A stretch of DNA of 40,259 nt from Saccharicrinis sp. (GTDB lineage: Bacteria > Bacteroidota > Bacteroidia > Bacteroidales > Marinilabiliaceae), in NCBI GenBank assembly GCA_024635555.1, contig JAGXIO010000045.1, positions 1-40,259 of the forward strand, in the 5' to 3' direction. The position numbers were made by a program, and so were the translations under genes. Of this stretch, positions 1 to 40,259 are shown piece after piece (position 1 is the first letter of the stretch; each line of letters opens with the position of its first letter). The notes under the pieces are model-generated. The model was not told the DNA's origin. It saw nothing but the letters and a program-made list of their open reading frames with translations, and did no database searches.

Positions 1-74
1 AAACAACCCATTTTTGTTAATGCAATCAACAAAGGTTATCGGGCATGATGAAGTAATTTAAAATTTCAGTAGAG

Positions 75-232
75 TTGGGTTAAAACCCAATTTGTTCTGC
101 GAATATTGCACGGCATTCCTGCCAGCCGGCAGGAATGCCGTGCCTAGTTATGAAAATTATATGATATAAACTTCATAATTAGACCCTGAATTCATCCCGG
201 GGTAATTGTGGATATACATCGGGCTTTAGCCC
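75..232. repeat. Three intergenic palindromes downstream of the first lacI
   Basis: Three hairpin-forming inverted repeats lie in the non-coding 255 bases before the lacI stop. At 75-90, TTGGGTT and AACCCAA pair around AA. At 108-143, two 16-base arms starting GCACGGCATT pair perfectly around a four-base loop. At 221-232, GGGCT and AGCCC pair around TT. None is followed by a convincing T run in the minus-strand direction, so I do not call them rho-independent terminators, although the 16-bp stem could still halt or protect transcripts. Similar GGGTT/AACCC palindromes recur at 10645 and 14812. Confidence 0.7.
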
Positions 233-255
233 AACATTATACAAATACAATACAC

Positions 256-1305
256 CTAATGCAGCCCCATGTTCTCGGCATTGATGATGTCGATGGGCTG
301 GTAGTTTTTTTTCTCGGGGATGGTATGGTGTGCCATAAAGTCGAATAAGTTTTTGAATGTTCTTTCGGCTTGTTCTATGGGGCGTTGGCCAATTAAAAAG
401 TTGATTACCCTTTGTTGCAAGAAGTAGCTATTTTTTCCGAACAGCTCGTATCCCACCAAAAATATTTTTTGGCGCTCATTTTTTTCGAGATACTCGGCCA
501 CCACATAGGTGCGCGAACCCGATACAAATACAGCACCTATGTTCGGGTTGCTGGTAAACACTTTATCCAAGTGCTCTTTAACTTGTTTAGATTCTGTACT
601 GGGAATTTCGACACTAATTTTAAGTCCTGTGTTTATACCGGCATCCATAAAATAACTCAAAAAACCCTGATTACGATGGTTGAGATGTTGGATATTTTCG
701 AGATTTTTGACAATGTTTACTATCAATATATCTTTATGGGCAGGAACGCCCATGTCAATTAAACTGGCAGCAACTCTGCCGGCCTGGTAAGCATCTTCGC
801 CAATAAAAGTAAGGTTATCGGTATTTTCTATATTGGTGTCAATAAAGGCATAGGGTATCTTTAGTTCATCTAATTGACAGCAAAGCTCTACCGATTCGTT
901 TTTAAGGATGGGTGCGATAATAACTCCCCCAGGCTGCCATTTGAGGAGGTTGTCGGCTTTCTTTTTAAAATCGTCAGCATCATGCATCTCATAAAAAAAG
1001 AACTCCAATTTGCACTGAAAAGGATAAATGGAATCCATGCCTTGCTCGATACCAATAGGATGCTTGCTCCAAAACAAATTATCGTCTTCGGAGAGGGGTA
1101 GGAGTACCCCAATTTTATATATGGTGGGCGATTTTAATGCACGGGCAGCTACGTTGGGCTTGTAATTGAGTTTTTTGGCAATGGTCAATATTTTGTTTTT
1201 GGTATCGGCCTTCACTTCCCCGCGGTTGTGTAATACACGGTCAACTGTACCAATAGAAACACCCGCCTTTTCGGCAATATCTTTTATCCTTACAATTTTG
1301 GTCAT
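256..1305 (-). CDS. LacI-family transcriptional regulator (sugar-binding type)
   Basis: 349-aa DNA-binding regulator. Residues 5-55 form the LacI helix-turn-helix (IKDIAEKAGVSIGTVDRVLH, then a hinge ending NVAARALKS), and residues 60-345 form a periplasmic-binding-protein-like sensor domain (GVLLPL, GVIIAPILK, FIGEDAYQAGRVAASLID). The GTVDRVLHNRG recognition helix is typical of Bacteroidota LacI proteins with a Peripla_BP_4-like sensor. It is the last gene of the minus-strand uronate cluster, 102 bp after dctM, with a strong hairpin in the gap, so it may be expressed both from the TRAP transcript and on its own. The ligand is unknown; a uronate, aldonate or pathway intermediate is expected from context. 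The ATG start has no competitor nearby. Confidence 0.92.
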   Translation of the reverse strand: MTKIVRIKDIAEKAGVSIGTVDRVLHNRGEVKADTKNKILTIAKKLNYKPNVAARALKSPTIYKIGVLLPLSEDDNLFWSKHPIGIEQGMDSIYPFQCKLEFFFYEMHDADDFKKKADNLLKWQPGGVIIAPILKNESVELCCQLDELKIPYAFIDTNIENTDNLTFIGEDAYQAGRVAASLIDMGVPAHKDILIVNIVKNLENIQHLNHRNQGFLSYFMDAGINTGLKISVEIPSTESKQVKEHLDKVFTSNPNIGAVFVSGSRTYVVAEYLEKNERQKIFLVGYELFGKNSYFLQQRVINFLIGQRPIEQAERTFKNLFDFMAHHTIPEKKNYQPIDIINAENMGLH

Positions 1306-1355
1306 TATCGTAATCTTGCCGTGGGTTTAGGTGATGTTTTCTTATCGAGGGTTTC

Positions 1356-1392
1356 TTACCGAGGGCATCGCTCCAAGCGATACCCTCGGTAA
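1356..1392. repeat. Long hairpin between dctM and lacI
   Basis: Two 17-base arms (TTACCGAGGGCATCGCT and its complement with one mismatch) flank the loop CCA. In RNA this is one of the most stable intergenic hairpins in the window. It sits 15 bp after the dctM stop codon on the minus strand. There is no U tract after it in that direction, so an attenuator or a 3'-end stabiliser that separates the transporter mRNA from the regulator is more likely than a classical terminator. Confidence 0.7.
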
Positions 1393-1407
1393 ACTAATTA
1401 ATTAAAA

Positions 1408-2868
1408 TTAAAATCCAAAAGTCTGGGGTAACCACAAGCTTAATTGAGGTATATAAGTTACCATTAACAGCACTAACACCATGGCCAAAAACATAGGTAG
1501 TAGTGGTTTTATCACCTTATCTATCTTAATATTAGCCACGCTACATCCTATAAATAGCACAGATCCAACTGGAGGAGTACACAAACCAACACTTAGGTTT
1601 AATACCATTATAATTCCGAAGTGAGTAGGGTCAATGCCCATGCTGGTTACAATAGGTAAAAATATGGGTGTAAAGATGAGTACCGCAGGGGTCATGTCCA
1701 TAAAAACCCCTACTATCAATAGTATTAAGTTGATGATGAGTAATATAACCATAGGGTTATCACTTATGCCCAACAAACCAGCACTCACATTCTGAGGAAT
1801 GTTTTCGTAGGCCATAATCCACGATAAACCGATACAAGTGGCAACTAGAAGCAAAACGATAGCGGTTGTTTTTACAGAACCCAATAAAATAGAACCCATA
1901 TCCGAAAGTTTGATTTCTCTGTAAATAAGAGATAGCACCAATGCATAAAGCACGGCAATAGCAGAAGCCTCGGTAGCCGTAAAAAAGCCACCTACAATAC
2001 CGCCAATAACCACGATAAGAAGAAACAGACTGGGCACTGCGTCCCACAATATTTTAAGTCCTCGCTTAATTGAAGCTGGGCGTCTGACAGAAAATCGTGC
2101 TATCAAAAATACCAGAAATAGAATGATCGTAGTCCATATAATATGGTAGGCTAGTACGGAATGCCCTTTGATGATATAAATTGCATAAACTGCTACAACA
2201 GTTGCAACAGCTCCGGCTAATACTTTAACTACAGCCAACACCGAAGCTTTAATACCACTTTCGTAACGAATTACCAGGGCCATGGAGATAAGCATAATGG
2301 CCAGACCGGTAAGTATTCCGGGTATGTATCCGGCCAGAAAAAGTGCTGTAATGGATACCCCTCCACTTGCGAGGGAGTACACAATAAGAATGTTGCTGGG
2401 CGGTATTGAAAGACCGGTTGTGGCAGATGAAATATTTACAGCAGCACTGAAGTTTTCATCGTAGCCGTCTTTTTTCATCTCGGGTCCCATAATGGAGCCA
2501 ATGGCAGAGGCCGATGCCGCAGCAGAACCCGAAATGGCGCCAAACAGCATGTTGGCAAATACGTTTACATAAGCTAATCCGCCAGACCATCGCCCCACAA
2601 GCACTTTGGCCAGGTTAATGAGCCGGATGGCTATACCACCGCTATTCATAATGTTTCCGGCGAGTATAAAAAATGGAATGGCCAATAAGGCAAAACTATC
2701 CAGACCGGTTGCCATGCGTTGGGCGTAGGTGGTAAATGCGGGTAAGGAATCGATACTTACCAACATGGTTAATATTCCGGATATACCTATGCTAAAAGCA
2801 ATGGGCACTCCGATGACCAATAAAAATATAAAGGAAAATACTAGAACAAAAATACCTAAGTAGTCCAT
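1408..2868 (-). CDS. dctM: TRAP transporter large permease DctM
   Basis: 486-aa inner-membrane protein, the ion-coupled transport subunit of a tripartite ATP-independent periplasmic transporter. Family features are clear: an N-terminal hydrophobic hairpin (GVPIAFSIGISGILTML), the conserved GAISGSAAASASAIGS loop near residue 110, SIPPSN near 155, and the DMTPAVLIFTPIFLPI segment near 390. It is longer than the usual 420-430 aa; the extra length falls at about residues 203-260 and adds two predicted hydrophobic segments before the ARFSVRRP loop. Its ATG overlaps the dctQ stop by one base (TAATG), a sign of translational coupling. The substrate is presumably an organic or sugar acid, inferred from the surrounding uronate genes. 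Confidence 0.93.
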   Translation of the reverse strand: MDYLGIFVLVFSFIFLLVIGVPIAFSIGISGILTMLVSIDSLPAFTTYAQRMATGLDSFALLAIPFFILAGNIMNSGGIAIRLINLAKVLVGRWSGGLAYVNVFANMLFGAISGSAAASASAIGSIMGPEMKKDGYDENFSAAVNISSATTGLSIPPSNILIVYSLASGGVSITALFLAGYIPGILTGLAIMLISMALVIRYESGIKASVLAVVKVLAGAVATVVAVYAIYIIKGHSVLAYHIIWTTIILFLVFLIARFSVRRPASIKRGLKILWDAVPSLFLLIVVIGGIVGGFFTATEASAIAVLYALVLSLIYREIKLSDMGSILLGSVKTTAIVLLLVATCIGLSWIMAYENIPQNVSAGLLGISDNPMVILLIINLILLIVGVFMDMTPAVLIFTPIFLPIVTSMGIDPTHFGIIMVLNLSVGLCTPPVGSVLFIGCSVANIKIDKVIKPLLPMFLAMVLVLLMVTYIPQLSLWLPQTFGF

Positions 2869-3341
2869 TATGCCAAATTTTCTGAGGGATGAATAATAAA
2901 ATAGATAGAATAGTATAACATGAGCAATCCGCTCAACGGCATAACCAAATAAACATAGCCTAAGGGTATTTGAAGCGCGGCCGACGACACATTAAACTGG
3001 AATCGTGTAATTACCAGCCACATTCCTCCCACTACCATTACCGAAAGAGAAAAGATGGCAATGCAGATATTAATGATGTTATTCAATTTTTTTTGATTGG
3101 ATATGGATGATTTTTGTATTAACAAGTCTATGGCCAAATGCTGGCGCTGACCGGCCACATAGGCAGCACCCAAAATGCCTACCCATATCAATAAAAATCC
3201 TGCCAGTTCATCCGTAAAGGAGCTTGGCGACGATAATACATAGCGGCTTAATACTTGCCATAGCACGTCAATAACCATGATGCCCATGATAAATATCAGC
3301 ACCATTTCAAGATATTTATCTAATGTTCGTTTAAATTTCAT
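2868..3341 (-). CDS. dctQ: TRAP transporter small permease DctQ
   Basis: 157-aa four-helix membrane protein that pairs with DctM. Hydrophobic segments lie near residues 12-32, 45-65, 88-110 and 128-148. The DctQ signature is present: SRYVL, then FTDELAGFLLIWVGILGAAY, then GQRQHLAIDLL. Length is normal for the family. It is 113 bp downstream of dctP on the same strand and its stop overlaps the dctM start, so the three form one transport operon. Substrate is not visible from the sequence. Confidence 0.92.
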   Translation of the reverse strand: MKFKRTLDKYLEMVLIFIMGIMVIDVLWQVLSRYVLSSPSSFTDELAGFLLIWVGILGAAYVAGQRQHLAIDLLIQKSSISNQKKLNNIINICIAIFSLSVMVVGGMWLVITRFQFNVSSAALQIPLGYVYLVMPLSGLLMLYYSIYFIIHPSENLA

Positions 3342-3454
3342 AGAATAATAAATTAGCGAAACCCCGGTGATAGGTGTAACTTTAAAACACTTTTCAGGTG
3401 CCTAGTTTCAGTTTTTTCAACACCGGTTTTATCTGTTTATAAAATAGAAAAATT

Positions 3455-4459
3455 CTAATTATTCACTTCCGTATCCTCAGGAACGTTAAGTATGCGTTGA
3501 ATTAAATCGTATATCTCGGGATTAGTTTTATATGATTCAAAGATACTCTCCACCTTTTTCATAAACGGTGTTTTGTCAGGGCGGATAATTTCAACACCAG
3601 CCTTGGCAACTTCACGGAGTGCTTCCTCTTCGGCTTGAGCCCACAAAATGCGCTCTTCGGGTACCGATGCATTTGCAGCTTCTTGCAACCATTCCTTTTC
3701 CTGATCGCTTAGTTTGTCCCAAACAACTGTACTGATAATAAGCACATCCGGAACGGCAGTATGTTCGTTTAAAGTGTATTTTTTACACACTTCGTAATGT
3801 CTAGAGGAATATAAACTGGGCGGATTATTCTCGGCACCGTCCACCACACCGCTCTGAAGGGCTGTATATAATTCGCCATACGAAATGGGAGTAGGAGAGC
3901 CACCCATAGACTTTACCATGCTCATGGCAGTTTGGCTTTTCATCACCCTTATTTTTAACCCACTCAAATCGTCGGGGGTGTTTATGGCTGTATTGATGGT
4001 GTAAAAACTCCTGAAACCGGCATCGTAAAAGCACAAGCCTTTAATATTAAATTGTTCAGTAGAGTTTAGGAACTCTTTGCCTATTTCGCCATCGAGCACT
4101 TTAAAAGCATGCTCTCTGGAGCGGAAAATATAGGGAAGACCCAGCACTTGATAGTTAGGAGTAAAGCTTTCCAGTACAGCAGCCGAAACTTTTGTAATTG
4201 CCAAACTACCTATCTGCAATAGTTCTACACATTCTTGCTCGCTACCTAATTGACCACTGGGGTAAATTTCCAATTTCATTTTTCCATTGGAAATTTCATC
4301 CAGTTTGTTGCCCATAAATACCATGGCCTTGTGCACAGGGTGCGAGGGATCCAGTCCGTGGGCGAGCTTTAAAGTGGTGTTTTTATTGTCCGTTTTACAT
4401 CCTCCAATAAAAAAAAGTGAAGCAAGCAACAATACCGAAGTTGTTAATTTTATGCGCAT
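3455..4459 (-). CDS. dctP: TRAP transporter substrate-binding lipoprotein DctP
   Basis: 334-aa extracytoplasmic solute-binding protein. I choose the internal ATG at 4459 because it begins directly with a lipoprotein signal (MRIKLTTSVLLLASLFFIGGC, lipidated Cys at residue 21); a longer ORF from 4489 would put ten polar residues in front and would run through the operator. DctP features include LAHGLDPSHPVHKAM, the ligand-binding arginine in GLKIRVMKSQTAM, and ALQSGVVDGAENNP. In this family the conserved arginine binds the carboxylate of an organic or sugar acid. Being a lipoprotein, it would be held at a membrane rather than free in the periplasm. It is the first gene of dctPQM and carries its own promoter and operator. 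Confidence 0.93.
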   Translation of the reverse strand: MRIKLTTSVLLLASLFFIGGCKTDNKNTTLKLAHGLDPSHPVHKAMVFMGNKLDEISNGKMKLEIYPSGQLGSEQECVELLQIGSLAITKVSAAVLESFTPNYQVLGLPYIFRSREHAFKVLDGEIGKEFLNSTEQFNIKGLCFYDAGFRSFYTINTAINTPDDLSGLKIRVMKSQTAMSMVKSMGGSPTPISYGELYTALQSGVVDGAENNPPSLYSSRHYEVCKKYTLNEHTAVPDVLIISTVVWDKLSDQEKEWLQEAANASVPEERILWAQAEEEALREVAKAGVEIIRPDKTPFMKKVESIFESYKTNPEIYDLIQRILNVPEDTEVNN

Positions 4460-4480
4460 TGGAATATAGTTTTGCGTGTT

Positions 4481-4535
4481 TTTGTGCAATCGTTTGTATT
4501 GTGAACAAATATAGCATTTGCTATGGTTATATCAA
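4481..4535 (-). promoter_or_regulatory. dctP promoter with LacI-type operator
   Basis: On the minus strand a perfect Bacteroidota -7 box, TATATTTG (complement of 4506-4513), is preceded after exactly 19 bases by TTG (complement of 4533-4535), a -33 element. Immediately downstream, across the expected start site, lies TTTGTGCAATCGTTTGTATT (plus-strand reading, 4481-4500). This differs at one base from the sequence in the promoter of the lacI gene at 13710. The centre CAATCGTTTG is an imperfect LacI-family half-site pair. Binding there would block initiation of dctPQM. That the two sites are bound by the same LacI protein is inference. Confidence 0.7.
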
Positions 4536-4588
4536 TAAATAATGGAATAAAAGGTAGATGTAATTTATTGTATATCATCACAACTGTT

Positions 4589-5866
4589 TTAATCCTTAAA
4601 ACGCTCTTTATACGCCCATAATCCAATGGCAGGGTTGGAAATAAAGTATATTTCTTCACCATCAGGAAGGGTATTGTAGCCTTCTTTTAACTTTTCGGGA
4701 TCGTACTTTTTAAGCATGGTTCCCAGATCGGCATATTTAAAGTTAACGGATTCAATCTCTTGCTGTGTAAGGTGTCCAGGGCAGTAGGTAATGCTAAACC
4801 TGTCTTCGGAGCTTCCGTGTATCAAGTGAGCTGCTGCGCCCAAGTTATCATTTAGCTCTGGGTTTTCTTTCAACATTTTTAAGGTATGCGGGGTGCCCCG
4901 ATATCCGTATTTACGTATCAAACGGTCTATTTCTTTATCTTCGCCAAACTCTTTTAAACCGGGAGCTAGTACAATCAATTCGCCTTTATCGGCCATGGCC
5001 ATACGGGTACGATAAACACTTTTGTTACCCAGCCAAGTACTTTTAAACTCCGAAGGATCGAGAAAAACTACTGCTTTTTTGATGGGTTTATCCAACATGG
5101 TAAAGTTTACCTGTAACGATAACTCGGCTGCTTTGGTAAATACCGAATAATCGTCGCCGATAAACAGACCGCGTGTTACGAGTAGCCCTGATTGTTTGTC
5201 GCGCCCTATTACGGTGTGCATATATACAATGGGCAAATGAGCGGTAAACTGCTCCGAAGCATAGTTTAAAAGCTCGCGGACTGGATTATTAGCTCTGCCC
5301 ATCACGTTTTCCATGCCATGCACCGCACCTACAAAATGGCTTTTGTTGATTCCTTCGGAACCGCCGGTGCCCACCAATATATTTTTGTTGTAGTTGGCCA
5401 TTCCAATTACCTCGTGGGGCACAACCTGACCTATGGATAAAATAAGGTCGTGTTCTCCTTCAGCCAATAATCTGTTAACCTGCGCGGGCCATTCATAATC
5501 TAAAGCGCCATTGGTGAGCTCCTTCATTTTTTCAGAAGAAACTGTGCCCAAGGTAACCACTTCGTTGCGCCAGTCGTGTACCCTAAAAAGATTCTCCGGT
5601 ACACCTTGGAACATATGTTCTTTTTCCTCTTGGGTCATGGCTACATGCGTGCCCAAGGCAGGTAATATATCACTTACTTTATCGCGATAAAAGTTATAGG
5701 CAAAGGTTGTTAGCTCACCCGCCCTGGAATGGAACCGGGTGATATCGGGTGGTATAATCAGCACTTTATTTCGATTGCCCAATTTTCCCAAGGCAATTTT
5801 TACACCTTCTTCTAAATCCTGCTTGCTTAAAGTTTCGCTTGTTCCGCCTCTCTCGTAATAAATCAT
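4589..5866 (-). CDS. LarA-family nickel-pincer racemase/epimerase homologue (DUF2088)
   Basis: 425-aa cytoplasmic protein of the lactate racemase superfamily. The N-terminal domain has IPPDITRFHS with Asp41, Thr43 and Arg44 in the DxTR arrangement, and GTHVAMT with His74. VVPHEVIGMANYNKN places His151 ten residues before Lys161, the same spacing as His174 and the cofactor-bearing Lys184 of Lactiplantibacillus LarA. The family uses a nickel-pincer nucleotide to invert 2-hydroxyacids; characterised homologues include lactate and malate racemases and a D-gluconate 2-epimerase. Position between the sugar-kinase and TRAP genes, beside uxuA, suggests a sugar-acid substrate rather than lactate, for example gluconate/mannonate. 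No larB, larC or larE cofactor genes lie in the window. Family is certain, substrate is not. Confidence 0.88.
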   Translation of the reverse strand: MIYYERGGTSETLSKQDLEEGVKIALGKLGNRNKVLIIPPDITRFHSRAGELTTFAYNFYRDKVSDILPALGTHVAMTQEEKEHMFQGVPENLFRVHDWRNEVVTLGTVSSEKMKELTNGALDYEWPAQVNRLLAEGEHDLILSIGQVVPHEVIGMANYNKNILVGTGGSEGINKSHFVGAVHGMENVMGRANNPVRELLNYASEQFTAHLPIVYMHTVIGRDKQSGLLVTRGLFIGDDYSVFTKAAELSLQVNFTMLDKPIKKAVVFLDPSEFKSTWLGNKSVYRTRMAMADKGELIVLAPGLKEFGEDKEIDRLIRKYGYRGTPHTLKMLKENPELNDNLGAAAHLIHGSSEDRFSITYCPGHLTQQEIESVNFKYADLGTMLKKYDPEKLKEGYNTLPDGEEIYFISNPAIGLWAYKERFKD

Positions 5867-5917
5867 AAGTAGTAGATTTTTATAAGTGATATTAAAAAGA
5901 CTAATTAACTTTTGAGA

Positions 5918-6065
5918 GGTTGTTATAAAACAACCTTTTTCATTCTTTGAAAAGAAAGCGTCAAAGGCAAGGCTCTCGAAGTTTTGAAACCAAGGAGTTT
6001 ACTTTTTGTAAATGACTGTTGCAAAAACAAGAGGAACGCAGCATTTGACGCTTTATTGCAAAGAA
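5918..6065. repeat. Intergenic element with 25-bp inverted ends and adjoining hairpin
   Basis: Between pfkB and the larA homologue there is a near-perfect inverted repeat: arms 5943-5968 and 6041-6065 share TTCTTTG and AAAGCGTCAAA with two mismatches and one extra base, enclosing about 72 bases. The right arm ends three bases from the pfkB stop codon. Beside it, GGTTGTT (5918-5924) pairs with AACAACC (5929-5935), followed on the plus strand by five T. The hairpin has terminator shape only on the plus strand, where there is no gene to terminate. The element could be a small non-autonomous insertion or a structured mRNA spacer. Confidence 0.65.
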
Positions 6066-6068
6066 TAT

Positions 6069-7148
6069 TTATCGGGTTACACGAGCATTCCCTTCCCAAA
6101 TACTCCATACCATATCTTCATCGGTAGGCTGTGCGTAATCGGTTAAAAAGGTAGTTGCCATGGCGCCTGTGGCCCATGCAAATTGTGGCCATTTAGCTGT
6201 TTCCCAACCTTTAAGGATAGAATATAGCAGGCCGCCCACAAATCCGTCGCCACCGCCTATGCGATCGAGCACATGGATAGGACGAGGTTTTACTACCTGC
6301 CATTCATCACCGGTAAGCACAATGGCTCCCCATAGATGTTCGTTTACACTGATTACTTCACGTAAAGTTGTGGCAAAAACAGATGCATTAGGGAATGTTT
6401 GCTTAACGGTTTTTATCATTCCTTTAAAGCCTTCAATTTTATCTTCAATGCCTTTACCTCCGGCTTCGGGGCCTTTAATGTTTAAGCAAAGCTGAAAATC
6501 TTCTTCGTTGCCAATTAAGATGTCCGAAACAGATGCTATCTCGGTAAATATTTCGTGCAATTCTTTTTCCCTGTTTTTCCAAAATGAAGCCCTGTGGTTG
6601 AGATCGAAAGAAATACGGGTTCCGTATTTTTTGGCTGTTCTGGCAATCTGCAAGCAAAAGTTGCTCGATTCGGGCGATAAGGCTGCAATTAATCCTGATA
6701 AATGAACAATCTGCACGCCTTCTTCTTTGAAAATCCGTTCCAGATCAAAATCCTTCACATCTAAGGTGCGTCCAACTTCGCCGGCACGATCGTTCCACAC
6801 ACGTGGTCCGCGCGAGCCGTAACCACTGTCGGCAATGTTTATCTGATGACGAAAACCCCATGGATCGCCTTGCTCCACTTCAGGACCTTCGTAATCCATA
6901 TGTCGCGCCTTAAGATTACTCTTAATAAATTGAGCAATAGGGCTACCTTTTACAAAAGAGGTAAGCACTTTTACAGGTAATCCAAGGTACGATGCGATAC
7001 TTGCAACGTTGGTTTCGGCACTGGTAGCGTACATTTTATAGGTATCGCTTGAATGAACAGGCTGCCCGTTTTCGGGCGTTATACGGATGCCCATGCTAGT
7101 AGCTACTAGCATGGCATATGTACAATCCTTTTTAAGTTGTATAGACAT
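6069..7148 (-). CDS. PfkB-family carbohydrate kinase, substrate unassigned
   Basis: 359-aa ribokinase-fold kinase that would phosphorylate a sugar or sugar acid with ATP. The C-terminal ATP/catalytic motif is DRIGGGDGFVGG at about residues 295-306, with Asp301 as the predicted base; ILIGNEEDF near 210 is also typical. It resembles the kdgK of this cluster in the region around FDLNHR, GNEEDF and the terminal RVTR (RVSR in kdgK), so it is probably a diverged paralogue. The N-terminal substrate loop GGGEANVA of kdgK is ATSAETNVA here, which argues for a different substrate. It lies between uxuA and the LarA homologue, same strand. The substrate may be a product of that enzyme. Confidence 0.85.
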   Translation of the reverse strand: MSIQLKKDCTYAMLVATSMGIRITPENGQPVHSSDTYKMYATSAETNVASIASYLGLPVKVLTSFVKGSPIAQFIKSNLKARHMDYEGPEVEQGDPWGFRHQINIADSGYGSRGPRVWNDRAGEVGRTLDVKDFDLERIFKEEGVQIVHLSGLIAALSPESSNFCLQIARTAKKYGTRISFDLNHRASFWKNREKELHEIFTEIASVSDILIGNEEDFQLCLNIKGPEAGGKGIEDKIEGFKGMIKTVKQTFPNASVFATTLREVISVNEHLWGAIVLTGDEWQVVKPRPIHVLDRIGGGDGFVGGLLYSILKGWETAKWPQFAWATGAMATTFLTDYAQPTDEDMVWSIWEGNARVTR

Positions 7149-7193
7149 AACTTCTTCTTTTTTATGAATACTAACGGCAATAAAACGCAGTAA

Positions 7194-8414
7194 CTACTGA
7201 AATATAACTCCACTCCGTTCGATGCCTAATTCCAAGCCTCTTAATTCGGCTTGTCCTCTAAGCAATCCAAGTGCAGAGTAACCAGGATTTGTCTTTTTAC
7301 GCAAATCGTCCAGTATGGTGTGTCCATGATCTGCACGCATTGGTATTTCAATATCGATACGATTGGCGGCGGAACGTTTTTGCTGCTCCTTTAAAACGGC
7401 AACAATTACATTGTACATGTCAACATTACCTTGCAGGTGACCGGCCTCGTGAAAGCTACCGTCACCATCGCGTTGGGTACTGCGTAGATGTAAAAAATTA
7501 ATTTTCTCGCCCAAACGGTTTATGATGCCAGGCAGATCGTTATCGGGGCGCACACCTAATGAACCGGTGCACACGCAAAGTCCATTATAAATGCTATCTA
7601 CTACATTAATAATAAACTGCAAATCGGTCTCGGTGCTTACTACGCGAGGTAAACCAAAAAGTGAAACCGGTGGATCATCAGGATGTATGGCCAGGCGCAC
7701 TCCCGACTCTATTGCAACGGGTACAATTTGTAGTAGAAAGTACTTTAGGTTTTCGCGATATTGATTTGGGCTGATGTTGTCATATCCGGCAAGACGCTCT
7801 TTAAATTCTTTTATTGTGTATCCCTCTTGTCCGCCGGGCAGTCCGGCAATGATGTTTTTTTCGAGGATATATCTTTTTTGGGCATCCATGGATTCAAATT
7901 TCCTTTTGGCTGCTTCAATTTGTTGGGGAGTATAATCCTTTTCTGCACCCTTGCGCTCTAGCATATAAAGGTCGAAAGCAATATATTCGCTCATGTCGAA
8001 CTGTAGCGCTTTGGCTCCATCGGCCAGTTCCATCTCTAGGTTGGTACGTGTCCAATCTACCACCGGCATCCAGTTATAGGTTAAAACAGGTATGCCCACT
8101 TTGCCTACGTTGCGGATGCTTTGCTTGTATTTTTCTATCCACATGTCGCGTGTAGGTAATCCTTGCTTAATATCTTCGTGCACAGGAATACTTTCTATTA
8201 CGCTCCAATTTAAGCCCCTTGATTTTGGCGGAAATACAGATTCGTCAATTTCGATATGCTTTTTGCGCTCGGCGATAGCCGCTTCTGTCCATACTTCGCC
8301 AATAGGCACCTCATGTAGGGCAGTTACGATTCCTGTAGCTCCTGCCTGACGTATATCGGCCAGTGTTACCGGGTCTGTTGGGCCATACCAGCGCCATGTT
8401 TGTTCCATTGCCAT
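7194..8414 (-). CDS. uxuA: Mannonate dehydratase UxuA
   Basis: 406-aa enzyme that removes water from D-mannonate to give 2-keto-3-deoxy-D-gluconate, in the cytoplasm. The start TWRWYGPTDPVTLADIRQAG, followed by GATGIVTALHEVP, is the UxuA hallmark; further on are AIHPDDPP, CVCTGSLG and HLRSTQRDGDGSFHEAGHL, which contain the His/Cys/Asp metal ligands of the family. A longer reading frame reaches 8612, but its first 66 codons run through an intergenic hairpin and have no homology to UxuA. The ATG at 8414 (with another at 8408) gives the normal length. It sits between the mannonate oxidoreductase and pfkB genes. Confidence 0.96.
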   Translation of the reverse strand: MAMEQTWRWYGPTDPVTLADIRQAGATGIVTALHEVPIGEVWTEAAIAERKKHIEIDESVFPPKSRGLNWSVIESIPVHEDIKQGLPTRDMWIEKYKQSIRNVGKVGIPVLTYNWMPVVDWTRTNLEMELADGAKALQFDMSEYIAFDLYMLERKGAEKDYTPQQIEAAKRKFESMDAQKRYILEKNIIAGLPGGQEGYTIKEFKERLAGYDNISPNQYRENLKYFLLQIVPVAIESGVRLAIHPDDPPVSLFGLPRVVSTETDLQFIINVVDSIYNGLCVCTGSLGVRPDNDLPGIINRLGEKINFLHLRSTQRDGDGSFHEAGHLQGNVDMYNVIVAVLKEQQKRSAANRIDIEIPMRADHGHTILDDLRKKTNPGYSALGLLRGQAELRGLELGIERSGVIFQ

Positions 8415-8808
8415 ATTGTGTGTTTTTTGTTTCTTAATTTTATTTTTTGAAAGGCTTACAACCACCCCGTCTGATATTTCGCACCTCAATATCATCCACC
8501 CCGCCTTAAAAAGGCGGGGAGTCGTTGCAAAAGCTACCTCCGTGAACAAGTCAAATTCACAACGCTGTATCCAAGATCCCTCTTGTTTTTTAAATGCGAG
8601 TGATTCATCCAATCAGCTAAAGGTTTGTTGATTACTGTTTACTGCTTACTGCTTACTGCTTACTGATTACTGCTTACCGATCACTGTTTACTGCTTTCCC
8701 GTCAAAAATTAAATTTTAATAAGGTGACGGGATGTTGAGTGAAACGAAATCCCGATGCTTCCAATTTATTTACTTCGGGGTCACTTCGCTCCAACTGATC
8801 ACTGAAAG
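8415..8808. repeat. Gene-free spacer with hairpins and a 7-bp tandem repeat
   Basis: The 394 bases between uxuA and the mannonate oxidoreductase gene hold no credible gene. A hairpin at 8499-8519 pairs CCCCGCCTT with AAGGCGGGG around AAA. At 8632-8694 nine units of a seven-base repeat, consensus TTACTGC, run in tandem with variation in the last base and a few internal changes. At 8728-8754 CGGGAT pairs with ATCCCG over a 15-base loop. The tandem array lies in the upstream leader of uxuA on the minus strand, so copy-number change there could alter its expression; that is a possibility only. Confidence 0.75.
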
Positions 8809-9651
8809 CTAAACTCCCGAGTACGCGCTAAACCCACCATCCACAGGTACTACGATCCCGGTGATAAAGTTGCTCCAGTCGGATAACAAATAAAGCATTG
8901 TTCCGCATAATTCTTCGGGTTCGCCATAGCGTTCCATGGGCGTGTTACGAATGATTTTTTCACCACGAGCCGTTGCTTCGCCTGTTTTTTCGTCAACCAA
9001 TAAAAAACGGTTTTGATTGGTTAATAAAAAACCGGGGGCAATGGCATTTACTCGAATACCTGTTTTGGCAAAGTGAACCGCCAGCCATTGTGTAAAGTTG
9101 TTAACCGCTGCTTTTGCTGCCGAATAAGCAGGAATCTTGGTCAATGGGGTAAAGGCATTCATCGATGAGATATTGATAATAGAGCCTTGTTTTTTGTCCA
9201 ACATATCTTTGCCAAATACCATTGAAGGAAGCAATGTACCTTGAAAGTTAAGTGCAAAAACCTTGTCAAAACCCTCCATTTGCAAACCAAAAAAGGTATC
9301 ATCCAAATTGTCCAATTCCTTCTCGGTTAAAAATTCGGCTTTGGTGGTTGCCGATGCAGCATTTCCTCCGGCACCGTTTACCAGGTAATCAACCGTTCCC
9401 AATTTATCATGGATTGCACTTCTGGCCTCTTCTAGCGAGTTTTTATCAAGCACATTGGCCGAAATACCTACCGAAGGAGTTCCGTATTCTGCAATAATTT
9501 CCTGTGCTACTTTTTGTGCAGCCTCAAGGTTTAAATCCAGAATGGCTGTTTTTACGCCTTGTGAAGCCAGTGCTTTAGCCATTGTTGAACACAATACGCC
9601 GCCACCGCCTGTGATTACGGCTACTTTATCTTTTAAATTTAAATTTGTCAT
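8809..9651 (-). CDS. uxuB: SDR-type D-mannonate oxidoreductase (fructuronate reductase)
   Basis: 280-aa short-chain dehydrogenase, probably interconverting D-fructuronate and D-mannonate with NAD(P)H. The nucleotide loop is TGGGGVLCS (residues 14-22), NGAGG replaces NNAG near 92, the catalytic Ser is 162 or 163 (NISSMNAF) and the YxxxK pair is Tyr176/Lys180 (AYSAAK). A 20-30 residue insertion after NGAGG (to about 128) and a lid rich in Asn/Arg (TNQNRFLL) match SDR mannonate oxidoreductases of Bacteroidota rather than the unrelated enterobacterial UxuB. Placement between uxuA and eda, with uxaC in the cluster and no other candidate for this step, supports the call. A different polyol or keto-acid substrate remains possible. 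Confidence 0.85.
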   Translation of the reverse strand: MTNLNLKDKVAVITGGGGVLCSTMAKALASQGVKTAILDLNLEAAQKVAQEIIAEYGTPSVGISANVLDKNSLEEARSAIHDKLGTVDYLVNGAGGNAASATTKAEFLTEKELDNLDDTFFGLQMEGFDKVFALNFQGTLLPSMVFGKDMLDKKQGSIINISSMNAFTPLTKIPAYSAAKAAVNNFTQWLAVHFAKTGIRVNAIAPGFLLTNQNRFLLVDEKTGEATARGEKIIRNTPMERYGEPEELCGTMLYLLSDWSNFITGIVVPVDGGFSAYSGV

Positions 9652-9658
9652 TTCTTTT

Positions 9659-9848
9659 AGATAATAGAATGTTAGATAATAGACTTTTAGACAATAGACT
9701 TATAGACAATAGACTTATAGATAATAGACTTATAGATAATAGACTTATAGATAATAGACTTATAGATAATAGCTTATAGATGATGAGATATGCTACCTAT
9801 CTCTTAATCTCTTATCTCATAATCTCCTATCTCATAATCTCTTATCTA
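9659..9848. repeat. 15-bp tandem repeats between eda and the oxidoreductase gene
   Basis: Eight units with a 15-base period, consensus AGATAATAGACTTAT, occupy 9659-9777; the first two and the last are diverged or one base short. From about 9799 to 9848 a second set with a 15-base period and consensus ATCTCTTATCTCATA continues to within a base of the eda stop codon. The whole spacer is low complexity and non-coding. Tandem identity makes it prone to slippage. It is too short-period and has no spacers, so it is not a CRISPR array. Confidence 0.85.
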
Positions 9849-9849
9849 G

Positions 9850-10518
9850 TCATCTTAATTCATTAATGTTGTTTATCAATTCCTTAACCATTTGGGTTAG
9901 GGCGTTCCAATCTTTGTTGGCCATAATATCTTTGGGGAATAAAGCAGAGCCCATACCTACACAAGTTACACCTGCATCAAACCATTGTTTTAGGTTGGCC
10001 TTAGACGTGTCCACACCACCCGTGGGCATAATGTCGGTCCAGGGCATGGGTGCTTTTACAGCTTTTACAAATGATGGTCCACCCACTTCGGATGCAGGGA
10101 ACATTTTTACTACTTCGGCACCTAGCTCCTGCGCTTTGTTTATTTCGCTGATGGTTCCGCAACCTGGCGACCACATAATTTTGCGACGGTTACAAATCCT
10201 GGCCATGTTTTCGTTCAACAAGGGCGAAACGATAAAATTACTTCCCAGTTGAATATACAATGCAGTTGTGGCTTCATCTACTATTGAACCTGCACCCAAA
10301 ATCATTCCAGGTAGGTTTTTGAGGGCATATTTGTTTAGCTCTCCAAAAACTTCGTGGGCAAAATCGCCACGGTTCACAAATTCGAACACACGGATACCTC
10401 CATCGTAACACGATTTTAGCACCGCTTTGCTTACTTCAATATCGGCATTAAAAAAAACTGGAACTACGCCTGTTTCCTTCATTGCCTGAAAAACCTCTAT
10501 TCTTGAATATTTAGCCAT
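9850..10518 (-). CDS. eda: KDPG aldolase (bifunctional 4-hydroxy-2-oxoglutarate aldolase type)
   Basis: 222-aa class I aldolase that splits 2-keto-3-deoxy-6-phosphogluconate into pyruvate and glyceraldehyde-3-phosphate. The fold markers are GVVPVFF at 17-23, the catalytic glutamate Glu46 in RVFEFVNRG, LGAGSIVDE near 74, the SPGCGT phosphate-side loop near 117, the Schiff-base Lys138 in VVKMFPAS, and MPTGGVD near 165. FEFVNRG is the form seen in Bacteroidota proteins, in place of EVTLRT in enterobacteria. It is the last common step for both branches of the cluster. It lies downstream of kdgK on the same strand. Confidence 0.95.
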   Translation of the reverse strand: MAKYSRIEVFQAMKETGVVPVFFNADIEVSKAVLKSCYDGGIRVFEFVNRGDFAHEVFGELNKYALKNLPGMILGAGSIVDEATTALYIQLGSNFIVSPLLNENMARICNRRKIMWSPGCGTISEINKAQELGAEVVKMFPASEVGGPSFVKAVKAPMPWTDIMPTGGVDTSKANLKQWFDAGVTCVGMGSALFPKDIMANKDWNALTQMVKELINNINELR

Positions 10519-10866
10519 TATGTTATGTAATTTTTGATGGTGAAAAAATACTGTAACTTAAAGGGTATGTGCTTCGTTCCGGTGCTGGGTAACTTAAAGG
10601 GTTTATCAAGTTTGTGGTGCACCGGATTGGTACTCCCTTATTTTCCCCGGGTTGAAACCCGGGGTTAAACATGTTTAACCCCTATGGGGTATAGGTGCAA
10701 TACTGAGTTCCACAGCGTTTAGCTTTTTTGAAAATTATTACAGACAGACTGCTCGTCGCTTAAAGACGTGCAGGAGTCCTTAACCCTATTGCGAAACTCT
10801 GCCAGACGTATCCACCGATTACCGAAAACTGAATACTGAATACCGATTTACCGAGTGTCCTTAACT
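10519..10866. repeat. Gene-free spacer with palindromes and direct repeats
   Basis: The 348 bases between kdgK and eda contain no gene. GTAACTTAAAGGGT occurs at 10553-10566 and again at 10589-10602. CCCCGGGTTGAAACCCGGGG (10645-10664) is a 9-bp-arm palindrome that overlaps a second perfect 22-base palindrome at 10661-10682 with half-site GGGGTTAAACA; the two could form alternative hairpins. From about 10776 to 10819 the sequence resembles the 3' end of kdgK (10857-10900), as if that end had been duplicated and decayed. No promoter box is obvious. Confidence 0.7.
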
Positions 10867-11904
10867 CTACCTCGAAACCCTGCCGGAAGCGTCGCCACCC
10901 ATTAACTTTTCTACTTCCTCAACAGTAACAAGGTTGTAGTCGCCATGGATGGTGTGCTTTAAGCAAGAGGCGGCAGTGGCAAAATTCAGTGCTTTTTGGT
11001 CGTCGCCTTCGTAAGTTAATAAACCATATATTAATCCACCCATAAAGGAGTCGCCACCGCCTACACGGTCCACAATGTGGGTTATTTGGTAGGTTGGCGC
11101 CTGATACAATGTATTGCCATCGTAAAGCACACCCGACCATGAATTATGGTTGGCATTGACGGAGCCGCGCAATGTGGTAATCACTTTTTTAACCCTTGGG
11201 AATTTGGCCATAATTTGTTGCGAAACACTTCTATATGCTTCTGCATCAACATGTCCATCGGTTACATCTACACCTTCGGGATGAATGTCTAACATCATGG
11301 CGGCATCTTCCTCGTTACCTAAAACAATATCGCAACCTGCCACCAATTCGGGCATCACTTGGCCACCTGTTTTACCGTATTTCCAAAGATTTTTGCGGAA
11401 ATTTAAATCGGTTGAAACAGTAACATCCAGTTTGTTGGCTACCTTTATAGCTTCTAAACAAGCATCGGCTGCACCTTGCGAAACGGCAGGGGTAATGCCT
11501 GTCCAATGGAAAAAATCTGCATCTTTCAAAACCTCTTCCCAGTTTACCATTCCTGGTTTTATCTCGGAAAAGGCAGAGTGGGCTCTATCGTAAACCACTT
11601 TGCTGGCGCGGGCTACGGCTCCTGTCTCTAGGTAATAAGTACCTAACCTGTCACCTCCGTAAACAATATTATCGGTATTTACAGCGTGCTTTTTTAATTC
11701 CATCTCACAGGCTCCAGCAATGTCGTTTTTGGGTAAGCGTGTTACAAACGATACATCTATGCCATAGTTGGCCAATGAAACAGCTACGTTTGCCTCGCCT
11801 CCTCCGTAGGAAGCCTTAAATTCTGTTGCTTGCGAAAAACGCTGATATTGAGGTGTTGCAAAACGGAGCATGATCTCTCCAAAGGTGACTACTTTTTTTG
11901 CCAT
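10867..11904 (-). CDS. kdgK: 2-keto-3-deoxygluconate kinase KdgK
   Basis: 345-aa PfkB-family kinase that phosphorylates 2-keto-3-deoxygluconate at O6 to make KDPG. Residues 5-15 (VVTFGEIMLRF) and the substrate loop GGGEANVAVSLA (34-45) are KdgK-like; STDLNFRKNLW near 165 and GNEEDA near 196 line the active site. The catalytic motif DRVGGGDSF spans 279-287 with Asp285 as base. The protein ends in ASGRVSR, an ending common to Bacteroidota KdgK proteins. It receives product from both UxuA and KduD and feeds Eda. Start ATG at 11904 is 39 bp downstream of uxaC. Confidence 0.94.
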   Translation of the reverse strand: MAKKVVTFGEIMLRFATPQYQRFSQATEFKASYGGGEANVAVSLANYGIDVSFVTRLPKNDIAGACEMELKKHAVNTDNIVYGGDRLGTYYLETGAVARASKVVYDRAHSAFSEIKPGMVNWEEVLKDADFFHWTGITPAVSQGAADACLEAIKVANKLDVTVSTDLNFRKNLWKYGKTGGQVMPELVAGCDIVLGNEEDAAMMLDIHPEGVDVTDGHVDAEAYRSVSQQIMAKFPRVKKVITTLRGSVNANHNSWSGVLYDGNTLYQAPTYQITHIVDRVGGGDSFMGGLIYGLLTYEGDDQKALNFATAASCLKHTIHGDYNLVTVEEVEKLMGGDASGRVSR

Positions 11905-11943
11905 GATTAGTGTTGTTATATTATATTTATGAAAAAAGTAATG

Positions 11944-13350
11944 TTATAAATTAAAATAAGTTTTTGCGTTTTTATAAGATATTCCTTCAATGAGGTTTTT
12001 TAATATATCCTTGTCATTAGGAATTAATCCTCGTTCCACTTCTTTGCCCACATAGTTGCATACGATGCGTCGGAAATACTCGTGTCGAGGATAGGATAAA
12101 AAGCTGCGCGAATCGGTTACCATGCCCACAAAGCGACTTAAAAGGCTAAGTGAAGAGTAATCTTCGAGGTGTCGCTCCATACCCGATTTTTGATCGAGAA
12201 ACCACCATGCTGCGCCATAAGTTACCTTGGAAGCCGAGGTGCCATCCACAAAGTTTCCGCACATGGTTAGCAGCATCTGATTATCAGCTGGATTTAAGTT
12301 ATATAAAATGGTTTGTGCTAGTTGGTTGGTACTATCCAGTAGATTTAAAAACTGCGACATTTTTTTAGCAGGTTGCGGATCATTGATGGAGTCGAAACCG
12401 GTATCTGCACCCAATACATTGAACATGCGGGTATTGTTGTTTCGCAATGCCCCTACATGAAACTGTTGGGTCCATCCACGCTTGTGATTCATCTGCGCCA
12501 ATGTGGCCATTACTGCCGTGTTATATTTTTCTTTTTCTTCGGTTGTGATGGTTTTACCTTCCATCAGCTTAGTAAATATGCCCGAAACTTCGGCATCGGT
12601 ATAAGGCGCATAGAAAAATCGGTCGGGGCCACTATCCGAAATACGTGCACCCATACTATGGAAAAATGCATGCCTGCTGTCCAACGCACTGATTAATTGC
12701 GCATAGGTACTAATAGAGATGTTGGCTACTTTGCCTAATTTTTCAATATAACTTATGAAAGAAGCGGCATTTTCCGTTTTTAAAACGGCATCGGCCCTAA
12801 ATGATGGGAGTACTTTAACTTCAAATCCATCATCAATTAATTTCTGATGGTATTCCAACGAATCGGCGGGATCGTCGGTGGTTCCGATCATCTCCACATT
12901 CATCCGTTTGATAAAGTTTTTGGTGCTGAACTCCGGCGACTTGAGCATTTCTGCCGTATCGTTATATATTTTTTCGGCTGTTGCGGGCGATAACAACTCG
13001 TTAATATTAAAACAACGAGCCAATTCAAGGTGGGTCCAATGATAAAGTGGGTTAGCCACAGTATTGGGAACTGTTTGTGCCCATTTCATAAATTTTTCCT
13101 TATCTGTGGAGTCGCCCGTGATAAATTTTTCGTTGATGCCATTAATTCGCATCGCGCGCCATTTATAATGATCGCCGCCCAGCCACATATCGCCAAGGTT
13201 GTCGTACTTGTAATCCTCGGCAATGGCTTTGGGATCTAAATGGCAATGGAAATCAATAATAGCTTGATGAGCTGAATAATTGTGGTACAGCTCACTTGCT
13301 GTATCGTTTTCTAATGCAAAATCGTTGTGAATAAAATGTTTTTTTACCAT
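11944..13350 (-). CDS. uxaC: Uronate isomerase UxaC
   Basis: 468-aa amidohydrolase-fold enzyme converting D-glucuronate to D-fructuronate (and D-galacturonate to D-tagaturonate). The N-terminal metal-site motif IIDFHCHLDP, the later GTTDDPADSL and SFRADAVL segments, and QFHVGALRNNNTRMF near residue 310 identify it, and GADTGFDSI follows. I start it at 13350, where MVKKHFIHNDFALENDTA matches the family; the ORF could extend 13 codons upstream to 13389, but that tract is Asn/His-rich and unlike UxaC. It is the first gene of the ten-gene minus-strand series. Because altronate enzymes are absent nearby, glucuronate is the likelier in vivo substrate. Confidence 0.96.
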   Translation of the reverse strand: MVKKHFIHNDFALENDTASELYHNYSAHQAIIDFHCHLDPKAIAEDYKYDNLGDMWLGGDHYKWRAMRINGINEKFITGDSTDKEKFMKWAQTVPNTVANPLYHWTHLELARCFNINELLSPATAEKIYNDTAEMLKSPEFSTKNFIKRMNVEMIGTTDDPADSLEYHQKLIDDGFEVKVLPSFRADAVLKTENAASFISYIEKLGKVANISISTYAQLISALDSRHAFFHSMGARISDSGPDRFFYAPYTDAEVSGIFTKLMEGKTITTEEKEKYNTAVMATLAQMNHKRGWTQQFHVGALRNNNTRMFNVLGADTGFDSINDPQPAKKMSQFLNLLDSTNQLAQTILYNLNPADNQMLLTMCGNFVDGTSASKVTYGAAWWFLDQKSGMERHLEDYSSLSLLSRFVGMVTDSRSFLSYPRHEYFRRIVCNYVGKEVERGLIPNDKDILKNLIEGISYKNAKTYFNL

Positions 13351-13709
13351 CATTTTTGTGTTATTGTGGTCATTTCCGTTAACGAACACGAAAGTACTTA
13401 CTTTTTTTTGATTTCCAAATTTTTCAACTTGAAATTGTATTATTGGGTGAGAAATAATACAAAAACTATTTATTCTAACCTAATTGCTTAATAATAAATA
13501 TTTAAAAGATTGAATAATCACAAATAAAGCAATGTATTAACATCTTCTTAGTCTATATTTTTAAACAGTAAAAGGTAAGTGTGAGAATATATTGCTTCTG
13601 TGAAGTAATATAAATAGTTACGTATTAAAAGACGGTTAAAAATAAAATAAAGTGATTAAAATGTTGTATTTTGTGCAAACGTTTGTATTTTTGTATTCAG
13701 ATTGAAAAA
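13351..13709. other. Divergent intergenic region between uxaC and lacI
   Basis: These 359 AT-rich bases contain no ORF of interest and form the control region for the two divergent halves of the uronate cluster. Towards lacI there is a clear promoter with operator at 13664-13693. Towards uxaC I find no full TAnnTTTG box, so the uxaC promoter is not located. A short stretch near 13400-13430 is rich in T on the plus strand but has no hairpin. Confidence 0.6.
13664..13693 (+). promoter_or_regulatory. lacI promoter overlapped by a CAAACGTTTG operator
   Basis: A perfect -7 box TATTTTTG at 13686-13693 is preceded after 19 bases by TTG at 13664-13666. TTTGTGCAAACGTTTGTATT at 13670-13689 fills the space between the two boxes and runs into the -7 box; its centre CAAACGTTTG (13676-13685) is a perfect 10-base LacI-type palindrome. 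The only close relative I see in the window is in the dctP promoter at 4481-4500 (19 of 20 bases the same). The expected transcription start is about 10 bases before the ATG, giving a very short leader. Autoregulation by the adjacent LacI protein is the simplest reading. Confidence 0.72.
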
Positions 13710-14717
13710 ATGAAGAGGATTACGATAAACGATATAGCTAAAAATTTAGGTGTTACGGCATCAACAGTTTCGCGTGCCTTGGCCGGGAATACTAGGGTAA
13801 GCCTTAGAACCCGTGAGTTGGTGTTGGCTAAGTCCAAAGAATTGGGATATCAACAAAATGTACTTGCGTCGTCGTTGCGCAAAGGTACCAGTGGCACCAT
13901 CGGTATGATTGTTCCTCGTATCAACCGTCATTTTTTTAGTAATGTGATTAGTGGGGTGGAGGAAATATTGAATCCGACAGGTTATACTTTGTTGATAACT
14001 CAAAGTGGAGAGAACCTAGCAAAAGAACAAAAGGCAGTTGATATGCTTTTGGCCAATCATGTAGGTGGCATTATTATTTCACTTTCGGTTCAGACTCAAA
14101 GCTATGAGCATATTCAGAGAGCGATAGATCGTGGCGTTCCGCTGGTACAATTCGATCGTATTAATCCTGATATTAAAAGCTCAAAGGTGATAAACGATAA
14201 TTTTACCGGAGCATATTTGGCCACCAAACATTTAATAAAAAGCGGATATAAGGAAATTGGTCATTTTACCGGAACTTTGAGCCTTAATGCTTATGGTGAA
14301 CGCTACAGAGGTTATGCCAAAGCGATGAGCGAATCGGGTTTGAAAATAAACGAGTCTTTTGTATATAAGGATACCATTACCCGCGAAGCAGGTTACAATG
14401 CAATTGTGAATGCACTAAAAGAAGAAAACAAACCCGATGCGGTTTTTTGTGCAGGAGATTACGCAGCTCTTGGGGTTTTGGATGGATTAAAAGAAATGGG
14501 GATAAAGGTGCCGGATGAATTTGGTGTGGTAGGATTTGCCAATGAGCCTTTTTCAGAACTCATACATCCCACCCTTACCACCGTAGAGCAAAATGCTTTT
14601 GAAATGGGTGTGCGCGTGGCTACAGCCATGATAAAAAACATGGAAGGAAAGTATGATCAGGAGATAGAGACGATTTCTACCCGTCTGATAGTCCGGGATT
14701 CGTCGTGGAGAGGCTAA
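13710..14717 (+). CDS. LacI-family transcriptional regulator of the uronate cluster
   Basis: 335-aa repressor with a LacI helix-turn-helix at residues 3-25 (ITINDIAKNLGVTASTVSRA), a hinge helix ending LASSLRKG near 55, and a GalR/LacI sensor domain (GMIVPRINRHFFSNV, VPLVQFDRI, DAVFCAGDYAALGVL, GVVGFANEP). A frame open from TTG at 13671 would place 13 codons inside the operator and promoter, so the ATG at 13710, starting MKRITIND, is the true start. It is followed by kduI, kduD and the DUF4861 gene on the same strand. The operator in its own promoter is repeated before dctP. A uronate-derived effector such as KDG is likely, as in other uronate LacI regulators; not proven. Confidence 0.93.
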   Translation: MKRITINDIAKNLGVTASTVSRALAGNTRVSLRTRELVLAKSKELGYQQNVLASSLRKGTSGTIGMIVPRINRHFFSNVISGVEEILNPTGYTLLITQSGENLAKEQKAVDMLLANHVGGIIISLSVQTQSYEHIQRAIDRGVPLVQFDRINPDIKSSKVINDNFTGAYLATKHLIKSGYKEIGHFTGTLSLNAYGERYRGYAKAMSESGLKINESFVYKDTITREAGYNAIVNALKEENKPDAVFCAGDYAALGVLDGLKEMGIKVPDEFGVVGFANEPFSELIHPTLTTVEQNAFEMGVRVATAMIKNMEGKYDQEIETISTRLIVRDSSWRG

Positions 14718-14785
14718 TGAAAAAGGGAAATACAATAGAAATATTAGGAAAGTGGTTGTGAGTTTTTTGGCTGCATTGCAAAGCT

Positions 14786-14831
14786 ACCCCAGCGGGGTAA
14801 AATATAAATAGCCCCGGGTTTTAACCCGGGG
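14786..14831. repeat. Two palindromes between lacI and kduI
   Basis: ACCCC and GGGGT pair around AGC at 14786-14798, and CCCCGGGTTTTAACCCGGGG at 14812-14831 is a 9-bp-arm palindrome. The second has the same arms as the palindrome at 10645-10664 and differs only in the two loop bases. It lies 37 bases before the kduI ATG and could act as an attenuator or processing site between the regulator and the enzyme genes. No T run follows. Confidence 0.7.
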
Positions 14832-14868
14832 AATTAAATCACAATATTAACATATAAAAAGCAAAACT

Positions 14869-15705
14869 ATGAATTTTGAAGTAAGATACGCGGTTCATCC
14901 CGAGGATATGAAGAGTTACGATACCACTCGTATTCGTAAAGAGTTTTTGATGGAAAAAGTAATGGTTCCCGGAGAGTTGAGCCTTGTTTATTCTTTTTAC
15001 GATCGTTACATCGTAGGTGGTGCCGTGCCAACAAATAAAGCTATTAAGTTGGATGCACATGATGAGTTAAAAGCAAATTATTTTTTAGAACGCCGCGAGA
15101 TGGGCATCATCAACGTAGGTGGCGAAGGAAAAGTAATTGCCGATGGAAAAGCGTATGTGCTTAAGTTTAAAGAAGCTTTGTACCTGGGCAGGGGAATTAA
15201 AGAGGTGGTTTTTGAGTCCACCGATTCATCCAAGCCTGCACATTTTTACATCAATTCAGCACCTGCACACAAAGAATTGCCTTCGCGCCATGTTACATTG
15301 GCCGAGGCTAACGTGTTGCAGTTGGGAAGTATGGAGACATCCAATGAGCGTCAGATAAATCAGCTATTGATAAAAGAAGTTGTGGAGACCTGTCAGTTGC
15401 AAATGGGCATGACCGAGCTAAAGCCGGGAAGCGTATGGAACACTATGCCAGCACATACACACAACCGACGAATGGAAGCTTATTTTTACTTTCAAGTACC
15501 CGAAAAACAAGCCGTTTGCCATTTTATGGGGCAGCCAGACGAAACACGTCATATCTGGATGCAAAACGAGCAGGCAGTACTTTCTCCATCATGGAGCATC
15601 CACAGTGCAGCCGGTACATCTAACTATATTTTTATTTGGGGTATGGCTGGTGAAAACCTAGACTATTCCGATATGGATGTTCGTCAACCAAACGAATTAA
15701 AATAG
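14869..15705 (+). CDS. kduI: 5-dehydro-4-deoxy-D-glucuronate isomerase KduI
   Basis: 278-aa cupin-fold isomerase that converts 5-keto-4-deoxyuronate (DKI, from unsaturated uronates released by polysaccharide lyases) to 2,5-diketo-3-deoxygluconate. Full family length. The zinc ligands fall at exactly the positions known for the E. coli enzyme: His196 and His198 in [16 protein letters not shown], Glu203 in the same motif, and His245 in [15 protein letters not shown]. The N-terminus [19 protein letters not shown] is typical. It precedes kduD by 159 bp on the same strand, with a hairpin between. Confidence 0.97.
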
Positions 15706-15752
15706 GCTTTTACGGAATAAAAAGGATCACTACGTAATCTTCTTTTTTCATC

Positions 15753-15791
15753 CACTAATTACACGAAAAATAAAAATTCGTGTAATTAGTG
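15753..15791. repeat. Perfect 15-bp-arm hairpin between kduI and kduD
   Basis: CACTAATTACACGAA (15753-15767) and its exact complement TTCGTGTAATTAGTG (15777-15791) enclose the nine-base loop AAATAAAAA. It begins 47 bases after the kduI stop. It is AT-rich and lacks a following T run. Placement inside an operon suggests it tunes the relative levels of KduI and KduD mRNA or is a dispersed intergenic repeat. Confidence 0.7.
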
Positions 15792-15864
15792 AAATTCGAG
15801 GACAAATTAAAAAAACAGCGCAGCTGTTAAATAGAATATCAAATTATTATCTAAATTCTAAAAA

Positions 15865-16662
15865 ATGATTAACGAATTATTCAGTTTAAAGGGAAAAGTG
15901 GCACTGGTAACCGGTGGAACACACGGCATTGGAATGGCATGTGGTAAAGTATTGGCCAAAGCCGGTGCAAAACTTTGCGTTAACGACATTAACGACGAGA
16001 AATTGAAAGAGTGTAAGGCCGAATATGCCAAAGACGGCATTGATGTTTACACTGTTAATTTTAATGTTACCAGCGAAGAAGATGTAGATAAAGGCGTAAG
16101 CCAGATTGAGAAAGAAGTGGGTCCCATTGATATTTTGGTAAATAACGCTGGTATTATCATTCGTGTGCCCATTTTGGAGATGGGTATCAAACAGTTTGAG
16201 CAAGTACTTAATGTGGATTTAGTAGCTCCTTTAATTGTTGCCAAACGGGTAGCACCCGGCATGATAGAACGTCGCCAAGGTAAAATAATAAACATGTGCT
16301 CTATGATGAGTGTTTACGGTCGCCAGAACGTGTCGGCTTATGCCGCGGCCAAAGGTGGTTTAAAGCTACTTACCGAAAATATGACTTGTGAATGGGCAAA
16401 ATATAACCTTCAGATCAATGGCATAGGACCAGGGTATATCGCGACTTCGCAAACAGCACCAATACGTGAGAATGGACATCCGTTTAACGACCTAGTGATG
16501 ATGCGTACACCAGCCGGACGATGGGGCGAGCCCGAAGATGTGGGTAATGCTTGTTTGTTCTTGGCTTCGCCTGCCGCCAACTTTGTAAATGGACATATTC
16601 TATACGTTGACGGTGGTATCTTGGCCAACTTCGGTTATGTTAAAGGTGAAAACGACATTTAA
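15865..16662 (+). CDS. kduD: 2-dehydro-3-deoxy-D-gluconate 5-dehydrogenase KduD
   Basis: 265-aa classical short-chain dehydrogenase that reduces 2,5-diketo-3-deoxygluconate to 2-keto-3-deoxygluconate with NAD(P)H. The Rossmann loop TGGTHGIG is at 16-23, NNAG at 93-96, the catalytic Ser146 in INMCSMMSVYG, and Tyr159/Lys163 in AYAAAKGG. GPGYIATSQTAP and a C-terminal HILYVDGGILANFGY segment fit the KduD subfamily. It follows kduI and joins the unsaturated-uronate branch to KdgK. The ATG at 15865 starts INELFSLKGKVALVTGG at the expected position. Confidence 0.94.
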   Translation: MINELFSLKGKVALVTGGTHGIGMACGKVLAKAGAKLCVNDINDEKLKECKAEYAKDGIDVYTVNFNVTSEEDVDKGVSQIEKEVGPIDILVNNAGIIIRVPILEMGIKQFEQVLNVDLVAPLIVAKRVAPGMIERRQGKIINMCSMMSVYGRQNVSAYAAAKGGLKLLTENMTCEWAKYNLQINGIGPGYIATSQTAPIRENGHPFNDLVMMRTPAGRWGEPEDVGNACLFLASPAANFVNGHILYVDGGILANFGYVKGENDI

Positions 16663-16681
16663 AACAACACTTAAAACCCCT

Positions 16682-17869
16682 ATGTATATGCGTTTATTTT
16701 TGAAAATATCTTCGGCAGTGGCAGTTGTAGCACTCTTGGCTGCCTGCCAAACGAGTGAAAAAACAATTTCAGTTAAAGTGGACAATCCCTTGGCCATTGA
16801 TCGCGGTGACGAAACCGTAGAAGTGCAATTAGGTTCCTTGAGTTCATCCTCATCGGATATTATAGTTAAGGATGTGGCCACAGGCAACGAGGTTAGGAGC
16901 CAACTGTTAGATATGGATGGTGACAGTATTTTTGAAGCCGTAATTTTTCAGACAGCACTAAAAGCAAACGAAAGTAAAAGTTTTGTGGTACAAAAAGGAA
17001 AAACGGAGATACAACCTACCGAGGTAAAGACTTTCGCCCGTTTTGTTCCTGAACGCACCGATGATTTTACCTGGGAAAACGACCGCGTGGCTTTTCGTGT
17101 ATATGGCCCGGTTGCACAACAAATGGTTGCGGACGGCATAAAGGGTGGTACTCTTTCAGGTGGTGTGGATTGCTGGCTGAAAAAGGTGGATTACTCCATT
17201 ATCGACAAATGGTACAAAGGCAATACAGAAAGCGGTGGCTATTATCATATCGACCATGGCGAAGGTTTAGATAATTACCATGTTGGTCCCAGCACAGGAA
17301 CTGGAGGTACAGGTGTAATGAGCGACGGGGAATTATACTTACACGTTAATTATACCGATTATCATGTGCTGACCAACGGCCCCATAAAGTCGGAGTTTGA
17401 GCTAGAATATGAACCCTATCAAGCCGGCGACATGACAATTCAGGAAATGAAAACGGTTTCTATTGATTTGGGAAGCAACTTTACCAAGTTTGTTATTGAT
17501 GTAGATGGAACCGACACCTTGACAACGGGTATAACACTACATGATAATTTAGGCGAGATATCTGTTGATGAAAACGCGGTTTGGGCCAGTTATTGGGCGC
17601 CTCATTTTGGCGAAGAACTGGGTACTTCCATTGTTGTTGATCCCAAATATTTTGCAGGTTATACTAAGGTGGTTTCTGAAGTTAAGGATAAAAGCCATTT
17701 GCTGGTTCACCTTAAAGTGATTGATGGAAAGGTAGAATATTACGCCGGTTTTGCATGGAGCGGAAGCAAACAATTTAAAGATAAACAGGATTGGGAAAAT
17801 AACCTGACTTCTTTTGCTCAGAAAATCAATAACCCTTTGGTTGTTGAAGTTAAGGGTGCGGATAAATAG
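16682..17869 (+). CDS. DUF4861-family lipoprotein
   Basis: 395-aa secreted protein. The ATG at 16682 (second ATG at 16688) gives a clean lipoprotein signal: MYMRLFLKISSAVAVVALLAAC, with the lipidated Cys at residue 22; an upstream frame inside kduD is discarded. The mature protein is rich in beta-strand-like segments and Trp/Tyr, with ERTDDFTWENDRVAFRVYGP near 120 and a Gly/His/Tyr-rich stretch GGYYHIDHGEGLDNYHVGP near 185, typical of DUF4861. The family is found in Bacteroidota pectin, alginate and similar uronate loci; its activity is not established to my knowledge. Position 19 bp after kduD suggests an exported role in handling uronate oligomers before or at uptake. Many aromatic and His residues would suit carbohydrate binding or a lyase/hydrolase role. 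Confidence 0.8.
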   Translation: MYMRLFLKISSAVAVVALLAACQTSEKTISVKVDNPLAIDRGDETVEVQLGSLSSSSSDIIVKDVATGNEVRSQLLDMDGDSIFEAVIFQTALKANESKSFVVQKGKTEIQPTEVKTFARFVPERTDDFTWENDRVAFRVYGPVAQQMVADGIKGGTLSGGVDCWLKKVDYSIIDKWYKGNTESGGYYHIDHGEGLDNYHVGPSTGTGGTGVMSDGELYLHVNYTDYHVLTNGPIKSEFELEYEPYQAGDMTIQEMKTVSIDLGSNFTKFVIDVDGTDTLTTGITLHDNLGEISVDENAVWASYWAPHFGEELGTSIVVDPKYFAGYTKVVSEVKDKSHLLVHLKVIDGKVEYYAGFAWSGSKQFKDKQDWENNLTSFAQKINNPLVVEVKGADK

Positions 17870-18241
17870 AGTTATAAGAAAAGACAATAATTCTTTTTCA
17901 AAACCCTCTAACTCTCCCGCAATGCTGCGGGACAGGCTCTTAAGGGAGAACCGGAATTTAGGAGAGAACTAATTCCCCCTTTAGGGGTTAGGGGTAATCA
18001 CGAAGGAGAATTTATTAAACTTAGAGTTTTCGTAGATGCACTAAATAGAGTTTGATTTGTTTTATCAACCAAGTAAAACTTTTGGTTTTAGTGTATTGAA
18101 AAGAAAGCTTCGCGGTATTTGGCTGTGGAGCTTTTTTGTTTTTAACCTTTGTTAATGAAACAATTAGTAGATTATTGCGTAAATTTGAGCCGTGATGTAG
18201 ATGCATTATTTTGCGCTATTGCAAGGTAATTAAATGTTGAA
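17870..18241. other. Gene-free spacer with small hairpins
   Basis: No gene is visible in these 372 bases. CCCGCA and TGCGGG pair around ATGC at 17916-17931, and shortly after, CCCC/GGGG pairs occur in a stretch reading CCCCTTTAGGGG near 17973. Around 18067-18090 AACCAAGTAAAAC and TTTTGGTTTTAGT give a weak inverted repeat. None is a convincing terminator with a T run. The segment separates the uronate cluster from the metallophosphoesterase gene. Confidence 0.55.
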
Positions 18242-19537
18242 ATGAAGATAACGATTATTGCTTTTTTGTTTATTTTGACTTTTGTGGTCATTGTTGATTT
18301 GTTGGGTTTTTTGGTTTGGAGAAGAGAGTATGCCGATAAACAAAGCAAAATTACCAAGTGGTTCGCAATTATATTTTTAGGGCTTGTTCCTGTCCTCGAA
18401 GTTCTTATCTATCTGTATTTTGCCACGCAAATACGATCGGCATCAACGCCCGAATTTTACATTTGGTTCATGTCGGCTAATATTGTGTTTGCGCTGATCT
18501 ACGTACCCAAAGTATTTTTCCTGCTCTATTATTTTGTTTTTTTACTCGTGGTTAGACTTGCGGAGACTTTCAAAAACAAAAAATACTCCAAGGAGCAAAC
18601 TACCATTCGATATCCCAAGATAAGCCGAAGAAAGTTTATGAGCCAAGTAGGTATAATCATCGCCACGGCACCGTTTATATCGCTTTTATTTGGTATGCAT
18701 AAGGGACGATTCAATTTTTTTACGAAGCATCAAAAACTAACTTTCCCCAATCTTCCCTCAGCTTTTGAAGGATTCAAAATCATACATATTTCTGATATAC
18801 ATTTAGGTTCGTTTGCCAGTAACTTCCATAAGTTAGAGGGTATTGTGGATATTATTAATAATGAACATGCCGATGTTATATTTTTTACGGGCGATTTGGT
18901 CAATAATTTTTATGAGGAGACATTGGGCTGGGACAAAGTATTTAACAGTTTAAAGTCTAAATATGGTAAGTTTTCAATCCTGGGAAATCACGATTATGGC
19001 GATTATACCGATTGGAAAACTCCGCAGGAAAAAGAAGATAACTTCAGAGGAATTGTGAATGCACATAAAAAATTCGGTTTTAGGTTGCTGAGGGATCAAT
19101 CTGTTGCTATCGGTATTAACGGTCAGGAAATAGCCCTTACCGGATTAGAAAACTGGGGTCAGCCGCCCTTTCCACAATATGGCAATCTAAAAAAAGCCAT
19201 GGTCGGTACCGAAAATCATCCGTTTAAAATATTGCTTTCGCACGATCCAGATCACTGGGATGCCGAAGTGACTGATAAAACATCATACGACCTAACGCTG
19301 GCTGGTCATACGCATGGAATGCAAATGGGTATCGATTGGAAAGGATTTAAATGGAGTCCTGCAAAATTTAAGTTTAAGCGCTGGGACGGATTATATCAGC
19401 ATAAAAACCAATATCTATACGTAAATAGGGGCTTGGGCTTTTTAGGTTTGCCTGCCCGCATTGGCATGCCGCCCGAAATTACTGTACTGCAATTGGCTAA
19501 AGGTACAATAGGAGCCAGTGAAGAAGTTTCGAGTTAA
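18242..19537 (+). CDS. Membrane-anchored calcineurin-like metallophosphoesterase
   Basis: 431-aa protein with three hydrophobic segments (about residues 3-25, 39-61, 73-105), then SRRKFMSQVGIIIATAPF at 128-145, which looks like a twin-arginine motif followed by another membrane segment, then a metallophosphoesterase domain. The dimetal motifs are in order: SDIHLG (Asp185, His187), TGDLV (Asp218), GNHDYGDY (Asn249, His250, Asp251), LSHDPDHWD and AGHTHGMQMG. This arrangement matches YkuE/YaeI-type phosphodiesterases that act at the outer face of the membrane, for example on lipid-linked phosphate; the substrate here is unknown. It stands alone, 372 bp from the previous gene and on the plus strand. 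Confidence 0.88.
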   Translation: MKITIIAFLFILTFVVIVDLLGFLVWRREYADKQSKITKWFAIIFLGLVPVLEVLIYLYFATQIRSASTPEFYIWFMSANIVFALIYVPKVFFLLYYFVFLLVVRLAETFKNKKYSKEQTTIRYPKISRRKFMSQVGIIIATAPFISLLFGMHKGRFNFFTKHQKLTFPNLPSAFEGFKIIHISDIHLGSFASNFHKLEGIVDIINNEHADVIFFTGDLVNNFYEETLGWDKVFNSLKSKYGKFSILGNHDYGDYTDWKTPQEKEDNFRGIVNAHKKFGFRLLRDQSVAIGINGQEIALTGLENWGQPPFPQYGNLKKAMVGTENHPFKILLSHDPDHWDAEVTDKTSYDLTLAGHTHGMQMGIDWKGFKWSPAKFKFKRWDGLYQHKNQYLYVNRGLGFLGLPARIGMPPEITVLQLAKGTIGASEEVSS

Positions 19538-19620
19538 AAGTTTCAAGTTTCAAGTTAAAAGTTGAAAGTTAAAAGTTTCAAGGTATCAGGAATTAAGATA
19601 AAAGTATCAGGTATCAAGAT
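19533..19620. repeat. Degenerate AAAGTTTCAAGTT repeat tract
   Basis: Directly after the metallophosphoesterase stop codon is a low-complexity tract made of variants of AAAGTT, TTTCAAG and GTATCA in tandem. It resembles other short degenerate repeat tracts in this window (8632, 9659, 34290, 37458) that also abut gene ends. There is no coding capacity. Confidence 0.6.
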
Positions 19621-19680
19621 TTTGATAACGAGCATTATAGGTTGGACTATTCGTGTTTATCTTCCAAAATCATCCTTCCT

Positions 19681-19793
19681 TCGGAATAGTTCTTCATTCT
19701 TTGAGAAAATGTTTTTGCGCACCGAATCAGTGCCTCTTTCCCCATTTGGGGGAAAGTACCGCTACAAAGTAGCGGGGATAGGGGCTTTTCTGC
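19681..19793. repeat. 113-bp direct repeat, copy 1 (structured element)
   Basis: This copy aligns without gaps to 20245-20357 with eight differences in 113 bases. The last 65 bases can fold into a closed three-stem shape: an outer GCC..GGC stem, a hairpin CTTTCCCC/GGGGAAAG, and a hairpin CCGCTAC/GTAGCGG. In copy 2 the last hairpin is CCACTAC/GTAGTGG, so two of the eight differences compensate each other. The end of this copy touches the stop codon of the hypothetical gene at 19793-20122. Confidence 0.85.
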
Positions 19794-20122
19794 TATTCTG
19801 CCACACAACAATTGTGCACGTACCACGATACGGGATGCTCCTCGCCTTGAATGAGTTGCTCAATAATCTTACTGTCATCCCAGCGGTTGCTGTAACTGCA
19901 TGTTTGATCCAAGGCTCTGGATAATACGAGCCACTCTTTAATGATTTTGTTCGTTAACCTACCTTCAAAGCTTTTGAGTAGGTTAAGACACTTTTCACCA
20001 ATAAAATGGATGCTTTGCTCATCGTTGGAGATACATTCCAACATGGTATAGATATGATCTCCAACTTGAACGAATTGAGAGTCGTCCAATGAAATTTTTA
20101 CTGCTAAATCTACTTTTGACAT
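19793..20122 (-). CDS. Hypothetical protein, 109 aa, between direct repeats
   Basis: I do not recognise this protein. A start at 20122 is chosen because a strong Shine-Dalgarno sequence, GGAGGA, lies eight bases upstream, which is rare in this phylum; the ORF extends 11 codons further to 20155 but without such support. The product has no signal peptide or membrane segment, is mildly acidic, and looks helical (VGDHIYTMLECISNDEQS, CLNLLKSFEGRLTNKIIKEW). It ends in Cys-Cys-Val-Ala-Glu. It is encoded on the minus strand inside a segment bracketed by two 113-bp direct repeats, so it could be lost or gained as a unit. Function unknown. Confidence 0.55.
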   Translation of the reverse strand: MSKVDLAVKISLDDSQFVQVGDHIYTMLECISNDEQSIHFIGEKCLNLLKSFEGRLTNKIIKEWLVLSRALDQTCSYSNRWDDSKIIEQLIQGEEHPVSWYVHNCCVAE

Positions 20123-20244
20123 AAAGCTGTTCCTCCGGATAAATAGGTTAGACAAATACCCTAATAAGTTAACTCATTTGTAGCACAATTAAAAGAGAGC
20201 CACAGTTTAGCAATGCTATTTATATTGTATATAAATAAAGCTGG

Positions 20245-20427
20245 TCGGGATAGTTCTTCATTCTTTGAGAAAATGCTTTTGCGCACCGAATCAGTGCCCC
20301 TTTCCCCATTTCGGGGAAAGTACCACTACGAAGTAGTGGGGATAGGGGCTTTCCTGCGCACAGAAACAGTGCCCCTTTCCCCATTTGGGAGAAAGTACCG
20401 CTAGAGCGTAGTGGGGATTGGGGCTGT
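20245..20427. repeat. 113-bp direct repeat copy 2 plus a partial third copy
   Basis: Copy 2 spans 20245-20357. A partial copy 3, about 72 bases (20356-20427), follows head-to-tail from the GCGCAC box and contains the same hairpin region, with more changes (GGAGAAAG arm and a CCGCTA/TAGTGG pairing with one wobble). Copy 3 ends six bases before the amylase stop codon, so on the minus strand it forms the 3' untranslated region of that gene. Short ORFs reading through these copies are repeat artefacts. Confidence 0.85.
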
Positions 20428-20433
20428 CTTTTT

Positions 20434-22122
20434 TCACCCCAACTCATAAATACTACCCCCATACCCGTCAATTTCAAAACCTAACCCATTGGTAATGGCT
20501 ACATCCTGCGGAAAACTGATTTTGTTTTTGCCACCAAGGATATCATTGCCTTTAAAGTATTTTTTGCTTTCGACAGCCATGGTAAAAAAAGCATGAGCAG
20601 GTATTTTTATCCTGCCAGTTATTTTTTCGTCCGAAAAATTTACAATTATCAGCAATATTTTGTTTTTGGTATATCGTAAAAAGGCAAAGAGTTTAGAATT
20701 GTCGAAGTTGCTATTATCCTCGTTGCACCACATCAAATCGTAAAAATTACCTAGTTGTATAACTTCATTGTTTTGTAGGATGTGCAAAAACTTCTGGTAC
20801 CACTTTCGCAGTTGGCGGGCTTTGTTGCTTAGTTTGGCTCCATCATATAAACCATCGTTGGCCCAATCCTGAAAAAGTTTGACTCCCCAGTAATCAAAAA
20901 TACTTGTTCTACCATCCTGGCCGCTAAACCCCTCTTTGTCCATGCCGGATTCTCCCAGTTCCTGTCCAAAATAAAGCATTAGGGGATTGGAGTAAATAGC
21001 ACCTGAAATAACCATTGCGGGAAGGGCTTTTTGTGCATCTCCGGCATAAAATGGTGAGGCTATCCTTTGTTCGTCATGGTTTTCTAAAAAGAAGAGCATA
21101 TGTTTGTGAATGCCGTTTATCCTATCCCATGCACGTGAGATGGCGGTAGGTTGCTCATGGCCTTGAACAATGGCCTTGAGCGTGTCGTACATGCCTACTT
21201 TATCGTACAAATAATCGAAGCCACCAAAAGTAATGTACTGGCGGTACACATCGGGATTATATATTTCAGCTATAAAAATAACATGTGGATGCTGTTCCTT
21301 TACTTTGGGTATCACCCAGTTCCAAAATTCCACAGGCACCATTTCGGCCATATCGCATCTAAAGCCGTCCACCTCCTTCGACGCCCAATACAGCAGGATG
21401 GCTAACATCTTTCCCCAAGTATCCGGGATAGGATCAAAGTATTGAGTACGATGATTAAATATATCTACCCCATAATTTATCTTTACTGTTTCGTACCAAT
21501 CGTTAATTCCGGGTTTGGCCGAGAGGCAATCGTTACCCGTAACTTTGGCGGGATTCTCAATGAGGTGTTCAGTACCCTGTGGCGTTACAGGACCATCAAA
21601 GACTTGCCCGGGGAGGTAGTAAAAGTTGTTGTTTCTGTCAAAGTTAATATCAATATTGTCATCCTCTCCCAAATCTTTAACACTATCCGGTTTAGCATGC
21701 GATATGTAATTTCGAGCCACGTGGTTGGGTACAAAGTCGATAATAACCTTTAAATTTTCTAGGTGACTGCGTTCTACCAAATCTTCGAATTCCTTGATGC
21801 GATTATTCACATCCACGGCTAAATCGGGATTAACATCGTAATAATCTTTTATGGCATACGGCGAGCCGGCTTTACCTTTAACCACCTCAGGGTAATCTTT
21901 GCTTATGCCGTATTGGCTGTAGTCGGTAGCTAAGGCATGTTCAATGATGCCTGTGTACCAAATGTGGGTGGCTCCTAATTTTTTTATCTCGGATAAGGAC
22001 TTGGCATTAAAATCGTTCATTTTACCACAGCCATTTTCGAGCAGTGTTCCGTTCACTTTATTTGTGCGGTTTTTGTTGCCAAATAAGCGTGTAAAGACCT
22101 GATATATAATTGTTTTTTCCAT
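20434..22122 (-). CDS. GH13 alpha-amylase-family glycoside hydrolase, cytoplasmic
   Basis: 562-aa enzyme without a signal peptide, so probably acting on alpha-glucans or maltodextrins in the cytoplasm. The four GH13 regions are present: IIDFVPNH (127-134; Asp129, His134), DGFRCDMAE with the nucleophile Asp257, FIAEIY with the acid/base Glu286, and FLENHDE with His349 and Asp350. The barrel is interrupted after region I by a long domain-B-like loop containing YYLPGQVFDGPV. A C-terminal all-beta domain (about 475-562) ends the protein. Exact specificity cannot be read. It has no nearby glucan genes on the same strand and is flanked downstream by structured repeats. Confidence 0.9.
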   Translation of the reverse strand: MEKTIIYQVFTRLFGNKNRTNKVNGTLLENGCGKMNDFNAKSLSEIKKLGATHIWYTGIIEHALATDYSQYGISKDYPEVVKGKAGSPYAIKDYYDVNPDLAVDVNNRIKEFEDLVERSHLENLKVIIDFVPNHVARNYISHAKPDSVKDLGEDDNIDINFDRNNNFYYLPGQVFDGPVTPQGTEHLIENPAKVTGNDCLSAKPGINDWYETVKINYGVDIFNHRTQYFDPIPDTWGKMLAILLYWASKEVDGFRCDMAEMVPVEFWNWVIPKVKEQHPHVIFIAEIYNPDVYRQYITFGGFDYLYDKVGMYDTLKAIVQGHEQPTAISRAWDRINGIHKHMLFFLENHDEQRIASPFYAGDAQKALPAMVISGAIYSNPLMLYFGQELGESGMDKEGFSGQDGRTSIFDYWGVKLFQDWANDGLYDGAKLSNKARQLRKWYQKFLHILQNNEVIQLGNFYDLMWCNEDNSNFDNSKLFAFLRYTKNKILLIIVNFSDEKITGRIKIPAHAFFTMAVESKKYFKGNDILGGKNKISFPQDVAITNGLGFEIDGYGGSIYELG

Positions 22123-22346
22123 TATTTTTAAACTTGAAATTGGAATTGCCGATACTGGAACGGCAATAGCTCACAAAATCCGATAATATTAAGAGTTGAA
22201 ATAAAAGGTCAAAAGTACAGTTTTTCAAGGATTATTCCGTTTCATTTTTGATAAGACCCGCTATTGGGTTTGTTTAGTTTCCATTATTTTTCCGTTATTT
22301 ACAAGTTGTAATAAATTTCAGACATCCAAGTTTAAAAATATCTCTC

Positions 22347-25300
22347 GTGAGGTCACTGCAAAAGATTTTAATTTTCACCGACAAAAGGCCTTTGCTTCTA
22401 TTTGTTTTTCTATTATTTGTACATGTTTTACCCGCGCAATACTATAACTCCGGCGCAGATCCATCGGGTATAAAGTGGAACAAGATAGAGACCGAGAATT
22501 TTAAACTGGTGTTTCCTGATACGTTTAAGCAAAAAGGGCAGTATTTGGCCAAAGTTTTTGAGGAAATCTATAAATCAGGTGGAGCATCCTTAAATCATCA
22601 ACCTCGAAAAATTAGTGTGCTGATACATAGCGAAACAGCCTATTCCAATGGTTTTGTAAGCTGGGCTCCAAAGAGGATAGAGTTGTATAACAATCCCAAC
22701 CAAAATATTTATGCACAAGATTGGTTGCAGCAATTGGTCCTGCACGAGTTCCGGCATGTGGTGCAGTTAGATAAACTGAACACGGGTTTCACTAAAATAC
22801 TCACTTTTATATTAGGTGAACAAGCAGTAGGAGCGGTGCTTGGACTGTACGTACCCCTATGGTTTTTAGAGGGTGACGCGGTGGTAGCCGAAACAGCATT
22901 AACAGAAATAGGACGTGGCAGAATGCCCGGTTTTGAGCAAGAAATGCGTGCCCAGATAATGGAAAAGAGAATTTATCCCTACGAGAAAGCCATGTTTGGT
23001 TCCTATAAGGATGAGGTGCCAGATCATTACCAAATGGGTTATCTGTTTGTGGCTGGGGCTCGCGCTAAATATGGAGCAGCCATTTGGGAAAAGGCTCTTG
23101 AAAATACAGGTCGTAATCCTTTAGGGATAACCCCATTTAATCAAGGTCAAAAAAAAGTGAGCGGTATCAATAAAACCCGTTTGTACAAATCTGTTTTTTC
23201 AGACTTAAAACAAAATTGGGAACAACAGGACAGTGCCACCGCAAAAAGTGAATTTACAGAAATCACCAAGCCCAACAAAGCCTATTATAACTATCTTTAT
23301 CCGGTGGCTATGGGTGATAAGGGATTTGTAGCCGAGTTATCCGGCCCCGGCGAAATAAGTCGTTTTGTGTTTGTAAACAACGATGGTGTTCATCGTACGC
23401 TCTTTGTTCCCGGAAGTCGAAATAAAGAACCTTTTTCCTACGCCAACCAAACCATTTGCTGGGCCGAGCTTGAGCCGGATCTGCGATGGGAAAATAGGAT
23501 GTATTCTGTAATTAAAACTTATCATCTCCCCACAAAAACCCTAAGTAAAATAACCTATAAATCGCGTTATTTTTCACCAGCTTTAAGTCCTGATGGTAAG
23601 CGAATAGCCGTCATTAGCGTGGATAACCAAAACAATTATCGTTTAGTTATTTTGGATAACGCAACCGGTGCAGTATTGAAAGAATTTGAGCACGCCAACA
23701 ACAATTACCTTTTTACCCCAGCCTGGAATCACGATGGTACAAAGTTAGTTTGCGTTTCCTTATCGCCTGCCGGCAAAGAAATTGTAGTTTTACACGTGGG
23801 TATTGAAGATGCTAAGGCTAGATGGCAGCAAATTGTTGAACCTACCTTTATCCATATAGAACTACCCAAATGGGGCAAGGACGAGGAGATTATTTTTACA
23901 GCTGGATTTAGTGGAACGGATGAAATTTATTCGGTGAAGAATGGAGAGATAAAGCAGCTCACACAATCTACGTTTGGTGCTAAAGGAGCAATAGTTGTCA
24001 ATGGTCAGCTTGTTTACAGCAATTATACCGCCGATGGCTATCAGTTGGTGCAGGCCACAGAGGATAATTGGCTCAATAAATCGTTAGTTGAAGTTGATGA
24101 TCATTCTATTAAATTACATGAGAAAATTGCTGCTCAAGAGATCCAAAAGCCTGATTTTGCCTCGCTGGATACTATTGCAGATTACAAAGTCAAAAAGTAT
24201 TCGAAATGGAATTTGATTAATGTGCACAGTTGGGCACCCGCGTTTGTAAATATCGATGATCGGGAGTTTACGCCTGGAATAAGCCTCATGTCGCAAAACT
24301 TGTTGGGAACAGCGAGCGCTTCATTAGGCTATAATGCCGATTCGCAAAAAAGTCGCGAAAAATATTATTTCAATTTTAAATATCAAGCTTGGTATCCGGT
24401 TTTTCAGCTCGAAGTAAAACATGGCGACGATAGAATTATATACGATCCTGCTAATATTTACGTGAGTAGTACGGATACTTTTTCGTACAGTGCTAATCAA
24501 AAAAGAATTCACACCGAGATAAATCTCGATGTATCGGTGTCGTTTAATATCACCCGCGGAAAATACCATACTTTTTTACAGCCCCGTATCAAGTATTCAA
24601 CTGTGCAGCGCAGTGGCTACTCAGTTGAGCTTACCAAATATACCTTGGATAACCAAATGCTTAAAATAACCGAGAAGGGCATGATACAAGTACCCGATGC
24701 AAATTACCAAGCCCTTGAATATTCCTTATATTTTCATCACCTGCTGCGTCGCACGCAACGCGATGTGACTACACGATGGGGGCAGGTGGCCGAGGTTCTC
24801 TGCCAAAATACACCATTTGGAAATATCGATGCGGGGAGTATCTTGGGCTTGCATTCCCGACTGTATTTTCCGGGTTTGCTTAAACATCATTCCATCCGAT
24901 TAGAAAATAATTATCAGTATAAAACAATGGGCGAAAAGCTTCAGAATGAGGAAATGATATATTATCGCAAGCAGGGCGATTACTTCAGTCTGCCAAGGGG
25001 CTATAATAATGTCCCCAATGATAAAATGTACTCTTTTAGGGGCGATTATATTTTCCCACTTTGCAACCCCGACCTGAACCTACCGGGCATATTTTATTTA
25101 AAGCGCATAACCACCAATCTATTTTACGATTACTCCAAAACTAGCGAAGCTTTTAACTATAAGATGGGCGGCACTTTTGAAATAGACCGCAGCTTTAGCG
25201 CTACAGGTTTTGAGATGCTGGCCGAAGTGCATGCTTTCAGGTTTATGTTTCCGATTAATGTAGGCTATCGATATGCCCGACTACTTGAGCCTCGTCAAAA

Positions 25301-25355
25301 TAAACATGAATTGTTAATGGGCATCAACATATCGGGTTTTTCCATCGGTCACTAA
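22347..25355 (+). CDS. Outer-membrane protein: gluzincin-like protease domain, beta-propeller and C-terminal barrel
   Basis: 1002 aa, GTG start (no ATG is available before the signal peptide, LLLFVFLLFVHVLPAQ). Residues about 35-290 look like a zincin: LVLHEFRHVVQL carries HExxH with His133, Glu134 and His137, and WFLEGDAV puts a third ligand, Glu175, 38 residues later, the gluzincin pattern. Residues about 310-600 form WD40/TolB-like repeats (YFSPALSPDGKRIAVISV, FTPAWNHDGTKLVCVS). Residues about 640-1002 are alternating aromatic strands (YYFNFKYQAWYPVFQLEVKH, TNLFYDYSKTSEAF) suggesting an outer-membrane barrel. The most economical model is a surface-anchored peptidase or a protein that processes cell-envelope proteins. 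Whether the peptidase is active is unknown. Confidence 0.72.
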   Translation: MRSLQKILIFTDKRPLLLFVFLLFVHVLPAQYYNSGADPSGIKWNKIETENFKLVFPDTFKQKGQYLAKVFEEIYKSGGASLNHQPRKISVLIHSETAYSNGFVSWAPKRIELYNNPNQNIYAQDWLQQLVLHEFRHVVQLDKLNTGFTKILTFILGEQAVGAVLGLYVPLWFLEGDAVVAETALTEIGRGRMPGFEQEMRAQIMEKRIYPYEKAMFGSYKDEVPDHYQMGYLFVAGARAKYGAAIWEKALENTGRNPLGITPFNQGQKKVSGINKTRLYKSVFSDLKQNWEQQDSATAKSEFTEITKPNKAYYNYLYPVAMGDKGFVAELSGPGEISRFVFVNNDGVHRTLFVPGSRNKEPFSYANQTICWAELEPDLRWENRMYSVIKTYHLPTKTLSKITYKSRYFSPALSPDGKRIAVISVDNQNNYRLVILDNATGAVLKEFEHANNNYLFTPAWNHDGTKLVCVSLSPAGKEIVVLHVGIEDAKARWQQIVEPTFIHIELPKWGKDEEIIFTAGFSGTDEIYSVKNGEIKQLTQSTFGAKGAIVVNGQLVYSNYTADGYQLVQATEDNWLNKSLVEVDDHSIKLHEKIAAQEIQKPDFASLDTIADYKVKKYSKWNLINVHSWAPAFVNIDDREFTPGISLMSQNLLGTASASLGYNADSQKSREKYYFNFKYQAWYPVFQLEVKHGDDRIIYDPANIYVSSTDTFSYSANQKRIHTEINLDVSVSFNITRGKYHTFLQPRIKYSTVQRSGYSVELTKYTLDNQMLKITEKGMIQVPDANYQALEYSLYFHHLLRRTQRDVTTRWGQVAEVLCQNTPFGNIDAGSILGLHSRLYFPGLLKHHSIRLENNYQYKTMGEKLQNEEMIYYRKQGDYFSLPRGYNNVPNDKMYSFRGDYIFPLCNPDLNLPGIFYLKRITTNLFYDYSKTSEAFNYKMGGTFEIDRSFSATGFEMLAEVHAFRFMFPINVGYRYARLLEPRQNKHELLMGINISGFSIGH

Positions 25356-25608
25356 TCAGAATCTCCTGCTCTTTCTCACCTGTTGACTATAGACACCATG
25401 CAAATGTCAACTGGTGAGTACAATATCTTGCCGTAACTGTATCTTGGTTGGTTTAAAAAAAATAAGGCTTCGCTAAGTATTAAGCATTCCTCTCTTTTCT
25501 GTTTTGTGTTATAGAACCAAACAACGCTTGTTGGTTAGGGTTTTGCAAAACAATAAGCGTCCTGTTGTGTTTATCTTTTAATTGAAAAGATTACACAAAA
25601 AGCAGACT

Positions 25609-26298
25609 ATGAAAAACTATTTAATCATAGGCGGTTCGTCCGGTATCGGTAAGGAACTTGTTCATATACTTGAAGTCTCCGGTGACAAAGTTTACGCTAC
25701 CTACCATCAAAATAGAGTGGAAGATAGCGAAAACGTGATGTATCAAAAATTTGATGTGTTGAACGATATTCTCAATTTAGATACCTTGCCCCAAATAATT
25801 GATGGCTTAGTCTATTGCCCGGGCAGCATAAATTTAAAGCCTTTTAAACGTTTTACCGAAGAGGATTTTTTAAACGACTATAAATTGCAGGTTTTAGGAG
25901 CTGCAAAAATAATACAACAATTATTGCCAAGACTGTCGGAAGATGGAGCATCCATAGTTTTGTTTTCGACTATTGCCGTTCAAAATGGGTTCAATTTTCA
26001 TTCGCAAGTGGCTATGTCGAAAGGTGCCATCGAAGGGTTAACTAGATCCCTAGCTGCAGAGCTGGCTCCAAATATAAGGGTGAATGCGGTTGCCCCCTCG
26101 CTTACCGATACCCCGCTGGCCAGTAAGTTTTTAAATACACCGCAAAAAACAGAGGCTCAAATTAAAAGTAATCCACTGAAAAAAGTGGGTCATCCTAAAG
26201 ATATAGCCGAAGCAGCGGCTTATTTATTATCATCTAAATCCTCCTGGGTTACCGGTCAGATATTGCACGTTGACGGAGGCTATTCGGTAATTAAATAA
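25609..26298 (+). CDS. SDR-family protein lacking the catalytic tyrosine
   Basis: 229-aa Rossmann protein. The start at 25609 (MKNYLIIGGSSGIGKEL) is chosen over an upstream TTG at 25582 because it opens on the first strand of the fold. The NAD(P) loop GGSSGIGK and DGLVYCPGS in place of NNAG are clear, and LHVDGGYSVIK ends the protein. In the active site the YxxxK motif reads VAMSK (HSQVAMSKGAIEGL): the lysine is kept but tyrosine is valine, and the DNA (GTGGCTATGTCGAAA) is unambiguous. Serine remains in FSTIAV. It may be a catalytically altered SDR or a binding protein. It precedes a Lacal_2735-like gene by 64 bp. Confidence 0.85.
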   Translation: MKNYLIIGGSSGIGKELVHILEVSGDKVYATYHQNRVEDSENVMYQKFDVLNDILNLDTLPQIIDGLVYCPGSINLKPFKRFTEEDFLNDYKLQVLGAAKIIQQLLPRLSEDGASIVLFSTIAVQNGFNFHSQVAMSKGAIEGLTRSLAAELAPNIRVNAVAPSLTDTPLASKFLNTPQKTEAQIKSNPLKKVGHPKDIAEAAAYLLSSKSSWVTGQILHVDGGYSVIK

Positions 26299-26362
26299 AC
26301 ATCCTAACAATTCATAGAAACGCAAAAAATATTCACAAGTAAACTAATATAAAAATAACGCT

Positions 26363-26539
26363 ATGTTCAACTTATTTAAGAAAAAAACAAAGATTGAGAA
26401 ACTGGATGACCAGTACCGCAAGTTGCTCGCCGAATCGCATAAGCTATCTAAAGTTAATCGCATGTTGAGTGATAGTAAATTTGTGGAAGCTAATGAAATA
26501 GCAAAGCAGATAGAAGAGTTGAAAATGTCGAATAATTAA
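26363..26539 (+). CDS. Lacal_2735-family small protein, 58 aa
   Basis: Small gene starting MFNLFKKKTKIEKLDDQYRK and ending EELKMSNN. It is highly charged and predicted to be mostly helical, with a basic FKKKTK start. The pattern MFxLFKKK..EKL...Y.KLL.EA..LS..NR..SD matches the Lacal_2735 family of Bacteroidota, whose role is unknown to me. It follows the SDR gene by 64 bases on the same strand and is probably cotranscribed. The frame is free of stops over 58 codons and the ATG is preceded by an AT-rich leader without a Shine-Dalgarno. Confidence 0.75.
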   Translation: MFNLFKKKTKIEKLDDQYRKLLAESHKLSKVNRMLSDSKFVEANEIAKQIEELKMSNN

Positions 26540-26566
26540 AATGAGAAGGATTTGAATCCCATTGAT

Positions 26567-26830
26567 TTAAGTACAGTTCATTCTACTCATGGGTAACCAA
26601 TGATTAATTAAATAATGTAAATCAAAGGTTGAGTCTATGTACACCGACAGGCAGTCATACAGAATATGCTCCATCGTATCGGAGGTGTTTTTATCAGCCA
26701 CGAAGTGGTTGAATTTGAATAGCCACGGGCGAAACCCTTGGAATATTAGCCGCGTTGCATAGAGCCCTGACAAGGGTTCAACTTGCATCAATTTTAACAT
26801 TACACTCATATTAGACCTTAGTACTATCAC
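26567..26830 (-). CDS. Possible hypothetical protein, 87 aa or shorter
   Basis: Open frame on the minus strand in the gap between the Lacal_2735-like gene and ndpA. It starts with GTG at 26830; an ATG at 26809 preceded by AAGG is an alternative. The product is rich in Leu, Phe, His and Trp and shows no signal peptide or known motif (KFNHFVADKNTSDTMEHI, YLINHWLP). Codon use looks plausible but the length is within chance for this base composition. It overlaps no recognised gene, so I list it as doubtful. Confidence 0.3.
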   Translation of the reverse strand: MIVLRSNMSVMLKLMQVEPLSGLYATRLIFQGFRPWLFKFNHFVADKNTSDTMEHILYDCLSVYIDSTFDLHYLINHWLPMSRMNCT

Positions 26831-26869
26831 TCATTTTTAAAAATAGTGTAGAACAAGCAATCAGATTAT

Positions 26870-26877
26870 TATATTTG
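26870..26877 (+). promoter_or_regulatory. Promoter -7 box of the ndpA-menF operon
   Basis: TATATTTG, a perfect Bacteroidota TAnnTTTG box, lies 26 bases before the ndpA ATG. No TTG was found at 19-21 bases upstream, so only the -7 element is supported. Confidence 0.55.
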
Positions 26878-26903
26878 TAGCTGTTTAAGCTAAAGGATAA
26901 AAA

Positions 26904-27953
26904 ATGATTGATTTTTCGCAAGCTATCATCGATAAAATGGTGGTACACCAAGTAGGATGCAGAGCCGAGGCCCAGCCGATGCGCTTTTCAAAGGATATAA
27001 TGCATCTACAAAACGACGAAATGGTGGCCGATGTTTTACTGGGCTATTTTTTTAGGCCTTTTAAGGAGGATGCCTACTATAACTTCTGGCATAACGAGGA
27101 TATTAACAAAAATGAGGTTTACACCATCAGTAGTACACTTTTCGACAATGCATCGGGTTTTTACGACGCATCCATTCGTATTACCGAGCTTTTGTACGAA
27201 AATTCCAACCATCCAAAAATTAAGGGAGGCGAATTTTATATGGCCATGTTTAGTAATGTGGTAGTTGATGGTGAGTTGGTTAATGCCATCGGTATATTCA
27301 AATCGGAGAACAAGGAGACTTTTTTAAAGGTATATTTAAACGACCAGAATTTTGAGCTGGGAACACAGGAAGGTATCAATATTAAAAAGCTCGATAAAGG
27401 TTGTCTTATCTTCAATACAGAAAAAGAGCAGGGTTATAAAATCTGTTCCATCGACAGCATAAATAAAGGTAATGAGGCTCGTTTTTGGATAGATGATTTT
27501 TTAGGTCTTCAGCCCCGCGAAGATAATTATTACTTTACCCGCAATTATATGGAAATGTGCCGTGGCTTTGTAAACGATGTTTATAACAAAGAGAATGAAG
27601 TGCCACGTGCCGACCAAATAGATATGCTCAACAAGTCGATGGATTTTTTTAGTAGCAAGGATAATTTTAATGAAGCCAACTTTGAGCACGAGGTGATTGG
27701 TCAGCCAGAAATTATAGATGCTTTTAAAGATTATAAGCAAAACTATCAACAGGAATCTAGCATACCCTTAATGGAAGAGTTCGATATTTCGAAAAGTGCA
27801 GTAAAAGGGCAAAAGAGCATCTTTAAATCCATCTTAAAGCTCGATAAAAATTTTCATGTATACATTCACGGACGCCGCGATTATGTAGAGCGTGGTTACG
27901 ACCAAAAGAAAGGATTGAACTATTACACTCTTTATTACGAAATTGAAAGTTAA
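26904..27953 (+). CDS. Nucleoid-associated protein (NdpA/YejK family)
   Basis: 349-aa protein of the NA37 family, DNA-binding in Gamma-proteobacteria and widespread in Bacteroidota. Recognisable segments are ISSTLFDNASGFYDASIRI near 70, GGEFYMAMFSN near 110, GIFKSENKETFLKV near 135, and ARFWIDDFLGLQPREDNYYFT near 195, then a C-terminal half ending HIYVHGRR-like (VYIHGRRDYVERGYD). Length is normal. It lies three bases upstream of menF and probably shares its transcript; this linkage is common in Bacteroidota. Function in this organism is inferred from the family only. Confidence 0.85.
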   Translation: MIDFSQAIIDKMVVHQVGCRAEAQPMRFSKDIMHLQNDEMVADVLLGYFFRPFKEDAYYNFWHNEDINKNEVYTISSTLFDNASGFYDASIRITELLYENSNHPKIKGGEFYMAMFSNVVVDGELVNAIGIFKSENKETFLKVYLNDQNFELGTQEGINIKKLDKGCLIFNTEKEQGYKICSIDSINKGNEARFWIDDFLGLQPREDNYYFTRNYMEMCRGFVNDVYNKENEVPRADQIDMLNKSMDFFSSKDNFNEANFEHEVIGQPEIIDAFKDYKQNYQQESSIPLMEEFDISKSAVKGQKSIFKSILKLDKNFHVYIHGRRDYVERGYDQKKGLNYYTLYYEIES

Positions 27954-27956
27954 GCT

Positions 27957-29066
27957 GTGGAAAATGTAAGCCAGTCGCATATTTTAGATTATTGCCTAGA
28001 GCAAAAAATACCATTTGCTATTTACCAGCTACCCAAAATTGCCAAAACTGTTTTAATAGTTTCTAAAACTGTAAAACAAATGGATGTGGATGAGGTGTTT
28101 AAAGCAAATGTGGATATGTTTGCGATGGCTCCATTTTCGTTATCACAACAAAAAATAACGTGTTTAATAAGTGATTTTGTGATTGCAGAGGATGTGGACG
28201 TATCCATATTTGAGCAGATAAAAAAGATAAAACCGGCCATTGAACAAGTCCAGAAGCCGGCTTTCTGCACCAGCCATGCCGATTACAAAACACAGTTTAA
28301 AAAAATGTACGCTGAGATTGTCAGCAGGAGGATTTCAAAAGCCATTCTGTCGCGGATAAAACATTTGAGTGGGGTAACTACTGAATTTGCGGGCAGCTTT
28401 TTTTATAAGCTATGCGAGGAATACCCCAAGGCATACACTTTTATGGTTTATACGCCTCAATCGGGCTTGTGGACAGGTGCTAGCCCCGAGTTGCTATTTA
28501 AAGCAGTGCAAGGTGTGGCAACAGCCGTTTCGCTGGCCGGCACTAGAAAGAGCACGGGCGAAGATAACACGTGGGGAAACAAAGAGCGCGATGAGCATCA
28601 AATGGTAAGCGATTTTGTAACGAGTGTGCTTACTAAATACAACATCCGCAACGCGGTGGTAAAAGGGCCGGTTACGGTGGTAGCTGGAAAGATGCTGCAC
28701 CTAAAAACGCAATATGGTTTTGGTACGGAGCAAATTGCAAACAGGCTCGGCAGTTTTATTAAGGATTTGCACCCTACGCCGGCCGTGTGTGGATTGCCCA
28801 AAGAGGAATCTATGCAAGTAATTGAGGAAGTAGAACAGCACAAGCGCACCTTTTATGCTGGCTTTTTGGGTCGGATACGGCCAAACGACATAAGACTTTT
28901 CGTAAACATCCGGAGCATGAAATTTGTGCAGGATGGAGCCGACCTTTATCTGGGTGGCGGTATAACCTCTGGCTCAGAAGCCGAAAAAGAATGGCACGAA
29001 ACCGAACTGAAAGCACAAACCTTGTGTAGCGTGATAAAACAGGTGAAGGGGATTCGGAAAGCTTAA
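27957..29066 (+). CDS. menF: Isochorismate synthase MenF
   Basis: 369-aa chorismate-binding enzyme converting chorismate to isochorismate, the first step of menaquinone biosynthesis. The start is GTG, three bases after the ndpA stop. The C-terminal chorismate-utilising domain is complete: SRIKHLS near 125, TGASPELLF near 172, SLAGTRKSTGED near 190, KERDEHQMV near 206, LHPTPAVCGLPKEES near 270, and GGGITSGSEAEKEWHETELKAQ near 340, with the magnesium-binding glutamates. MenF rather than EntC or TrpE is chosen because menD and menB follow on the same strand. The operon is split here by 3.5 kb of accessory DNA. Confidence 0.93.
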   Translation: MENVSQSHILDYCLEQKIPFAIYQLPKIAKTVLIVSKTVKQMDVDEVFKANVDMFAMAPFSLSQQKITCLISDFVIAEDVDVSIFEQIKKIKPAIEQVQKPAFCTSHADYKTQFKKMYAEIVSRRISKAILSRIKHLSGVTTEFAGSFFYKLCEEYPKAYTFMVYTPQSGLWTGASPELLFKAVQGVATAVSLAGTRKSTGEDNTWGNKERDEHQMVSDFVTSVLTKYNIRNAVVKGPVTVVAGKMLHLKTQYGFGTEQIANRLGSFIKDLHPTPAVCGLPKEESMQVIEEVEQHKRTFYAGFLGRIRPNDIRLFVNIRSMKFVQDGADLYLGGGITSGSEAEKEWHETELKAQTLCSVIKQVKGIRKA

Positions 29067-29293
29067 AATTTGGATGCAAATAACGCAAAAAATAGATAGC
29101 GTTTAAGTTATAATGAATTGTTGAAAAGTAATGCTTATGTTTTAACCTTTTAAAAGCCTGGAGAATAGATTGCCACAAATATCAAGTTAAGGTTACTTAT
29201 TATGCATATATCGAAGTTATGGGTAATGTAAAAAAACGACCACAATTAGTACCAAACAAGCAAAAGAAGTAAATTCGTGAAAAATAGAATAAT

Positions 29294-29567
29294 TTGAAAA
29301 GACTATTTATCATATCAGGTTGCAATGGAGCAGGAAAAACAACAGCTTCTTATACGATTCTTCCAGAGATATTGGATTGTGATGAATTTGTAAACGCTGA
29401 TGAAATTGCAAAAGGACTTTCACCGTTTCATCCTGAATCAGCGGCAATTCAAGCAGGCAGACTTATGCTTGAAAAGATTAATAAATTAATTACAAAAGGA
29501 CAAGATTTCGCTTTTGAAAAATGTTGATCAGTGGAATAATTTATTAAGAACTTATAAATCAAATTGA
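29294..29567 (+). pseudogene. Zeta-toxin remnant with internal deletion and frameshift
   Basis: The frame starts at TTG 29294 and reads KRLFIISGCNGAGKTT, the zeta P-loop (Lys15), then FVNADEIAKGLSPFHPESAAIQAGRLML and DFAFE, the N-terminal part of a Bacteroidota zeta-like toxin. It stops at 29527 after 77 residues, against about 190 in complete proteins. In the +1 frame from about 29520, NVDQWNNLLRTYKSN then stop (29565-29567) looks like the normal C-terminal tail. So about 110 central codons, including the substrate-kinase region, appear to be missing and the join is out of frame. The toxin is almost certainly inactive; the downstream partner gene is intact. Confidence 0.7.
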
Positions 29568-29568
29568 C

Positions 29569-29733
29569 ATGGACAATAGTGATAAAATAATAGAGGGACT
29601 TGAAAGAGCGTATAGAAAATTGATTGAATTTAAAAAGTATAAGAAAACTCCAATTATAGTTTCTAAGGATGGAAAGGTAGTAGAGATTAATCCTAATAAA
29701 ATCAATACCCTCAACAATGTATATATAAAATAG
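29569..29733 (+). CDS. Small protein partnered with zeta-like toxin, 54 aa
   Basis: ATG at 29569, one base after the zeta tail stop. The product starts MDNSDKIIEGLERAYRKLIE and continues FKKYKKTPIIVSKDGKVVEI. The pattern of a short helical N-terminus, then a basic FKKxKKxP and a beta-hairpin IIVSKDGKVVEI, is that of the small genes that follow zeta-like toxins in Bacteroidota; I suspect an antitoxin role but cannot prove it. The frame is intact, unlike the toxin. Too short for most ORF thresholds. Confidence 0.6.
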   Translation: MDNSDKIIEGLERAYRKLIEFKKYKKTPIIVSKDGKVVEINPNKINTLNNVYIK

Positions 29734-30086
29734 GCGCAATAGGCCTATATTAAAGGGTTGTAGCCCGCTTCTAATTTGTAACAGTATGATAAGTTTGAAG
29801 TCCGCAATCGCCTACTTTGCATATACTAAACGCTATGGGTAATTTATCCTATAGCAGAAAACTTTTAATTTCGGAAGTGAACGTAAAAAATGAAAACTGC
29901 AGATAATTAATGATTTATAAAATTTAAATTTTACCCTTAGTCAGAATTATAGTATAGCCCAAAAGAATATTGAGTGCGTTAGTTAATGATTTATAAAACT
30001 AAGAATACAACCATAAGATTAATTGCAAATGAACATATTAAGTAGCTTGATTAAATTCTTGTAGATAACGCTAAATACATAACAAG
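29734..30086. other. AT-rich accessory spacer
   Basis: 353 bases without a credible gene. GTTGTAGCCCGCTTC at 29757-29771 is the first of four copies of a motif found in the accessory spacers. Around it, GGCGCAATAGGC and GCCTACTTTGC form a weak inverted pair (about 29733-29820), a degenerate version of the structure at 36222. TTAATGATTTATAAAA occurs twice, near 29908 and 29984. No T-run terminator is present. Confidence 0.5.
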
Positions 30087-30491
30087 ATGAAGACAATTAT
30101 TATTATAATTTTCAGTTTAATTGTACTGAATTGCATGGCGCAAAAAGATTTAACGTTATCAAGAGTGATTTATATTCCGTTAAAATCAGATAAGGCATCT
30201 AATTTTGTTGCAAAGGATACAGTAATAACAATACCTAATGGGAAAATTTGGGAGATTACAAATACAAAAGTTGCTATGATCTACGATAACAGGATTTTAG
30301 CAGATAAAACGTATTTGTATCTTGATGAACAGATTCTCACATACTCACATCACCAAATAGTTCAAAAAAGTGACCCATTATGGCTACCACCTGGTAAGTA
30401 TAGAATTTCAATAAGAACTGAAGATGAAAATCAAACAGAAGGTAGGTTTATATATATAGCGTTTCTATCAGGAATTGAATATGATTTATAA
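30087..30491 (+). CDS. Hypothetical secreted protein, 134 aa
   Basis: I do not recognise this protein. It starts with a signal peptide, MKTIIIIIFSLIVLNCMAQ, cleaved probably after Ala18 (CMA|QKD) or, if lipidated, at Cys16; the context is not a classic lipobox. The mature 110 or so residues contain alternating strands (TVITIPNGKIWEITNTKVAM, KYRISIRTEDENQTEGRFIY) that suggest an all-beta fold. It lies among cassette-like accessory genes, same strand as its neighbours, with AT-rich codon use unlike the flanking men genes. Function unknown. Confidence 0.7.
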   Translation: MKTIIIIIFSLIVLNCMAQKDLTLSRVIYIPLKSDKASNFVAKDTVITIPNGKIWEITNTKVAMIYDNRILADKTYLYLDEQILTYSHHQIVQKSDPLWLPPGKYRISIRTEDENQTEGRFIYIAFLSGIEYDL

Positions 30492-30593
30492 TAGATAAAT
30501 AGCCTATCCGCTAACACGTTATTCAACAAGTGAATAAGTTGAATATGAATTGGAAATATAGAAATGAACATTGGAGAAAATTAAGTTGGGCAT

Positions 30594-31112
30594 ATGACAA
30601 CAAAGATTAAACTTCCTGTAGTTGAATTTAATAAATCTATTTTAAGCAAAATTTATTGGGTGTCATTCGCAATAGTAGTCGTTGTGTTTCTCATTCTGTT
30701 CATTATGGCCAATGATGAAAATAATCAAATAGGTAAACTATTTGTATTAACCTTTTCGTTGTTTGCAATCGGAATTTTATTCTTAAAAAACCCATATTCA
30801 CACAATGACTTTTTAACTATAAGTAAGGATGCAATAGAATATAAGACAGAGTCATATTTAATAAAGGATATTTCTGAAATAAAATTTTTATACAATGGCT
30901 ATAAAGGCAAACCAATGTCTATAAATATAATGTACTTATCTTCGGGATACGAAAACATATTGAAATTTAAACATAAAGGCACTGACCTGAAATTTAATAT
31001 AGAGCTTAAATATGAATATTTAGGATTATTAAGAAGAGTTTTTAGTGAGTTCGAGTCTGTTGGGATTCCAATATCAGTATTAAATAGTTGGGGAAAAAAG
31101 ATTAAATTATAA
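30594..31112 (+). CDS. Hypothetical membrane protein with PH-like cytoplasmic part, 172 aa
   Basis: Not recognised by name. Two hydrophobic segments (about residues 22-43 and 49-66) form a membrane hairpin, followed by about 100 residues resembling a small beta-rich domain (FLTISKDAIEYKTESYLIKDISEIKFLYNGYKG), like PH-type domains in short membrane proteins of Bacteroidota. A C-terminal helix (YEYLGLLRRVFSEFE) follows. The ATG at 30594 is the only reasonable start. AT-rich codons set it apart from menF and menD. It could be part of the accessory cassette series. Function unknown. Confidence 0.7.
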   Translation: MTTKIKLPVVEFNKSILSKIYWVSFAIVVVVFLILFIMANDENNQIGKLFVLTFSLFAIGILFLKNPYSHNDFLTISKDAIEYKTESYLIKDISEIKFLYNGYKGKPMSINIMYLSSGYENILKFKHKGTDLKFNIELKYEYLGLLRRVFSEFESVGIPISVLNSWGKKIKL

Positions 31113-31581
31113 ATATTGCCAGTTGTCAACAATGAACAAAACGAATAGTCGAAATAATAGTAAGTTAAAGGTTTGTAACCCGCTTAAACTTTCTTGATAA
31201 TTAAAATAAATGAAGTCCTCTATCTCTTGCCAAATCATACAGTAAATATTGTGTGCAAAAATGAAGTAACCACATGCAACGAATAAAATGTTTATTTGAC
31301 GCATTTAATGCAACGATAAATTTTAAATGGTTTTTAAATTGTCTGATAAAAAAAATCTGCAAAAGGAATCTGCAGGAGGAAGAAGTACAAATTATGAGTT
31401 AAAAAAAATACCATAGTCAAAACAGTATTAATTTAAAGAGTTGTTGCCCGCTTCATGTTTCTTGTATTTTGACAGGAAAGTACCATTCAGTTGGCTAATA
31501 TTCTTACCCTCACAGTTGTCGGTAATATTGACCTGAGAAACAATTGTTATAAATTTCTTATCTTTGATAAAAATTGATTAT
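31113..31581. other. Accessory spacer with two TTGT-CCCGCTT motifs
   Basis: 469 bases without a gene. TTTGTAACCCGCTT lies at 31172-31185 and TTGTTGCCCGCTTC at 31441-31454; the second is followed by TTTCTTGTATTTTGACAGG, which parallels the spacer at 36268-36305 (TTTTTGTGTACCGTGACAGG). ATGCAACGA occurs near 31273 and near 31309. TATCTTTG at 31559-31566 is a TAnnTTTG -7 box 16 bases before the next ATG, so the antitoxin-toxin pair has its own promoter. Confidence 0.55.
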
Positions 31582-31779
31582 ATGATAGTTGAACGTAAAA
31601 ATAATGAGATTTTGGTGAGATTATCACCTCAAACAAATACTTCCGATTTACAAGATATGTTGGACTATTTGGAGTATAAAGAATTGGTTTCTAAATCAAA
31701 AGCCAAACAAAGTGATATTGATGAATTAGCAAAACAAGTTAATCATTCATTGATGGAGCAGGTTAGAAAGACACGTTAA
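31582..31779 (+). CDS. Antitoxin of a PIN-family toxin-antitoxin module, 65 aa
   Basis: Small protein beginning MIVERKNNEILVRLSPQTN, then DLQDMLDYLEYKELVSKSKAK and a C-terminal helix. I start it at 31582, because the first six residues of the longer frame (from 31564) do not align with the paralogue at 36415, which also starts MILER. About half the residues are identical to that paralogue. The arrangement, a short beta-strand dimerisation part, then helical toxin-binding tail, 12 bases before a PIN protein gene, is that of a type II antitoxin. It probably represses its own promoter, but no operator was identified. Confidence 0.8.
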   Translation: MIVERKNNEILVRLSPQTNTSDLQDMLDYLEYKELVSKSKAKQSDIDELAKQVNHSLMEQVRKTR

Positions 31780-31791
31780 TAAAATCTAACC

Positions 31792-32262
31792 ATGAAATTT
31801 GTTATTGATACAAATATTGTTTTTAGTTCGATACTCAATCCTGATAGTCCAATTGGACAATTAATTCTTAACGGCTCAAAATATTTTAACTTCTTATCGA
31901 TTGATCAATTAAAAAATGAGATTGACAAACATGAGGATAAAATATTAAAAATTAGTGGATTGAGTAAAGCTGATTATGATAGAATTTATGGATTGATAAA
32001 ATCAAAAATAAAATTTGTAAATCAATTATTGATAGATCCTGACAATTATCAAAAAGCCGACGATTTGACAAAAGATATTGATCCTGATGATCTATTATTT
32101 GTAGGACTAACCTTGCAATTGCGATGTAGATTATGGTCTGGAGATAAAAAATTGATAAATGGGCTTCGTAAAAAAGATTTTAAACAAATCATCACAACAG
32201 ATGAATTGTTTCGGATTTATCTAAATAAAGAATTACAAAGAAACATAAAGAGAAAATACTAA
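31792..32262 (+). CDS. PIN-domain toxin, intact copy
   Basis: 156-aa PIN-family ribonuclease-like toxin of the putative toxin-antitoxin system component (PIN_3-like) group. The acidic residues that bind the metal are Asp6 (FVIDTNIV), Glu43 (LKNEIDKHE), an aspartate of DIDPDDLLF (97-100) and Asp118 (WSGDKKL). TTDELF near the end is also shared by the family. The likely target is RNA; expression would halt growth until neutralised by the upstream antitoxin. It is a full-length paralogue of the frameshifted gene at 36618. The two modules flank menD and menB. Confidence 0.88.
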   Translation: MKFVIDTNIVFSSILNPDSPIGQLILNGSKYFNFLSIDQLKNEIDKHEDKILKISGLSKADYDRIYGLIKSKIKFVNQLLIDPDNYQKADDLTKDIDPDDLLFVGLTLQLRCRLWSGDKKLINGLRKKDFKQIITTDELFRIYLNKELQRNIKRKY

Positions 32263-32566
32263 TTCCTACGACCAGCAATGTTTAAAGATACTAGAAGAGG
32301 AAACTGTAATTTAAAAGTCAGCAGCGGACCTTAACTTTCAAGCAATCTGAAACAGTAAATCGCCCGCAAATACCAACTTAGCAAAAACTCAACGTAATCT
32401 TAAGCTTTCTTACGCTAGTCTCTAGTAATCTGTTATTAAGAGCCGCGGGGAGTCGTACTTACTTTATTTTGCGTATAATGAAAGTTACATCTCCATGTTA
32501 AAATGAATGTAATGCTAAGGCATTTTTTCAACTTGTAACTTTCAACTTATAACTATTAAATAAACA
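32263..32566. other. Spacer before menD
   Basis: 304 bases without a gene. Fragments resemble the accessory spacers: GCAGCGGACCTTAACTTTC near 32323 and CGCCCGCAAATACCAACTT near 32362. From about 32527 there is a short degenerate AACTTGTAACTTTCAACTTATAAC stretch (split here as repeats of AACTTNNAAC) before the menD ATG. No perfect -7 box was found for menD. Confidence 0.45.
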
Positions 32567-34264
32567 ATGACAAAAACATTATCCGATAAATCGATAGTAC
32601 AAATTTTAGTGCAACAATGCGTTAAACTAGGGCTTAAAGAAGTGGTTATTTCACCGGGTTCGCGCAATGCACCTTTAACGCTATCGTTTAATGTTTTACC
32701 CGAAATAAAATGCTACACCATTGTGGATGAGCGTAGCGCTGGATTTTTCGCCTTGGGAATGGCACAGCAGCTTAAAAGACCGGTGGCTGTTTTATGCACC
32801 AGCGGTACCGCAGCACTCAATTATGCCCCGGCCGTTGCCGAAGCTTTTTATCAGGAGATTCCCTTGCTTGTTTTAACAGCCGACAGACCAGAGGAATGGG
32901 TTGGACAGGCCGATGGGCAAACCATAAATCAATCGGGCATATTTGCCAATTACGTTCGTTTTCAGCGCGATTTGCCAGTTAATATAAACCATCCCGACGA
33001 CCAATGGTACATTGAGCGCAGTGTTAGCGAAGCTTTTCAAAAAATGGCGTATCCGGTGGCAGGGCCTGCACATATAAACATCCCATTGCGCGAGCCTTTG
33101 TATGGGCGTACCCTGCCTATCCCTTTACTGAAACAACCTTTCCGGAACTTAATACCCGATGCCGTACTCAGCGAAAAACAGTTGAATGAACTGGCACAGC
33201 AATGGAGCTCTGCGGAATCGGTGATGATACTTACGGGGGTGATGATGCCCGATGCTGAGCTTAATCATTCGCTTGTCGAGTTATCCAAAAATGCCAATAC
33301 CGTGGTACTCACCGAAACTACTTCCAATTTAAAAGGGGATAGGTTTATAGAGTGCATCGACAGGCAGGTTTTTAGCATTAACGCGTACGAAACAGCTTCG
33401 TTTAAACCAAGTTTGCTTATTACTTTCGGGGGTCAAATAGTGAGTAAGCAGATTAAAAATGTACTACGTGACTATCCGCCCAAGGCGCATTGGCATATTG
33501 CTCTAAACGATCATGTGATAGATACCTTTCAGCATTTGTCGGTGAATATAAAAATGAAGCCCCACGATTTTTTTAAGCAGATTAACGGTAAAGTAGTCAA
33601 TGCCGATGGTCGCTATCAGCACATGTGGCAACAAAGAAGCGAGAAAAGCAGAAAGATTCATTTGGTTTATGCCAATGAGGTGGGATGGAGCGATTTTAAA
33701 GCCATGGCACATATATTCGCAAATATTCCCGAAGGTACTGTTTTGCATTTGGCCAACAGCACGCCTGTACGTTATGCACAGCTTTTCCAGGACGAAATTA
33801 AGGTAGATACCTTTTCGAACAGAGGTACAAGTGGCATTGACGGAAGTGTAAGCACCGCCGTTGGTTCAGCCATGGTACAAAGCAAACCCAGCATGTTGGT
33901 GACGGGCGATTTGTCCTTTTTTTATGATTCAAACGGATTGTGGAACAAATATTTGAAACCAAATTTTAAGGTGGTGGTTGTAAATAATGGGGGAGGAGGA
34001 ATATTTCGTTTTATCCCCGGCCCAGCAGAAACGGCCGAGTTGGAAGAGTTTTTTGAAGCAAAACATAAGCAATCTGCCAAATATATTGCCAAGGCCTTTG
34101 GGTTAAAATATTTAAGCTGTTCAAATCTGGAAGAGTTAAAATCTGCCTATCAGCAAATGCTAGAAAGCAATGGACAAGCCACACTTTTAGAGGTTTTTAC
34201 TCCAGGCGAACTAAATGGAAAGATATTGCGCAATTATTTTAAATATTTGCAAGCAAACAGGTAG
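32567..34264 (+). CDS. menD: SEPHCHC synthase MenD
   Basis: 565-aa thiamine-diphosphate enzyme that adds a succinyl-semialdehyde unit from 2-oxoglutarate to isochorismate in menaquinone biosynthesis. ISPGSRNAPL (residues 28-37) is the MenD signature; Glu55 in TIVDERSAGFFALG activates the cofactor at the same position as in E. coli. CTSGTAALNYAPAVAEA near 85, and the diphosphate-binding GDLSFFYDSNGLWN...NNGGGGIF segment at about 447-485, complete the fold. Family length is normal. It is the second menaquinone gene, separated from menF by the accessory segment, and is 65 bp upstream of menB. Confidence 0.96.
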   Translation: MTKTLSDKSIVQILVQQCVKLGLKEVVISPGSRNAPLTLSFNVLPEIKCYTIVDERSAGFFALGMAQQLKRPVAVLCTSGTAALNYAPAVAEAFYQEIPLLVLTADRPEEWVGQADGQTINQSGIFANYVRFQRDLPVNINHPDDQWYIERSVSEAFQKMAYPVAGPAHINIPLREPLYGRTLPIPLLKQPFRNLIPDAVLSEKQLNELAQQWSSAESVMILTGVMMPDAELNHSLVELSKNANTVVLTETTSNLKGDRFIECIDRQVFSINAYETASFKPSLLITFGGQIVSKQIKNVLRDYPPKAHWHIALNDHVIDTFQHLSVNIKMKPHDFFKQINGKVVNADGRYQHMWQQRSEKSRKIHLVYANEVGWSDFKAMAHIFANIPEGTVLHLANSTPVRYAQLFQDEIKVDTFSNRGTSGIDGSVSTAVGSAMVQSKPSMLVTGDLSFFYDSNGLWNKYLKPNFKVVVVNNGGGGIFRFIPGPAETAELEEFFEAKHKQSAKYIAKAFGLKYLSCSNLEELKSAYQQMLESNGQATLLEVFTPGELNGKILRNYFKYLQANR

Positions 34265-34329
34265 AGAGTTCCGAACTAAATTTTTAATCACCACATCAAC
34301 ACATCAGCAAATCATTTTAATCTAAAAAT

Positions 34330-35151
34330 ATGAGCAAATATAACTGGAAAACCATAAAAGAATATTCCGACATCAAATTTGATTTTTTTGAGGGAATAGC
34401 CAAGGTAACGATAAACAGACCGGAGGTGTACAATGCCTTTCGTCCAGAAACCATAATGGGAATGCTGGATGCCTTTGAGATTTGTCGCGAGCGGCAGGAT
34501 ATCAATGTGGTAGTGATTACCGGAACCGGCGATAAAGCATTTTGCTCCGGAGGCGACCAAAAAGTGAAAGGCGTGGGCGGATATATTGATGAACAGGGTG
34601 TACCTCGATTAAACGTGCTGGATTTGCACAAAAAAATACGCTCCCTTCCCAAGCCGGTGATAGCCATGGTAAATGGTTATGCCATTGGTGGCGGACATGT
34701 ACTGCACGTGGTTTGCGACCTTACCATCGCTTCCGAGAATGCACGTTTTGGACAAACAGGCCCTAAAGTAGGTAGTTTTGATGCCGGCTTTGGTTCATCC
34801 TATCTGGCTCGTCACGTGGGACAAAAGAAGGCGCGCGAAATATGGTTCCTCTGTGAACAATATACCGCCGAGGAAGCCGAAAGGATGGGCATGGTGAATA
34901 AAGTAGTTCCCCTGGAAAAGCTCGAAGATACCACCGTGGAATGGTGTCGCACCATTATGAAACGCAGTCCACTGGCACTGAGGATGATTAAGCGCGGGCT
35001 CAATGCCGAGTTAGACGGCCAGCACGGCATCATGGAGATGGCCGGCGACGCAACCTTGATGTATTACCTTATGGAGGAAGCACAGGAAGGTAAAAACGCC
35101 TTTCTCGAAAAACGCGATCCCGATTTTGACCAGTTTCCTAAATTTCCGTGA
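34330..35151 (+). CDS. menB: 1,4-dihydroxy-2-naphthoyl-CoA synthase MenB
   Basis: 273-aa crotonase-fold enzyme closing the naphthoquinone ring from o-succinylbenzoyl-CoA. [17 protein letters not shown] near 30, [14 protein letters not shown] near 74 (oxyanion hole and active-site loop), [23 protein letters not shown] near 112 and [19 protein letters not shown] near 140, with the catalytic Asp of SFDAG, are all MenB-specific. The C-terminus [13 protein letters not shown] is typical. menC and menE, the other steps, are not in this window. A terminator follows at 35208-35274. Confidence 0.97.
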
Positions 35152-35207
35152 GAGATAAAATAGAATTTTAAATCTTCGTGCTTAGTTAGTAATAAAAACA
35201 ACTATCG

Positions 35208-35274
35208 AATACGTTTTATCAACGCTTGATAACATGCTTAAACATGTGATAGCGTTTGTAAAACGTATTTTTTT
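35208..35274 (+). terminator. Rho-independent terminator of the men operon
   Basis: AATACGTTTTA at 35208 pairs with TAAAACGTATT ending 35269, and AACGCT pairs with AGCGTT inside, with a CATG/CATG pair near the loop; the stem is long and has a few bulges. Seven T (35268-35274) follow on the plus strand. It lies 57 bases after menB and marks the end of the men transcript in this window. Confidence 0.75.
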
Positions 35275-35579
35275 GCAGTTTGTAGGGGCTTATAAATGAT
35301 GACTGAAGGTAATCTGATGTCGAAACAATAGCAAATGCCACTCCCATAAAGCGCTATAGTAATTATAGCTAAGTAATATTAGTGCATAAATCACCCAAGC
35401 CGACTGAAATTTACAAACGCGGAGTAATAAATATTTAAGTAAAATAAAAATCCATTTGCTGATTTGTTGATCTAAAATAATACTATTTTAGCACATGAAT
35501 AGGCTCATACATAATTGAAATAACGACAATACATATGAGGTTATCGAAAAGTTACCTGCTATTATAAAAAAACGACAAT
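35275..35579. other. AT-rich accessory spacer
   Basis: 305 bases without a gene. CTAAAATA at 35472-35479 pairs with TATTTTAG at 35484-35491. AACGACAATA occurs twice (about 35521 and 35571), the second directly at the ATG of the following gene. No clear promoter. Confidence 0.5.
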
Positions 35580-36206
35580 ATGCAAAAAATGACTGAGTCT
35601 GAATTCAAAGAAAAATTAGATGAATACATTAATAGGAGTAATAATTGGACAGACAAAACAATAACCCAATTAGGCTATTCTATTAATTTATTTACCACTA
35701 TTGGAATAGCTTTTTTGGGTTACATCATAACACATAGAGATAAATTTCCGCACTTGAGTTTTTCATGTGATGCGGAGTTTAGTTGGATTTTGACGTTATT
35801 TTTAATAGGCACAATCTCAACTGTTTTTTCAATAGGATTTGGCTTTGCTTCTATACTGAGTCGACTATTTGATTTTAGAATTACACGACATCTTGCTCTT
35901 ACACGAAAGAGATTTCTCGTGAAGAATAAGGAGAAGGCATTTAATGAGAACCGAGTTTTAGGACTTATTGACAGTAGAATAATAGACATTTCTAATGAAA
36001 GGAATTATCCAATTTTCAAAAAGCATATATTTGGAAAACCCGAATTTATTACGGAAAATGATTTTAAGGAATTAAGGGTAATTGACAAGTTTGAGAAATT
36101 AAGGAAAGAATCAAAGATATTAGGAAACTTGACATGGAAATGTCATAAATATCAGATAGGTCTTTTTTTCTTAGGAGTATTAGCATATGGATTGACAATT
36201 TTATGA
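35580..36206 (+). CDS. Hypothetical membrane protein, 208 aa
   Basis: Not recognised. An N-terminal charged helix (MTESEFKEKLDEYINRSN) precedes hydrophobic segments at about 30-48 and 68-95, then a basic, probably cytoplasmic, domain of about 90 residues (FRITRHLALTRKRFLVKNKEKAFNEN...), and a final membrane segment at about 188-206. A start at the ATG 35589 is also possible. It is AT-rich, like the other accessory genes, and its 3' end is followed by the attC-like element at 36222. This layout resembles a gene cassette. Function unknown. Confidence 0.7.
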   Translation: MQKMTESEFKEKLDEYINRSNNWTDKTITQLGYSINLFTTIGIAFLGYIITHRDKFPHLSFSCDAEFSWILTLFLIGTISTVFSIGFGFASILSRLFDFRITRHLALTRKRFLVKNKEKAFNENRVLGLIDSRIIDISNERNYPIFKKHIFGKPEFITENDFKELRVIDKFEKLRKESKILGNLTWKCHKYQIGLFFLGVLAYGLTIL

Positions 36207-36221
36207 TGAAAAATAACAGCA

Positions 36222-36350
36222 GGTAACACACAATATAGCCAATAAGGGTTTCAATGGTATGCGAAGGTTTGTAGCCCGCTTCAACTTTTTGTGTACCGTG
36301 ACAGGTAATCACCCGCAATCCCTTACTGGCCATATTGTCAGCCGTTAGGC
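36222..36350. repeat. attC-like folded spacer ending in GTTAGGC
   Basis: About 129 bases with the arrangement of an integron attC site. The right end is GTTAGGC (36344-36350), matching GTTRRRY. The left end, GGTAAC (36222-36227), is a weak partner. Inside, ACAATATAGCCAATAAGGG (36230-36248) and CCCTTACTGGCCATATTGT (36320-36338) pair with two mismatches over 19 bp. The loop contains TTTGTAGCCCGCTTC (36268-36282). The unpaired spacer is longer on one side, as with extrahelical bases in attC. It directly follows the stop of the gene at 36206 in the same direction. No integrase gene is in the window. Confidence 0.55.
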
Positions 36351-36390
36351 ACAATTTTATTCAAATACCTGTTGGCAAAGTAGAATTTTG

Positions 36391-36398
36391 TACCTTTG
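36391..36398 (+). promoter_or_regulatory. Promoter -7 box of the second antitoxin-toxin module
   Basis: TACCTTTG matches TAnnTTTG and lies 16 bases before the antitoxin ATG, the same spacing as TATCTTTG before the first module (31559-31566). TTG at 36372-36374 is 16 bases upstream, closer than the usual 19. Confidence 0.5.
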
Positions 36399-36414
36399 GA
36401 AAAATTGGTTTGTT

Positions 36415-36618
36415 ATGATACTTGAAAGGACAAATGACGAGATATTGGTAAGATTACCAGCTTATGTTGACTTGACAGAGCTGCAAAACATGCTGGATTA
36501 TCTTGAGTATAAGGAAAATACTGCCAAGACAAAAGCGAAGCAAAAAGATGTTGATGAGCTTTCAAAAACTGTGAATGAAAGCATTTGGAAAAAGATTAAA
36601 GACCAGCGGAAACTTTAA
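36415..36618 (+). CDS. Antitoxin of the second PIN-toxin module, 67 aa
   Basis: Starts MILERTNDEILVRLPAYVD, then LTELQNMLDYLEYKENTAKTKAKQKDVDEL. It is a clear paralogue of the antitoxin at 31582, with the NMLDYLEYKE and KAKQKDxDEL blocks strongly conserved. I use the ATG at 36415; the frame is open to 36388 but those residues lie in the promoter. Its TAA overlaps the toxin ATG by one base (TAATG). Likely type II antitoxin that still needs to be made only if some toxin remains. Intact. Confidence 0.8.
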   Translation: MILERTNDEILVRLPAYVDLTELQNMLDYLEYKENTAKTKAKQKDVDELSKTVNESIWKKIKDQRKL

Positions 36619-37083
36619 TGAAAATCATCATCGACTCAAATATTGTATTTAGTGCAATCCTAAACTCTCAGGGCAAAATTGGCCAACTAATTATCAATGG
36701 CTCAAAGTTCTTCAAATTCTTCACTGTTGGAATATTAAAAGAAGAAATAGAGGAGCATAAAGACAAAATACTATCTATTTCTGGCTTTACCAATCAACAA
36801 TTCAGACAATCTTTTCAATCAATAACAAACCGAATTACATTTGTTGATGAAATCTTAATTTCTGACAAGGATTTTTAAGGCAATTGCTTTAGTTGCTGAC
36901 ATTGACGAAAATGACGCTTTATTTGTAGCCTTAACAAATTACTTGAATGGAAAATTATGGACGCGAGATAAGAAACTGTCTTCAGGACTTAAGAAAAAGG
37001 GGTTTCCAAAGACTATCTCAACAACCGAGTTGTATGAGCAATTCGTAGAAAAACAAATGACTATCCGACGTAGACACAAATAA
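36618..37083 (+). pseudogene. PIN-domain toxin, frameshifted copy
   Basis: The frame from ATG 36618 reads KIIIDSNIVFSAILNSQGKIGQ with Asp6 and Glu43 intact, and stops at 36876-36878 after 86 codons in GATTTTTAAGG. In the next frame from 36877, KAIALVADIDENDALFVAL and LWTRDKKLSSGLKKKG continue the PIN domain to a stop at 37081-37083. Four T in place of five at 36872-36876 would restore one 154-aa protein, colinear with the 156-aa toxin at 31792. As given, the two C-terminal acidic residues are lost and the toxin should be inactive. A sequencing error or slippage-based phase switching is also possible. Confidence 0.82.
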
Positions 37084-37601
37084 AAATTTTGGACAACACA
37101 TACGCATCGTTTTTGGCTTTTCTGATTTGAAGCGTGACACAGAATTACGAACACTCTTTGAACATACCCCAAAAGGGAGCCGTGTACAAACCTCCAAAGC
37201 TTCCCTAAGCAAAAAGGGAGCAAAATACAAACCTCCAAAGCTTCCCCAAGCAAAAAGGAAGCCGTGCCTAAACAGGTAAAGCTTCCCTAAGCAAAAAAGG
37301 AAGCCATGACTAAACCTCCAAACCTTCCCCGGCAAAAAAGGGAGCCATGCCTAAACAGGCAAAGCTTCCCTAAGTAAAAAAGCATCGTGACTAAATACAC
37401 ATTACGAAATACTAAGGCCTAATTCCGTTCGCATTAACTGCAAAAAAGCTTAGCGGTTTAATCATCATCACCACATCCTCATATCCTCACATCCCCAAAT
37501 CCCCAAATCCCCACATCACCATATCCCCACATCCCCACATCATCACATCTGCACATCATCACATCAGCACATCATCACATCATCACATCATCACATCAAC
37601 A
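37084..37601. repeat. Gene-free spacer with two tandem-repeat arrays
   Basis: 518 bases without a gene. At 37171-37396 five units of 40-42 bases, plus a partial sixth, read A-run, GGGAGC or GGAAGC, CNTG, CTAAAC or ACAAAC, AGG or CTCC, AAAGCTTCCC, TAAGC. Several units can fold alone: GGAAGC pairs with GCTTCC and, in units 3 and 5, GCCT pairs with AGGC or AGGT inside. At about 37458-37607 a second array of degenerate CACATCATC and CACATCCCC units, 8-9 bases long, runs to the stop codon of the next gene. Units are contiguous, so this is not a CRISPR array. Confidence 0.8.
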
Positions 37602-37835
37602 TCACATCATACCTTGCTGACTCATCTGAATAAAATGGCTCTGGAAAAACGAGAGGCCTACGATCATCACGATGATAGTCACAAAATAAAGTGCAAACAT
37701 CACGATAATCTTAATCCCTAAAAATTTAAATAGCGATTTCAAATTTAAGAGGGAGGCCTCAATGTTTTTGTTGTCCAGCATTCTTATGGCATCTTGGGCT
37801 TTTGTGGCAAACTTGTACAGAGATAGTAAGGGCAT
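37602..37835 (-). CDS. Small membrane protein, 77 aa
   Basis: Not recognised by name. The N-terminal half (PLLSLYKFATKAQDAIRMLDNKNIEASLLNLKS) is helical and probably cytoplasmic; residues about 36-64 are strongly hydrophobic (FLGIKIIVMFALYFVTIIVMIVGLSFF), long enough for one membrane span. The C-terminal MSQQGMM runs to a TGA that lies inside the CACATC repeat array. The gene is on the minus strand 79 bases after the exbD operon, separated from it by a terminator, so it is probably a separate transcript. The helical N-terminus resembles a short TPR-like hairpin but that is weak. Confidence 0.65.
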   Translation of the reverse strand: MPLLSLYKFATKAQDAIRMLDNKNIEASLLNLKSLFKFLGIKIIVMFALYFVTIIVMIVGLSFFQSHFIQMSQQGMM

Positions 37836-37856
37836 ACCTAATTTTTACATTTAAAA

Positions 37857-37893
37857 GCAAAAAAAAGGGAAACCTTAACGATTTCCCTTTTTT
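37857..37893 (-). terminator. Terminator of the exbB-exbD operon
   Basis: AAAAAAGGGAAA (37861-37872) and TTTCCCTTTTTT (37882-37893) pair perfectly over 12 bases around a nine-base loop. On the minus strand the stem is followed by a run of T (complement of the A run from 37857). It lies 22 bases after the last exbD stop. The hairpin is symmetric, so it would also terminate plus-strand transcripts. Confidence 0.8.
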
Positions 37894-37914
37894 AAAATTA
37901 GTATTGTAAACTTT

Positions 37915-38385
37915 TTAACGCTCTACTTTTTGTCGCGCCGAATAGTTTAATTTAAGTGCTTGAGCTTTACGCAACGCTTGCTTAATATCGGTTATAATTC
38001 CCATTGGGGTATCATAGTCGGCCTTAATAGAGGTAGTCATCTTAGGACGATCATTCTCTTTCATTGCCTCACGCTCTTGTGCGATATAACTTTGAATATC
38101 TCCAACTGTAGCAAACACATCGTTAAGCTGAATACGTGGTTCAGTACCGTACATTTTTTGGTACTGCTTTGTTGGCACACCTACATAAATATAAGTAACC
38201 AAGCTCTTTTTTTCCAATTTGGCTAATTCCGTAGCTTCAGGAGCCTGAATATTAACCTTCATGGTTACTTCCTTCATGGTTGTTGATACCATAAAAAAGA
38301 ACAAGAGCATAAACACGATGTCAGGCAAAGATGCTGTATTAATAGCCGGTTGGTTTCCACTTTTCTTCTTTCTAAACCTTGCCAT
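37915..38385 (-). CDS. exbD: ExbD/TolR-family biopolymer transport protein (second copy)
   Basis: 156-aa inner-membrane protein with one N-terminal span. INTASLPDIVFMLLFFFMVSTTMKE (16-40) holds the conserved membrane aspartate of ExbD, Asp24, needed for proton use. A periplasmic domain of about 110 residues follows (QAPEATELAKLEKKSLVTYIYVG..., TSIKADYDTPMGIITDIKQAL). It works with ExbB to energise a TonB-like partner. It is the last of the four operon genes and lies two bases after the other exbD. Two different ExbD proteins in one operon are common in Bacteroidota. Confidence 0.9.
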   Translation of the reverse strand: MARFRKKKSGNQPAINTASLPDIVFMLLFFFMVSTTMKEVTMKVNIQAPEATELAKLEKKSLVTYIYVGVPTKQYQKMYGTEPRIQLNDVFATVGDIQSYIAQEREAMKENDRPKMTTSIKADYDTPMGIITDIKQALRKAQALKLNYSARQKVER

Positions 38386-38387
38386 AT

Positions 38388-38966
38388 TTATAGTTTTTTC
38401 CCTATGTTTTTAGGTTCTGCCTCCGAAATTCTTTGGGGATAAATTGTACGAATTGCTTTTTGTTGATCATCATTCAGTTGTTCGTAATCTTTATTCCACT
38501 TTCTTCGAGCCAATTCATTTCGGAGCTCGCTATACGCCCTTTGCAGTTCGTTTTGAACCAATAAATATCGGGCATATTGTGTTCCATTGTCATTCTGTAA
38601 AGAAATTACACCTTTTGAAACTTCGTAGAGGCCAAAAAAATCAACCTCCTCTTGTTTAAATTCTGGCATTTTTTCCTCCCTATTGGGATTCATAACAAAT
38701 TCTTTAGCAGCGTCCTTGAGTTCTTCTACCCGCATCGGTTTGCCCTTCACCAACAGTTGGTTTTTACTATTAATAAGAATCGTAAAAACGTTTCTGTCTT
38801 TAATAGGTGGTGGTGGTTCCTGATCTATGGGCACAGGCGGCGGCAATTGCGTCATTAAGCCCGAATCCGTATCCATGGTAGTAGTAACAAGGAAGAATAT
38901 GAGTAGAAGGAACGCTATGTCGGCCATAGAGCCAGCGTTTACTTCAGGTACATCTCTTTTTCCCAT
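38388..38966 (-). CDS. exbD: ExbD/TolR-family biopolymer transport protein (first copy, extended)
   Basis: 192-aa protein with the ExbD span NAGSMADIAFLLLIFFLVTT (residues 10-29), in which Asp16 is the conserved membrane acid. The periplasmic part begins with a proline-rich linker (LPPPVPIDQEPPPPIKD) that fits a reach across the periplasm. It is longer than the second copy because of a C-terminal extension (about 110-192) rich in Glu/Arg/Gln with helical character (LQRAYSELRNELARRKWNKDYEQ). Such an extension is typical of ExbD proteins in Bacteroidota. Same operon and strand, two bases before the second exbD. Confidence 0.9.
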   Translation of the reverse strand: MGKRDVPEVNAGSMADIAFLLLIFFLVTTTMDTDSGLMTQLPPPVPIDQEPPPPIKDRNVFTILINSKNQLLVKGKPMRVEELKDAAKEFVMNPNREEKMPEFKQEEVDFFGLYEVSKGVISLQNDNGTQYARYLLVQNELQRAYSELRNELARRKWNKDYEQLNDDQQKAIRTIYPQRISEAEPKNIGKKL

Positions 38967-38978
38967 AATTATTTTTAC

Positions 38979-39425
38979 TTATTTGAACATTCTAGATAGT
39001 TCAGTTCCTAATATGGACACAATTACAATTCCTAAGAGAATGTAAGTACCATACAGAAACGCGCCCGCCATTTTAAGCATTGAAGGAACGTTGTCCCCAC
39101 CTTCATAGCCACTCAACACTAAGGCTGTATCATCTGCTAAGCTGTACGAAACTAAAGCAATAACAATTAATACACCTGCTGAAATTAGGCTTCGAACGGC
39201 ATTTTTTGGATTTAATACTATATTGACTATTTCGAAGAGCACGGTTATGATTGCAGTTAATGCAACCAATAATTTTGCCCAGTTCAAAAATAAGTCAGTG
39301 TAAACAGGTGTAGCATAAACTTCGCCCGGAACTTCTCCTCCGGTGAAATACAAAATAGTTAACACCACTGTTACTGCTAATAAAGCATATAGTACCAAAC
39401 TTAATATTTTTGAAAGCTTAGTCAT
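38979..39425 (-). CDS. Membrane protein of the ExbB-ExbD operon, 148 aa
   Basis: Four hydrophobic segments at about residues 8-28, 46-68, 78-97 and 122-142 with short loops. No catalytic motif. It lies six bases downstream of exbB and 12 bases before exbD, and this gene order recurs in Bacteroidota operons, so it probably belongs to the same motor complex or its assembly. Function is otherwise unknown to me. The GYEGGDNVPSML loop precedes the last span. The start is the ATG at 39425 (MTKLSKILSL). Confidence 0.75.
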   Translation of the reverse strand: MTKLSKILSLVLYALLAVTVVLTILYFTGGEVPGEVYATPVYTDLFLNWAKLLVALTAIITVLFEIVNIVLNPKNAVRSLISAGVLIVIALVSYSLADDTALVLSGYEGGDNVPSMLKMAGAFLYGTYILLGIVIVSILGTELSRMFK

Positions 39426-39431
39426 GTTTTA

Positions 39432-40247
39432 TTATTTTTTCATGTTGTATTTTACCAAGATATCTAATAGAGAGATAGAAGCATCTTCCATAGTGTTAAC
39501 AATTCCATCGATTTTAGAAACGATGTAGTTGTAGAACACCTGCAGAATGATAGCCACGATCAAACCAGATACAGTAGTAATAAGAGCTACTTTAATACCA
39601 CCTGCTACAGCAGTTGCAGAAATGTCGCCCATAGCCTGAATTTTGTCAAAGGCGTCAATCATACCAATTACTGTACCCATAAACCCAAGCATGGGTGCAA
39701 GAGCGATAAACAAAGAAATCCATGTTAATCCCTTTTCTAAAAGACCCATTTGAACAGATCCGTAGGAAATAACTGATTTCTCAACTACCTCAATACCTTC
39801 GTCGGCACGGTCTAATCCTTGGTAAAAAATAGAAGCAACAGGACCCCGTGTGTTACGGCAAACTTCTTTTGCAGCTTCAACACCACCTTCGTTCAAGGCA
39901 TTCTCAATGTTTTGAAGTAGCTTTTTTGTATTGGTTGATGCAAGGTTCAAATAAATGATCCTTTCAATACATAACGCCAATCCAAAAATTAACGCTAAAA
40001 GTACAAAGCTCATGAAAGCGGCACCACCTTCAATAAATTTAGCTTTGATTTGTTTGTGAACCCCCATTGGGGCTTCAGCTTGGTCTGTAGCTACTTCTTC
40101 TACAGCCATCTCTACATCAGCCTCTTGACTGGCAACTTCCTCAACAGTTTCTACATCTTGTGCAACAGTTTCGTCCTGTGCATAAATTGTTGATGCTCCA
40201 AGAGTCATCATTCCGAAAACTGCAAAAAACGCAAATAGCTTTTTCAT
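39432..40247 (-). CDS. exbB: MotA/TolQ/ExbB proton-channel family protein
   Basis: 271-aa ExbB-type protein. A signal peptide (MKKLFAFFAVFGMMTLGASTIYAQ) is followed by a Glu/Val-rich acidic linker (residues 24-60), then a first span at about 72-95 (AFMSFVLLALIFGLALCIERI). The ExbB/TolQ core is at about 165-260: GLLEKGLTWISLFIALAPMLGFMGTVIGMIDAFDKIQAMGD, then AVAGGIKVALITTVSGLIVAIILQVFYNYI. It forms the pentameric channel that uses proton motive force with ExbD. It is the first gene of the operon in this window; its promoter lies beyond the end. Confidence 0.92.
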   Translation of the reverse strand: MKKLFAFFAVFGMMTLGASTIYAQDETVAQDVETVEEVASQEADVEMAVEEVATDQAEAPMGVHKQIKAKFIEGGAAFMSFVLLALIFGLALCIERIIYLNLASTNTKKLLQNIENALNEGGVEAAKEVCRNTRGPVASIFYQGLDRADEGIEVVEKSVISYGSVQMGLLEKGLTWISLFIALAPMLGFMGTVIGMIDAFDKIQAMGDISATAVAGGIKVALITTVSGLIVAIILQVFYNYIVSKIDGIVNTMEDASISLLDILVKYNMKK

Positions 40248-40259
40248 AGTCTGTAATAA

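Follow-up and report, generated by a model that had tools for sequence, protein, structure and literature searches.

The window, i.e. the whole stretch of 40,259 nucleotides of Saccharicrinis sp. that was analysed, carries a run of uronate genes on its minus strand. The features are as follows:

256..1305, minus strand: LacI-family regulator, at the end of the cluster (PF00356, 59 bits; Peripla_BP_4, 78.4 bits)
1408..2868, minus strand: TRAP large permease DctM (PF06808, 380.2 bits)
2868..3341, minus strand: TRAP small permease DctQ (PF04290, 96.3 bits)
3455..4489, minus strand: DctP, TRAP solute-binding protein of uronate type (PF03480, 277 bits; 4MHF among its best solved relatives)
4589..5866, minus strand: LarAH18 (LarA group 18), NPN-type 2-hydroxyacid epimerase, proposed D-mannonate/D-gluconate 2-epimerase (425 aa, NF052594)
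6069..7148, minus strand: PfkB2 (PFKB2), second PfkB-family kinase, proposed gluconate kinase (359 aa, PF00294)
7194..8408, minus strand: UxuA, D-mannonate dehydratase, competing branch (TIGR00695, 499.9 bits, cut-off 199.55; match starts at ORF residue 69)
8809..9651, minus strand: SDR D-mannonate oxidoreductase, UxuB function (NF006132, 410.7 bits, cut-off 281)
9850..10518, minus strand: KHG/KDPG aldolase (NF005499, 360.2 bits, cut-off 275)
10867..11904, minus strand: KdgK-like PfkB kinase (PF00294, 125.2 bits; NF041633, 484.8 bits, under its cut-off of 700)
11944..13389, minus strand: UxaC, glucuronate/galacturonate isomerase (NF002794, 604.9 bits, cut-off 387)
13671..14717, plus strand: second LacI-family regulator, divergent (PF00356, 44.2 bits)
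14869-16662: KduI/KduD, inside the window

LarAH18 and PfkB2 are intact minus-strand reading frames, as judged from the ORFs of the window and from profile matches. UxaC, the D-mannonate oxidoreductase, the aldolase and the KdgK-like kinase all lie within the same gene run. DctP aligns with uronate binders, 4MHF being a glucuronate/galacturonate binder (PMC7660916). A scan of positions 1-14000 detected 31 promoter-like and 11 terminator-like signals, no excess over the shuffled sequences (means of 36.5 and 13.2 respectively).

The LarA homologue was recognised by the Pfam Lar_N profile (47.2 bits, cut-off 23.3), and belongs to LarA group 18: it scored 660.8 bits with NF052594, 'nickel-dependent putative hexonate epimerase' (cut-off 500), compared to 29.3 bits with the lactate racemase model NF033504, whose cut-off of 460 was not reached. 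The best structural match of its predicted model was GntE2 (4NAR, E 3.1e-29), followed by a lactate racemase (1.8e-16). 4NAR is both the nearest fold and the nearest solved sequence, with ∼26% identity between LarAH18 and GntE2 over the structural alignment. By sequence and by predicted model, LarAH18 is nearer to a D-gluconate 2-epimerase than to a lactate racemase.

Residues were compared in 101 aligned rows of group 18 (the window, 20 loci picked by HMM, and 80 loci fetched by peptide patterns). D41, R44, H74, H151, K161, H177 and K282 are invariant in 101/101 rows. R44, K161 and H177 correspond to the NPN-binding R75, K184 and H200 of LarA (register set via the GntE2 alignment and PMC7583248), and D41, H74, H151 and K282 to the catalytic D72, H108, H174 and K298. 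K275, considered as the catalytic lysine under the assumption of a constant offset, was ruled out, the GntE2 alignment placing K282 at this position; K275 is a lysine in 97 rows and an arginine in 4. The specificity loop E152-V153 and W278 are also present, matching the features of groups 18-20 given in section 8 of PMC7583248; as the peptide patterns cover residues 146-153 and 273-280, the unbiased test of H151, E152, V153 and W278 is that of the other 21 rows only. The specificity of GntE enzymes involves an E-V (or E-S) loop, a W in helix 11 and an A/V in helix 14, summarised as 'E, V, A, H' in PMC11770544. A346-H347 is invariant in group 18, but its register relative to the A-H positions of GntE is ambiguous in the GntE2 alignment, and the full E-V-A-H signature was therefore dropped for LarAH18. 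We conclude that LarAH18 is most likely a D-mannonate/D-gluconate 2-epimerase dependent on the nickel-pincer cofactor. Section 8 of PMC7583248 had already hypothesised a hexonate epimerase for group 18; the accessible part of that paper gives no member with a reported activity, and mentions no link with gnd or PfkB. The original prediction was borne out on several of these points: the order TRAP transporter, LarA homologue, PfkB kinase, UxuA; the residues Asp41, Arg44, His74, His151 and Lys161; and the kinship with gluconate epimerases, now seen in the NF052594 membership and the proximity of the model to 4NAR.

It had also proposed looking for larB, larC and larE. LarB (182.5 bits, cut-off 175) and LarE (278.5 bits, cut-off 150) were found upon searching the source genome, while LarC is truncated, its 296 aa covering positions 1-231 of the 375 of the profile. 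LarC was detected in 8 of 22 genomes encoding LarAH18, and none was detectable in the other 14. This rarity, together with the truncation in the source genome, casts doubt on the route of nickel insertion.

PfkB2 matches PF00294 (67.3 bits, cut-off 25.8), and its active-site motif G298-G299-G300-D301 is invariant in 24 rows. As had been described, its substrate loop reads TSAETNVA where KdgK has GGGEANVA, and it is not a usual KdgK: in a tree of 82 rows it forms a clade apart, with 100/100 support (although the bootstrap had yet to converge, and there were flags for long branches). The KdgK model NF052444 gave 31.2 bits on PfkB2, far from its cut-off of 400, but this cut-off proved useless for separating the two types, as the KdgK-like gene of the window fails it as well (40.1 bits). 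PfkB2 stands outside the FGGY (TIGR01314) and P-loop (TIGR01313) gluconate kinase models, since its matches up to E 0.01 were to PfkB-type models only. It was called an orphan in the original prediction; in fact, an orthologue (E≤1e-60) was found in 6 of 395 genomes, and in all six it travels with LarAH18, ∼1 kb or less upstream. A separate second PfkB lineage occupies the same slot in other relatives, according to the tree. PfkB2 is most likely the kinase partner of LarAH18, and a candidate gluconate kinase. No report of a PfkB-family gluconate kinase was found in open papers.

What else accompanies LarAH18? In 22 Bacteroidota genomes encoding it, gnd (6-phosphogluconate dehydrogenase) was always present; in 19 of them it lies downstream of LarAH18, no more than 1.4 kb away. 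Linkage to uxuA, whose absence in relatives the original prediction had named as a refutation, was observed in a single one of the 22, and uxuA was not detected in 15. In 7 of the 22, zwf was not detected; all 7 have gnd, at 1.2 kb or less from LarAH18 in six cases and at 8.3 kb in one. In these genomes, 6-phosphogluconate must therefore come from elsewhere. Locus counts were made on 59 distinct loci with flanks of 5 kb or more on either side (L058 and L138 are one contig, counted once; the window, with a downstream flank of 4591, is excluded). The named loci were limited to the 80 nearest out of 587 or more, so that these counts cover related sequences. Within this sample, LarAH18 had gnd nearby in 52 loci (7 did not), a UxuB-like SDR in 53, UxuA in 4, KduI in 14 and KduD in 11, and 12 loci had no kinase of the tracked kinds. 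PfkB2 was present in 26 of these 59 loci: all 26 had gnd, and 3 had UxuA. One PfkB2 genome, G302, had neither a UxuA match, nor an FGGY gluconokinase match, nor a P-loop GntK above cut-off. In 18 of the 22 genomes, among them five with PfkB2 (G000, which is the source genome, G031, G051, G124 and G345), there are FGGY kinases that score under the strict cut-off and may be gluconokinases. The accessible part of PMC7583248 cautions that activity cannot always be read from genomic context.

In the window, UxuA is inside the cluster and gnd outside, the gnd of the source genome being on another contig, C48. There, a PdxB-type gene directly precedes gnd, and the same pair follows LarAH18 in relatives.

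The original prediction had gluconate converted into mannonate and fed to UxuA, without UxaC or the oxidoreductase. Both of these are in the cluster, where they would supply mannonate, and gnd as the steady partner of LarAH18 points to the direction mannonate, gluconate, 6-phosphogluconate. In the route we propose, hexuronate would enter via the TRAP transporter and be isomerised by UxaC, and the SDR would reduce fructuronate to D-mannonate. LarAH18 would epimerise mannonate to D-gluconate, PfkB2 would phosphorylate gluconate, and Gnd (encoded on C48 in the source genome, and next to LarAH18 in most relatives) would convert 6-phosphogluconate into ribulose-5-phosphate and NADPH. UxaC, the UxuB-type reductase, the epimerase, the kinase and Gnd are all encoded in the source genome, the gluconate specificity of the kinase being presumptive. 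Mannonate could also go there to UxuA, KdgK and the aldolase, which would place LarAH18 at a branch point. From the families, residues, neighbourhoods and patterns of presence and absence observed, we infer the substrates, direction and flux of this route, and think it probable that LarAH18 and PfkB2 divert uronate-derived mannonate through gluconate and 6-phosphogluconate into the pentose phosphate pathway.

The kinase-epimerase-gnd linkage observed fits equally well with a reversed order, in which PfkB2 would act first, as mannonate kinase, followed by LarAH18 as 6-phosphomannonate 2-epimerase. These two activities were found in Lactobacillus suebicus extracts, their genes not being identified (accessible part of PMC6978723). 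That pathway likewise links the uronate isomerase route with 6-phosphogluconate dehydrogenase, but its kinase acts before the epimerase, the opposite of our proposal. We hold the reversed order to be unlikely: in the nearest groups, the LarA homologues that have been assayed (GntE1, GntE2 and LarAH15) use unphosphorylated mannonate or gluconate (PMC7583248, PMC11770544), and group 18 has the same loop and W.

PfkB2 might otherwise be a mere passenger, a second kinase of KDG or a KDG isomer, with the gluconate made by LarAH18 phosphorylated by another kinase. Fold and family are common to PfkB2 and KdgK (2AFB, 1V19), the solved structures nearest to PfkB2 are KDG-kinase-like (2AFB and 4GM6), and the alignment suggests that it keeps both arginines of the region that we take to be the acid-binding site of KDG kinases. 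KduI and KduD, near several loci and in the window, supply KDG. This explanation is nevertheless rather improbable, given the separate clade, the altered loop and the close linkage of PfkB2 to LarAH18 and gnd, and given that 11 of 41 loci carry a KdgK-type gene alongside PfkB2 (a count made, again, on related sequences).

As epimerisation is reversible, gluconate use through UxuA is conceivable in the source genome, where KdgK and the aldolase are present and UxuA is beside PfkB2 and LarAH18; gluconate or another aldonate would be imported and epimerised to mannonate, with PfkB2 phosphorylating a product. UxuA neighbours PfkB2 and LarAH18 in 9 of 101 loci, window included (80 of the loci being the nearest among 587 or more). 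We consider this quite unlikely in view of the gnd linkage, the rarity of uxuA among LarAH18 genomes, the alignment of DctP with uronate binders, and the presence of UxaC and UxuB within the cluster. Finally, the lactate racemase serving growth on lactate, kept as an alternative in the original prediction, shares distant homology with LarAH18 but can practically be dismissed, given the racemase model score, a specificity loop that is E-V rather than F-F, and the uronate-gene neighbours.

The epimerase-kinase route proposed here is not wholly new, contrary to what had been supposed: it is most likely a variant, with a PfkB kinase, of the little-known hexuronate-to-pentose-phosphate route proposed for Thermotoga (Rodionova et al. 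2012, as cited in the accessible part of PMC6978723). In Thermotoga maritima, GntE2 (LarAH20, 4NAR), with GntK and Gnd, is likewise a LarA-type mannonate/gluconate epimerase amid UxaC, mannonate oxidoreductase and Gnd. The two differ in that LarAH18 belongs to group 18 and GntE2 to group 20, and in that PfkB-family proteins fill the kinase slot here, and a gluconate kinase there. The Thermotoga gluconate kinase is of the FGGY family. Among the titles of open papers, no related report linking the nickel-pincer cofactor with 6-phosphogluconate was found. It is possible, but rather doubtful, that an undescribed PfkB-family gluconate (or mannonate) kinase and a group 18 epimerase form a uronate-to-pentose-phosphate route that replaces UxuA in many Bacteroidota and further occurs in contigs bearing the labels Verrucomicrobiota, Ignavibacteria, Planctomycetota and Spirochaetales, and that in many of these bacteria nickel reaches the epimerase without a standard LarC, by means of a LarC in truncated form or of an insertase as yet unknown.

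The 14 epimerase genomes lacking a detectable LarC raise a testable question on nickel-pincer biosynthesis. If the proposed route is true, it would provide candidate genes for the connection between uronate catabolism and 6-phosphogluconate, which lacked identified genes in L. suebicus (accessible part of PMC6978723), and would point to a kinase specificity that is new for the PfkB family, with PfkB2 as the candidate. An uncharacterised LarA group, present in at least 587 stretches of public genomes, would also gain a substrate and a pathway.

A search of 395 Bacteroidota genomes found LarAH18, the LarA group 18 homologue of the window (positions 4589-5866), above cut-off in 22, and the 6-phosphogluconate dehydrogenase gene gnd (TIGR00873) was present in all 22. 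In 19 of them gnd follows LarAH18 on the same strand at a distance of up to 1.4 kb; in G014 the distance is 8.3 kb, and in G176 and the window's own genome, G000, gnd is on another contig. UxuA (TIGR00695) was detected in 7 of the 22 and adjoins LarAH18 in G000 only, so that the linkage to uxuA on which the original prediction was built is not general among relatives. The zwf gene was found in 15 genomes and not in the other 7 (G014, G031, G093, G124, G263, G333, G361), which means that gnd of those 7 has no glucose-6-phosphate dehydrogenase feeding it.

A wider set of 101 loci contained 59 distinct ones with flanks of 5 kb or more on each side, which were scored over 6.5 kb, same strand. With counts that lean to the window's kin, since the set draws on the 80 best among at least 587 relatives, gnd was near LarAH18 in 52/59 loci (none in 7), an UxuB-like SDR in 53/59 and UxuA in 4/59. 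The second PfkB-family kinase of the window (PfkB2) was near in 26/59, other PfkB kinases in 15/59, a PfkA-type protein in 6/59 and a HAD protein in 7/59; 12/59 had none of these kinases. A Gfo/Idh/MocA-like oxidoreductase, named by eye from sequence, often follows LarAH18 (16/59, e.g. L102:11625-12621). Of those 80 loci, taken from 587 or more, many of the nearest named ones are labelled Bacteroidales, and 0 of 5 same-order genomes sampled carry LarAH18. Cultured relatives that carry it include Carboxylicivirga linearis (L069) and Draconibacterium aestuarii (L074). Its distribution is patchy, perhaps because of transfer. Distant relatives below cut-off, at about 158-189 bits, occur in other Bacteroidota (L035 in G179, with one in-frame TGA in the match, and L036-L042).

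In the window (contig C115; the assembly comprises 259 contigs, 5.33 Mb in total, with 2.35% contamination), LarAH18 belongs to the following cluster, given from its most upstream to its most downstream gene, with the divergent genes last.

11944-13389, minus strand: UxaC
10867-11904, minus strand: KdgK-like PfkB kinase
9850-10518, minus strand: KHG/KDPG aldolase
8809-9651, minus strand: SDR D-mannonate oxidoreductase
7194-8408, minus strand: UxuA
6069-7148, minus strand: PfkB2, second PfkB kinase
4589-5866, minus strand: LarAH18, LarA homologue
3455-4489, minus strand: TRAP transporter DctP
2868-3341, minus strand: TRAP transporter DctQ
1408-2868, minus strand: TRAP transporter DctM
256-1305, minus strand: LacI regulator
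13671-16662, divergent from the cluster: second LacI regulator, KduI and KduD-like SDR

The isomerase (UxaC) and the oxidoreductase, thought to be missing when the cluster was first read, are thus both in the same minus-strand run, and together with UxuA and the KdgK-like kinase they make up the full isomerase route that turns hexuronate into KDG phosphate. In alignments DctP pairs with TRAP proteins that bind uronates, for instance 4MHF, whose ligand is a uronate according to PMC7660916; in our reading of the alignment, arginine and asparagine ligand contacts appear common to DctP and these binders. KduI, the KduD-like SDR and a DUF4861 protein (14869-17869) adjoin the divergent LacI gene, and are likely an unsaturated-uronate branch. 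Further on, a 1002-aa ORF (22347-25355) gave no Pfam match at E 0.001.

In G000, gnd was located at C48:3953-5398 (764 bits), directly preceded by a gene for PdxB (451.2 bits against a cut-off of 434). The same PdxB-gnd pair follows LarAH18 in many relatives, and the G000 gnd is up to 76.8% identical to that of locus L094; these likenesses suggest that one cluster was split in G000. A PdxB-type 4-phosphoerythronate dehydrogenase adjoins gnd in L145:2713-5398 and in 25/59 LarAH18 loci. Because 4-phosphoerythronate strongly inhibits 6-phosphogluconate dehydrogenase, this enzyme might serve in metabolite repair.

PfkB2 was detected at E <= 1e-60 in 6 of 395 genomes (G000, G031, G051, G124, G302, G345), always upstream of LarAH18 at a distance of no more than about 1 kb, with a HAD gene in between in G302. 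No UxuA match was found in 4 of the 6 (G031, G124, G302, G345), and zwf was also not found in G031 and G124. A tree built from 82 PfkB proteins, whose bootstrap had not settled and in which long branches were flagged, placed 41 PfkB2 in one group and 17 KdgK-type proteins in another (100/100 each), and most other kinases beside LarAH18 in a third (18 rows, 99/92). This means that at least two PfkB lineages fill the slot beside LarAH18. At other loci a HAD protein and a PfkA-type protein, which scores 367.5 bits against PRK14072, occupy the slot; such PfkA/PPi-phosphofructokinase-like and HAD pairs, seen in L131:7813-9995, L051, L053, L072, L092, L097 and L106, are possibly a second replacement of the PfkB kinase. 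Neither P-loop nor FGGY gluconokinases were above cut-off in any of the 22 LarAH18 genomes; weaker FGGY matches, which might be gluconokinases, were found in 18, and none in G302. PfkB2 keeps the GGGD motif, and the closest matches of its model (pLDDT 87.2) are 4GM6 and 2AFB, structures of PfkB and KDG kinases. A role as KDG kinase is possible, since KduI and KduD lie nearby; a KdgK-type gene is also present in 11 of the 41 PfkB2 loci.

LarAH18 itself scored 660.8 bits against NCBIfam NF052594 ('nickel-dependent putative hexonate epimerase', cut-off 500) and 29.3 bits against the lactate racemase model (cut-off 460), and is the only Lar_N match in G000. By alignment to T. maritima GntE2 (4NAR), with the numbering in PMC7583248, its residues binding the nickel-pincer cofactor are R44, K161 and H177, and its catalytic residues D41, H74, H151 and K282. 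All of these, among them the D41, R44, H74, H151 and K161 singled out in the original prediction, are invariant in 101/101 aligned rows, as are E152, V153 and W278; 80 rows were fetched by peptides covering residues 146-153 and 273-280, so that for H151, E152, V153 and W278 the independent rows are the other 21. In section 8 of PMC7583248, an E-V/S loop and a W mark LarA groups 18, 19 and 20, and group 18 is hypothesised to epimerise a hexonate; the same paper cautions that activity cannot always be read from genomic context. Gluconate epimerases carry E, V, A and H (PMC11770544, section 6); LarAH18 has an invariant A-H pair at 346-347, which may or may not correspond to those A and H positions. 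The structure closest to the predicted model of LarAH18 (pLDDT 89.1) is 4NAR (E 3.1e-29, TM 0.80), with lactate and malate racemases next. The portions of the literature examined held no assayed activity for group 18.

The best-supported reading, drawn from gene content, gene neighbourhoods and residues, is a route from uronate through mannonate and gluconate to 6-phosphogluconate. Uronate would be taken up, isomerised by UxaC and reduced to mannonate by the SDR; LarAH18 would then epimerise mannonate at C2 to gluconate, PfkB2 would phosphorylate it, and Gnd would carry out the oxidative decarboxylation. Mannonate would have two exits in G000, UxuA and LarAH18. The contamination in the assembly, the KduI and KduD genes nearby and the caution of PMC7583248 weigh against this reading, and so does the supply of cofactor. 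Of the cofactor genes expected in G000, the one genome searched for all three, LarB and LarE passed their cut-offs, and LarC was found shortened: a 296-aa ORF (L002:867-1757, contig C247) matching profile positions 1-231 of 375, LarC1-like, with a His-rich stretch and lacking the C-terminal half; the next gene is on the opposite strand, 105 bases on. LarC (PF01969) was detected in 8 of the 22 LarAH18 genomes, with no match in 14. Either a divergent LarC is missed by the profile, or nickel is inserted otherwise. The reverse order, a mannonate kinase followed by a 6-phosphomannonate epimerase, both of them activities detected in Lactobacillus suebicus (PMC6978723), is a less likely alternative here.

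According to PMC6978723, Rodionova et al. 2012 put forward the route through gluconate for Thermotoga, with the same order of steps; the LarA group and the kinase family are different here. The epimerase family NF052594 and its likely hexonate substrate had also been proposed. As far as our literature searches show, what is new is that LarA group 18 is linked with gnd and a PfkB kinase, and that UxuA and LarC often go undetected in LarAH18 genomes. Together, these point to PfkB2 as a candidate, putative gluconate kinase of the PfkB family.
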